DNA of 43,507 bases from Microcaldota archaeon (lineage in GTDB: Archaea > Micrarchaeota > Micrarchaeia > Norongarragalinales > Norongarragalinaceae), in NCBI GenBank assembly GCA_013360305.1, contig JABWCK010000003.1, positions 1 through 43,507 of the forward strand, written 5' to 3'. This document shows positions 1-43,507 of the stretch, one piece after another. How positions within the stretch are numbered: the stretch's first letter is position 1; every line of letters begins with the position of its first letter. The notes below the pieces were generated by a model. It was not told the DNA's origin, ran no database searches, and was given only the letters and a program-made list of their open reading frames with translations. The position numbers were made by a program, and so were the translations under genes.

Positions 1-1185
1 TCCATGGACTGGGTCAAAAGCGGCGAAGGACTGCCTGAATTACTAGTATTCTTGTCCGGATTGGCTCAAAAATTCTTGCAAAACAAGATTGAATTGCACG
101 AAAACACTACCGGCAAAGCCAGCATTCTTGAAGTACGCGAAGAAACCGGTTTGGGAAAAACACTAGACGTGATTTTGTACGACGGAGTAATCAGGGAAGG
201 CGATCGTATAGCGTTCGCTACTTTTTCAGGGCCAGTTGTTTCTAAAGTCAAAGCATTACTCAAACCAAAGCCGTTGAACGACATGCGTGATCCCAAGCAA
301 AAATTCTTGCCAGTAGAAAGCGTTATCGCGGCTAGCGGAGTAAAAATTAGTTGCGAGCACGCTGACGAAGCAATCGCTGGTTCTTCACTAATAGTAGTTG
401 AAGGCGATGACGCGGATGAATTAAAAGAAATCAGTGAAGAAGTAAAAGAAATCGTCCACGAGTCTGAAGAAGACGGAGTAATAGTGAAAGCAGATACGCT
501 CGGTAGTTTGGAAGCGATAGTAAAATTGTTTACAGCTGAAGGAATACCAGTTAAAGTAGCAGGAATAGGCAATCCTAGCATTAGTGAAGTCATTAAAGCA
601 GCTTCAATTAAAGCCAAAAATCCCTTGTTGGGAGTAGTCTTCGCGTTTCACTTGAGTGTTCCTCAAGAAGCGAAAGCAAAAGCCGAAGAAGAAGACGTCA
701 AATTGTTTGATGAAAAAATAATTTACAACTTAATCGAAGGATACAAGCAATGGAAGCAAGAAATGCTCGACAAAGAAAAAAAAGAAGCATTCTCCAATTT
801 GAATTACCCATGCAAAATACTATTAATTCCAGGAATGTGCTTCCGCGCAAGCAATCCAGCGATTTTTGGAGTTGAAGTGCTTGAAGGAAAAATCAAGCCA
901 GGCATCAAGCTAGTCAAAGAAGACGGAACTGAAGTCGGAACAGTAAAAAACGTTCAAGACAAGAAAGAAACCCTACAAGAAGCCAAGAAAGGAATGCAAA
1001 TCGCAATATCAATGAACGAACCATTCTATGGACGACAAATCAAAGAAAAAGACGAATTGTACTCCGTATTATACAAAAACGACTTTAAAGCATTCGAAGG
1101 CAAATACTCTCAGTCCTTGAACGAGGACGAAAAAGAATTATTAAAGAAAATAAAGGCAATAACCGGAAAAACAACCGGTTTTTAA
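1..1185 (+). CDS. infB: Translation initiation factor aIF5B (IF-2-like), 3' part; truncated at window start
   Basis: Translation matches the C-terminal half of aIF5B (LAQKFL..ILEVREETGLGKTLDVILYDGVIREGD, VKADTLGSLEAIVKL, GVEVLEGKIKPG). The listed ATG at 4 is probably internal; the G domain would lie upstream. Confidence 0.93.
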   Translation, partial: SMDWVKSGEGLPELLVFLSGLAQKFLQNKIELHENTTGKASILEVREETGLGKTLDVILYDGVIREGDRIAFATFSGPVVSKVKALLKPKPLNDMRDPKQKFLPVESVIAASGVKISCEHADEAIAGSSLIVVEGDDADELKEISEEVKEIVHESEEDGVIVKADTLGSLEAIVKLFTAEGIPVKVAGIGNPSISEVIKAASIKAKNPLLGVVFAFHLSVPQEAKAKAEEEDVKLFDEKIIYNLIEGYKQWKQEMLDKEKKEAFSNLNYPCKILLIPGMCFRASNPAIFGVEVLEGKIKPGIKLVKEDGTEVGTVKNVQDKKETLQEAKKGMQIAISMNEPFYGRQIKEKDELYSVLYKNDFKAFEGKYSQSLNEDEKELLKKIKAITGKTTGF

Positions 1186-1273
1186 GCGTACAGAAGGAAT
1201 TAAAAAGCCTTGAACGAAAAATATTATTCCTTGTTTTAAGCAAAAATTTTTACATTTAATAGGTGATTGAGTT

Positions 1274-1669
1274 TTGAAGATTGTATTTTCAGAGAAAGGA
1301 CAAACTTTCCAGAAAGAAGTAGAGAAAGGAAAAGAAAACCAACTAGTAGGCAAGAAAATTGGCGACGTAATTGAAGGCGGAATCATTGGCTTGACTGGTT
1401 ACAAACTAAAAATAACCGGCGGTTCAAACACTGAAGGAACACCAATGAGAGCAGAAATTGCTAGCAGTTCCAAAACTAAAGCATTGGTTTCAGGCGGACC
1501 AGGAATCAAACACTTAATCAAAGGAGAACGCAGGAAAAAGAGCGTTGCAGGAAACACTGTATCCGAAAGAACCGCTCAAATAAACACTAACATTGCTGAA
1601 AAAGGATCCCAAAGCCTAGCAGACTTAGGCTTTACTCCAAAAGCCAAGGAAGAAAAGAAAGCAGAATAA
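1274..1669 (+). CDS. rps6e: 30S ribosomal protein eS6
   Basis: S6e-like GDVIEGGIIGLTGYKLKITGGSNTEGTPM and RRKKSVAGNTVSERTAQIN. TTG start with upstream GGTGAT SD. Confidence 0.95.
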   Translation: MKIVFSEKGQTFQKEVEKGKENQLVGKKIGDVIEGGIIGLTGYKLKITGGSNTEGTPMRAEIASSSKTKALVSGGPGIKHLIKGERRKKSVAGNTVSERTAQINTNIAEKGSQSLADLGFTPKAKEEKKAE

Positions 1670-1762
1670 TTCACCCTACCTCTAATTTTTTTTTTCAAAA
1701 AGCTTTTAAGTTTCTAGTTCTTACTCCTATTCGAATATTTTTATCGAGGTGGAGCTTTTATA

Positions 1763-3772
1763 ATGAATGGAAAACTAGTTGCTTTAGTCTTATTTACCTT
1801 ATTATTACTACCCATAATGGTAGATGCCAGCACTAATACTCGCCCGAGTGTACGCTACACTCAAGGCAACGTGAAAGTATTAGTATTATTAGGAAATATT
1901 GAAGGGACTGCTCCTTCAGTGACAACAACCCAAATTCAAAACGCCATTAATACGGTTAAAAATAATTACGCCGGTTACAGTTACGGCAAAATGAATATTG
2001 AATTCAACCCTTCAACAGACATTAAAACAGTAAACGTAGACTTAGACTTACCCTTATACCAAAACGTTGCACAAGTATTCGTCAGCTGGAATAATTTAGA
2101 CAAGAAAATGAGAGAATTATTCTGGTGTTCACTAGGCGCTAACGGAATTACTCAAATCGTCGCATCACAAGCATTCAAGACAGGCGTCTTAACTCCAACA
2201 CAAGCAAGCGAGTACGAACACGTAATAGTAATCGTTCCATATGCTTACTGGAACAATCCAGACGGAAGCAAGTGTTCATCTGCACCAGGATTCGGAAGCA
2301 GGGGAACTAGCGAAATAATCAACCCCTCAACCGACAGAGGTTACGAAATGGGAACAATAACCGGAGCAGATACTTTATTATTAAGCGGAAACACGTTGAA
2401 CCATGAATTCAGCCACGTAATTGGTTTATGGCACTCACACGGACTAGTTTGTTCTGGCGCAACCACCGACTCTCCAGTAACGGCTAATTGCATATACCAA
2501 GCTAATGCACAACCAGGCGGAGGAGTAGGAATTGGCTTCATTAGCGAAGCAGGTTCTCCACCAGCAAGCAGTCCTTCAAGATATCAACAAACGTTTACTG
2601 CTGATGCTCAAGGAACTCAAACGTATTTTGGTTCTAAACTAGTTTACTTAAAGTACTTGAACACCGGTAACATGGGTTCAGCTTCAGCGACTAGCGTACA
2701 ATCATATACTTTAACCCCAATACAAAACACTCCAACAAGCACTAGCGAGAATAAAGTAGTAAAAATAACTAAACAAATACCATGCACTCTAAGCAGTTGC
2801 CCTTCAATAAGACATTACTACTACGTCGAGTATAGAAGCGATGGAAAAGTATACGTTTATGCAGGAAATGATGGAGGAATGGCTGAAACCAGCACGGACA
2901 CTATTGACGTAAACAGCTTTTTAGTAAAAGGATACACTGCTGGACAATTATTCAGAGATACGATTACAGGAGTAGACGTATTAGTTGAAAGTATTTCAAA
3001 CGGACAAGCAGTAGTAAAAGTAGGCCCAGCAGGATCATTAAACAGTGGTTCAAGCAGCGGCGGAATTGGTTTTGATTTAACTCAAGCAAATCCATCACCA
3101 AACCCAGTAAAACCAGGAAGCAATATTATTTACCAAGCACAATGGACTCAAACTAACACCAACGCTAAAGTATTCAGAGTATGCGCTAGCAACAGCGTAA
3201 CTTCAACTGGAAGTTGTACTGGAACAAGCATTTGTGAAAGCGGAGCTACTACATCCACTATCGCAGCATGCAGTGATACGGCTTCACTAAGCGAAGGAAC
3301 ATACACTAGATACGGATTTACGTGCTTAACTGGAAGCGGAACTTGTACTCCGGCTAAAACAATCACGATAACTGTTAGTTACGGTCTAAATCCTACTCCA
3401 ACCGCAACACCCACTCCAACCCCAACGCCTACTGCGACTCCAACACCCACGCCAACAGCTACTCCAACGCCAACTATAACGATCAGTGAAGCAATGGTCT
3501 TCCCAACCAACATACAAGGCGGAAGGCTAGCGGCTATAACTGCAGCATGGACTTCAAGCGGAAGAACTAGAATCAAAGTATGCGATTCAACAGTATTAAA
3601 CGGAGTAAACTGCGCGGGTACAACGATTTGTTCTGGACAACTTAATTCTAACGGGTTAGGATTCTGCTACAAGACTGCTCCAACTACTCCAGGAACATAC
3701 ACGTACTATGCATACGCTTGCACTGGAAGCGCTTGCAGTAGTCCAAAAACAATTACAATGAAAGTAAACTAA
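1763..3772 (+). CDS. Secreted zinc metalloprotease (gametolysin/M11-like or related metzincin) with PT-rich linker and Cys-containing C-terminal modules
   Basis: N-terminal signal peptide; HEFSHVIGLWH (HExxHxxGxxH); C-terminal PTPTATPTP linker followed by a module with conserved cysteines. Confidence 0.8.
   Translation: MNGKLVALVLFTLLLLPIMVDASTNTRPSVRYTQGNVKVLVLLGNIEGTAPSVTTTQIQNAINTVKNNYAGYSYGKMNIEFNPSTDIKTVNVDLDLPLYQNVAQVFVSWNNLDKKMRELFWCSLGANGITQIVASQAFKTGVLTPTQASEYEHVIVIVPYAYWNNPDGSKCSSAPGFGSRGTSEIINPSTDRGYEMGTITGADTLLLSGNTLNHEFSHVIGLWHSHGLVCSGATTDSPVTANCIYQANAQPGGGVGIGFISEAGSPPASSPSRYQQTFTADAQGTQTYFGSKLVYLKYLNTGNMGSASATSVQSYTLTPIQNTPTSTSENKVVKITKQIPCTLSSCPSIRHYYYVEYRSDGKVYVYAGNDGGMAETSTDTIDVNSFLVKGYTAGQLFRDTITGVDVLVESISNGQAVVKVGPAGSLNSGSSSGGIGFDLTQANPSPNPVKPGSNIIYQAQWTQTNTNAKVFRVCASNSVTSTGSCTGTSICESGATTSTIAACSDTASLSEGTYTRYGFTCLTGSGTCTPAKTITITVSYGLNPTPTATPTPTPTPTATPTPTPTATPTPTITISEAMVFPTNIQGGRLAAITAAWTSSGRTRIKVCDSTVLNGVNCAGTTICSGQLNSNGLGFCYKTAPTTPGTYTYYAYACTGSACSSPKTITMKVN
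3391..3476 (+). repeat. Low-complexity Pro-Thr linker-coding repeat
   Basis: CCNACN hexamer-like repeats encoding [17 protein letters not shown]. Confidence 0.9.
3599..3674 (+). repeat. 76-bp tract identical to 6738..6813 (copy 1)
   Basis: Direct comparison: aacggagtaaactgcgcgggtacaacgatttgttctggacaacttaattctaacgggttaggattctgctacaaga at both sites. Confidence 0.95.
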
Positions 3773-3890
3773 CTTCTTCCCGTTTTTTCCTCTTTTTAAT
3801 TTTTTTTTACCTCGACAAACTAAAGAAAGCTTTATTAATTTTTTAACTGTTAAAATTCTGATCATAATTTTGACGAGGGGGATTCATTAA

Positions 3891-6800
3891 ATGAAAAAAA
3901 TATTCTTACTAGCTGTAGCGTTATTGTTTTTAGGTGCTTTAAGCGTGCAAGCACACGTTTTGCCGGTTGATTATACTAACGAGTTAACCGCAGAAAATAG
4001 AGTTATTACTCAAGACAATACACTATCAACAAGTATTGATTCATACGTAACTGCGCCATCTAGCCAAAAAACTGAAATGGCTAAAGAACTTAAAAGAAAG
4101 GCACAAGACCGAATTAACAAATTAGAGGAATTAATGAAAAAGAACCCCAAGAGGGCAGCTAATTTATTAAACAGATTACGCGCATCAACTAAAACATCCC
4201 AATTGCCGCCTCAAGTAACTGCTTGGATGGAAAAACAAGCTACTTTGAAAGGACGAACGATAGTAATGGATACTGGCGAAGTAATTCTTCAAACAACTGA
4301 ACAACAAGGAAACTACCCACAAGGATTCTTTATAGCAATGTACTTAGACAAGAATGATTACCCTAACGCAGAATTACCTTTCGACAATGATGACGAAGTA
4401 ACTGTTTCAGGCACTTTAGTTGGAAACGTAATGGCATTAAGCAACGCCAATAATCAAATCAGAATTACAGGAAGAAACAAGTACGCTAACGAGCCAGACT
4501 TGAGTTTTGCAACGAAACCATCAACCGCATACACTACAGGCACTAACAGAATTCTAGGCGCAATCGTTACTACTACCGGCAACACTCAAATAACTAACCC
4601 TACTTCAATAGCTAGTTTAGGAACTCAATTAAATGATTTCTTCAAGCAAAATTCTTACGACAAACTAGACATGAAACTAGAATCAGGCGACATTTACCAA
4701 TTAGTAGTCGACTTGAACGAACCACTAGTGCCAAAATACTATTCTATTTACGGTGACCCCACTGCAACCGTCGGAGACGTATTTACTTGCGGAGCAGGAG
4801 GAAGCGGAATTTACCACGTTTCAGGAAAGAACGCTCCAGCAGGAATAAACTTCAACAATTACGACTTTATTCAAGTATATTTAGGAAAAATTGGTGACGG
4901 CACTGGCCAATACCAATGCAACGTTGGAGGAATTGGATCTATCGGAACAGGAAACGTACTAACCAACGCACCAGTAGGAAGTTATACTACTCGCGAAATG
5001 GGAATGAGTATAATCAAAAGCGTCAGCCTTGGCGTAACTGGACACGAGTTAGGACACAACATGGGATTCCAACACTCTAATGCAATCAAATGCGGAACTT
5101 CAACAATGACTGACACTTGCTTGACTTCAAACAACTTCCAAAACGGTCAAGGAACTGTCGGAACAGAATACGGCGACAGATTTGACACTATGGGCAACGC
5201 AGGTTCAGCAAGACACTACAATTCTTTACACAAGTACTACATTGGATGGATGCCTGCAGGCAACAAAGCAATTGCTGCAAGCGGAACTAACATCTACAAC
5301 TTGAAGCAAATGGAAAACGCTGCTACAGGAACTCAAATACTAGAAATACCAAAAACATTGACTTGCACTGGCTGCAGTTCTCCAACCTACAAATACTACT
5401 TAGAATACAGGTATCCTAGCGGAAGAGATTCAAGCGTTCCAGCAGGAGTACAATTAAGAATCGGAACACTAACCGGCTCTGGATCGGGTTCTAACTCTAT
5501 AGAACACAAGCCAGCATTACTAGACTTGAAACCATCTACCAGCACCTTCGATGATGCTTACTTAGCAGCAGGAGAAACTTACTACGATACTAGAACTAAT
5601 TGGGGTTTCAGAGTAGATTCAATAAACAACCAAGAAGCAGTAATCACACTAAATTTAGACGGCCCAGTTACAGGCGGAACACCCACTCCAACGCCTACAC
5701 CTACTCCGACTCCAACACCTACGCCAACCCCGACTCCTACACCCACTCCTGTACCAGCACCAACAGTTAATACCGCGAGTGCTCAACCAAACCCAGTAAT
5801 TACTGGACAAAACGTTCAATTCAGTGGTTCATGGACTAACCCTTCAGGAAACGGAGTAGTATTCAAGATTTGCTCAACTAACTCAGTAATACCAAGCGGG
5901 TCATGTGCTGGAACGAATATTTGCACAGTTACTTCGCCATCAAGTCCATCATCATGCACTGCTTCAGCGCCAACCCCTGGTAGTTACAACTACTATGCAT
6001 TCGCTTGTGACTCAATAGAACCAGGTAAATGCTCTACTGGAAGATTAGTTAGCTTTACAGTAAATCCTGCACCTACTCCAACGCCTACACCCACTCCGAC
6101 ACCAACCCCAACGCCTACACCCACTCCAACACCGACACCAACCCCAACTGCAACACCTACTCCAACGCCAACAGCAATACCAAAACCAAGCATTAACACT
6201 CTAACCGGATTGCCAAACCCTGCTAAGACTGGAGAAACAGTCAACTACCAAGCACAATGGACTCAATCAACTAACGAAAACAAGTTGTTGAGAATTTGCT
6301 CAAGCAACGCAGTAACCAGTTCAGGTTTATGCAATGCAGTGCAAATATGTGAATCTTCACAAACCACAGGAACACAAGCAGGTTGTTCAGACGAAGCACC
6401 ATTAAGCGTAGGAACATACACTTACTACGGATTTGTTTGCAACACTGCAAACCCTGCAAGTTGTTCTAACGGCAAATCAGTTACTCTAACCGTAGAATTA
6501 ACCCCAACACCCACTCCAACTCCAACGGCTACACCAACTCCAACACCCACTCCGATTCCAACGGCTACGCCAACTCCAACGCCTACTGCGACTCCAACTC
6601 CTACACCAACTGGACCAAAATTAAATGAAGCAGTAGTATTCCCCTCAAGCGTTAGTCCAGGTAAGCTAAACATCTACTACGCAGCATGGGACTCTAACGT
6701 TAGAACGAGAATACGTGTTTGCGCAACTCAAGGATTGAACGGAGTAAACTGCGCGGGTACAACGATTTGTTCTGGACAACTTAATTCTAACGGGTTAGGA

Positions 6801-6911
6801 TTCTGCTACAAGAACGCGCCAACTATAAGCGGAACGTACAATTACTACGTGTATGCTTGCACTGGAAGCGCTTGTAGTAGTCCAAAACAAGTAACGCTAC
6901 GCGTAAACTAA
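3891..6911 (+). CDS. Secreted zinc metalloprotease (gametolysin/M11-like), paralog of the upstream gene, with three PT linkers and three C-terminal modules
   Basis: Signal peptide; [11 protein letters not shown] zinc motif plus FDTMGN Met-turn; long (TP)n linkers; modules similar to those in 1763..3772. Confidence 0.83.
5681..5763 (+). repeat. Low-complexity Pro-Thr linker-coding repeat
   Basis: Encodes [28 protein letters not shown]. Confidence 0.9.
6069..6183 (+). repeat. Low-complexity Pro-Thr linker-coding repeat
   Basis: Encodes [36 protein letters not shown]. Confidence 0.9.
6502..6617 (+). repeat. Low-complexity Pro-Thr linker-coding repeat
   Basis: Encodes [34 protein letters not shown]. 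Confidence 0.9.
6738..6813 (+). repeat. 76-bp tract identical to 3599..3674 (copy 2)
   Basis: Same string, offset 3139 bp. Confidence 0.95.
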
Positions 6912-6951
6912 AAAAAAAACCTCTTTCTTTTTTCCTTCCTTTTTTTAATTT

Positions 6952-7287
6952 TTATAACGAGTCTATTTTCGAAGCTAGAATAAAGTCATTCTCATGCAAG
7001 CCGTTGATTTTATGAGTATACAACTCTAGTTTTAACTTGTTCCAGTCATGCAAATAAAAATTAGCGTGGTGTCCTTGCTCTTCACAAACTAGAGCTAAGT
7101 TATTAATGAAAACAATAGCTTTAGCAAAGTTTTCGAAAACTAATTCGTTAACTAAAACTAGTACGTCTTTCTTTTCTTCTATCTTCCAGCCTGGCTTTAA
7201 TTGCTTCAACAATTCCTTAGCTTCAGAAAGAGACAGTTTCGGCGCGCCGACTTTGCAAGGAACACACGATTTGTCAGACAAACTCAC
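6952..7287 (-). CDS. Pterin-4a-carbinolamine dehydratase-like protein (PCD/DCoH)
   Basis: LSDKSCVPC..LKPGWKIEEKKDVLV..F..A..FINNLALVCEEQGHHANFYLHDWNKLKLELYTHKINGLHENDFILASKID. Likely GTG start overlapping the upstream stop (GTGA), so shorter than the 136-aa ORF. Confidence 0.88.
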   Translation of the reverse strand: MSLSDKSCVPCKVGAPKLSLSEAKELLKQLKPGWKIEEKKDVLVLVNELVFENFAKAIVFINNLALVCEEQGHHANFYLHDWNKLKLELYTHKINGLHENDFILASKIDSL

Positions 7288-8141
7288 TTTAACAACTTCC
7301 GCGTTTGTTTTGTTGAAGTGCTTCGCACGATTACTCCAGCACCGTACTCTAAACCAGCCCACACGTTGCTGCGTGGGTATACTTCTACATGCAGTCGAAA
7401 ATCTCCGTCAATTCTTTGATGGAAGGCAAAAATATAGTCTTGGCAAAAACTCCACAGCTTGGAAACTCCTTTTTGAAGCAATTGAACTAACGCTAGTCCT
7501 TCTTCATCGCTTAATTCAAGCAAGTTTCGCTTTTTTTTCTTGGAAATAACCCAAAACTCGTGAGGAAAACGACCATACTTGGCAGGAACTAACGCAAAAA
7601 ACTTGTTTTCAAGAACTGCATCCTTCAATAAAGAATCATAAAAACCAGGATGCAAGTCAAAATGAGCATACTCGCTTTCAATTAACGAAGGAAGAAACGG
7701 CAATGCAATGATTTGAGAATGCTCGTGAGGAATACTAGCGCCAGCAAGCTTGCCGTGATTCTTGAACAAAAACACGCTTCGCACTCCCTTCTTTTTACTT
7801 AACTCTGAGAAACGATTCTTCCATGCTTTGAATACTAGCAAACATTGTTCTTTCGAATAGTCTTGAAACAATTCTGTTTCCTTGGGCGTTTCAACAATTA
7901 CTTCATGATGCCCGAAAGCTTTTTGTTTAGGCGAAACTATCGGAAACGCGTTCTCAAAACAACGCACACGCCAATTCTTTACATTCGGCAACGCATGCGT
8001 TGTTTCCGGAGTCATTTTCTCGTTTCCTTTAGCAAACGGATTCGGTTTTTTCTCTCCGTGCGTTATTTTAGGACGCTTTGCACGCTTGGGAGCTGAAATA
8101 ATCACTGCATCCTTACTCGAATCAACAACAAACTCGTTCAT
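7284..8141 (-). CDS. galT: Galactose-1-phosphate uridylyltransferase family (HIT-superfamily) protein
   Basis: GalT-like layout: CPFCxG-equivalent region replaced, FENAFPIVSPKQKAFGHHEVIVETP, KNHGKLAGASIPHEHSQIIALP, FHQRIDGDFRLHVEVYPR. Confidence 0.85.
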   Translation of the reverse strand: MNEFVVDSSKDAVIISAPKRAKRPKITHGEKKPNPFAKGNEKMTPETTHALPNVKNWRVRCFENAFPIVSPKQKAFGHHEVIVETPKETELFQDYSKEQCLLVFKAWKNRFSELSKKKGVRSVFLFKNHGKLAGASIPHEHSQIIALPFLPSLIESEYAHFDLHPGFYDSLLKDAVLENKFFALVPAKYGRFPHEFWVISKKKKRNLLELSDEEGLALVQLLQKGVSKLWSFCQDYIFAFHQRIDGDFRLHVEVYPRSNVWAGLEYGAGVIVRSTSTKQTRKLLK

Positions 8142-8185
8142 TTTACTAGAATAACTATTTAGTAGTTAATTAAAGTAATTTACAA

Positions 8186-8842
8186 ATGAATGTGAGAGAA
8201 ATTGTTCTGGAATTAAAAAAACACGCTTCAGAAAAAAATCGTTTAGGCATGGCTAGGTTCGGCATTAACCCAACCAGCGCACTAGGCGTGAGTATTCCAG
8301 TACTGAGAGAAATCGCTAAAAAGCACAAGCGACAGCACCTTCTAGCAGCCGAGTTGTGGGCTACGCAAATACATGAAGCTAGGATCTTAGCTGCATTAAT
8401 TGATGACCCTAAACAAGTTACCGAAAAGCAAATGGAGGAATGGGTTGAGGAATTTAATTCTTGGGACTTGTGCGACCAAGCTTGCGGAAACTTGTTCGAT
8501 AAAACAGCATTCGCTTACGAAAAAGCAATAGAGTGGTCTTCAAGCAAGAAAGAATTCGTGAAGCGAGCTGGTTTTGCGTTAATGGCTTGTTTAGCAGTGC
8601 ATGACAAGAAAGCTAGCAATACCGTGTTTGAAAGTTTCTTGCCACTAATTGAACGCGAGTCAAGTGATGAGCGAAATTTCGTGAAGAAAGCAGTGAATTG
8701 GTCGTTGCGACAAATAGGTAAACGCAATCCTGAATTAAACAAGAAAGCGCTTAAGCTAGCTAGGAAATTAAAAGAATCTGACAGCAAGCCGGCTAGGTGG
8801 ATTGGTTCTGATGCAGTGCGTGAGCTAGAAAAAAAGTTTTAA
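8186..8842 (+). CDS. DNA alkylation repair protein, AlkD-like HEAT-repeat family
   Basis: YGV/RFGINPTSALGVSIPVLREIAKKH, WATQIHEARILAALIDDP, FNSWDLCDQ, FVKRAGFALMACLAVHDK, NFVKKAVNWSLRQIGKRN. Confidence 0.9.
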   Translation: MNVREIVLELKKHASEKNRLGMARFGINPTSALGVSIPVLREIAKKHKRQHLLAAELWATQIHEARILAALIDDPKQVTEKQMEEWVEEFNSWDLCDQACGNLFDKTAFAYEKAIEWSSSKKEFVKRAGFALMACLAVHDKKASNTVFESFLPLIERESSDERNFVKKAVNWSLRQIGKRNPELNKKALKLARKLKESDSKPARWIGSDAVRELEKKF

Positions 8843-8882
8843 AAAAAAAAATTAGAAGGAAAAAAAAAAGGAAAGAATGTGC

Positions 8883-9347
8883 TTATGCGCATCTTCCTGC
8901 TAGGGTTCCTGAATCAGTTTTTCCAGTGATTCCGGTTGCTAGGTTGTCGTAAGTAAAGATTACTTGTACGTCACTATAAGCATCTCCAGCAGCACCACAG
9001 TCAGCAACACTGTCTAATATCATTGTTGCTTGTCTTCCTGCAGCCAATCCAGTTGATACTGAATAACCACGGTCAGTTATTGTTACGCCAGCACCAGATA
9101 CGGTTACTGAAGTAATGTTGATGGTGTTTCCTACAGTGTTACCGAACGACATGGTTAAGGTAGTGTCGTTGTATTTTTGGTCTAAAACGTTAAAGGTGAA
9201 TCCTTTAGCAGAGTTTCCTGACCCAACCAAGTTTCCTGGGTTGAATATTCCTAAATACCATAACAAAGCAGCTACGATTACGATGGCCAAAATAGCCCAA
9301 CCGTAAGTAACTAAGTACTCTAAAGCAGACTGTCCTCTTCTCAACAT
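8883..9347 (-). CDS. Type IV pilin-like protein, class III signal peptide (candidate major pilin)
   Basis: MLRRGQSALEYLVTYGWAILAIVIVAALLWYLGIF: basic residues, G|QSALE cleavage-type motif and hydrophobic helix. GGAGG upstream of ATG. Confidence 0.85.
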   Translation of the reverse strand: MLRRGQSALEYLVTYGWAILAIVIVAALLWYLGIFNPGNLVGSGNSAKGFTFNVLDQKYNDTTLTMSFGNTVGNTINITSVTVSGAGVTITDRGYSVSTGLAAGRQATMILDSVADCGAAGDAYSDVQVIFTYDNLATGITGKTDSGTLAGRCA

Positions 9348-9411
9348 TTCTTAAATCAATCCTCCAAGATTCGAAGTATATATTCTAATCAAGATAACCG
9401 AATAGTTATTT

Positions 9412-9438
9412 AAAAAGCTTGCGAGGAAGAAGCTTTTT
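9412..9438. repeat. Inverted repeat AAAAAGCTT-N9-AAGCTTTTT between two pilin genes
   Basis: 9-bp perfect arms at 9412-9420 and 9430-9438. Lies downstream of the 9447 stop and upstream of the 8883 gene; could be a terminator or processing hairpin. Confidence 0.6.
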
Positions 9439-9446
9439 GAAAAAAC

Positions 9447-10802
9447 TCAAGAAGTAAAGTACCATACCGTGACTTGAACAAAATTGTTTCTAGTAAAACG
9501 ATTAGTATTAGATGGATTACGAGCTAAAAAGCGCAATCTAATTGAAGCGAAGTCAGCGTAATCAAAGTTTTTACTCAAGTTAGCGGTAACAGTAACATCT
9601 GAATTAGTTGAGACTGGTAAAGGTATAGCGTAATTCAACCAAGTCGAGTTACTTCCTTTAAATGCTTCTAGCTTGGCTTCAGCTATTTGGTTGTGGTTTT
9701 TCTGGTAAACTAGAGTAGCGCTTGAATTGATTACTACCGCGCCAGCCGGCAAGTTATAACTAAACTCGTACTGTTGATAAACGCCCTCATCAAAGGTTAC
9801 CGCATTTTTCGGAACAGCATAATTATCTCGATTATTATCTATAGTCCACAAGTTAGAAGCTGCAAAACTTCCATCAGAAGTATCTGAACCTGCAAAGACA
9901 AGTTTAGAGTCAGGTATTCCTTGCAAGCTGAATGACCTAGAAGCAGAACCAGTGTTTCCAGCTAAGTCATTACAATAGAAGACAACATTATGCGAACCAA
10001 TTCCTCCAATCGTAAACAGTGAATTCCAATTGCCAGTTGAGTTAGTTAACGATTGGTTGGATCCAGAATCAATGCTTACACTACAAGACGAAACTAATTC
10101 ATTCGCAGTAGCATTAAACCAAATCATTCTGCCAAAATAAGTAATCGCAGAAGGCGATTGAATCGACACTACAGGCGGAGTAGTATCCGGAATAGGAGTA
10201 GCAGTTGGTGTAGGCGTTGGCGTAGCAGTGGGAGTAGGAGTTGTAGTAGGAGTGGGCGTAGGAGTATTGCTTACTATTGCGTTGCCGGTTATTTTTCCAG
10301 TAATGAAGCCAGATTCAACGTAATCGTATCCAGTTTCTAAGTCGACGTATTTAATCAACAAAGACATTTCGTAGTAATCGTTATAATTCAACTGAGGCAT
10401 TCCATTCACGGCCAATAAGCCTTTAGCTCCTTGTAATAGTAAGAAACTAGTTGATGCAGTGCCTTGTTGTTGGTCTATTTTACCGCTTATTTCATTGATT
10501 CTTATTTTAGTTCCGGCATTGTTTTTCAAGCTTAAAGCTAGTTCTCCATTAACATCAAGAGACCAATCTAAAGGAACAACGTTCGCGAATCCTTTTCGAG
10601 TCGATCCTTGCAAGGATTTTAAATCAAACACGCCCAAGTAAAACATTGCGCCTAGTACTACTATTAACGCTAAAAAAGCGAATCCGTAAATCGTCAAAAA
10701 CTCCATTGACGCTTGTGCACGCCTAGGGGAGTGGGTCGACCAGTGAGAGGCGCTCCTCTTGGTGGTCGTCAAGAATTTCATTGACGCTTGTGCTTTCTTC
10801 AT
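9447..10802 (-). CDS. Adhesin-type pilin: class III pilin head, PT linker, Ig-like domain and C-terminal beta-sandwich; N-terminus duplicated
   Basis: RRAQASMEFLTIYGFAFLALIVVLGAMFYLGVF pilin helix; [24 protein letters not shown] linker; PDTTPPVVSIQSPSAITYFG..IWFNATANE Ig-like region. ATGA overlap with upstream TadC. Confidence 0.82.
   Translation of the reverse strand: MKKAQASMKFLTTTKRSASHWSTHSPRRAQASMEFLTIYGFAFLALIVVLGAMFYLGVFDLKSLQGSTRKGFANVVPLDWSLDVNGELALSLKNNAGTKIRINEISGKIDQQQGTASTSFLLLQGAKGLLAVNGMPQLNYNDYYEMSLLIKYVDLETGYDYVESGFITGKITGNAIVSNTPTPTPTTTPTPTATPTPTPTATPIPDTTPPVVSIQSPSAITYFGRMIWFNATANELVSSCSVSIDSGSNQSLTNSTGNWNSLFTIGGIGSHNVVFYCNDLAGNTGSASRSFSLQGIPDSKLVFAGSDTSDGSFAASNLWTIDNNRDNYAVPKNAVTFDEGVYQQYEFSYNLPAGAVVINSSATLVYQKNHNQIAEAKLEAFKGSNSTWLNYAIPLPVSTNSDVTVTANLSKNFDYADFASIRLRFLARNPSNTNRFTRNNFVQVTVWYFTS
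10691..10793 (-). repeat. 28-bp direct repeat (25/28 identical) flanking a 47-bp insert in the pilin gene 5' end
   Basis: TCGTCAAAAACTCCATTGACGCTTGTGC (10691-10718) and TCGTCAAGAATTTCATTGACGCTTGTGC (10766-10793). Confidence 0.9.
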
Positions 10803-11746
10803 GCTAGTAATCCTCCGAGGAAGCTAGTCATCAAGAACCTAACTGCAAAAAATAATAGCAAGCCAATTACGAGCATTATTGGGAAGTATTTTAGTCCTTC
10901 AACTTTTTTGCCTGAACGAATAACGCCCATAGCCATTGAACCGAATAAGGTAGTAACAAAGATTGAAGCAACTGAAAACAATATTAGCAAATCGGGTGAA
11001 AAATTAATTCCTTGAGAAACGCTGGCGGAAAAAGGAGTGAATGATACTGCTTGAGTAGGTATTTCAGTAGCGCCATGCAAGCGACCAATGGTTTGGACTA
11101 AGAAAGTGGAAATTCCGTACAATACTGGCGCTCCAATCGTAGTCGCGAAGAAAATAAAGATTTCATAAACCATTACTGTAGCTTGAACTTCTTTTCGTAC
11201 TGAAGCGAATCTCTTCAAGTCAAACGAAGTTTGGTCGAGTAATGAATCCAAGTCTCCTCCAGAACGAAGTCCTTCGACAATCAAGTAAATAGTCTTTTCG
11301 AAGATTTTAGAGTCAACGTGTTTAGTCATTGATGCGAGTGACTCGTCTAAAGGAACGCCGGTCAAGGATTGTTTTGCTGCTCGATCGATTTCTTTAGCTA
11401 GTGGCCCGAATTCTTTTCTAGCAGATAAAAGCAACGCTCTGTCAGGAGTCAATCCTGAACGAATGTTAGCTGCCATTAAAGACAAGAAATCAGGAAGTAA
11501 TTCTTCTATTACTAATGCTCGGCGAGAAGAAATTAAAGACAAAACGAAAAAGAAAAATAAAGGCACGGAAAGCAATCCAAACAAGAAAGCAAACACGGCA
11601 AGCAAAAGGTAATCTCTAGCTAAGAACAAGAATAACGCTATTCCAAACAACAAACTATAAGATAAGATCCTGATAGTGAATTTCCTAGGACTAATCTCTA
11701 GGTCTGACGTTTTCAACAATTTTGCGAAAGTTTTTTCTATAAACAC
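10799..11746 (-). CDS. Type II/IV secretion system F-domain membrane protein (TadC/ArlJ-like), system 1
   Basis: LPDFLSLMAANIRSGLTPDRALLLSARKEFGPLAKEI..AKQSLTGVPLDESL..VEGLRSGGDLDSLLDQ, multiple TM segments. Confidence 0.85.
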   Translation of the reverse strand: MFIEKTFAKLLKTSDLEISPRKFTIRILSYSLLFGIALFLFLARDYLLLAVFAFLFGLLSVPLFFFFVLSLISSRRALVIEELLPDFLSLMAANIRSGLTPDRALLLSARKEFGPLAKEIDRAAKQSLTGVPLDESLASMTKHVDSKIFEKTIYLIVEGLRSGGDLDSLLDQTSFDLKRFASVRKEVQATVMVYEIFIFFATTIGAPVLYGISTFLVQTIGRLHGATEIPTQAVSFTPFSASVSQGINFSPDLLILFSVASIFVTTLFGSMAMGVIRSGKKVEGLKYFPIMLVIGLLLFFAVRFLMTSFLGGLLA

Positions 11747-11748
11747 TT

Positions 11749-12633
11749 TTAAATCAACACGCTCGGACGCCTGCTTGAAATTAATCCAATGAAGAAAAAT
11801 TGTATTAAAATCATGAAGAACAAAATCAATGCTAAAACGAATTCATTCAGAGAGATAGGAACGAATGAAACTAAAACGATCAAGAAAACTAAACCAAGAG
11901 TGGGGCCAATTATAGTCAACAACAAGTACATTAAAGCTAGGGGGGATAATTGGCTGCCGAATTTTTTGAAAGCTATTTTTTGTTCTTCAGTCAAGTTAGA
12001 AACTACTGAATTCAATACGCTGGTTAATTCTACTCCTGCCTTTACTGCGTTGGACAACTGCCATATTACGCGCCGGTAGTGGATTGATGGATTCTTTAAA
12101 GCGCTTTTTTCAAGCGAGTCAGCGAAACTCATTCCTCCTTGAACGTCTTTAATAACTATTTCGAATTCTTTAGAAACCGAACCAAATCCTTTCGTCAAGG
12201 AAGTTAATGAATTAAACAAAGGAACGCCAGCAGATGACTGAATGTACAATTGTCTTAACGCAAACAATAAGTCTGCTTCCAACTCGTTGTTTTTTCGTTC
12301 AAGCAATAATTTAGGGTATAACAAAATTAATCCAAAAATAGATAACGCCGCCAAAAAGCTAGTTAATACTCCAACTATTCCTGCTTCGAAGGACAACTTG
12401 TCAAGAACTAACAACACTACTCCAAAGAAAAAACCGAATACTATAAAGTAAAAGAAAAAAGCCAGCAATCCAATCGAAGTAAACTCCCAATCATCGTATT
12501 CACTTTCTAATTGAGCTAGTTCAGTAGACAAGCTAGGGAATGCTTTAGATAACGGTTTTCCCAAGAAGTAAAACAAGTGCATTAATCGCTTGGAAACGCG
12601 TTCTGGAAACGGAAGAAACAATACCGACTTCAC
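11749..12633 (-). CDS. Type II/IV secretion system F-domain membrane protein (TadB/ArlJ-like), system 1
   Basis: LLFALRQLYIQSSAGVPLFNSLTSLTKGFGSVSKEFEIVIKDVQGGMSFADSLEK..WQLSNAVKAGVELTSVLN. Confidence 0.85.
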   Translation of the reverse strand: MKSVLFLPFPERVSKRLMHLFYFLGKPLSKAFPSLSTELAQLESEYDDWEFTSIGLLAFFFYFIVFGFFFGVVLLVLDKLSFEAGIVGVLTSFLAALSIFGLILLYPKLLLERKNNELEADLLFALRQLYIQSSAGVPLFNSLTSLTKGFGSVSKEFEIVIKDVQGGMSFADSLEKSALKNPSIHYRRVIWQLSNAVKAGVELTSVLNSVVSNLTEEQKIAFKKFGSQLSPLALMYLLLTIIGPTLGLVFLIVLVSFVPISLNEFVLALILFFMILIQFFFIGLISSRRPSVLI

Positions 12634-14099
12634 TTCTTCCTCACTCTCTTCAATAATTCTTCCTTGTCGCTATAATACAACGCGAATACTTCACCTACTC
12701 CGTCAACAGTGTTAACGTCTTGTTTGACTAGCCAGTCGAGAATTTTTTGCTTTTCCTTCAAATCGTCAGCTACTTGTTCTTCATTCATTCTAGTAAAAGT
12801 CATTAACGACTCCATTAAACGAATGCTAGGCTGGTCTGGTTCGAATGAGTCTTTAAACGCCTTCCACTTGTATAAAATGCTTGCAGAAACGTGTTCTCCT
12901 TTTTCCGAAGGAATCAACTCGCCAACTTCAAAAACTCTTCGAATTCCTGAACGCTTGTCTCGATACATTGCTACGACTAAATGCAAGCTTTCAAGCATTA
13001 CTCCAGGCAAATCAATAGGCGGATTATTCAACCTGCGCAGTGTTTCTGAAACAGTTTCAGCATGCAAAGTAGCATAAACAGAGTGTCCAGTGTGCATGGC
13101 TTCAAACAATACTTGAGCTTCTTCTGCACGGCGGACTTCGCCGACGATTATCCTATCCGGCCTCATTCTCAACGAGTTAACCATTAAGTCAAGCATTTCC
13201 ACCTTGCCGTGTTCTTCAGCGCCTGTTTCTCTAACTACTAACGGAACCCACTGTAAGTGTTTTGGTAAAGTAATTTCTCGAGTTTGTTCAATGCTGATGA
13301 CTCTTTGGTTTTGAGGAATGAATGCAGTCAAAACATTCAAGAAACTAGTTTTTCCCGAACCAGTGCCTCCAGAAACCAGTACGTTCATTTCGTACTGCAT
13401 TGCTAGCCACAACAAGGCAGCTAGTTCTGAAGAAATAGTATTGTTCTTAATCAAGTCAGTAATAGTCCATGGTTTTCTAGCGAATTTACGAATAGTAATC
13501 GTATTACCAAACATGCTTATGGGAAACAAAGTAGCGTTTACACGATCGCCAGTAATCAAGTAAGCATCAAGCAACGGGTTTTGAATATTGATTTGCCTGC
13601 CAACGCGTCGTCCAATCAATCCAGCGTAATTGGAAACAACCGAGTCTGAAGGCAAGTTAATGTTAGTTTTAACCCAGCCGTGTTTTCGATGAAAAACCCA
13701 AATGGGTTCAGTGGATGAATTAATGCAGATTTCTTCAATCCAATCATCCTTCAACAAGAACTCGATCTTGTCTAAACCAAACATTTCTTGAAGCAATCTT
13801 CCCGCAATAATAGTTTTCTCGCGATCGGACAAGCTAGGGAATTTTGAATTTACTAAGGATTTCCCTTCGTCAGAAAATTTCTTTTTTAACTCCTTCAAGT
13901 TTCGGGGATCTAAAATTTCTTGATTGTTGAAAACCAAGTTCTTCAACAAGGTTTGTTTTAATACATTCAAGTAATTCTCAGTAGCTTCACCCAAGAAGGG
14001 AATTTCTAGAGAATAAATCGGAACGTATTCTCCTTCCTTGTTGGAAATAACTACTCTAGCAGGAACGCCGTCTGCTTCAATACTGTAAGAATCACTCAA
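12630..14099 (-). CDS. Type II/IV secretion ATPase (TadA/CpaF/VirB11-like), system 1
   Basis: Walker A VSGGTGSGKTSFLN; NSLRMRPDRIIVGEVRRAEEAQVLFEAMHTGHSVYATLHAE. Confidence 0.95.
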   Translation of the reverse strand: MSDSYSIEADGVPARVVISNKEGEYVPIYSLEIPFLGEATENYLNVLKQTLLKNLVFNNQEILDPRNLKELKKKFSDEGKSLVNSKFPSLSDREKTIIAGRLLQEMFGLDKIEFLLKDDWIEEICINSSTEPIWVFHRKHGWVKTNINLPSDSVVSNYAGLIGRRVGRQINIQNPLLDAYLITGDRVNATLFPISMFGNTITIRKFARKPWTITDLIKNNTISSELAALLWLAMQYEMNVLVSGGTGSGKTSFLNVLTAFIPQNQRVISIEQTREITLPKHLQWVPLVVRETGAEEHGKVEMLDLMVNSLRMRPDRIIVGEVRRAEEAQVLFEAMHTGHSVYATLHAETVSETLRRLNNPPIDLPGVMLESLHLVVAMYRDKRSGIRRVFEVGELIPSEKGEHVSASILYKWKAFKDSFEPDQPSIRLMESLMTFTRMNEEQVADDLKEKQKILDWLVKQDVNTVDGVGEVFALYYSDKEELLKRVRKK

Positions 14100-14365
14100 G
14101 ACTTATCCCTCAAAATCAATTCACCAAACAACGAGTAAGAAACAACAACCAAGCCAGCATCTTGCAAAGCAGACGCCCATTCTTCTATTTTTTCTTTCGA
14201 CACTCTACAATGTTTAGCCGCTTCAGAACCGGAAACTTTCTTCTTTTTTTGAATTAACGAATACAATTCATCAATACCCGTAACGACTCGATCAACCATT
14301 TGAGCCGGCAAAACATTAGTTGTTTTGTGTTCCTTCTTTTTTGAAACAACTTTCTTTTTCTTCAT
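14096..14365 (-). CDS. Small winged-helix protein, system 1
   Basis: VSGSEAAKHCRVSKEKIEEWASALQDAGLVVVSYSLFGELIL, similar to the N-terminus of 23029..23910; 4-bp overlap with ATPase. Confidence 0.65.
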   Translation of the reverse strand: MKKKKVVSKKKEHKTTNVLPAQMVDRVVTGIDELYSLIQKKKKVSGSEAAKHCRVSKEKIEEWASALQDAGLVVVSYSLFGELILRDKS

Positions 14366-15072
14366 CTAGAAATCCTCACTGAACCAGTACGGTTCGCGAC
14401 AATACTAAAAACGCTTAACACATTAATTAACTCTACTGGAGACGCGTCAAAAGAAGATTCGACTACTGCAGAAACCTTAGTCGAATAACGACATTCAACT
14501 CCGCAAGAAACAACCAACAAACCGCTAGTAGAATTGAAAACAAACGTGTTGTCAAAACTCTTGTCTACTAGCGATTCAAAAACGAGCGGAGTAGACGAAT
14601 TAACCAATAACTTCAACAACAAAGCATTCTCACCTAAAGCCGGAGTAATTTGTTCAGAAACTAGATTCATTTCTTCAACAGGGTAAACCCGCAAGTCGAC
14701 TTCACTTAAAGCAGTAGAATCGAAAACTACATCTCCACCAGAATGCTTGTAAATGCCTTTCCCGAAATAAAACTCCGGCTCAATAACTTGCTTGCTTAAT
14801 TCAACGTTTTTGAAGAAAGAATTTTCAAACTCTACGTAACTAGCAACGTTATCGAAAGAACTTGCAGGCAACGCATCCCTAAAGACGACTCTGCCAGAGT
14901 TATATGAAACAACTAGGCCTTTTGAGGCATACAAATCGCGCAAGTTGTCTTCAATTCCAGAATACTGGTATTGGATAGAATAATCAATTAAACTCGTTTT
15001 TTGAGTAGTTGAAGCAAGCAAGTACAGCAACGAAAACAACAAAGCCAGTGCCACAGAATAAAAGCCCTTCAT
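14362..15072 (-). CDS. Single-TM pilus-cluster protein (pseudopilin-like), system 1
   Basis: MKGFYSVALALLFSLLYLLAS N-terminal helix; ATGA-type overlaps; collinear with 24532..25464. Confidence 0.6.
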   Translation of the reverse strand: MKGFYSVALALLFSLLYLLASTTQKTSLIDYSIQYQYSGIEDNLRDLYASKGLVVSYNSGRVVFRDALPASSFDNVASYVEFENSFFKNVELSKQVIEPEFYFGKGIYKHSGGDVVFDSTALSEVDLRVYPVEEMNLVSEQITPALGENALLLKLLVNSSTPLVFESLVDKSFDNTFVFNSTSGLLVVSCGVECRYSTKVSAVVESSFDASPVELINVLSVFSIVANRTGSVRISR

Positions 15073-15449
15073 TCGAACACCCTTAATTCAAACACGCCGT
15101 AAACCGGCAGTCCGTTTTCAATAAAGACAAACGATTGTCTTACTGCAGACTTAGTAAAGCCTTCGTTACTTCCTAAAAGTAATTCATTAGTTAGCGAAAG
15201 ATTTTCGTCATAGTAAGAAACGTTAGCGTAATAATTATCACCAACCAACAGTTTCAATTCTTCATTTAATGAATCAGGCTGTGCAAACAAGTTTTTTTGT
15301 TTTAACACCAAGAAAACATCTTGAGCTTGGAATGAATCCACGTTGTGAACATACATCAAGCTAGACAAAGCAAAAAAGAACAAACCAACTAACAATACCG
15401 AAAACAACGCGTCAATGGAAAAAATTATGCCTTTACTCAAGAACAACAA
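15069..15449 (-). CDS. Short pseudopilin-like protein, system 1
   Basis: SKGIIFSIDALFSVLLVGLFFFALSSLMYV; motif shared with 25455..28982 (KGLVFSLDALFALLL). Confidence 0.6.
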   Translation of the reverse strand: MLFLSKGIIFSIDALFSVLLVGLFFFALSSLMYVHNVDSFQAQDVFLVLKQKNLFAQPDSLNEELKLLVGDNYYANVSYYDENLSLTNELLLGSNEGFTKSAVRQSFVFIENGLPVYGVFELRVFE

Positions 15450-15855
15450 CCCTCAAGTTTATTTCCTCGCCATCCAACAACGCTAGCCGGTTGAAGGCTA
15501 TTCCTCTCGAATAATTTCCTTTACTGAAAGCAATTGATCCGTTAAGCCATTTTGCTTGAACGAAGTAATCAAAACCCACGAAACGCTTTGATTCTTCATA
15601 ATCGAGATTAAGGAAAGAATCGATTTTAGAGTAATTCAATACTCCTGAAGACTCTACTAGTGAAAAACTAGAATCTTCAAACAATAACGCATTTGAAAAC
15701 CGTTGTCCTGCAGCGTTCATTTTAGATTGTTGCGTTTTATAATAAACGGAATCGTACTCTGAATCCCAGTAAGCTAGGAAAACTGAAAGCAACGCAATAA
15801 AGAAAGCAGTAGCAATCAAGAAGTCTATAGAGAATAATTGGCCTTTACGATACAA
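15433..15855 (-). CDS. Short pseudopilin-like protein, system 1
   Basis: RKGQLFSIDFLIATAFFIALLSVFLAYW; motif shared with 28979..30061 (RRGQVFSGDAVL). Confidence 0.62.
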   Translation of the reverse strand: MYRKGQLFSIDFLIATAFFIALLSVFLAYWDSEYDSVYYKTQQSKMNAAGQRFSNALLFEDSSFSLVESSGVLNYSKIDSFLNLDYEESKRFVGFDYFVQAKWLNGSIAFSKGNYSRGIAFNRLALLDGEEINLRVVVLE

Positions 15856-16249
15856 TTACTACCCCCCCTTGATTTGAAACAGTAAATGAATAATTAGCAG
15901 TAAAGTTTTCTGAACCCGAATAAACGCTAGGCGCAGTAATTCTGCACGAAACTATCCTTTCCCCATATCTTACTTGAACTAGCGAAGAATTACCGAAAAC
16001 AAGTATTTCGTAACCAATACCATTACTCAAAGTAGCCGGCAAGTCAACGCTTGAAGAATACCCATCTCCCGAAACGAAAGCATTAGAAAATGAATCTGCA
16101 ACTACGTCGCAAATACTGCTAGCTTCAGAGTAATTTTTCAATAATGCTAAGTCTGATTGCTTGGAAAAATACAAGCCAAAAGCTATAGCAAGCAATAACA
16201 AGAACAAACCGATTACTGAAATGAACTCTACAGAAGCTTGAGCGCGCAT
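15845..16249 (-). CDS. Class III signal peptide pilin-like protein, system 1
   Basis: MRAQASVEFISVIGLFLLLLAIAFGLYF; homologous to 30054..30446 (GDGYSSSVDLPATL versus GSGYSGLFVLPDSL). Confidence 0.78.
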   Translation of the reverse strand: MRAQASVEFISVIGLFLLLLAIAFGLYFSKQSDLALLKNYSEASSICDVVADSFSNAFVSGDGYSSSVDLPATLSNGIGYEILVFGNSSLVQVRYGERIVSCRITAPSVYSGSENFTANYSFTVSNQGGVVIVS

Positions 16250-16327
16250 GTTGAAAGAAATAAATCAAGAGCGCTTAAAACTAGTTTCGAATCTTTTAAA
16301 TTCAGCGTTAGAGTGGTTAATACGAAA

Positions 16328-16717
16328 ATGAAAGCCCAAGTAGCTTTAGAATACGTAGTCTTAATCATAATCAGTCTAGCGATAATAATTCCCGCATATT
16401 ATTTTTACTACAGCGACGCATCTGAACAAATACGCGTATTCCAAACAAAAAAACTAGTAAATGACGTAGCCGAAGAAGCAAACCACGCTTTTTTGCTGGG
16501 TCCGGGAACCATCACTAGACTAAACACGTTCATTCCACAAGGAATAGCCACTCAAGTGAAAAACCACACGATTATAGCCAACTTTAGTACTCGCGCGGGA
16601 GATAACCAGCTTTTTGCTAACACTATACCCTCAATAAACGGGTCCCTGCCGACAAGCCCGGGGGCATACCAAGTAACGCTTATTGTTCATGAAGACGAAA
16701 CCGTCGAAATAAGCTAA
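16328..16717 (+). CDS. Class III signal peptide pilin-like protein (divergent), system 1
   Basis: MKAQVALEYVVLIIISLAIIIPAYYFYY. Start at 16328 rather than 16238; resembles 30476..30907. Confidence 0.75.
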   Translation: MKAQVALEYVVLIIISLAIIIPAYYFYYSDASEQIRVFQTKKLVNDVAEEANHAFLLGPGTITRLNTFIPQGIATQVKNHTIIANFSTRAGDNQLFANTIPSINGSLPTSPGAYQVTLIVHEDETVEIS

Positions 16718-16744
16718 TAAACAACCCTAGAGTAATGTAAAAAA

Positions 16745-17518
16745 ATGAAAAAAAAGAAATCTAAAATAGATTTTTCTAAAATAAAAGAAAAAATCAAGAA
16801 CGCGACAAAACCAGAAAAAACGAAAACTAACGTTGACGCGGTTTCAAGCGGAGTACCAGGCTTAGATGAAGCGCTAGGCGGCGGAATACCTAAGAACAGC
16901 TTCGTATTATTGTCAGGTTCAGCAGGAGCAGGCAAAAGCACTCTAGCAATGCAGTTCTTGCTTAACGGCTACGAAAGCGGCGAAAAAACAGTTTACGTTT
17001 CTCTAGAAGAAGACCCCGCTAAATTAATTAAAGATTTTAAAAACTTTAATTGGCCAATTCAAAAAGCAATTGATGAAAAAAAACTAATGATAGTAAAACC
17101 AGCAATATACAAGTTCGAGCCATTGCTTGAATCAATAAAAAACGTCGTGGAACGAAACAACGCAACTAGGCTAGTAATTGATTCTTCTTCACTACTAAGC
17201 ATGTATTTCGAGAAAGCATACGAAGTGCGCCGAGGCTTGGCGGAGCTAGACAGAAACATCAAGCGTTTAGGAGTAACTACTTTCGCTATTTCTGAAATAA
17301 TGGAAGGATCAAAATGGCTGTCCACTACAGGCGTTGAAGAATTCATTGCTGATGGAGTAATCATTTTACACATTACTAAAAACGAGAACGAATACACTCG
17401 AGCGTTAAGCGTTAGGAAAATGCGTTCGGCCAAGCACTCTTTGAAGATAATGCCGATGCAAATAAACAAGGAAGGAATCGTCGTCTACCCAGAAGAAGAA
17501 GTCTTTTCACAAGTTTAA
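16745..17518 (+). CDS. KaiC-like RecA-superfamily ATPase
   Basis: VSSGVPGLDEALGGGIPKNSFVLLSGSAGAGKSTLAMQFL; VYVSLEEDPAKLIKDF; RLVIDSSS Walker B-like. Confidence 0.9.
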   Translation: MKKKKSKIDFSKIKEKIKNATKPEKTKTNVDAVSSGVPGLDEALGGGIPKNSFVLLSGSAGAGKSTLAMQFLLNGYESGEKTVYVSLEEDPAKLIKDFKNFNWPIQKAIDEKKLMIVKPAIYKFEPLLESIKNVVERNNATRLVIDSSSLLSMYFEKAYEVRRGLAELDRNIKRLGVTTFAISEIMEGSKWLSTTGVEEFIADGVIILHITKNENEYTRALSVRKMRSAKHSLKIMPMQINKEGIVVYPEEEVFSQV

Positions 17519-17586
17519 ATTACCTAAAAATAACGAAATTGCGCGTTTTAAAAAAGTATTTTTTTGAATACCAAACAAATATGGAC

Positions 17587-18330
17587 CTAAAGTTCTTTTC
17601 TTGCTTTACAGAACAATAATTGTTGCGCGTACCCCGCATGCTTGCCCCATTTTTCGCTTGCGAACTCTTGCACTTGTTTTTCAGGCACGCCGTACCACTC
17701 AAGCATTGCTTTGTTTACCCAAACGTCAGCAGGAAAAACATCATTTCTCCCAAAACCATACAACAAAACGCAATCCGCCACTTTCCTACCAACACCCGGC
17801 AACTCACACAATTGTTCGCGTGCGTCTTCAGCGTTTTTTCTTTTTATTTTTTCCAAGTTAAAACCGTTTTCGACAATTAACCTAGCTGTTTCAACCAAGT
17901 ATTTTTCTCTATAACCTAACTTCAATGGCGTCAAGTTTGTTCGTAATAATTGTTCAGGCGTTAAGAAACTCGAGTCGGAATACAATTTCGAGACTATACC
18001 TTGGATTCTCTTGATGTTGTTGTTTTGGCTTATTAGAAAACAACAAAGCGTTTCCCACTCGTTGCTTTTAGTTAGCCTCAATCCATTAAATTGATTTATT
18101 GCTTGACTCAGTATATCGTCATCTTCAATTATTTTTGAGTGAATTTTTTTCAAGTCATCTTTTAATTTAAAGAATGCTGCAACATCAAATCCTTCACTGT
18201 ATTCTAAACCGCTTAATTGCTTTAAGTAATGCTTGCCGTCTAAACTAACGTAATGGTTTTCGCCTTGTTTTTTCCAAGTAAAAGTAGGAGTTTGACCGCT
18301 ATCCATTGTTAAAGACAAATCTAGCTGCAT
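17587..18330 (-). CDS. 8-oxoguanine DNA glycosylase-like (HhH-GPD/Ogg family)
   Basis: CCFLISQNNNIKRIQGIVSKL, GYREKYLVETARLIVE, LCELPGVGRKVADCVLLYGFGRNDVFPADVWVNK (HhH-GPD, Lys and Asp). Confidence 0.92.
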   Translation of the reverse strand: MQLDLSLTMDSGQTPTFTWKKQGENHYVSLDGKHYLKQLSGLEYSEGFDVAAFFKLKDDLKKIHSKIIEDDDILSQAINQFNGLRLTKSNEWETLCCFLISQNNNIKRIQGIVSKLYSDSSFLTPEQLLRTNLTPLKLGYREKYLVETARLIVENGFNLEKIKRKNAEDAREQLCELPGVGRKVADCVLLYGFGRNDVFPADVWVNKAMLEWYGVPEKQVQEFASEKWGKHAGYAQQLLFCKARKEL

Positions 18331-18360
18331 TAGTAAAAAAAAACTTGAATTACTCGAGTT

Positions 18361-19095
18361 TTAACGCTTTTTGTTTTGTACTCCAAATACTTTAGCGAAC
18401 GAATTGTCGCTGCAGCAAAAATGGGAAGAACTTTCCCATAACAAGAACATGAACACTAAAACTAACAATACTAACAAAGAATACAATTCTTGATAGCGGG
18501 AAAACGAGTATAAAATGAATGACTGAACTAAGAAGCTGAATACCGCAAATGCGTAAAGCATGGTGTTGTACCCTGAAACAAGCAATTCTTCCGATAATTT
18601 TTCCTTAATGGTTTTAGACCAATAAAGCAGGTTTAATGAAACTAGAGAATAAATGCCAAACAAAAACACGAGCATTTTGTCGTTTACGGATTCTAAAGAA
18701 ATGCGAATATTTACTAGATTCATTACTGCAAAAACTATTAACGACAAGACGACTAGAGATAGTATAAAGCTCAATGGTTTGAACTTTTCTTGTTTCTCAA
18801 TGAACCCGAATTCCTTCATTACTCCGACGTAGTAATACAGCGTTTTGTATTGGAGTAGTGCTACGACTAACGCAGTCAAATACAATAGCAAGTAGTATAA
18901 ATCGCTTACAGGGAAAGCTAATTGGTAAACGCCCAACAGTACTAAAAGAGTTGAAGCGATTATTGCGTATTTAGTCCAAGTAAACGATTTGCGAATGGTT
19001 TTTTCAAAAATAGTTTTTTTAGCATACCAAAACTTTAAGTAAACACTCGTAGCAAAAATCAAGAACGCCAACAAGAATAATAATACTTCAATCAA
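18361..19095 (-). CDS. Polytopic membrane protein (about 7 hydrophobic segments)
   Basis: Repeated long hydrophobic stretches; ATGA-type overlap with 19092 gene. Confidence 0.6.
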   Translation of the reverse strand: MIEVLLFLLAFLIFATSVYLKFWYAKKTIFEKTIRKSFTWTKYAIIASTLLVLLGVYQLAFPVSDLYYLLLYLTALVVALLQYKTLYYYVGVMKEFGFIEKQEKFKPLSFILSLVVLSLIVFAVMNLVNIRISLESVNDKMLVFLFGIYSLVSLNLLYWSKTIKEKLSEELLVSGYNTMLYAFAVFSFLVQSFILYSFSRYQELYSLLVLLVLVFMFLLWESSSHFCCSDNSFAKVFGVQNKKR

Positions 19096-19622
19096 AGAGT
19101 AATCACCTTGTCTGAAAAGCGGGAAATAGCACTAATTAGCGATGGATTTGAATCATCTTCTAAAGATAAGAAGATGGAAGTAACGCCATTTATCCTGAAC
19201 CGGTTTATTAAAAAGTGAACGAATTTTTCCATAGAGCTCGAATTATTATAAATCAATAAAGTAGTTACTGAATCAAAGAAAACGAATTTACTGCCGGTTA
19301 TTCCATTGATTGCTTCGTTTATAGCAATGCTTATGCCCGTCAAGTTTTTAGGCGATACGAACAAAGCATTTTCATCTCTAGTAGAAGATCCTTTTACTAA
19401 AGAAGAAACGCAGTCAATGAAAAACAAGTTTTCTGAATTGATTTTTTTGCTGGAAAATAATTCTTCAAAATAAGAAAATGGCTTGTTCGTGGTAACGAAT
19501 ACGCCTGCATCGTTTTTAGAAAGCAATTGCTTTACTAAGTCGACGTTAGCTTCTAAGTACTTGCTTCTAGGAACTAGAACTAAGACGATTTTGTCACTTA
19601 CTAGTAAACTAGCGTTTTTCAT
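19092..19622 (-). CDS. RecA/KaiC-like (DUF835-like?) protein lacking a Walker A motif
   Basis: GSKFVFFDSVTTLLIYNNSSSMEKFVHFLINRFRINGVTSIFLSLE resembles the Walker B half of KaiC-like proteins; no GxxxxGK. Start assigned at MKNASLL to avoid overlap with the TadC gene. Confidence 0.5.
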   Translation of the reverse strand: MKNASLLVSDKIVLVLVPRSKYLEANVDLVKQLLSKNDAGVFVTTNKPFSYFEELFSSKKINSENLFFIDCVSSLVKGSSTRDENALFVSPKNLTGISIAINEAINGITGSKFVFFDSVTTLLIYNNSSSMEKFVHFLINRFRINGVTSIFLSLEDDSNPSLISAISRFSDKVITL

Positions 19623-19626
19623 TTTT

Positions 19627-20670
19627 TTAACCAAAGAATGAACCAAGCAAGCCGTTAATAGCGCTGTAAGCAAAGAAGAATATTCCGAGCGAACTAATTA
19701 CGAATACTGGCGCCAGCTTTACTCCAGCAGTCCATCTACCGTTGCGTATTACGCCCAGAATTAAAGCGCCAAAAAAGTTAGTAAAGAATATGCTGGCCAC
19801 CGCGAACCAGTAAATATCTTGAGAACTGATTTTTTCTTCATTATTCTGGCCAGGTTTTACAGTAAACAAACCTCCAGGAACTCGTCCGCCTTGTACTTGA
19901 CTAGTATCGATATTTGAAGTAGCAGCTGCTTGTTTTTCAGTAACACTCTCGTTAACTCCCGAGTAAAAAGTACTAACCGCAAACAAAACAGGCGAAACGA
20001 GCACTGAAGCAAAAATAATGAATATAACGTAAGTAATTGTTGAACGAGAAATTTCTCGCTTGATGTTTTGAGAATTTCTAATATCATCCGCTACTTCATC
20101 AAGCAATTGAACCATTTCTCCACCTAAGCGAATGCCTTGAGTGATCAACTTGATAGACCGGTCTAGTGTTTCCGAACGAACGCGTTTAGTCATTTTTTGC
20201 AGTGAATCAGAAATAGTAACTCCAGAAAACGTGTCTGCACTAACTCTGCTTATTTCATCTCTGAAAACGCCGAATTCTGGGCGTGCTGCACTCCAAAAAG
20301 CGTTTTCTAAAGTCATTCCTGCTTTCAAGTTTGAAGAAATAATCTGCAATGCTGACGGCAGAATGTCTTCTATTGCTTTAGCTTTTTTTTCGGCAGCATC
20401 AACTAAGATAAAGTAAAACAAGAATAGTGAAACAACGAAGCCCATTACTGCAGCTAAGACGTGGAATAATTGTTGTTCAGGCGGCAAGTACAATGGCGCT
20501 AAAAAGAACAATAATAAAGAAATTGACGATGAAAAGAACAATACGAATCCTAAGAATAATCGCGCATCCATCGTATAACCAGCTTGCACTAGCAAGTCAG
20601 ATATTCTATCAGTTAGTTTCTTTGGAAATATTTTAGACAAGACATAATAGAAACGATTGAAGGAATTCAT
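19627..20670 (-). CDS. Type II/IV secretion system F-domain membrane protein (TadC-like), system 2
   Basis: LPSALQIISSNLKAGMTLENAFWSAARPEFGVFRDEISRVSADTFSGVTISDSLQKMTKRV..TQGIRLGGEMVQLLDEVADDIR. Confidence 0.87.
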   Translation of the reverse strand: MNSFNRFYYVLSKIFPKKLTDRISDLLVQAGYTMDARLFLGFVLFFSSSISLLLFFLAPLYLPPEQQLFHVLAAVMGFVVSLFLFYFILVDAAEKKAKAIEDILPSALQIISSNLKAGMTLENAFWSAARPEFGVFRDEISRVSADTFSGVTISDSLQKMTKRVRSETLDRSIKLITQGIRLGGEMVQLLDEVADDIRNSQNIKREISRSTITYVIFIIFASVLVSPVLFAVSTFYSGVNESVTEKQAAATSNIDTSQVQGGRVPGGLFTVKPGQNNEEKISSQDIYWFAVASIFFTNFFGALILGVIRNGRWTAGVKLAPVFVISSLGIFFFAYSAINGLLGSFFG

Positions 20671-21557
20671 GTGAAAGGCCTCCTGCTTCCTACAAAGTTC
20701 ATGAAGAACAATTGGAACCCAATTATTCCAACTATTACAAATACCAAGAACAATTTAGGAATCGAAATATTCAAGAAAGAAGTAATTACTATCAACATAG
20801 TGATTCCTAAGCTGGGAACTATTACTGCCGCCATCATGTACATCATAGTCCAGGGAGATAATTCTTGACCATAAGAGTGAATTTTATCAATTTGTTCAGT
20901 AGTAATATCGTCGAGAATGGTTCCGAGGGCGTCTGAGACATCTGATCCTACTTTAATTGCGTTAGCTACTTGCCACAATACTTTCTGGAATGACCTGGAA
21001 GGAACGCTTCTAGAAGCGTCAGACAACGCGTCTACTTCGGGAGTTCCTGCATTGATTTTTTGGACGATTTTCTTGAATTCCTTGCTTACTTCACCGTAAT
21101 CATCAGCTACTGAAGCCATAGCATCGAATAAAGTGACGCCAGACCTTAATTGTATTAATAATTGCCTTACTGCTGGAATCAAGTTTTTTTCATAGGCTCG
21201 GCCTTTGCGTCTAGCAACGATTTTAGGATAAATCAAAATAGTACCAAACGAAGCTAAACCAATAACGATTACTCCAACCAGTACGAAAAGCAAGGGAATT
21301 TTTATCGCTATAGCGACTATTGAAAACAAGAATCCGGAGAAGAAGGAATTAGCCATAGCAACAGCCAAAGCAATTCCGTAGTATTCTTGCGCTGAGTAAG
21401 TGTAATCCGCTTGAACTAAATCTTCCTGCAATGAATCGAAGTGTTTTGAAAAAACAGTCGTTAACCCGAGCATTCGTTTTGACAATGCCACTACTACCTT
21501 AGGAGGCAGGAAACTGAACGGAATTACTTGCTTCATTTCTTCAATAAGTCCTCGCAC
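20667..21557 (-). CDS. Type II/IV secretion system F-domain membrane protein (TadB-like), system 2
   Basis: LIPAVRQLLIQLRSGVTLFDAMASVADDYGEVSKEFKKIVQKINAGTPEVDALSDASRSVPS..LWQVANAIKVGSDVSDAL. Confidence 0.87.
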   Translation of the reverse strand: MRGLIEEMKQVIPFSFLPPKVVVALSKRMLGLTTVFSKHFDSLQEDLVQADYTYSAQEYYGIALAVAMANSFFSGFLFSIVAIAIKIPLLFVLVGVIVIGLASFGTILIYPKIVARRKGRAYEKNLIPAVRQLLIQLRSGVTLFDAMASVADDYGEVSKEFKKIVQKINAGTPEVDALSDASRSVPSRSFQKVLWQVANAIKVGSDVSDALGTILDDITTEQIDKIHSYGQELSPWTMMYMMAAVIVPSLGITMLIVITSFLNISIPKLFLVFVIVGIIGFQLFFMNFVGSRRPFT

Positions 21558-23032
21558 TTGTTACTCTTAACACAGTTCAACACGTAATCCTTATCTCTAT
21601 AATACCAAGCGACTACTCGGCCTACAGAATTTACGTCCCTAATGTTGTTTTTCAACATGAAGTCTAGAATGCTTTCTTTTTCCTTCAAGTCTTGAGCGAT
21701 TTCCTTTTGACTAAAACCAGTGTGAAGCGTAAGCTCGTTAGTCATTCTAACAAAATCGCCTACTTTTTGAAGCCTATCCGTCCTAGGATCCCACTTGTAA
21801 ATCAAGTTTAATGATACTTTGTCATCGCCTGGAACTATTTCTGCCACTTCATAAGTGCGTCTAATACCCGTTCTCCTTTGACGATATTGCACTACCATTA
21901 ATTGAAGAGAACTCAAAACCGTTTCAGGAACATTAATCGGAGGAGAAATCAAACGAGTTCTTGCTTGAGACGCGTCATCAGCGTGCAGCGTGGAGTAAAC
22001 AGAGTGTCCAGTGTGCATGGCTTCGAATAATACTTCTGCTTCTTTTTGTCTACGCGTTTCACCTAAGACTATACGGTCAGGCCTCATTCTCAACGAGTTA
22101 ACCATTAAGTCAAGCATTTCTACGCCTCCTTTTCCTTCAGGGTTTGGTTGGCGAGTAGTCATAGGAACCCAGTGAAGGAAGTCAGGCAATACTAACTCGC
22201 GAGTGTCTTCAATGCTTAAAATTCTTTGAGTTGGAGGACAGAATAATAATATAGCGTTCAAGAAACTAGTTTTTCCTGAACCCGTTCCTCCAGCAACAAT
22301 CATGCTCATTTCGTACTGCATTGCCAGCCAAAACAAGGCTGCTGCTTCAGAAGTCAAAGTATTTAGTTTAGGATCAATCAAGTTGACTATCGTCCACGGG
22401 TCTTTAGCGAATTTCCTGACAGTAATAGTGTTTCCCTTGCTGCTGATAGGCATTAAAGTAGCGTTTACTCTAGAACCACTCAACAAGTGAGCATCCATTA
22501 ATGGATTCAAGTTGGTTATTTGCTTCCCGACGCGGCGGCCAATAATTGAAGAATAATTGTGTATTTGTTCTTCGCTTTTGAAGAAGACGTTAGTCTTTAA
22601 CCAACCGTATTTTTTGTGGTAAACCATTGCAGGTTGAGTGCTTCCGTTGACTACTACTTCTTCGAGAAAATCGTCAGCAAACAAGAATTCTAACTCGCCT
22701 AAACCAAGCATGTCTTGGATTAACCTGCCGACTAAGACGTCTTTCTCTGAATCAGTCATTCCTTGAAATTCGGAGTTAATTAGTTGGTAAGTTCGCGAAA
22801 CTATTTTCTTTTTTACTTCTTCAGCTTGTCTCGGATCCAATAATTCAGAGATTTTTACGTCAACGGTTTCAATGATTTTTTCCTTCAAGTAATCCAAAAC
22901 CAACCTAGTTGGTTCCTTGATGGTAGTGTGAATTACTTCATAAGAATCAATATACTCTTCATCTTTTCTGCTTACTATTATTTTTGCAGGAACATTTTCG
23001 CTTACTACAGAATACTCGCCTAAAACCTTCAT
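21533..23032 (-). CDS. Type II/IV secretion ATPase (TadA/CpaF-like), system 2
   Basis: Walker A VAGGTGSGKTSFLNAIL; NSLRMRPDRIVLGETRRQKEAEVLFEAMHTGHSVYSTLHAD. Clear paralog of 12630..14099. Confidence 0.95.
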   Translation of the reverse strand: MKVLGEYSVVSENVPAKIIVSRKDEEYIDSYEVIHTTIKEPTRLVLDYLKEKIIETVDVKISELLDPRQAEEVKKKIVSRTYQLINSEFQGMTDSEKDVLVGRLIQDMLGLGELEFLFADDFLEEVVVNGSTQPAMVYHKKYGWLKTNVFFKSEEQIHNYSSIIGRRVGKQITNLNPLMDAHLLSGSRVNATLMPISSKGNTITVRKFAKDPWTIVNLIDPKLNTLTSEAAALFWLAMQYEMSMIVAGGTGSGKTSFLNAILLFCPPTQRILSIEDTRELVLPDFLHWVPMTTRQPNPEGKGGVEMLDLMVNSLRMRPDRIVLGETRRQKEAEVLFEAMHTGHSVYSTLHADDASQARTRLISPPINVPETVLSSLQLMVVQYRQRRTGIRRTYEVAEIVPGDDKVSLNLIYKWDPRTDRLQKVGDFVRMTNELTLHTGFSQKEIAQDLKEKESILDFMLKNNIRDVNSVGRVVAWYYRDKDYVLNCVKSNKCEDLLKK

Positions 23033-23910
23033 GAATCATTCACCCGCTTGGAGCTTTTTAACGAATCCCTCAACAAGAATTTAGAATACCGCTTCTTTTT
23101 CTTTGAAGGTTTTCTCGATTTTTTCTTGTTAGCCGCAATTTTAACCAGCAATGAATTAAGAGTAGTCTTAATTTGCTTGGCGGTAGACAAATTGGAGTCG
23201 CTTAATATTTTATTCAAGTTAGGCATTGATTCGTTAGGTGTAGAAATCAATTCATCTTCTTCAAGAATACTTGGTTCTGGTTTTACCGGAACGGGAGTTG
23301 ATTCTTTGACGGGTTTACGTTTGCGAGTGAATGCGCCGGATACTACTTCTTTGAGTTTATGAATCAAGCCTTTCTTTTTAGGTGCAGAAACATTACTGAA
23401 CCTCGCCTTCAAATTAGACAACCGCGTTTCGACTGCTTTTTCTTGTTCTAAGAATTTTTTCTCTTCAACGACGAAAGAAGTTATTTCATTATTCAAACGA
23501 TCTATAGTCGAGAGTATTTTTTGCCTCTCGTTTGGAGACAAGTCTTCTTTTTCTAGCTTTGAAATAAGCATTTCAGCAGCATTTACTTTCCATAAAAAGT
23601 CTTTTCGTGCAAAATCCACGACTTTAACACTGCTATCCACTAAGGAATTTAATTCATCGATCCTGTTTTTAGAAACCAGTACGTCTTGGCTTTTTTCCTT
23701 GCCTTTTTCTTCCTTATAGCTTAAAAATACTTCATTTAAGCCGTAAGAAACATCGATTAGCTTACTTGCTTCGAGAATTTTAACGAGTTTTTCTATCTGC
23801 GCAGGCGAAATAGACATGGCTTTAGATAACTGGTTTATAGTGACTTTCTTGTTAGACTTTATAAAGTCAAAAACATTATCTACGCTGGTCTGAAATTCTT
23901 GGTCTTCCAT
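23029..23910 (-). CDS. Winged-helix plus coiled-coil protein, system 2
   Basis: N-term KVTINQLSKAMSISPAQIEKLVKILEASKLIDVSYGLNEVFLSY; central charged helical region; ATGA-type overlap with ATPase. Confidence 0.65.
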   Translation of the reverse strand: MEDQEFQTSVDNVFDFIKSNKKVTINQLSKAMSISPAQIEKLVKILEASKLIDVSYGLNEVFLSYKEEKGKEKSQDVLVSKNRIDELNSLVDSSVKVVDFARKDFLWKVNAAEMLISKLEKEDLSPNERQKILSTIDRLNNEITSFVVEEKKFLEQEKAVETRLSNLKARFSNVSAPKKKGLIHKLKEVVSGAFTRKRKPVKESTPVPVKPEPSILEEDELISTPNESMPNLNKILSDSNLSTAKQIKTTLNSLLVKIAANKKKSRKPSKKKKRYSKFLLRDSLKSSKRVNDS

Positions 23911-23944
23911 CGAGAAAGATTACTCAAAACAAGTTTAAAATCAC

Positions 23945-24535
23945 TCACCTGCAGGCATATGAAAACAATCTTTTGATTCTTCCCTGGTTGACCATGGAAA
24001 TAGTTAAAACCAAGGGATTATTGTCTCTTACAGTTGAAGTAAATTTTTCTGCTTTGTTAGAGTAAAAAACGCATTTTTCGCCTTGAACCCACTTATCGCA
24101 TTCAAAGCTTAAAGAAATTTTTTCTTCAGCCCAATCAGGGTTTCCAGAATAAAGAGACGCATCGATTACTTGAGAATAGCCTTGAACGTTGTTAGTGAAC
24201 TCAAACGAAAAAGAACCATCGTAATAGACAGAATTCAAATCAAGGAAGTCGAAACCGCTTATTTGCTTGCACAAGCTGAAGAATTCTCCAGCATGGCAGT
24301 ACCCGTATTGGCTTACTTTTTCATTAATTAAAGGAGTTATTAGTTGATTGAATGAATTAGCTACCGACAACGCCAAGTAATCATCGCCCAAGCAAGCGTT
24401 AGCATTCACAGTAGGAGACGGAGTTGGAGTAATAGTTGAAATAGGAGTAGGCGTCAACGTAGGCAGAGTAAAAGAATCTTGTTGTTCGACGCATCCAACG
24501 CAAAACAAAGCCAGCAAGACTAATAATTTTTTCAA
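23945..24535 (-). CDS. Putative lipoprotein with Thr/Pro linker
   Basis: MKKLLVLLALFCVGCVEQQ lipobox-like; LPTLTPTPISTITPTPSPT linker. Confidence 0.6.
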   Translation of the reverse strand: MKKLLVLLALFCVGCVEQQDSFTLPTLTPTPISTITPTPSPTVNANACLGDDYLALSVANSFNQLITPLINEKVSQYGYCHAGEFFSLCKQISGFDFLDLNSVYYDGSFSFEFTNNVQGYSQVIDASLYSGNPDWAEEKISLSFECDKWVQGEKCVFYSNKAEKFTSTVRDNNPLVLTISMVNQGRIKRLFSYACR

Positions 24536-25464
24536 TCAAGGTCAACTCCGTACTTAAAAGCATTAGTAGGATCGATTTTAAATAAGGGGTGATTGAACTC
24601 GGAAGAATTTACAGAATAACCTGCAGGCGTAGTGTCATTGAAATAATAATAATCAACATGACTCTGGTTGGCTTTGATTATCAATCCTTGTGAAATAAAT
24701 TCGTCAACATCAACAAAAGACTCTAACCCTTGGGAAGAATAAACCAAGTGCGTTTTTCCTTCAAGTCTCTCTAAAAATCCCGGTCCAGAAACAGAAGGCA
24801 AATAAACCTTAGTCGAAACCGCTTGATCTAACGCTTCAGGTCCGTAAATAATTGACTGGTTTAAAGACACTTGCCTCTTTACTAAACCAAACGAACTCAA
24901 AGTATACAACGGGTCTTCAATACCATCGGTAGAAACTCTAGATTCAGTAGAAAAAGTCCTAGAATAATTAATTCCTTCATACTTGCTTACTAAATCTACT
25001 TGAAGCGTAGCGTTGAACAATACTTCAAAACCACTTCGTTGCGAAATACTCAAGTTAACTAGTGAAACGTTAGAATCAAACCCAAAAAACTTGCTTTTAG
25101 CCTCCAAACGAGTAATCCATTCCGATAAAGAATTATTTCCCATTAATTGAGAAACGTTTCCGCCATAAGTCTTATTCAACAACAAACTCTCCAAGGCAAT
25201 GGTAGAGTTAACTGCAGGTTGACCGGTTGAAACTATTTCAGCAACTAAAGCAATTACCGCGCTTTTAGAACTAATTTCTAATGCTCTAGGAAAGTCATTA
25301 TCTACTGAAGCAGCATAATTAGCTAACTCTCTACCAACTAGTTTCCTAGTCAAGTCTTTTTCATTAGCAGAAGTAAATTCATTAGAAGTTAAAACTAACA
25401 ACACTATTGGAATCAACAAAAGCAAAACTATCAACGAATAAAAAAATCCTTTTTTCAATTCCAC
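24532..25464 (-). CDS. Single-TM pilus-cluster protein (pseudopilin-like), system 2
   Basis: MELKKGFFYSLIVLLLLIPIVLLVLTS; collinear with 14362..15072. Confidence 0.6.
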   Translation of the reverse strand: MELKKGFFYSLIVLLLLIPIVLLVLTSNEFTSANEKDLTRKLVGRELANYAASVDNDFPRALEISSKSAVIALVAEIVSTGQPAVNSTIALESLLLNKTYGGNVSQLMGNNSLSEWITRLEAKSKFFGFDSNVSLVNLSISQRSGFEVLFNATLQVDLVSKYEGINYSRTFSTESRVSTDGIEDPLYTLSSFGLVKRQVSLNQSIIYGPEALDQAVSTKVYLPSVSGPGFLERLEGKTHLVYSSQGLESFVDVDEFISQGLIIKANQSHVDYYYFNDTTPAGYSVNSSEFNHPLFKIDPTNAFKYGVDLD

Positions 25465-28400
25465 ACCACTACAGTTACTTCAGTCGGCCCCCAAAAGAAC
25501 GGGACTTGCTGGCCAGACAATACATCTATTGAAACGCTTTCGCTCAATTGAACATCAATTGGGTTGCTGAAACTACCCGGCAAACCAGAACCGCTCGCAT
25601 TAACTAAATTAAGCAATGAAAGCAACCTCAACAAAGCATCATCCACCGCGTTCGAAGAAGTATTTAGTTGGTCTACTCCGACGTAACTAGAACCCGCGGA
25701 CTGTAATCCGTCACCAACAGTCAAGTCAACCGAACCGTCTGGAACGCCATCAAAATCAGAATCGTAAAAGACAGTAGCATTTCTCGCCTTGCATTCTGAG
25801 AAAATAGACGAATATCCTACTACCGCCTTGACTCGCAAACCATAAATCACACGATTATCTTGAGAACACAAATTGCTTACCGAAGTAGAATTAGACCCCA
25901 ACTTAACAGTTAACACGTTGTTTTCATCATTCGCTACAAAACTAGCCGGGAACTCCACCAAGAACGGGTCTCCTAGTTTAGAGTAAACCGCGCCGTAATC
26001 ACCTAAATAAAACACGTTGTTGTCACCCAACGAATTAGAAATAGTTACGTTTGAAGTCCATAAGTCTGCAGAGTAAGAAGTTACTTTGACGGATTCAACG
26101 CTTAATTGAGGCGGAACGAAGAAAGATCCCTGACAAGATGGAAACTTGTTGGTTTCTTGAGTTAATAGTATTTCATTAAACTCGTAATCTGGATTAACTG
26201 GATCAAAAGAAACTTCAATATACGAGTCAGGATACAAACTAGTAACCACGTCACCAGTAGCAATGACTGTTTGAGAAGCAGTGCTTTGCTGAATAATTTT
26301 TTCAGCAATGTTCTGGAAAGCGAATTGAAGCTCGGTGGCGTTATTGCTTAAATAGACGCTTCCATTACCGCAGCTAGCTATAGCATTTAAAGTAGAGTTA
26401 GCTAAACCACAAGTAGTTATTGGACCAAAACCTACAGAGTAAACAGTACCGTTTTGTTCATTGTGAACACGGCATGAACTATAATTCGCGTTAAGCATCG
26501 GAATGTTTTGAGTTAGTGAACAAGAATCGTCATCACTACAAGTCAAACCACTAGTAGAATTACCAGAATACAAGTAAGCAGGGAACGTTTGAGTCCATGA
26601 CGCGCCGTTCCATTCAACTACCCCGCCTCGAGAATTTCCTAAAGCAAAACCAAGCGTAGAATTAATTATCCTAATAGTATTCAACGCATAGCTTCCGGAG
26701 TAAACTTGACTCCAAGTAGAACCAGTCCAACGATAAATTCTGCCATCATCAGTTGTAACGAATGCTAAAGTAGAGTTAAAAATGTGGACATCGGTTACAG
26801 TCATGCTTCCCAAGTCTTGGTGAAGCGTCCATGTTGTTCCAGTCCAGCGATAAATTTGTCCACTGCCACCAACAGCAAAACCTAAACTCGAATTGAAAAC
26901 ATCCACCGAATAAAAATTAGTGTTTCCCACATCTTGATATAAGGACCAAGTGTTTCCGTTCCAACGATAAATTTCTCCACTGCTTCCAACAGCAAAAGCA
27001 AGAGTCGAATTATACACTTTAACTCCACGCAAGTTTGAATTTCCTACATCTGTTTGTTCGCTCCAAGTAGTTCCAAACCACCTAACAATTTTACCCGAAG
27101 CGCCTACAGCAAATCCTAGCGTAACATTATACAAGTCAACATCATACAAGTCTTGGCTGCCTAAGTCTTGGGACTCGCTCCAAGAAACGCCATTCCAACT
27201 AAATATTTTATAAGAAGCGCCAACCGCATAAGCAACGCTTGAATTCAAAGCATCAACTCCATAAATAGAATTGCTAGTAGTTGAAGTCGCCGCGCTCCAG
27301 AACGCGTTGTAGTGCACAAACGCTCCAGACTCTCCGCCTTGAATAGTAAATGAAGAATTACTGGCTAAAGCGTTTGAATCAAAACAATAATCAGTACTTC
27401 GATAGTTAGGCACTCCGTCAGTCATCATTACCACGAACCTATTCCTACCTTCAGAGGGCCATTGTGCTAAAATGTTGTAAGCATCATTGATAGCGCAAGA
27501 AATACACGTGCCACCGCCAGTCGAATAAGCATCAACAGCCGCCTTTAATGAAGTAGCATCAGTGCTTAAGTTTACTGCACTGGTTGAAGTGCTGAATGAA
27601 ACTAAACCAATCCTGTTGCCAGGTGTTGCTAAAATAGTGTCAATGAAGTCTTTGTCTACACATTTAGCCACGCTTATTCTTGAAGTAGTTCCCAAGTTAA
27701 TGTTTGAAGAAGAACAATTAGTTACAGTAGTACCAGTAGTTCCATCTTGGTTTACTCTCCAAGCCATAGAACCAGAAACATCTGTTACTAGAATAATATC
27801 TGCATTACCAATGTCGCCACCAGTAATGTTTGCTTCCAAACCTAGTCTCAAAGGAATAGTCTTCAAGCTCAAGTCATCAAAAGAAAAAACGTTAGTGAAA
27901 TTACTGGAATCAACGAAGATTACTCTATCAGAAGAAGTGCTGCCCGAGTCATTTAAAATAGTATAATTACCAACAGTCAAGAAAGTAGTATAATTATTCT
28001 TCAAGTGAAGACTCGCCGAAATATTCGTCACAGTACCAGGAACATAAAGAGAGGAATACTCGTTAACTAACCCATCAACGCCAGTAAAGTAAAAGCGAGT
28101 CGTGTTTTCATTTCCAGGATTGAAGGAATTAGTATCGTAAGTGACTCTGACAAAACCACCGCCAATAAACTGGTTTTTCACATTGCTTCCAGTAAAGTTT
28201 AATTTAAACAAGTTGCTGGAACCCAAGTTTAAAGCACTCAAACAACTTGCATCCGAAACCGTCCACGAATCAACTGACGCGTTGCCTGCAGTCTTGTTGA
28301 ATAAACCGCAATCATAATTATTAACGAACAAAGTAAAGTTGTCGCCTGCATTAAACTCTAAATAAATGTTTGACACATTAGCATCAGCAGGAATATCCGT

Positions 28401-28982
28401 CAAATAAAAGGACAAATTACCCTGTCCGATAAAACCACCCATGAAATAAAAACTCTTTTCTTGTTTTCCGCCTATTTTTTTCAAAGAAGCCCTAGAAACA
28501 CACCCCGTAGCAGGAAGCCCTTTAGCAACGCCAGAAACAAGCCTACGGCTTAAAGCTAATGCATCGTTAGTTCCAGGCTCGCTAGTGTTAAAAACAACAT
28601 CAGTAGAATAATACAAAGCATAATGCAAGCTGGGATTCATTACTTTGCCAAAAAAGTATTGGGATAAGTTTCTAGCAATAGACAAATTCCCCGAGTCACC
28701 AGACGCCCAAAAACCACCAATTAATTCCATCATGGTTTTGTTCACGTCAGTAGAATCCAAAACGCCTTGATTGAACAAGTCTTTAACATACGGGTCAGTT
28801 AACAAGTCCGAAACCTTTGTTTCTGCAAGCAAGTTTACAGACTCCACTGCCGTAGAATGCAAGTTTTCATTATAAACCGCAGGATTAAGCAAATTGTTTG
28901 AAGCTAAATACAAAGCAGGCAAAGCGATTAACACTAGCAATAACGCAAACAAAGCGTCTAAACTGAAAACTAAACCCTTCAC
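25455..28982 (-). CDS. Very large surface protein: pseudopilin-like N-terminus, vWA domain with nested beta-propeller repeats, EF-hand/TSP3-like Ca loop (PilY1-like composition)
   Basis: MKGLVFSLDALFALLLVL; MIDAS DVSGS..GGGTCIS..MMTDG; six about 38-aa repeats (x-D-V-x-x-x-N-S-T-L-x-F-A-V-G-x-S-G-x-I-x-R-W-x-G-x-x-W); DSDFDGVPDGSVD. Confidence 0.85.
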   Translation of the reverse strand: MKGLVFSLDALFALLLVLIALPALYLASNNLLNPAVYNENLHSTAVESVNLLAETKVSDLLTDPYVKDLFNQGVLDSTDVNKTMMELIGGFWASGDSGNLSIARNLSQYFFGKVMNPSLHYALYYSTDVVFNTSEPGTNDALALSRRLVSGVAKGLPATGCVSRASLKKIGGKQEKSFYFMGGFIGQGNLSFYLTDIPADANVSNIYLEFNAGDNFTLFVNNYDCGLFNKTAGNASVDSWTVSDASCLSALNLGSSNLFKLNFTGSNVKNQFIGGGFVRVTYDTNSFNPGNENTTRFYFTGVDGLVNEYSSLYVPGTVTNISASLHLKNNYTTFLTVGNYTILNDSGSTSSDRVIFVDSSNFTNVFSFDDLSLKTIPLRLGLEANITGGDIGNADIILVTDVSGSMAWRVNQDGTTGTTVTNCSSSNINLGTTSRISVAKCVDKDFIDTILATPGNRIGLVSFSTSTSAVNLSTDATSLKAAVDAYSTGGGTCISCAINDAYNILAQWPSEGRNRFVVMMTDGVPNYRSTDYCFDSNALASNSSFTIQGGESGAFVHYNAFWSAATSTTSNSIYGVDALNSSVAYAVGASYKIFSWNGVSWSESQDLGSQDLYDVDLYNVTLGFAVGASGKIVRWFGTTWSEQTDVGNSNLRGVKVYNSTLAFAVGSSGEIYRWNGNTWSLYQDVGNTNFYSVDVFNSSLGFAVGGSGQIYRWTGTTWTLHQDLGSMTVTDVHIFNSTLAFVTTDDGRIYRWTGSTWSQVYSGSYALNTIRIINSTLGFALGNSRGGVVEWNGASWTQTFPAYLYSGNSTSGLTCSDDDSCSLTQNIPMLNANYSSCRVHNEQNGTVYSVGFGPITTCGLANSTLNAIASCGNGSVYLSNNATELQFAFQNIAEKIIQQSTASQTVIATGDVVTSLYPDSYIEVSFDPVNPDYEFNEILLTQETNKFPSCQGSFFVPPQLSVESVKVTSYSADLWTSNVTISNSLGDNNVFYLGDYGAVYSKLGDPFLVEFPASFVANDENNVLTVKLGSNSTSVSNLCSQDNRVIYGLRVKAVVGYSSIFSECKARNATVFYDSDFDGVPDGSVDLTVGDGLQSAGSSYVGVDQLNTSSNAVDDALLRLLSLLNLVNASGSGLPGSFSNPIDVQLSESVSIDVLSGQQVPFFWGPTEVTVVVWN

Positions 28983-30061
28983 CTTACTGCCACCAACAAC
29001 TGCATTACTGCAAGCCTATTCTTACCTACCCCGATCAAAACAGGGCGTTTTACTAGAAAAACATCTTTTTCAGAAACAACATCTTCTCCGAATGACATTT
29101 CTTTACCTATTAAATTAAAGAATTCTTTAGATGTTTTTCCTTGAGACGTCATAGAGTAATCACTCAAGAAGAAAACAAAACCATTGCGTACACGAGAAAA
29201 ACCTGCAAGAGAATGATTCTCGCTGGAAATAACTGAAACAAAACCAGGCTGAGTAGAATTAACAGCCCATTCTTCACCTGAAAAAGACACTTCATCTCCT
29301 ACACTGGCATTGAATACTAAAAAGCTTTTTTGAGATATTTCGGCATTAAAAGAGTTGATTTTTTCTAAAGCAAAAAAAGCACTAGCCGCGTTTTCAGAGC
29401 CGCCTCCTTCGAAAACAATTACTCCCCCATTGTCAAGGAAAACATTCAACAAAGAAGAATTAATTGATGCATTCAAGTCTTCAAAAACAATAGTCGAGTA
29501 AGAATTAATATTGCTAAACAAGTTAGACAAAACTGTTGATTCATCTCCCGAAAAATACTGGCCTTCGCCGTGACTGCTTCCTTCGCCCGCCGCGTCATAA
29601 AAATCCCAATCTAAACCACTATCCGATAAATCCGTTAACAAGCTCGAATCAGTTCCAGCAAAATAAGCAATTTTTTCAAACAATACTCCTGAACGAATAG
29701 GCGTAGACTCATTTGAAAAAACTAGTTGGTAATCATAATTACCCAACCCAAGCAATTCACGACTCGAATCATAATCCAACAAAGTCAATTCTAAAAACTT
29801 AGCAGGATTAATCGATTTACCGTCACTTAAGCCAATACCGGAAACATCATTCTTACTCCAATCAATCGGAACGCCTTGAGTTCTAATCAACGAGTCAGCT
29901 GCACTAGTAGCGTCAACAACTAAAGCACTCCTTTGCTTGAATGCGCCAATCTTTGCATTAGACTCGTTCCAAGCAACACTAACTAAAGACACCGCCAGCA
30001 AGAAAACAACTACGCTTAACACTGCATCGCCGGAAAAAACTTGCCCGCGGCGCTTACACAT
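28979..30061 (-). CDS. Pseudopilin-like protein with possible GATase I/ThuA-like (DUF4350-like) Rossmann domain, system 2
   Basis: MCKRRGQVFSGDAVLSVVVFLLAV; YSTIVFEDLNASINSSLLNVFLDNGGVIVFEGG..NGFVFFLSDYSMTS. Start chosen at MCKRRGQ. Confidence 0.6.
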   Translation of the reverse strand: MCKRRGQVFSGDAVLSVVVFLLAVSLVSVAWNESNAKIGAFKQRSALVVDATSAADSLIRTQGVPIDWSKNDVSGIGLSDGKSINPAKFLELTLLDYDSSRELLGLGNYDYQLVFSNESTPIRSGVLFEKIAYFAGTDSSLLTDLSDSGLDWDFYDAAGEGSSHGEGQYFSGDESTVLSNLFSNINSYSTIVFEDLNASINSSLLNVFLDNGGVIVFEGGGSENAASAFFALEKINSFNAEISQKSFLVFNASVGDEVSFSGEEWAVNSTQPGFVSVISSENHSLAGFSRVRNGFVFFLSDYSMTSQGKTSKEFFNLIGKEMSFGEDVVSEKDVFLVKRPVLIGVGKNRLAVMQLLVAVR

Positions 30062-30446
30062 TAAAGAACAAGAACCCGTCAACATTATTCACCAAGTTTT
30101 CTCCTTTTACTAAAATACCACCAAACGCGTCAGACTGAAGAATAGCCTCGCAATGATTATTAAACCACTCAAAACGCACCCTGCTTTCGCCCGGAATTAG
30201 AGTAGCATTATAGGATTGCCCAAGCAACGAATCAGGCAATACAAACAATCCCGAATAACCAGAACCAGCTGAAAAAGCAGAATCGGCCTCAGCACGAACT
30301 AACCGACACAAGCGCTCTCCCTCTAAGCTAACGCGAGAATCAAGCAAGTCTGTTTGCCTCTCGAAGTAAACGAAAGTAAAAGCTACAAACATCAATAACA
30401 AGATTGTTACTATAGCCATTAATTCAATTGAAACTTGCGCTCGCAT
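30054..30446 (-). CDS. Class III signal peptide pilin-like protein, system 2
   Basis: MRAQVSIELMAIVTILLLMFVAFTFVYF; homologous to 15845..16249. Confidence 0.78.
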   Translation of the reverse strand: MRAQVSIELMAIVTILLLMFVAFTFVYFERQTDLLDSRVSLEGERLCRLVRAEADSAFSAGSGYSGLFVLPDSLLGQSYNATLIPGESRVRFEWFNNHCEAILQSDAFGGILVKGENLVNNVDGFLFFNV

Positions 30447-30475
30447 CGCAAGAAATTACAATAAAAGCATATAAA

Positions 30476-30907
30476 CTAGTTCGCTTGAGTCAAGTTCACG
30501 ACAGTATAATCAGCAAAAGGAACTGCCTTTACTAAAACTCTTTTTACGCCAGGAGTCCTGAATACGTCATCCAAGTCTCCAGTCAAGTTTCCATTAGTAA
30601 CGTAAAAAACATCAGACAAGCCTTCCTTCTTCGACACTCGAACAGACAATTCATTCGCTTGAATAGAAACCGACTCTATATTAGAAGGAACTCTTACTTC
30701 AACCAATAATTGAGCAGGATAACCTTGAGAAAAAACTAAGTCCGCCGACTCGCCAATGTGACGCACTGCTTGCTTAGCGTAACCCAAGTTCAACTCTCCC
30801 TGAACATCAGTGTTGATATTGTTAACAAAAAGCCATACGGGAACTAAAATCAACAAGCTCAAAGCTATAATAGACAAGTATTCTACAGAAGCTTGAGCCT
30901 TTCGCAT
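30476..30907 (-). CDS. Class III signal peptide pilin-like protein, system 2
   Basis: MRKAQASVEYLSIIALSLLILVPVWLFVNN; start at MRKAQ more likely than MSCM. Confidence 0.78.
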   Translation of the reverse strand: MRKAQASVEYLSIIALSLLILVPVWLFVNNINTDVQGELNLGYAKQAVRHIGESADLVFSQGYPAQLLVEVRVPSNIESVSIQANELSVRVSKKEGLSDVFYVTNGNLTGDLDDVFRTPGVKRVLVKAVPFADYTVVNLTQAN

Positions 30908-30975
30908 ACAAGACATTAAACAACTCTGAGATTAAAACAATTACTCTTAAAATAAACAAAAAACTTGATATTCAA

Positions 30976-32130
30976 ATGGCGTTGAAAATACTAAAAACAA
31001 AGCAAGGATTCCTAGCAGAAGACGATTCAACAGTACAATCACTACTGAAAGGATTTTTCGGCGAGCCATACCAAGGCAAAAAAAACAAACTAGTACTCCA
31101 ACCAGAAGAAGTTCTTTACTTAATGGACGTACGCAACGCAGAATGCACTGAAAACGGAGTAAAAAAAACATTCAACGAAATCGCTTTACCATTCGTAAAA
31201 GAAAAAAAATTCTTAGCCAAATACTTCTGCTATAGAGACTGGCGAGACCGAGGAATAATCGCAGTAAAAATAACTAAAAACGAGAATTACGGACGCAACC
31301 CAATCATAAAATATCCATCTCAAGAAACGCACTACGCCAAAACTAATCAAACCGCGTTATTTTTTCAAGACGACTTAATGTCAATAATCGACTCCGAAGA
31401 AGCCAAAGACTTGTACGAAAACCATTGGTTCGGCCAGTGGGGAACATACAAAGCCAAAAAACACGGCAGCTTCTTGAAACTAGACGCTTTCGAAACAATC
31501 TTCCTAGGAAAGCATTGCTCGCTTAAAACCAATTACTCAATCGACGCAATACAAAAGAAAGCTCGTTCACGCAGGAAAGAATTCAACCAATTATACGACG
31601 TATACGAAGACTTACGCTTAAGGGGATTCGTCGTTAAAACCGGATTCAAATTCGGAACGCATTTTCGCTTATATTTTCCAGGCGCTTCCCCATCAAGAGA
31701 AGGCGACGAATGGATGCACTCCAAACACGTAATCCACGTCTTTCCACGCGAAAGCAGGCTATTAATCTCTGAATGGAGTCGAGCTATTCGCGTCGCCCAC
31801 GGAGTCAAGAAAACATTTATCCTAGCAATTCCTGGAAAAAAACGAGTAGAAAAAACAAGCCTAGACTACTTGTTATACCACCGAGAAAAAGGCTCGCCTG
31901 AAACGCCTTCCACTGGAAAACCCAAGTACGTAATGCTTGCGTTAAGCGAAGAAGAAGAAATAGGCGGAGCAGAACTAGCCGCTGCAATAACCGAAGCAAC
32001 ACACCTAGGCCTAGACTTAGTTATAGCAATATGCGATAGAGAAACCTCAGTAACTTACTACCGAATCAAAAGAATCGACTTGCCAAAAAGTCGTTTTGAA
32101 TATTACGAAATCGAATGGGAACAACCCTGA
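30976..32130 (+). CDS. endA: tRNA-splicing endonuclease, long multi-unit form
   Basis: Catalytic block DLRLRGFVVKTGFKFGTHFRLYFP..HSKHVIHVF..IRVAHGVKKTFILAI (Tyr/His/Lys) flanked by N- and C-terminal endonuclease-like units. Confidence 0.9.
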   Translation: MALKILKTKQGFLAEDDSTVQSLLKGFFGEPYQGKKNKLVLQPEEVLYLMDVRNAECTENGVKKTFNEIALPFVKEKKFLAKYFCYRDWRDRGIIAVKITKNENYGRNPIIKYPSQETHYAKTNQTALFFQDDLMSIIDSEEAKDLYENHWFGQWGTYKAKKHGSFLKLDAFETIFLGKHCSLKTNYSIDAIQKKARSRRKEFNQLYDVYEDLRLRGFVVKTGFKFGTHFRLYFPGASPSREGDEWMHSKHVIHVFPRESRLLISEWSRAIRVAHGVKKTFILAIPGKKRVEKTSLDYLLYHREKGSPETPSTGKPKYVMLALSEEEEIGGAELAAAITEATHLGLDLVIAICDRETSVTYYRIKRIDLPKSRFEYYEIEWEQP

Positions 32131-32143
32131 AAAGGTGAAAAAA

Positions 32144-32401
32144 ATGGAATTATTAACTGAAGAACAAGTTTGGAACCAAATACACGAACACTTAGGTGCT
32201 AAATCCCCCGGAATAGATGAATTAAAAAAACACACACTAAAAGGGCTAGTAGGCGACTTACACATGTTCCAAAGAGGCGACAAGTACGCAGCCCAAGTAG
32301 TAACACTAGCAGCAAAAGAAGCACTAAGGAAAAAAAAATCAGAAAAAATAAGAGACTCGTTCGAGAAAGAAAGATACGGCCAGTTTAAAAACAAAAAATA
32401 A
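32144..32401 (+). CDS. Small conserved-looking protein of unknown function
   Basis: MELLTEEQVWNQIHEHLGAKSPGIDELKKHTLKGLVGDLHMFQRGDKYAAQVVTLAAKEAL; GGTG SD before ATG 32144. Confidence 0.65.
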   Translation: MELLTEEQVWNQIHEHLGAKSPGIDELKKHTLKGLVGDLHMFQRGDKYAAQVVTLAAKEALRKKKSEKIRDSFEKERYGQFKNKK

Positions 32402-32406
32402 CAACC

Positions 32407-32814
32407 CTAAACCGCGTCTAAAACAATCAAGCTCTCGGTTGAAACGACTCCATCTATTGCTCTAACTTTTTCTACTAATTCATTATACTCGTGTGCAGTA
32501 AAACAATTGCACCTCGCAATCAAGTCATAGTTTCCTGCTACTTCGTAAACGATCCTTATTTGCGGTAGTTTTGATAATTTTTGGGACAGCTGTGAGGTGG
32601 GTTTTTTCGCCTCGCTCTTTATTAAAAGAATTGCTCGAAAAGCCTGAGCAGAAGAATAATCTACCCTCAAGAGAATCTTTCCTCCATCAAGCATTTTCTT
32701 CACTCTATTTCTGACTGTCCCTTCAGAAATTTTCAGCTCCCTCGCTAGCGAAGACTTGGATACGAAAGGATTTTTTTCAAGCAGCGTAAGTAGCCGCAAG
32801 TCAATCTCATCCAT
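32407..32814 (-). CDS. Lrp/AsnC family transcriptional regulator
   Basis: MDEIDLRLLTLLEKNPFVSKSSLARELKISEGTVRNRVKKMLDGG plus RAM-like C-terminus. Start at MDEID; the listed 32826 is a TTG. Confidence 0.9.
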   Translation of the reverse strand: MDEIDLRLLTLLEKNPFVSKSSLARELKISEGTVRNRVKKMLDGGKILLRVDYSSAQAFRAILLIKSEAKKPTSQLSQKLSKLPQIRIVYEVAGNYDLIARCNCFTAHEYNELVEKVRAIDGVVSTESLIVLDAV

Positions 32815-32829
32815 ACCAAAAAACAATGC

Positions 32830-32856
32830 TTCGAAAGTATATAAACTTATTTCGAA
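32830..32856. promoter_or_regulatory. Candidate operator: paired TTCGAA sites flanking the TATA box of the Lrp-family gene
   Basis: TTCGAA at 32830-32835 and 32851-32856 bracket gtatataaac (TATA on minus strand at 32837-32846). Confidence 0.5.
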
Positions 32857-32888
32857 TTTCGTAATAAAAACTGCGATTTGTTACGAAA
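32857..32888. promoter_or_regulatory. Inverted repeat TTTCGTAA-N16-TTACGAAA between the Lrp gene and lysS, next to the lysS TATA-like box
   Basis: 8-bp perfect arms at 32857-32864 and 32881-32888; ATATATATAC at 32893-32902. Confidence 0.5.
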
Positions 32889-32947
32889 ACCAATATATAT
32901 ACAATTAGCCAAAAAAAATAAGAGGCAAACTAAGAGAGGCAATCCCA

Positions 32948-32970
32948 CAAACTTTTTCACAAAAAGTTTG
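32948..32970. repeat. Perfect hairpin CAAACTTTTT-CAC-AAAAAGTTTG (lysS leader)
   Basis: 10-bp arms, 3-nt loop. Confidence 0.85.
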
Positions 32971-32977
32971 ATCAAAA

Positions 32978-32998
32978 GAAACTTTTCACAAAAGTTTC
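32978..32998. repeat. Perfect hairpin GAAACTTTT-CAC-AAAAGTTTC (lysS leader)
   Basis: 9-bp arms, 3-nt loop. Confidence 0.85.
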
Positions 32999-33011
32999 AC
33001 TAAAAAAAATT

Positions 33012-33027
33012 GATTCTTCACAGAATC
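33012..33027. repeat. Hairpin GATTCT-TCAC-AGAATC (lysS leader)
   Basis: 6-bp arms, 4-nt loop. Confidence 0.65.
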
Positions 33028-33069
33028 CCAAAGTATTTTTAGATTCCTAGTGCAACTAATTGAGTTAAA

Positions 33070-34632
33070 ATGGATTATTCAAAATCAATGTTTTGGGCAG
33101 ACCAGCTTGCGAGAAGCGTTTCAGGTAAACAAATAGTTCACGACGCTAAAACTCCATCCGGAAGAGTTCACGTAGGAGCTTTGAGAGGAGTAGTTATTCA
33201 CGACGTAATCTACAAGACGCTTAAAGACCACTCTATTAAGGCAGAGTTTTATTACGGCGACGACGATTACGACCCAATGGATTCATTGCCAAGCTACTTA
33301 GATGAAGCCAAGTGGAAGCAATACATGGGAATGCCTTTGAGTGAAATTCCTTCTCCAGACGGAAGCGGAAGCTACGCCGACTATTTCATGAACGAATTCA
33401 TTACTGCTTATGAAAAGCTAGATGCTAAGCCAAAAATATACAAAACGAGCGAGCTTTACAAGACGGGAAAATTCAACGACGCTATAAAGGCGATTCTTTC
33501 AAATGCTGAAAAAATTCGAGGAATATACAAGAAAGTTTCCGGTTCAGAAAAGAAAGAAGGATGGTTGCCGTTCAACGTAGTGTGTGAAAAATGCGGAAAA
33601 ATTGGGACGACTCACGTTTACGAATTCAATGGAGAAACAGTGAAATACAAATGCGAGCCCGAAATGGTCAAGTGGGCTAAAGGTTGTGGACACAGCGGAG
33701 AAACATCTCCTTACAACGGCAATGGAAAACTGCCTTGGAAAGTAGAATGGCCTTCTGTATGGAGCATTATGGGAGTAACTATTGAAGGAGCTGGAAAAGA
33801 CCACTCTACGCCGGGAGGAGCTAGAGACATAGCTGACGCAGTATTGAAAGAAGTCTTTCAATTAAACCCGCCGTTAGAAGTTCCTTACGAGTGGTTTTTA
33901 GTTGGAGGCAAGAAAATGTCTTCATCGAAAGGCGTTGGAGTATCAGCAAAAGAAGTTAGTGAATTAATTCCGCCAGAATTATTGCGTTTCTTAATGGCTC
34001 GATATAAGCCTCAAACAGCAATCAACTTTAGTCCAGATGGAGACTATATTCCTAAATTGTTTGACGACTTTGACTCGTTTGCTAAAGCATTTTATCATCC
34101 TGAAAACTTGCGCGATCCAGACATGCCGCGTATTTACGAGTTAAGCAGAATAAAAGAAACAAGCGAAGCTTACTTGCCTCAGTTCTCGCTAGTAGCATTC
34201 GTTTTACAAGTTCCTTCAGTTAACGAAGAAGAATTCTTCGAACAACAAAAAGGATCTGCTTTGACGCAGGAAGAGAAGGAAATACTAAAAGAAAGAATTC
34301 ACTACGCTAAAATATGGTTGGATAAATTCGCCGACGAAGACAGTAAATTAAAACAATTAAGCTTGGAAGAAAGCAAGAAAGAATTTGATTCTTTAAGCGA
34401 AGCGCAACAAAACGCGTTGAGAGAATTTTCTAACCAACTAGGGTTAAGCGACTTTGACCAGCAAGGTAAAGCGAAAGAAATTTCTTTAAGCAATGGTTTG
34501 AAGATTCAAGAATTTTTTGCAGCTAGCTATAAAGTATTAATCGGAAAAGAACGAGGACCTAAACTAATGCCATTAATGCGCGCTTTAGGAAAAGAATTCG
34601 TTTCCAAAAGATTCAATCCCAGCAACTTTTAG
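33070..34632 (+). CDS. lysS: Lysyl-tRNA synthetase, class I
   Basis: TPSGRVHVGALRGVVIHDVIYK (HIGH region), CxxC zinc residues, GGKKMSSSKGVGVSAKE (KMSKS), FLMARYKPQTAINF. Confidence 0.95.
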   Translation: MDYSKSMFWADQLARSVSGKQIVHDAKTPSGRVHVGALRGVVIHDVIYKTLKDHSIKAEFYYGDDDYDPMDSLPSYLDEAKWKQYMGMPLSEIPSPDGSGSYADYFMNEFITAYEKLDAKPKIYKTSELYKTGKFNDAIKAILSNAEKIRGIYKKVSGSEKKEGWLPFNVVCEKCGKIGTTHVYEFNGETVKYKCEPEMVKWAKGCGHSGETSPYNGNGKLPWKVEWPSVWSIMGVTIEGAGKDHSTPGGARDIADAVLKEVFQLNPPLEVPYEWFLVGGKKMSSSKGVGVSAKEVSELIPPELLRFLMARYKPQTAINFSPDGDYIPKLFDDFDSFAKAFYHPENLRDPDMPRIYELSRIKETSEAYLPQFSLVAFVLQVPSVNEEEFFEQQKGSALTQEEKEILKERIHYAKIWLDKFADEDSKLKQLSLEESKKEFDSLSEAQQNALREFSNQLGLSDFDQQGKAKEISLSNGLKIQEFFAASYKVLIGKERGPKLMPLMRALGKEFVSKRFNPSNF

Positions 34633-34799
34633 AAAACAAACGAAAAAACAAAGCTTTTCGTTGCGCCAAAGTTCCAAAGAACTTTATGCGAGTTGCATCA
34701 AAACGCGAATCAATTTTTGAAAAAAGTTGCATCAAAAAGGAAAGAAAGCGTTTTATTAAACGGTATTCAATCAATTAATGCTCTTTTTTTGGTGTTAAA

Positions 34800-35999
34800 A
34801 TGCAACCTGAATTAAATATTGGTACAATCGGACACGTGGACCACGGTAAAACCACGCTCACTCAAGCCTTAAGCGGCAAGTGGGCCGACACGCATTCTGA
34901 AGAATTAAAGAGAGGAATTACGATAAAACTAGGTTACGCTGACGTAATGGTTTACAAAGCAACCGACGCTGCAGGAAAAACTTTTTACACCACTAACGAA
35001 AAAGACGCTAAAGCTAAGAAAATCGAGCCAGCAAGAAAAATCAGCTTGATTGACGCGCCAGGGCACGAAACCTTAATGGCTACAGTCATCGCGGCTTCAA
35101 GCATTATGGATGGAGCATTGTTCGTAATAGCTGCAAACGAAGACTGCCCGCAGCCTCAAACAATCGAGCACTTGACGATCCTAGAAGCGTCTGGAATAAA
35201 AAACGTAATAATCGTTCAAAACAAAGTCGACTTAGTATCTAAAGAAAAAGCCTTGACGCATTACAAGCAAATCAAACAATTCTTGAAAGGAACTTCAATC
35301 GAAGAAGCACCAATCATTCCAATCGCTGCAAACGTAGGCGTAAACTTAGACTCATTACTTCAAGCAATCCAGGAACACATTCAAACCCCAAAGAGGGATG
35401 AAAAAAAACCACCAAAACTATTAGTCGCTAGAAGCTTTGACGTAAACAAGCCAGGCACGCCAATCGACAAGTTGAAAGGCGGAATCCTAGGCGGTTCGCT
35501 AGTGCACGGCGTTTTAAAAATAGGCGACGAAATAAGCATTTTGCCAGGCGCTTATCGAAAAAAGAAAAACAAAGACTATTACGAACCATTGAAGACTAAA
35601 ATAATTGGTTTAGCAACTGGAAGCGAGAAACTAACCGAAGCCAAACCCGGCGGATTGATAGCAATCTTAACCGAACTAGACCCTGCTTTAGCACATTCAG
35701 ACTTCCTAGTTGGTAATGTCGCCGGCAAAAACTTGCCAGAAACACTAACAGAAATAACAGTAGAAGTAACTCCACTCAAGAGAACAATGCACAACTTTAA
35801 GGACGCATTAAAACAAAACGAGCCAGTCATTTTAGGAGCGGGAACTACTACTACCGTCGGATTCGTTGAATCAATCAAGAAGAAAAACGCTAAAATCATG
35901 CTCAAAAAACCATTATGCATAGACGGAACCGACCAAATCGCTATCTTAAAGAAAGCAGATAACGGCTGGAGACTATACGGCACTGCAAAACTAACGTGA
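34800..35999 (+). CDS. eif2g: Translation initiation factor aIF2 subunit gamma
   Basis: QPELNIGTIGHVDHGKTTLTQALSGKWADTHSEELKRGITIKLGYAD; ISLIDAPGHETLMATVIAASSIMDGALFVIAANEDCPQPQT; IVQNKVDLV. Confidence 0.95.
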   Translation: MQPELNIGTIGHVDHGKTTLTQALSGKWADTHSEELKRGITIKLGYADVMVYKATDAAGKTFYTTNEKDAKAKKIEPARKISLIDAPGHETLMATVIAASSIMDGALFVIAANEDCPQPQTIEHLTILEASGIKNVIIVQNKVDLVSKEKALTHYKQIKQFLKGTSIEEAPIIPIAANVGVNLDSLLQAIQEHIQTPKRDEKKPPKLLVARSFDVNKPGTPIDKLKGGILGGSLVHGVLKIGDEISILPGAYRKKKNKDYYEPLKTKIIGLATGSEKLTEAKPGGLIAILTELDPALAHSDFLVGNVAGKNLPETLTEITVEVTPLKRTMHNFKDALKQNEPVILGAGTTTTVGFVESIKKKNAKIMLKKPLCIDGTDQIAILKKADNGWRLYGTAKLT

Positions 36000-36006
36000 A
36001 AAAAAG

Positions 36007-36636
36007 ATGCGCATATTATTACTCGGACCTCCAGGTGCAGGCAAGGGAACGCAAGCTAAACTCTTAAAAGAAAAACTAAGCATTCCCCACATTTCAACTG
36101 GACAAATATTCAGGAAAGAAATGGCAGACAAAACTGAACTAGGATTATTCGCTAAACAATTCATCGACAAAGGAGAACTAGTACCAGACCAAATAGTAGT
36201 AGACATCGTCCGGGAAAGACTAGGACACGACGACTGCAACGAAGGATTCATACTCGACGGTTTCCCCAGAACAGAAACCCAAGCAGTCGAGTTAGATGCT
36301 CTACTAACTGAAATGAACTTGAAGCTTCAAGCAGTAATAAACATATCCATACCAGAAGAAGTACTAGTACACAGGTTAAGCGACCGTTTTACTTGCAAGG
36401 AATGCGACGCAATATACAACGAAAAAGTCGATAAATGCATAAAGTGCGGAGGAGACATTTACACTCGCGCAGACGACTCACCTCAAGTAGTCAGAGAAAG
36501 ACTGCAAGTATACAACAACCGCACTCAACCAATCCTCAACTACTACGCCAGGCAAAACCGCCTGCAAGAAGTAAACGGCAACCAAACCGTTGAAGAAGTA
36601 CTGCAAGAAATAATGAAGATAATAACAAAACATTGA
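36007..36636 (+). CDS. adk: Adenylate kinase with zinc-binding lid
   Basis: MRILLLGPPGAGKGTQAKLL; FILDGFPRTETQA; lid CKECDAIYNEKVDKCIKCGG. Confidence 0.95.
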   Translation: MRILLLGPPGAGKGTQAKLLKEKLSIPHISTGQIFRKEMADKTELGLFAKQFIDKGELVPDQIVVDIVRERLGHDDCNEGFILDGFPRTETQAVELDALLTEMNLKLQAVINISIPEEVLVHRLSDRFTCKECDAIYNEKVDKCIKCGGDIYTRADDSPQVVRERLQVYNNRTQPILNYYARQNRLQEVNGNQTVEEVLQEIMKIITKH

Positions 36637-36708
36637 TTAACGAAAAAAACCAGTAAATATTTTTCATTCCCCTAAAACCTTTTTGGTAAAAAAAAAAAGT
36701 TCTTTGAT

Positions 36709-36733
36709 AAAACTTTCTTGTTAAGAAAGTTTT
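36709..36733. repeat. Perfect hairpin AAAACTTTCTT-GTT-AAGAAAGTTTT abutting the tRNA-Lys 5' end
   Basis: 11-bp arms, 3-nt loop; the next base (36734) is tRNA position 1. Confidence 0.88.
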
Positions 36734-36808
36734 GGGCCCTTAGCTCAGCTTGGCCAGAGCGCCTGACTTTTAATCAGGATGTCAGGGGTTCAAATCCCCT
36801 AGGGCCCG
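36734..36808 (+). tRNA. tRNA-Lys (anticodon TTT)
   Basis: Acceptor GGGCCCT/AGGGCCC; D-arm GCTC/GAGC; anticodon stem-loop CCTGA-CTTTTAA-TCAGG; T-arm AGGGG-TTCAAAT-CCCCT; no encoded CCA. Confidence 0.95.
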
Positions 36809-36811
36809 TTT

Positions 36812-36931
36812 GCCCACCTAAGAGGAAAGCGTTCCTCCTAACTGGTCGACCTACCTCCTTCAATTAGTTTTTGGGGTTGAAAGCCTTTTAGAAAAAGGCT
36901 TTCGTTCTAAATCCCCCCCCTAGGGCCCGTT
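36812..36931. mobile_element. Small element downstream of tRNA-Lys, ending in a duplicated tRNA 3' end (tentative)
   Basis: TAGGGCCCGTTT at 36800-36811 and again at 36921-36932; between them a GAGGAA-AGCG-TTCCTC hairpin, ACTGGTCGACC, and an 11-bp-arm hairpin inside a T-arm-like GGGGTT..GTTCTAAATCCCC. Confidence 0.4.
36879..36903. repeat. Perfect hairpin GAAAGCCTTTT-AGA-AAAAGGCTTTC inside a T-arm-like sequence
   Basis: 11-bp arms, 3-nt loop; flanked on both sides by GTT. Confidence 0.88.
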
Positions 36932-36961
36932 TTTAACTCCACTCCAACTAATAGTATTATT

Positions 36962-37321
36962 GTGAAGATTGTTTTGGATTCTAGCGCGTTGATTTCGGTT
37001 ATTCAGGAAAAAACCGATGTTATCGAGTTAGTTTCGGATTTGGTTGATGAAGCGGAATTCTTGGCGTTAAAGCAATCTTTAGACGAAATCAAGACTAAAA
37101 GCAATCCCTTGTTTGAAGCTATTTCTATGTACTTGCAGAAAAAAAACGTTGAAATCATTACCGGCACTGAAAAAAAGCCGGATGATTGTGTTTTGAAGTT
37201 AGCTGAGAAAGAAAAAGCGTTAGTAGTTACTAACGATTTGCGGTTGAAAGCAAGGTTAAAAAAGCTAGGAATACAAGTTATTACGTTGCGCGAGAAGCGT
37301 TTTCCTCGCTTGTCGCAATAA
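36962..37321 (+). CDS. PIN-domain protein (Fcf1/Utp24-like or VapC-like)
   Basis: KIVLDSSALISVIQEKTDVIEL..KPDDCVLKLAEKEKALVVTNDLRLKARLKKLGIQVITLR; GTG start. Confidence 0.83.
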   Translation: MKIVLDSSALISVIQEKTDVIELVSDLVDEAEFLALKQSLDEIKTKSNPLFEAISMYLQKKNVEIITGTEKKPDDCVLKLAEKEKALVVTNDLRLKARLKKLGIQVITLREKRFPRLSQ

Positions 37322-37362
37322 AAAAAGAGAAAGACTATTTTTTTTATAAAAGGTGATTTGTT

Positions 37363-37911
37363 TTGTATCAGTTAACTACTTTCCATCAATCAGTTAGAGT
37401 TCCTCCAAACTTGTTTGGTTTGAAATTAGAAGAAGCAGCCTTAAAGATTTTACGAGAACAAAAAGAAAGAACTATCGATAAAGAAAACGGCGTAATCATT
37501 ACTATTCAAAACGTTGAAGTAAAATCATCAGGCAAAGTATTGCAAGGAGACGGAGCTGCTTATTTTGATGTAAACTACGAAGCACTAGTCTTCAAGCCAA
37601 TTGTTAACGAAATTGTTTCAGGCGATGTTTCTGAAATAGTAGAATTCGGAGCATTCGTTAGAATGGGACCCATTGACGGGTTAGTTCACGTTTCACAAGT
37701 AGCTAATGACTTCTTTAGCTTCGACAAGAAAACCGGAAACTTAGTTGGTCGCGAAAGCAAGAAGTCATTAAAGAAAGGAGATGTAGTTAAAGCAAAAGTA
37801 GCTACCGTCAGCTTGAAAGATACTGTAGCGAATTCAAAGATTGCTTTGACTATGAGGCCTTTAGCCAAGCAAAGTGCAGGAAAGAAAACAGAAAGAAAGA
37901 AAAAAGCCTGA
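37363..37911 (+). CDS. rpoE1: DNA-directed RNA polymerase subunit E' (Rpb7-like)
   Basis: VRVPPNLFG..ALKILREQKERTIDKENGVIITI; S1 domain GDVSEIVEFGAFVRMGPIDGLVHVSQV; TTG start with GGTGAT SD. Confidence 0.95.
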   Translation: MYQLTTFHQSVRVPPNLFGLKLEEAALKILREQKERTIDKENGVIITIQNVEVKSSGKVLQGDGAAYFDVNYEALVFKPIVNEIVSGDVSEIVEFGAFVRMGPIDGLVHVSQVANDFFSFDKKTGNLVGRESKKSLKKGDVVKAKVATVSLKDTVANSKIALTMRPLAKQSAGKKTERKKKA

Positions 37912-37942
37912 ATAGTAAACATTTAAAAGGAGTGCGTTAGAA

Positions 37943-38125
37943 ATGGTTGAAAAAGCATGTAAAAAATGCAGGACGATAGTTAATGGTGAAGTTTGCCCCG
38001 CTTGTGGTGGGACTGACTTGACTAAGAATTGGGAGGGATATATTTTATTATTCAATCCCTCTGAAGACATTGGAAAAGCCTTGAATGCCAAGGTTCCAGG
38101 CAAGTACGCTTTGAAAATAAAGTGA
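37943..38125 (+). CDS. spt4: Transcription elongation factor Spt4 / RpoE2
   Basis: KACKKCRTIVNGEVCPACGGTDLTKNWEGYILLFNPSEDIGKALNAKVPGKYALKI. Confidence 0.93.
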   Translation: MVEKACKKCRTIVNGEVCPACGGTDLTKNWEGYILLFNPSEDIGKALNAKVPGKYALKIK

Positions 38126-38652
38126 GGTTGAGGGAAAAAGTGATTTTTGACAAGACGACTCGAATAACGACGACTATAGCAGCATTCCTATTTGGATTGC
38201 TTTCGCTGTATTCAATATGGCCTTTTTACAAGGGAATAGAATACGCATTGTTTCCATCATTCGTCGAGGGAGTAGTACTAATTGCTACAGTCTTGTTGTT
38301 GGGATTAGCTTGCTTGTGGGCTTCATGGGCAATGTATTCGTCACTAAACTCGCCATTATTCCCTAAATTAAGCGAAGACAACTTGATTTTAGGAGGAATA
38401 GCATTCTTTGGAATTGGATTCACTGCAGTGCTTCAATTGATTGACTTTATTTGGTTGTCGGAAAACGGTTTCGTTTACGACTTGTCATTCAGTATTATAG
38501 TATTCATGGGATTCCTCGGATTTATTGGAGGAAGGCTATTAATGAACGCTGGATTGAACTTGAAGCCTCACGAGAACGCGACGCGCCACTTGTTGAAGAG
38601 GTACGGCTTCATTAAAGAGCACAAAACAGCTGCAAAGAAGAAAAGGAAATAG
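38122..38652 (+). CDS. Membrane protein of unknown function
   Basis: About 4 hydrophobic segments; GTG start overlapping the spt4 stop (GTGA). Confidence 0.6.
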   Translation: MRLREKVIFDKTTRITTTIAAFLFGLLSLYSIWPFYKGIEYALFPSFVEGVVLIATVLLLGLACLWASWAMYSSLNSPLFPKLSEDNLILGGIAFFGIGFTAVLQLIDFIWLSENGFVYDLSFSIIVFMGFLGFIGGRLLMNAGLNLKPHENATRHLLKRYGFIKEHKTAAKKKRK

Positions 38653-38723
38653 TTAAAAAAACCAAACAACACTATTTTCTTTTCCTCGTTTTTAATTTTT
38701 ACAAGACAGGTGAATTTTAAGTC

Positions 38724-38999
38724 ATGAAAGTAATTAATGAAGCTCAAAACGCTTTGTACGATAGAAAAGAAGTAGAAGCAGAATTTGACTCTACTAAAGG
38801 AACTACAACTAGGCAACACGCGTTGCAGGAATTAAAAACAAAATACGGAGAGAACATAGTAATAGTCAGCATCAACCAATCATCTGGTTCTAAAAAATGC
38901 ACGGTAATGGCTAGAGTTTACTCTGACAAAGCTAAAATGGAAAAACTAGAACCAGCATACAGGTTCAAGAGAAGCGAACCAAAGGAGGCTAAGAAATAA
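38724..38999 (+). CDS. rps24e: 30S ribosomal protein eS24
   Basis: [62 protein letters not shown]. Confidence 0.93.
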
Positions 39000-39001
39000 A
39001 A

Positions 39002-39157
39002 ATGGCTGAAAAAAAAACTGACGCTAAACAAAAAAAGACAACTAAGTACGAAAAGAAAAAATACTGCCCCAAGTGCGGTCCAGGAACTAGCTTAGCAGAA
39101 CACAAGGACAGGCGTTCATGCGGAAAATGCGGTTACTTGGAAAAAAAGAATGATTGA
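39002..39157 (+). CDS. rps27ae: 30S ribosomal protein eS27 (S27ae type)
   Basis: Translated by hand: [51 protein letters not shown]; two CxxC pairs. Absent from the ORF track (51 aa). Confidence 0.9.
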
Positions 39158-39671
39158 AACACTAATTACAGTCCTATCAATCGCTTTCATCCCAATATTT
39201 TTACTCTTGTTTTTTGAAAAAACTAGCTTGAAGCAAGTTCCTAGAAAACTAGGTTTTGTTTACAACAAAAACACGCTTTTCAACTCGCTTAAACTATTTT
39301 TGTACCTACTAATAGCATTATTCCTAGTCAACGCAATACTAGCATTTTTAGGATTGAGCGATGAAGGCAAAATAATCGACTTCATTAAAACCAAAAGCAT
39401 CTTGACTTTACTAATAGCGATTACGCTGTCGCCAATAGTTGAAGAAATGCTTTTCAGAGGATACTTAGTTCCAAGAATAGGCGTAGTGTTTTCATCACTG
39501 GTTTTTGGTGGACTGCATTACGCTTATGGAAGCACTACTCAAATTATTGGAACAATAATAGCAGGAATAATACTGGGATTGAATTACCGCAAAAACAAGG
39601 ACTTGACTTCATGCATTATTGCACACGCGTTGTACAACGCAACTAGCTTAATGTTGTTTTTCTACTTATAG
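39150..39671 (+). CDS. CPBP/CAAX-type intramembrane metalloprotease
   Basis: [18 protein letters not shown] (EExxxR), [23 protein letters not shown]-like third motif. Confidence 0.9.
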
Positions 39672-39784
39672 CAGCATTGCTTGGCTTGTTTGCCTGAACC
39701 ACACTCGCAAGGAGAACAGCAGTGGTTGAATGGCTTGCCTGAACCGCAGTAACAATTAGGCTTGCTTGGCAAGGCAGAATCCAT
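39662..39784 (-). CDS. Tiny tandem SEC-C motif protein (40 aa)
   Basis: Reverse complement translates to [40 protein letters not shown]; two CxCGSGK..(H/Q)CC zinc motifs. Absent from the ORF track. Confidence 0.78.
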   Translation of the reverse strand: MDSALPSKPNCYCGSGKPFNHCCSPCECGSGKQAKQCCYK

Positions 39785-39870
39785 AAACATATCAAAAAAA
39801 AGAAGGTTTTAAGCTAAATTAAAGCCATTCGTTTGAATTTAAAAGAAACAGGAATGAAATATTTAACGCA

Positions 39871-40839
39871 ATGTTTTACTTAGGAATAGAATCAACTGCT
39901 CACACGCTAGGAATAGGCGTTTTCGATTCTGGAAAGCAAAAAATACTAGCCAACGCTCTAGACCGGTACGATTTGGGAAAGAAAGGGTTTATTCCTAGAA
40001 AACTAGCCGAACACCATGAGAAAGTCTTCAGCAAAGTCTTAAAACAAGCCTTGACGGAAAGTAAAGTTAAGCTAAGCGATTTTGACGCTATTGCTTACAG
40101 CCAAGGACCCGGAATCGGCCACTGCCTGCACGTTGGGCTAATTGCAGCTAAGAGCTTGAGCGAGTTGACTGGAAAACCGTTAATTCCAGTAAACCACTGC
40201 GTTTCGCATATCGAAGTAACTCGCTTCTTTACTAAACTAAAAGACCCGGTGATAGTTTACGTTTCAGGCGGAAACACTCAAATAATTGCGAGAAAAGGAG
40301 ATTCGTATAAAGTATTAGGCGAAACTCTCGACTTGGGTTTGGGTAATTTTTTAGACAATTTGGGAAGAACTCTAAATTTAACCCCGCCTAATGCGATTGG
40401 AGTAATGAATTCTGCAAAAGGCGAGTTAATAGACTTGCCTTACTCGATTAAAGGAATGAATGTTTCTTTCACAGGATTATTGACCAAGTGCGAGAAACTA
40501 ATGACTGAAGTCAGCAAAAAAGACTTGTGTTATTCGGCTCAAGAAACGAGTTTCGCAATGATTGTAGAAGCAACCGAACGAGCATTAAAACACTTAAACA
40601 AAAAAGAAGTCATAGTATGCGGAGGAGTAGCGTGCAATACTCGCTTGCAAGAAATGCTTGCAATAATGAGCAAAGAAAACCACTGTCGCTTCGGCGTAGC
40701 AAAAGACGAATTTAATCGCGATAACGGCGCAATGATTGCTTTAACTGGATCTAAAGCGTTTGAAGCAAACTGTGTTTCTAAAGAGGAAGGAGTAAACCAA
40801 AAACAACGAACGGATTCAGTTAAAATTTGCTGGGACTAA
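39871..40839 (+). CDS. kae1: tRNA N6-adenosine threonylcarbamoyltransferase Kae1
   Basis: YLGIESTAHTLGIGVFD; AYSQGPGIGHCLHVGLIAAKSL; PVNHCVSHIEVTRF; VSGGNTQI; VCGGVACNTRLQEML. Confidence 0.95.
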   Translation: MFYLGIESTAHTLGIGVFDSGKQKILANALDRYDLGKKGFIPRKLAEHHEKVFSKVLKQALTESKVKLSDFDAIAYSQGPGIGHCLHVGLIAAKSLSELTGKPLIPVNHCVSHIEVTRFFTKLKDPVIVYVSGGNTQIIARKGDSYKVLGETLDLGLGNFLDNLGRTLNLTPPNAIGVMNSAKGELIDLPYSIKGMNVSFTGLLTKCEKLMTEVSKKDLCYSAQETSFAMIVEATERALKHLNKKEVIVCGGVACNTRLQEMLAIMSKENHCRFGVAKDEFNRDNGAMIALTGSKAFEANCVSKEEGVNQKQRTDSVKICWD

Positions 40840-40888
40840 AAGGTTTAAATTCTATACGAAACCAAATTCTTTCAGGAGGCAATCGAGA

Positions 40889-41530
40889 ATGAAGACTAGA
40901 ATCGTTAAACTAGAGTCTAAAATGGAAAAAATGGGGAAGGCTGTAGACTTAATAGTCAAAGCCATCCACAACAAAGGAGTCGTAGTATTCCCAACTGAAT
41001 CAAGCTACGGAATAGGCTGCGACGCTACTAATGAAGAAGCTTTGAGAAAAGTATTCGAATTGAAAGGCAGAGGCGAACAAAAATCATTTCCAATACTAGT
41101 CAGCGACAAGCGCATGGCTAAAGAATACGGAGAATTCAGCCAAGAAGGCGAGTTCTTAATGGAAAAATACATGCCTGGACCACTCACGTTGGTTGTCAAC
41201 AAGAAAAACAACTTGCCCGACTTGCTAAGCAAGGAAGGAATAGCTATACGAATTCCTTCACGCGAAGTATGCCGCATAATAGTACAAGAAGCAGGCTTGC
41301 CTTTAGTTGGAACGAGCGCTACTACTACTGAATCAGACCAGCCATTATACAAAATAATCGACGTAATAGAAGCATTTAGAGACAAAGTCGATGTAATTTT
41401 AGACGCTGGAGACTTGCCGCCACTACACCCGTCAACAGTCATAGACGTTAGAACTAACCCGCCTAAAGTATTAAGAGATGGACAACTAGCTTCTAAAGAC
41501 TTGCTTAGAGATTTGGAAAAATTTAAATGA
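40889..41530 (+). CDS. sua5: L-threonylcarbamoyladenylate synthase (Sua5/YrdC)
   Basis: GVVVFPTESSYGIGCDATNEEALRKVFELKGRGEQKSFPILVSD; MPGPLTLVV; IAIRIPSREVCRII; LVGTSATTT; HPSTVIDV. Confidence 0.95.
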   Translation: MKTRIVKLESKMEKMGKAVDLIVKAIHNKGVVVFPTESSYGIGCDATNEEALRKVFELKGRGEQKSFPILVSDKRMAKEYGEFSQEGEFLMEKYMPGPLTLVVNKKNNLPDLLSKEGIAIRIPSREVCRIIVQEAGLPLVGTSATTTESDQPLYKIIDVIEAFRDKVDVILDAGDLPPLHPSTVIDVRTNPPKVLRDGQLASKDLLRDLEKFK

Positions 41531-42090
41531 AAGTCTTAAGTGAAGGCGCTGAAGCAGTCATTTACGCTAAAGGCAAACACTTAGTCAAGAAACGCTTGGC
41601 AAAAAAGTACAGGGACTCCAAGCTAGACTCTAAACTCAGAAGCGAACGCACTCGAAGAGAAGCGAAAGTACTTGAAAAAGCTGCATTATTACGCGTGCCT
41701 AAACTAATTACTTATAACGAATACGAGATTGAGTTCAGTAAAGAACCTGGCGTTTTAGCTAGCAGTACAAAATTAAGCAATAAAACACTTGAAGAAATAG
41801 GCAAAAACTTGGCTTTGCTTCACCAAGCAGGAATTACTCACGGAGACTTTACTACCAGCAATATTTTAGTTCACGAAAGCAACCCAGTCATTATCGACTT
41901 TGGTTTGAGTGTTTTTTCTCACGCAGCCGAAGAACAAGCAACGGATTTATTATTGTTTGAGAAAAGCGTTTCTGAAAAAGAATTCTTAGTATTCATAAAA
42001 GCTTACGAGAAACACTTCAAGAACGCTAAACACGCATTGAACCGACTAGAAATAATCAAGCAAAGAGCACGCTATACTGAAAAAAACTAG
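41527..42090 (+). CDS. bud32: Serine/threonine protein kinase Bud32
   Basis: LSEGAEAVIY..LVKKRLAKKYRDSKLDSKLRSERTRREAKVLEKA; GITHGDFTTSNILV..PVIIDFGLS; ATGA overlap with sua5. Confidence 0.95.
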   Translation: MKVLSEGAEAVIYAKGKHLVKKRLAKKYRDSKLDSKLRSERTRREAKVLEKAALLRVPKLITYNEYEIEFSKEPGVLASSTKLSNKTLEEIGKNLALLHQAGITHGDFTTSNILVHESNPVIIDFGLSVFSHAAEEQATDLLLFEKSVSEKEFLVFIKAYEKHFKNAKHALNRLEIIKQRARYTEKN

Positions 42091-42620
42091 TTCTTACGAG
42101 GCGCGTATAATTCTAGTTCTAAAGCATAATTATTATCAAAACCCTTCTCGTTTGCAGCATGCTTATACGCACGATAAATCAAGTCGCTAGCGTCTCTACT
42201 TATTTGCAGTTCTATTCTACGCCTGGCTTCTTTGTTTCGAATTCGCATTGTTTGAGAAAGCCTTTCCCTGACTTTCGCTTCAACTAATTGCTTGAATTTT
42301 TCTAGCCTGGCTTTTTCAACGCCTTGAGCTTTTAACGCATTCCACTGTTGCGTTAACTGCATTCGGTCCCCATTCCAACGCAAGACTGCATCGCGATTAT
42401 CAGGCAAACGATACGAATCTGGTTTGTACTTGTAAGTTATTACTACACTTGGACGCCTTATTTTTTCAACGTAATCAAAATAAGTACTCAACAAATTGTT
42501 TGATTTTCTTTCGAACGCGCGTTTGAAAAAACCATTTAATAAAGAAAAATTAGAAGCAGCACGCTCATAAGTAGTCCTAGAGGCATGCATTCGATCTCTT
42601 AAAACAAATTCTCTCGGCAT
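42087..42620 (-). CDS. Hypothetical Arg/Lys-rich helical protein
   Basis: Complete ORF, compact spacing with neighbour; no family recognised. Confidence 0.55.
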   Translation of the reverse strand: MPREFVLRDRMHASRTTYERAASNFSLLNGFFKRAFERKSNNLLSTYFDYVEKIRRPSVVITYKYKPDSYRLPDNRDAVLRWNGDRMQLTQQWNALKAQGVEKARLEKFKQLVEAKVRERLSQTMRIRNKEARRRIELQISRDASDLIYRAYKHAANEKGFDNNYALELELYAPRKN

Positions 42621-42623
42621 TTC

Positions 42624-42926
42624 TTACATTCCTAATGCTGCTTTTGCTTCTTCGCTCATTTTTTCAGGAGTCCAAGCTGGTTCCCAAACAATATCAACTT
42701 CAACGTGCGTAAAACCAGTTGCGTCCTGAACTGCTTTAATTGCGTCTCTTTGAATAGTCGCCGCCAGCGGGCAACCTGGCGAAGTGAGAGTCATTGAGAC
42801 TAGTATTTTTTCTCCCTCGAACTTTACGTCATAAACTAAACCCAAGTTCACTACATCAATGCCTATTTCTGGGTCGACTACTTTCTTCAACGCATTCAAA
42901 ACTAATTCCTTGTTCATAAAAATCAC
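42624..42926 (-). CDS. MIP18/SufT-like (DUF59) metal-sulfur cluster assembly protein
   Basis: LNALKKVVDPEIGIDVVNLGLVYDVKFEGEKILVSMTLTSPGCPLAATIQRDAIKAV. Confidence 0.93.
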   Translation of the reverse strand: MIFMNKELVLNALKKVVDPEIGIDVVNLGLVYDVKFEGEKILVSMTLTSPGCPLAATIQRDAIKAVQDATGFTHVEVDIVWEPAWTPEKMSEEAKAALGM

Positions 42927-43330
42927 TTTAGTAAAAACTCTATAGACAACCTAGCCAATAAAGCCACCCATGCTACGACAGCCATTCCCGTAAGCATTGG
43001 AACGCGCTTGGATTTTTTAAAGAACGCGTTAGTGTAAAAGAACACAGTCATTACCAGCACTACGCCAGAATAAGCGATAGAAATCCAGTACGGCAAGCCT
43101 AAAGCAGTGAAAACTAACTCCACTGCTGCCGAAAACAATAACCCAAGCACGAAGTAGTAAAACCAGTTGGCTTTCTCGTCGAAAGCCACGCCATAATACA
43201 ACTCGTAAACTTCACTCTTGCTTAAACCAGCTTCCATTAGTTTTACTTCAATCCACTCGTAACTACGATTCTCGTCCTTCCATTTTTGAACTATCTCGTG
43301 AAGAGTAAAGTAATCTGCTTCTCCAGCCAT
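42923..43330 (-). CDS. Membrane protein of unknown function
   Basis: Soluble N-terminal helices followed by about 4 hydrophobic segments; ATGA-type overlap with DUF59 gene. Confidence 0.6.
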   Translation of the reverse strand: MAGEADYFTLHEIVQKWKDENRSYEWIEVKLMEAGLSKSEVYELYYGVAFDEKANWFYYFVLGLLFSAAVELVFTALGLPYWISIAYSGVVLVMTVFFYTNAFFKKSKRVPMLTGMAVVAWVALLARLSIEFLLK

Positions 43331-43507
43331 ATGTAAAAAGAATGCAAGAATGAAATAAAAAACGACAAGCTAACCGCTAAACACAATAAAAGAAAGAAAA
43401 CCCAAAAAAAAATCAAAAAGAAAAAAAAAAAAGAAAAAAAAGCCAATAGGCTAAAGCTTAAAGCTCGCCTACTCTGCGCTTCTGCTTTCGCTTCTGGCGC
43501 TTCCTGC

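Follow-up and report, generated by a model that had tools for sequence, protein, structure and literature searches.

The question raised by this locus is what a giant multidomain protein does in the pilus operon of an uncultured archaeon. In the stretch of DNA analysed here (the window, 43,507 nucleotides), the original prediction had described the gene product as PilY1-like, with a pilin-type N-terminus, the MIDAS elements of a vWA domain, a Ca loop, and six repeats forming a propeller that interrupts the vWA domain. The features of the locus are collected in Table 1.

Table 1. Features of the giant pilin gene and of the pilus operons of the window, with residue numbers referring to the giant pilin.
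Feature	Coordinates	Strand	Basis and remarks
Giant modular minor pilin	25455..28982	-	1175 aa, GTG start; homologues at full length
Pilin N-module, residues 1-157	28512..28982	-	Prepilin-like MKG followed by LVFSLDALFALLL, helices and first strands; alignment, homology with short pilins
N-terminal beta-rich ectodomain, residues 158-386	27825..28511	-	AF2 strands; retained in vWA-less G023
vWA part 1, residues 393-532	27387..27806	-	beta1 to beta4 with MIDAS motifs DVSGS, GGGT, TDG; PF00092 positions 1-119, AF2
Motif DVSGS	27768-27782	-	
Motif GGGTC	27504-27518	-	
Motif MTDG	27414-27425	-	
YCF48-like beta-propeller, probably seven-bladed, residues 533-806	26565..27386	-	Between beta4 and alpha4, blade 1 degenerate; repeat HMM, AF2, Foldseek
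vWA part 2, residues 823-904	26271..26516	-	alpha4-beta5-alpha5-beta6-alpha6; AF2; insert-less G066 and G013 match PF00092 across break
C-terminal beta-rich scaffold domain, residues 905-1148	25539..26270	-	AF2; kept across all insert types
DxDxDGxxDG Ca-type loop, residues 1074-1083, DSDFDGVPDG	25734..25763	-	Part of scaffold; sequence and homologue table
C-terminal strand GPTEVTVVVWN, putative last strand of split pilin fold	25458..25511	-	Tail HMM test, alignment
Operon pilin, class III signal-like	30476..30916	-	Kept in other loci
Operon minor pilin	30054..30446	-	Conserved neighbour
Minor pilin immediately upstream of giant gene	28979..30085	-	Conserved neighbour
Minor pilin-like protein immediately downstream of giant gene	24532..25464	-	Conserved neighbour
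Operon cytoplasmic winged-helix/coiled-coil protein	23029..23910	-	HTH matches weak; conserved
Pilus assembly ATPase, T2SSE, PF00437	21533..23032	-	Orthologue in 11/11 giant-bearing genomes of the order
Platform protein 1, T2SSF, PF00482	20667..21557	-	Domain match and conserved neighbour
Platform protein 2, FlaJ/TadC-like	19627..20670	-	Conserved neighbour
Small pilin, 126 aa, in matching slot of second pilus operon	15069..15449	-	Resembles N-module plus C-terminal strand of giant

At the sequence level, the predicted vWA MIDAS elements and the Ca loop motif are all present, and the MIDAS pattern DxSxS ... T ... D is complete. An AF2 model of the full protein (pLDDT 81, pTM 0.49) displayed the order beta1-alpha1-beta2-beta3-alpha2-alpha3-beta4, propeller, alpha4-beta5-alpha5-beta6-alpha6, which is that of a full vWA domain; the repeats do form a propeller following the TDG motif, and the sequence beyond them completes the vWA fold, both as originally proposed. 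Given this pTM and the low-confidence linkers at residues 535-567 and 801-804, the model does not fix how the propeller is oriented relative to the MIDAS. Consistent with an interrupted domain, the PF00092 match runs through the break point in the two insert-less homologues G066 and G013, and an AF2 model of G066 displayed the same vWA with beta4 leading directly into alpha4. Foldseek matched the latter model to vWA domains and also to PilB, SpaC and Mfa5, which are pilin/adhesins. Both the AF2 models and the PDB profile matches place the insertion site between beta4 and alpha4. Moreover, a profile comparison with the PDB gave Mfa5 (4e-15), PilB (1e-9), GBS104 (7e-7) and RrgA (7e-5), with the match interrupted at the same post-TDG site in Mfa5 (123 to 224) and PilB (289 to 340). 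The nearest vWA relatives of the giant pilin are thus pilus-tip adhesins, namely Mfa5, Streptococcus sanguinis PilB, GBS104 and RrgA.

Examination of the insert with a blade HMM recovered the six predicted repeats (residues 573-799) with scores of 34-57 bits, against a shuffled maximum of 5.6. A degenerate additional blade 1 precedes them (residues 533-567), which scored 3.6 bits, a value equalled by 9/500 shuffles, and has weak AF2 strands at 547-565. Since several homologues possess seven full repeats and the window's copy retains this degenerate blade, the propeller is probably seven-bladed. The top Foldseek match of the window model was YCF48 (E 1e-11, TM by target 0.65, 278 columns); PF14870 was matched in homologues G012 and G047, and hmmscan of the giant pilin itself returned neither PF14870 nor FG-GAP. 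YCF48/PSII_BNR, which shares the seven-bladed fold, is a stand-alone assembly factor, whereas the propeller described here is nested within a vWA domain. A pattern search of genome contigs found stand-alone propellers only.

The site of insertion has a precedent. Insertions between strand 4 and helix 4 of vWA domains, termed ARM2, form a lid over the MIDAS (PMC7835359), and the propeller occupies this position, which is lid-bearing in RrgA, GBS104 and Mfa5. The novelty lies in what has been inserted and in its length: an entire propeller, about 270 aa long, where those three proteins have an ARM2 of 98-123 aa. They are pilus adhesins, likewise with a MIDAS vWA that carries a beta4-alpha4 insertion adjoining the MIDAS and is flanked by beta domains (PMC7835359); however, their pili are of the sortase or type V kind, and that of the giant pilin is archaeal type IV. 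S. sanguinis PilB combines a pilin module and a MIDAS vWA with a post-TDG arm on one chain (PMC8179133), but there a linker joins the vWA after the pilin module, whereas in the giant the ectodomain apparently interrupts the pilin ahead of its final strand, and a propeller forms the post-TDG arm. In the RTX adhesin AhLap the vWA itself also buds off an inserted module before its fold is completed (PMC12077191), although this insert is 9 kDa and the protein is not a pilin.

The predicted pilin-type N-terminus is supported by homology comparisons in which the N-module is common to short pilins, including those that fill the same operon slot. Among homologues, [KR][GAS] is conserved and is followed by a hydrophobic stretch containing an acidic residue. 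The class III signal PF04021 was not matched in the giant pilin by hmmscan, and the protein is a putative prepilin on the strength of the KG-hydrophobic/acidic pattern and of the neighbouring genes. A single HMM combining the N-module and the C-terminal strand scored <1 bit above the best control and was replaced by a separate tail test, in which the C-terminal tail was the best of 82 and the last strand of the giant was found in the small pilins. Because small pilins possess both the N-module and, by the tail test, this last strand, the ectodomain appears from sequence comparison to be inserted into a pilin, ahead of the last pilin strand. The propeller is nested in the vWA domain and the vWA domain, with the ectodomain, is apparently nested in turn within a small pilin. 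ComZ and GspK likewise carry a large domain within the pilin sheet rather than appended to it (PMC8179133), but these inserts are beta-solenoid or alpha domains and lack a vWA. With a functional domain grafted onto a pilin module the giant is, as far as sequence can tell, a modular type IV pilin.

The genomic setting is the archaeal pilus operon that had been predicted. The giant gene occupies a conserved slot, with pilins, ATPase and platform proteins encoded alongside and conserved around it, and within the order every genome with the giant has the ATPase orthologue (11/11), while none of the genomes without this orthologue has the giant (0/10). A small pilin of 126-208 aa fills this slot in five related genomes, as it does in the window's second pilus operon (10799-16717).

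Taken with the adhesin relatives, we consider it likely that the giant is a modular minor pilin located at the pilus tip, acting as an adhesin whose binding domain is coupled to the MIDAS and can be exchanged. A prepilin peptidase would cleave the N-terminus, and the N-terminal hydrophobic helix would pack into the end of the archaeal type IV pilus, with the beta-rich ectodomain serving as a stalk that holds out the vWA. The vWA metal site (MIDAS) would adjoin the seven-bladed propeller placed in the beta4-alpha4 loop, and the propeller and the MIDAS rim may together bind a partner, which could be the surface of another cell, a glycan or a mineral. Of this picture, the analysis shows the nesting, homology, place in the operon, exchange of inserts and joint occurrence of insert and MIDAS; the tip position, adhesive role, metal binding and class of ligand are inferred.

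An alternative is that the giant is a biogenesis factor of the PilY1 type, priming pilus assembly and gating retraction via Ca binding, with adhesion secondary. PilY1/PilC proteins contain the same parts (vWA, a seven-bladed propeller and a Ca-type loop) and are encoded next to minor pilins, as the giant is. However, they have a linear domain order and a C-terminal PF05567 propeller, with the Ca site located in the propeller (PMC8179133, PMC13190605, PMC11891296). In PilY1 that EF-hand Ca site is in blade IV (PMC11891296), and PilY1 itself is not a pilin (PMC8179133). By contrast, the giant is itself a pilin sharing its N-module with short pilins, and the only such Ca loop noted in it is that of the scaffold (1074-1083), outside the propeller, and this loop also occurs in relatives that lack a propeller or a vWA. 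PF05567 was not matched in the giant pilin by direct hmmscan (E<=1), the only PF05567 search counted, as a phylum-wide search was empty in the control genomes also. The proposed kinship with PilY1 is not supported by these observations. The idea of a solution distinct from PilY1 holds for the non-linear order and nested propeller; the position of the insertion, the known ARM2 slot, is not unique. Moreover, the sister operons having only a 126-208 aa pilin suggest that the large domains are not needed for pilus assembly, and a role of the PilY1 type is unlikely.

The case for a tip adhesin is informed by comparison across the phylum, where this vWA occurs with a propeller, with CARDB repeats, with another beta-domain or without any insert. 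The inserts sit at three positions (ARM2, ARM1-like and in the alpha3-beta4 loop), and pilin and stalk/scaffold are conserved whichever type is present. This exchange of inserts, like the apparent nesting within a pilin, goes beyond the original prediction. An AU test gave p=0.32 for nesting of G001, which has another insert, within the propeller-bearing family, and rejected the propeller-bearing copies as a single clade (p=0.0005); Fitch counts of insert changes were ambiguous. A first impression that the G025 insert is DUF2341 was not confirmed by Pfam, and the vWA proteins of 1713 and 1788 aa encoded by G006 and G039 are surface proteins of a different sort, outside the family. Variable, sometimes absent inserts, and the complete loss of the vWA in G023, which retains the N-terminal beta-rich ectodomain, would also fit decorations that extend or stiffen the pilus end, the MIDAS being a folding relic. 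Yet every insert-bearing copy (17/17) keeps an intact MIDAS, both insert-less copies have lost it (2/2, the whole insert-less side of the comparison), and the closest vWA relatives are adhesins, which makes such a spacer or cap very improbable. Equally doubtful is a non-adhesive surface enzyme or substrate catcher, with the propeller as a catalytic or nutrient-binding module on a secretion pseudopilus, since, although propellers are frequently enzymes or binding platforms and the best fold match, YCF48, is a peptide binder, hmmscan found no enzyme family in the propeller and the alternative inserts, such as CARDB and Ig-like domains, are of kinds that typically serve in binding or as spacers.

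For the adhesin at the pilus tip, exchange of the inserted vWA domain across the phylum with pilin and stalk unchanged would mean that binding specificity can change while the pilus does not. A bolder and tentative extension is that the MIDAS and the ARM2-slot propeller, carried by one chain, build a joint ligand cleft, which would make an integrin-like head that arose independently in archaea, and that this head is a swappable cartridge retargeting the type IV pilus to a new host or partner, the MIDAS being kept only while the cartridge is present. Integrins similarly have a head in which a seven-bladed propeller accompanies a vWA MIDAS. In alpha integrins the vWA sits inserted in the propeller; in the giant pilin this nesting is reversed, with the propeller inside the vWA on one chain, so that its head mirrors that of alpha integrins.

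Overall, a single conserved pilus slot encodes products ranging from a 126-aa pilin up to an apparent nested adhesin of 2000 aa, and the vWA, which occurs variously with a propeller, with CARDB, with some other domain or bare, provides a natural series for the effects of insertion on the MIDAS. The differing head domains of the relatives look like an exchangeable grip on other cells or surfaces. How small, mostly uncultured archaea recognize their partners is little understood, and the giant-pilin family offers concrete, testable candidates.

In the AF2 model of the giant, the modular minor pilin encoded in the window (29 homologous rows; pTM 0.49, pLDDT 81.4), the elements β 393-401, α 435-451, β 457-463, β 467-473, α 476-484, α 494-506 and β 513-521 are followed by 24 propeller strands (residues 573-801) and then by α 827-843, β 845-852, α 859-871, β 876-879 and α 882-900. 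As modelled, this order is that of a vWA domain interrupted between β4 and α4. The top Foldseek match was the seven-bladed YCF48 (E 1e-11, TM by target 0.65, 278 columns). The sole Pfam vWA match in the giant, PF00092, covers the first part (profile positions 1-119, residues 395-531), whereas in the insert-free homologues G066 (positions 22-173) and G013 (38-174) it extends across the break. For G066, AF2 predicts this same vWA domain without a propeller between β4 and α4; Foldseek matches of that model include numerous vWA domains, two pilus adhesins (SpaC and Mfa5) and the minor pilin PilB. Together, these data bear out the original prediction of a propeller nested in a vWA domain that is completed afterwards.

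The prediction of six repeats of about 38 residues held in part. Six score 34-57 bits on a blade model, against a best shuffled score of 5.6; however, seven blades are clear in homologues from four genomes (G006, G007, G047 and G072), and blade 1 of the window giant (533-567) is degenerate (3.6 bits, equalled by 9/500 shuffles).

A giant-family vWA profile with inserts removed finds Mfa5, PilB, GBS104 and RrgA in the PDB, and after the DG of β4, the same place as in the giant, the match jumps from residue 123 to 224 in Mfa5 and from 289 to 340 in PilB. In Mfa5 this insert, which separates strand 4 from helix 4, is ARM2, reported to mimic part of integrin αV; such extra loops cover the cleft of the metal site (MIDAS) as a lid in RrgA, GBS104 and Mfa5 (PMC7835359). 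The giant differs in that an entire propeller occupies the ARM2 slot.

Inserts vary in kind and site across homologues (see table). A single propeller clade was rejected on the tree of the scaffold, which includes the C-terminal β-rich domain (AU p=0.0005), and G066 and G080, of the same genus, differ in insert state. MIDAS residues are intact in 17/17 insert-bearing copies and degenerate in 2/2 insert-free copies (ERAHS; AQSAS), an association expected by chance 1 in 171 by count alone, with kinship ignored. The DxDxDG loop belongs to the scaffold, being retained in G066, G013, G023 and G025. A CxxC pair next to the MIDAS threonine (C107 and C110, first row of alignment A3) is invariant in 12/12 aligned vWA domains, even those without MIDAS. 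The tandem site C propeller genes of G012 encode 1701 and 1301 aa; blade-like repeats are about twice as numerous in the first, which possibly carries two propellers.

Features and insert sites of the giant family and related loci
Feature	Location	Strand	Details
Giant gene	window 25455-28982	(-)	GTG start, 1175 aa
Slot pilin, second pilus operon	window 15069-15449	(-)	126 aa
Second pilus operon	window 8883-16717
Large secreted proteins	window 1763-6911		two
Tandem vWA-propeller giants	G012:C79 3234-12372		locus L029
vWA family interrupted between β1 and α1	L059 4358-6760; L060 4661-7099; L123 13-2856
Interrupted pilus ATPases	L090 9477-11546; L091 9252-11336; G017:C29; G027:C62
Site C, propeller	β4-α4		G000, G006, G007, G008, G012, G014, G015, G047, G072, G078, G080
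Site A (ARM1-like), CARDB repeats	between β2 and β3		G025, G057, second gene of G072
Site B, other β-rich domain, no clear family match	α3-β4		both G001 copies
No insert			G066, G013
vWA absent, scaffold intact			G023

The operon order is conserved: pilin, two minor pilins, giant, minor pilin, winged-helix protein, ATPase and two platform proteins. Among genomes of the host order, the ATPase orthologue is present in 11/11 with a giant, and a giant in 0/10 lacking that orthologue. In five genomes the operon has a pilin of 143-208 aa in place of the giant, and the one from G011 clearly matches the giant's pilin-type N-terminal part. The complete second operon of the window has its own ATPase (50% identical) and platform proteins; its slot pilin matches the giant by blastp (residues 2-64, E 7e-4) and by HMM (E 5e-6). 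In four genomes the pilus ATPase carries an in-frame interruption of about 180 aa, probably an intein, close to the ATP-binding region (around residue 277).

Across the phylum, the terminal strand of small pilins resembles the giant's GPTEVTVVVWN. On a model built from the last 14 residues of giants, small-pilin tails score a mean of 0.0 bits, against at most -1.0 for 81 control models, and shuffled tails score lower (mean -2.7, max -0.8). Judged from sequence, the giant's ectodomain is most likely inserted ahead of a pilin's last strand.

The host genome comprises 821 kb in 55 contigs, and the phylum-wide comparison covered what appears to be one class (about 300 genomes of 0.4-2 Mb, archaeal-type pilins), a picture that would be compatible with Micrarchaeota. 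A separate pilin-like family of 800-950 aa has another nested vWA, broken by about 90 residues. The large secreted window proteins show weak signals of an M6-like metalloprotease (HEFSH and HELGH motifs) and contain proline/threonine linkers. No description of a propeller inside a vWA domain was found in the mainly open-access literature searched; a census of archaeal type IV pili lists adhesins and vWA regulators, with propellers unmentioned (PMC4858521).

In bacterial modular pilins, functional modules are put on display, probably at the tip of the pilus (PMC8179133), and the ligand binders of RTX adhesins are domains budding from split domains (PMC12077191). By analogy with both, the giant probably binds through its propeller, with the vWA domain as holder and partner. 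The giant is predicted to sit at the pilus tip and to act in adhesion, and it would bind metal and a ligand.
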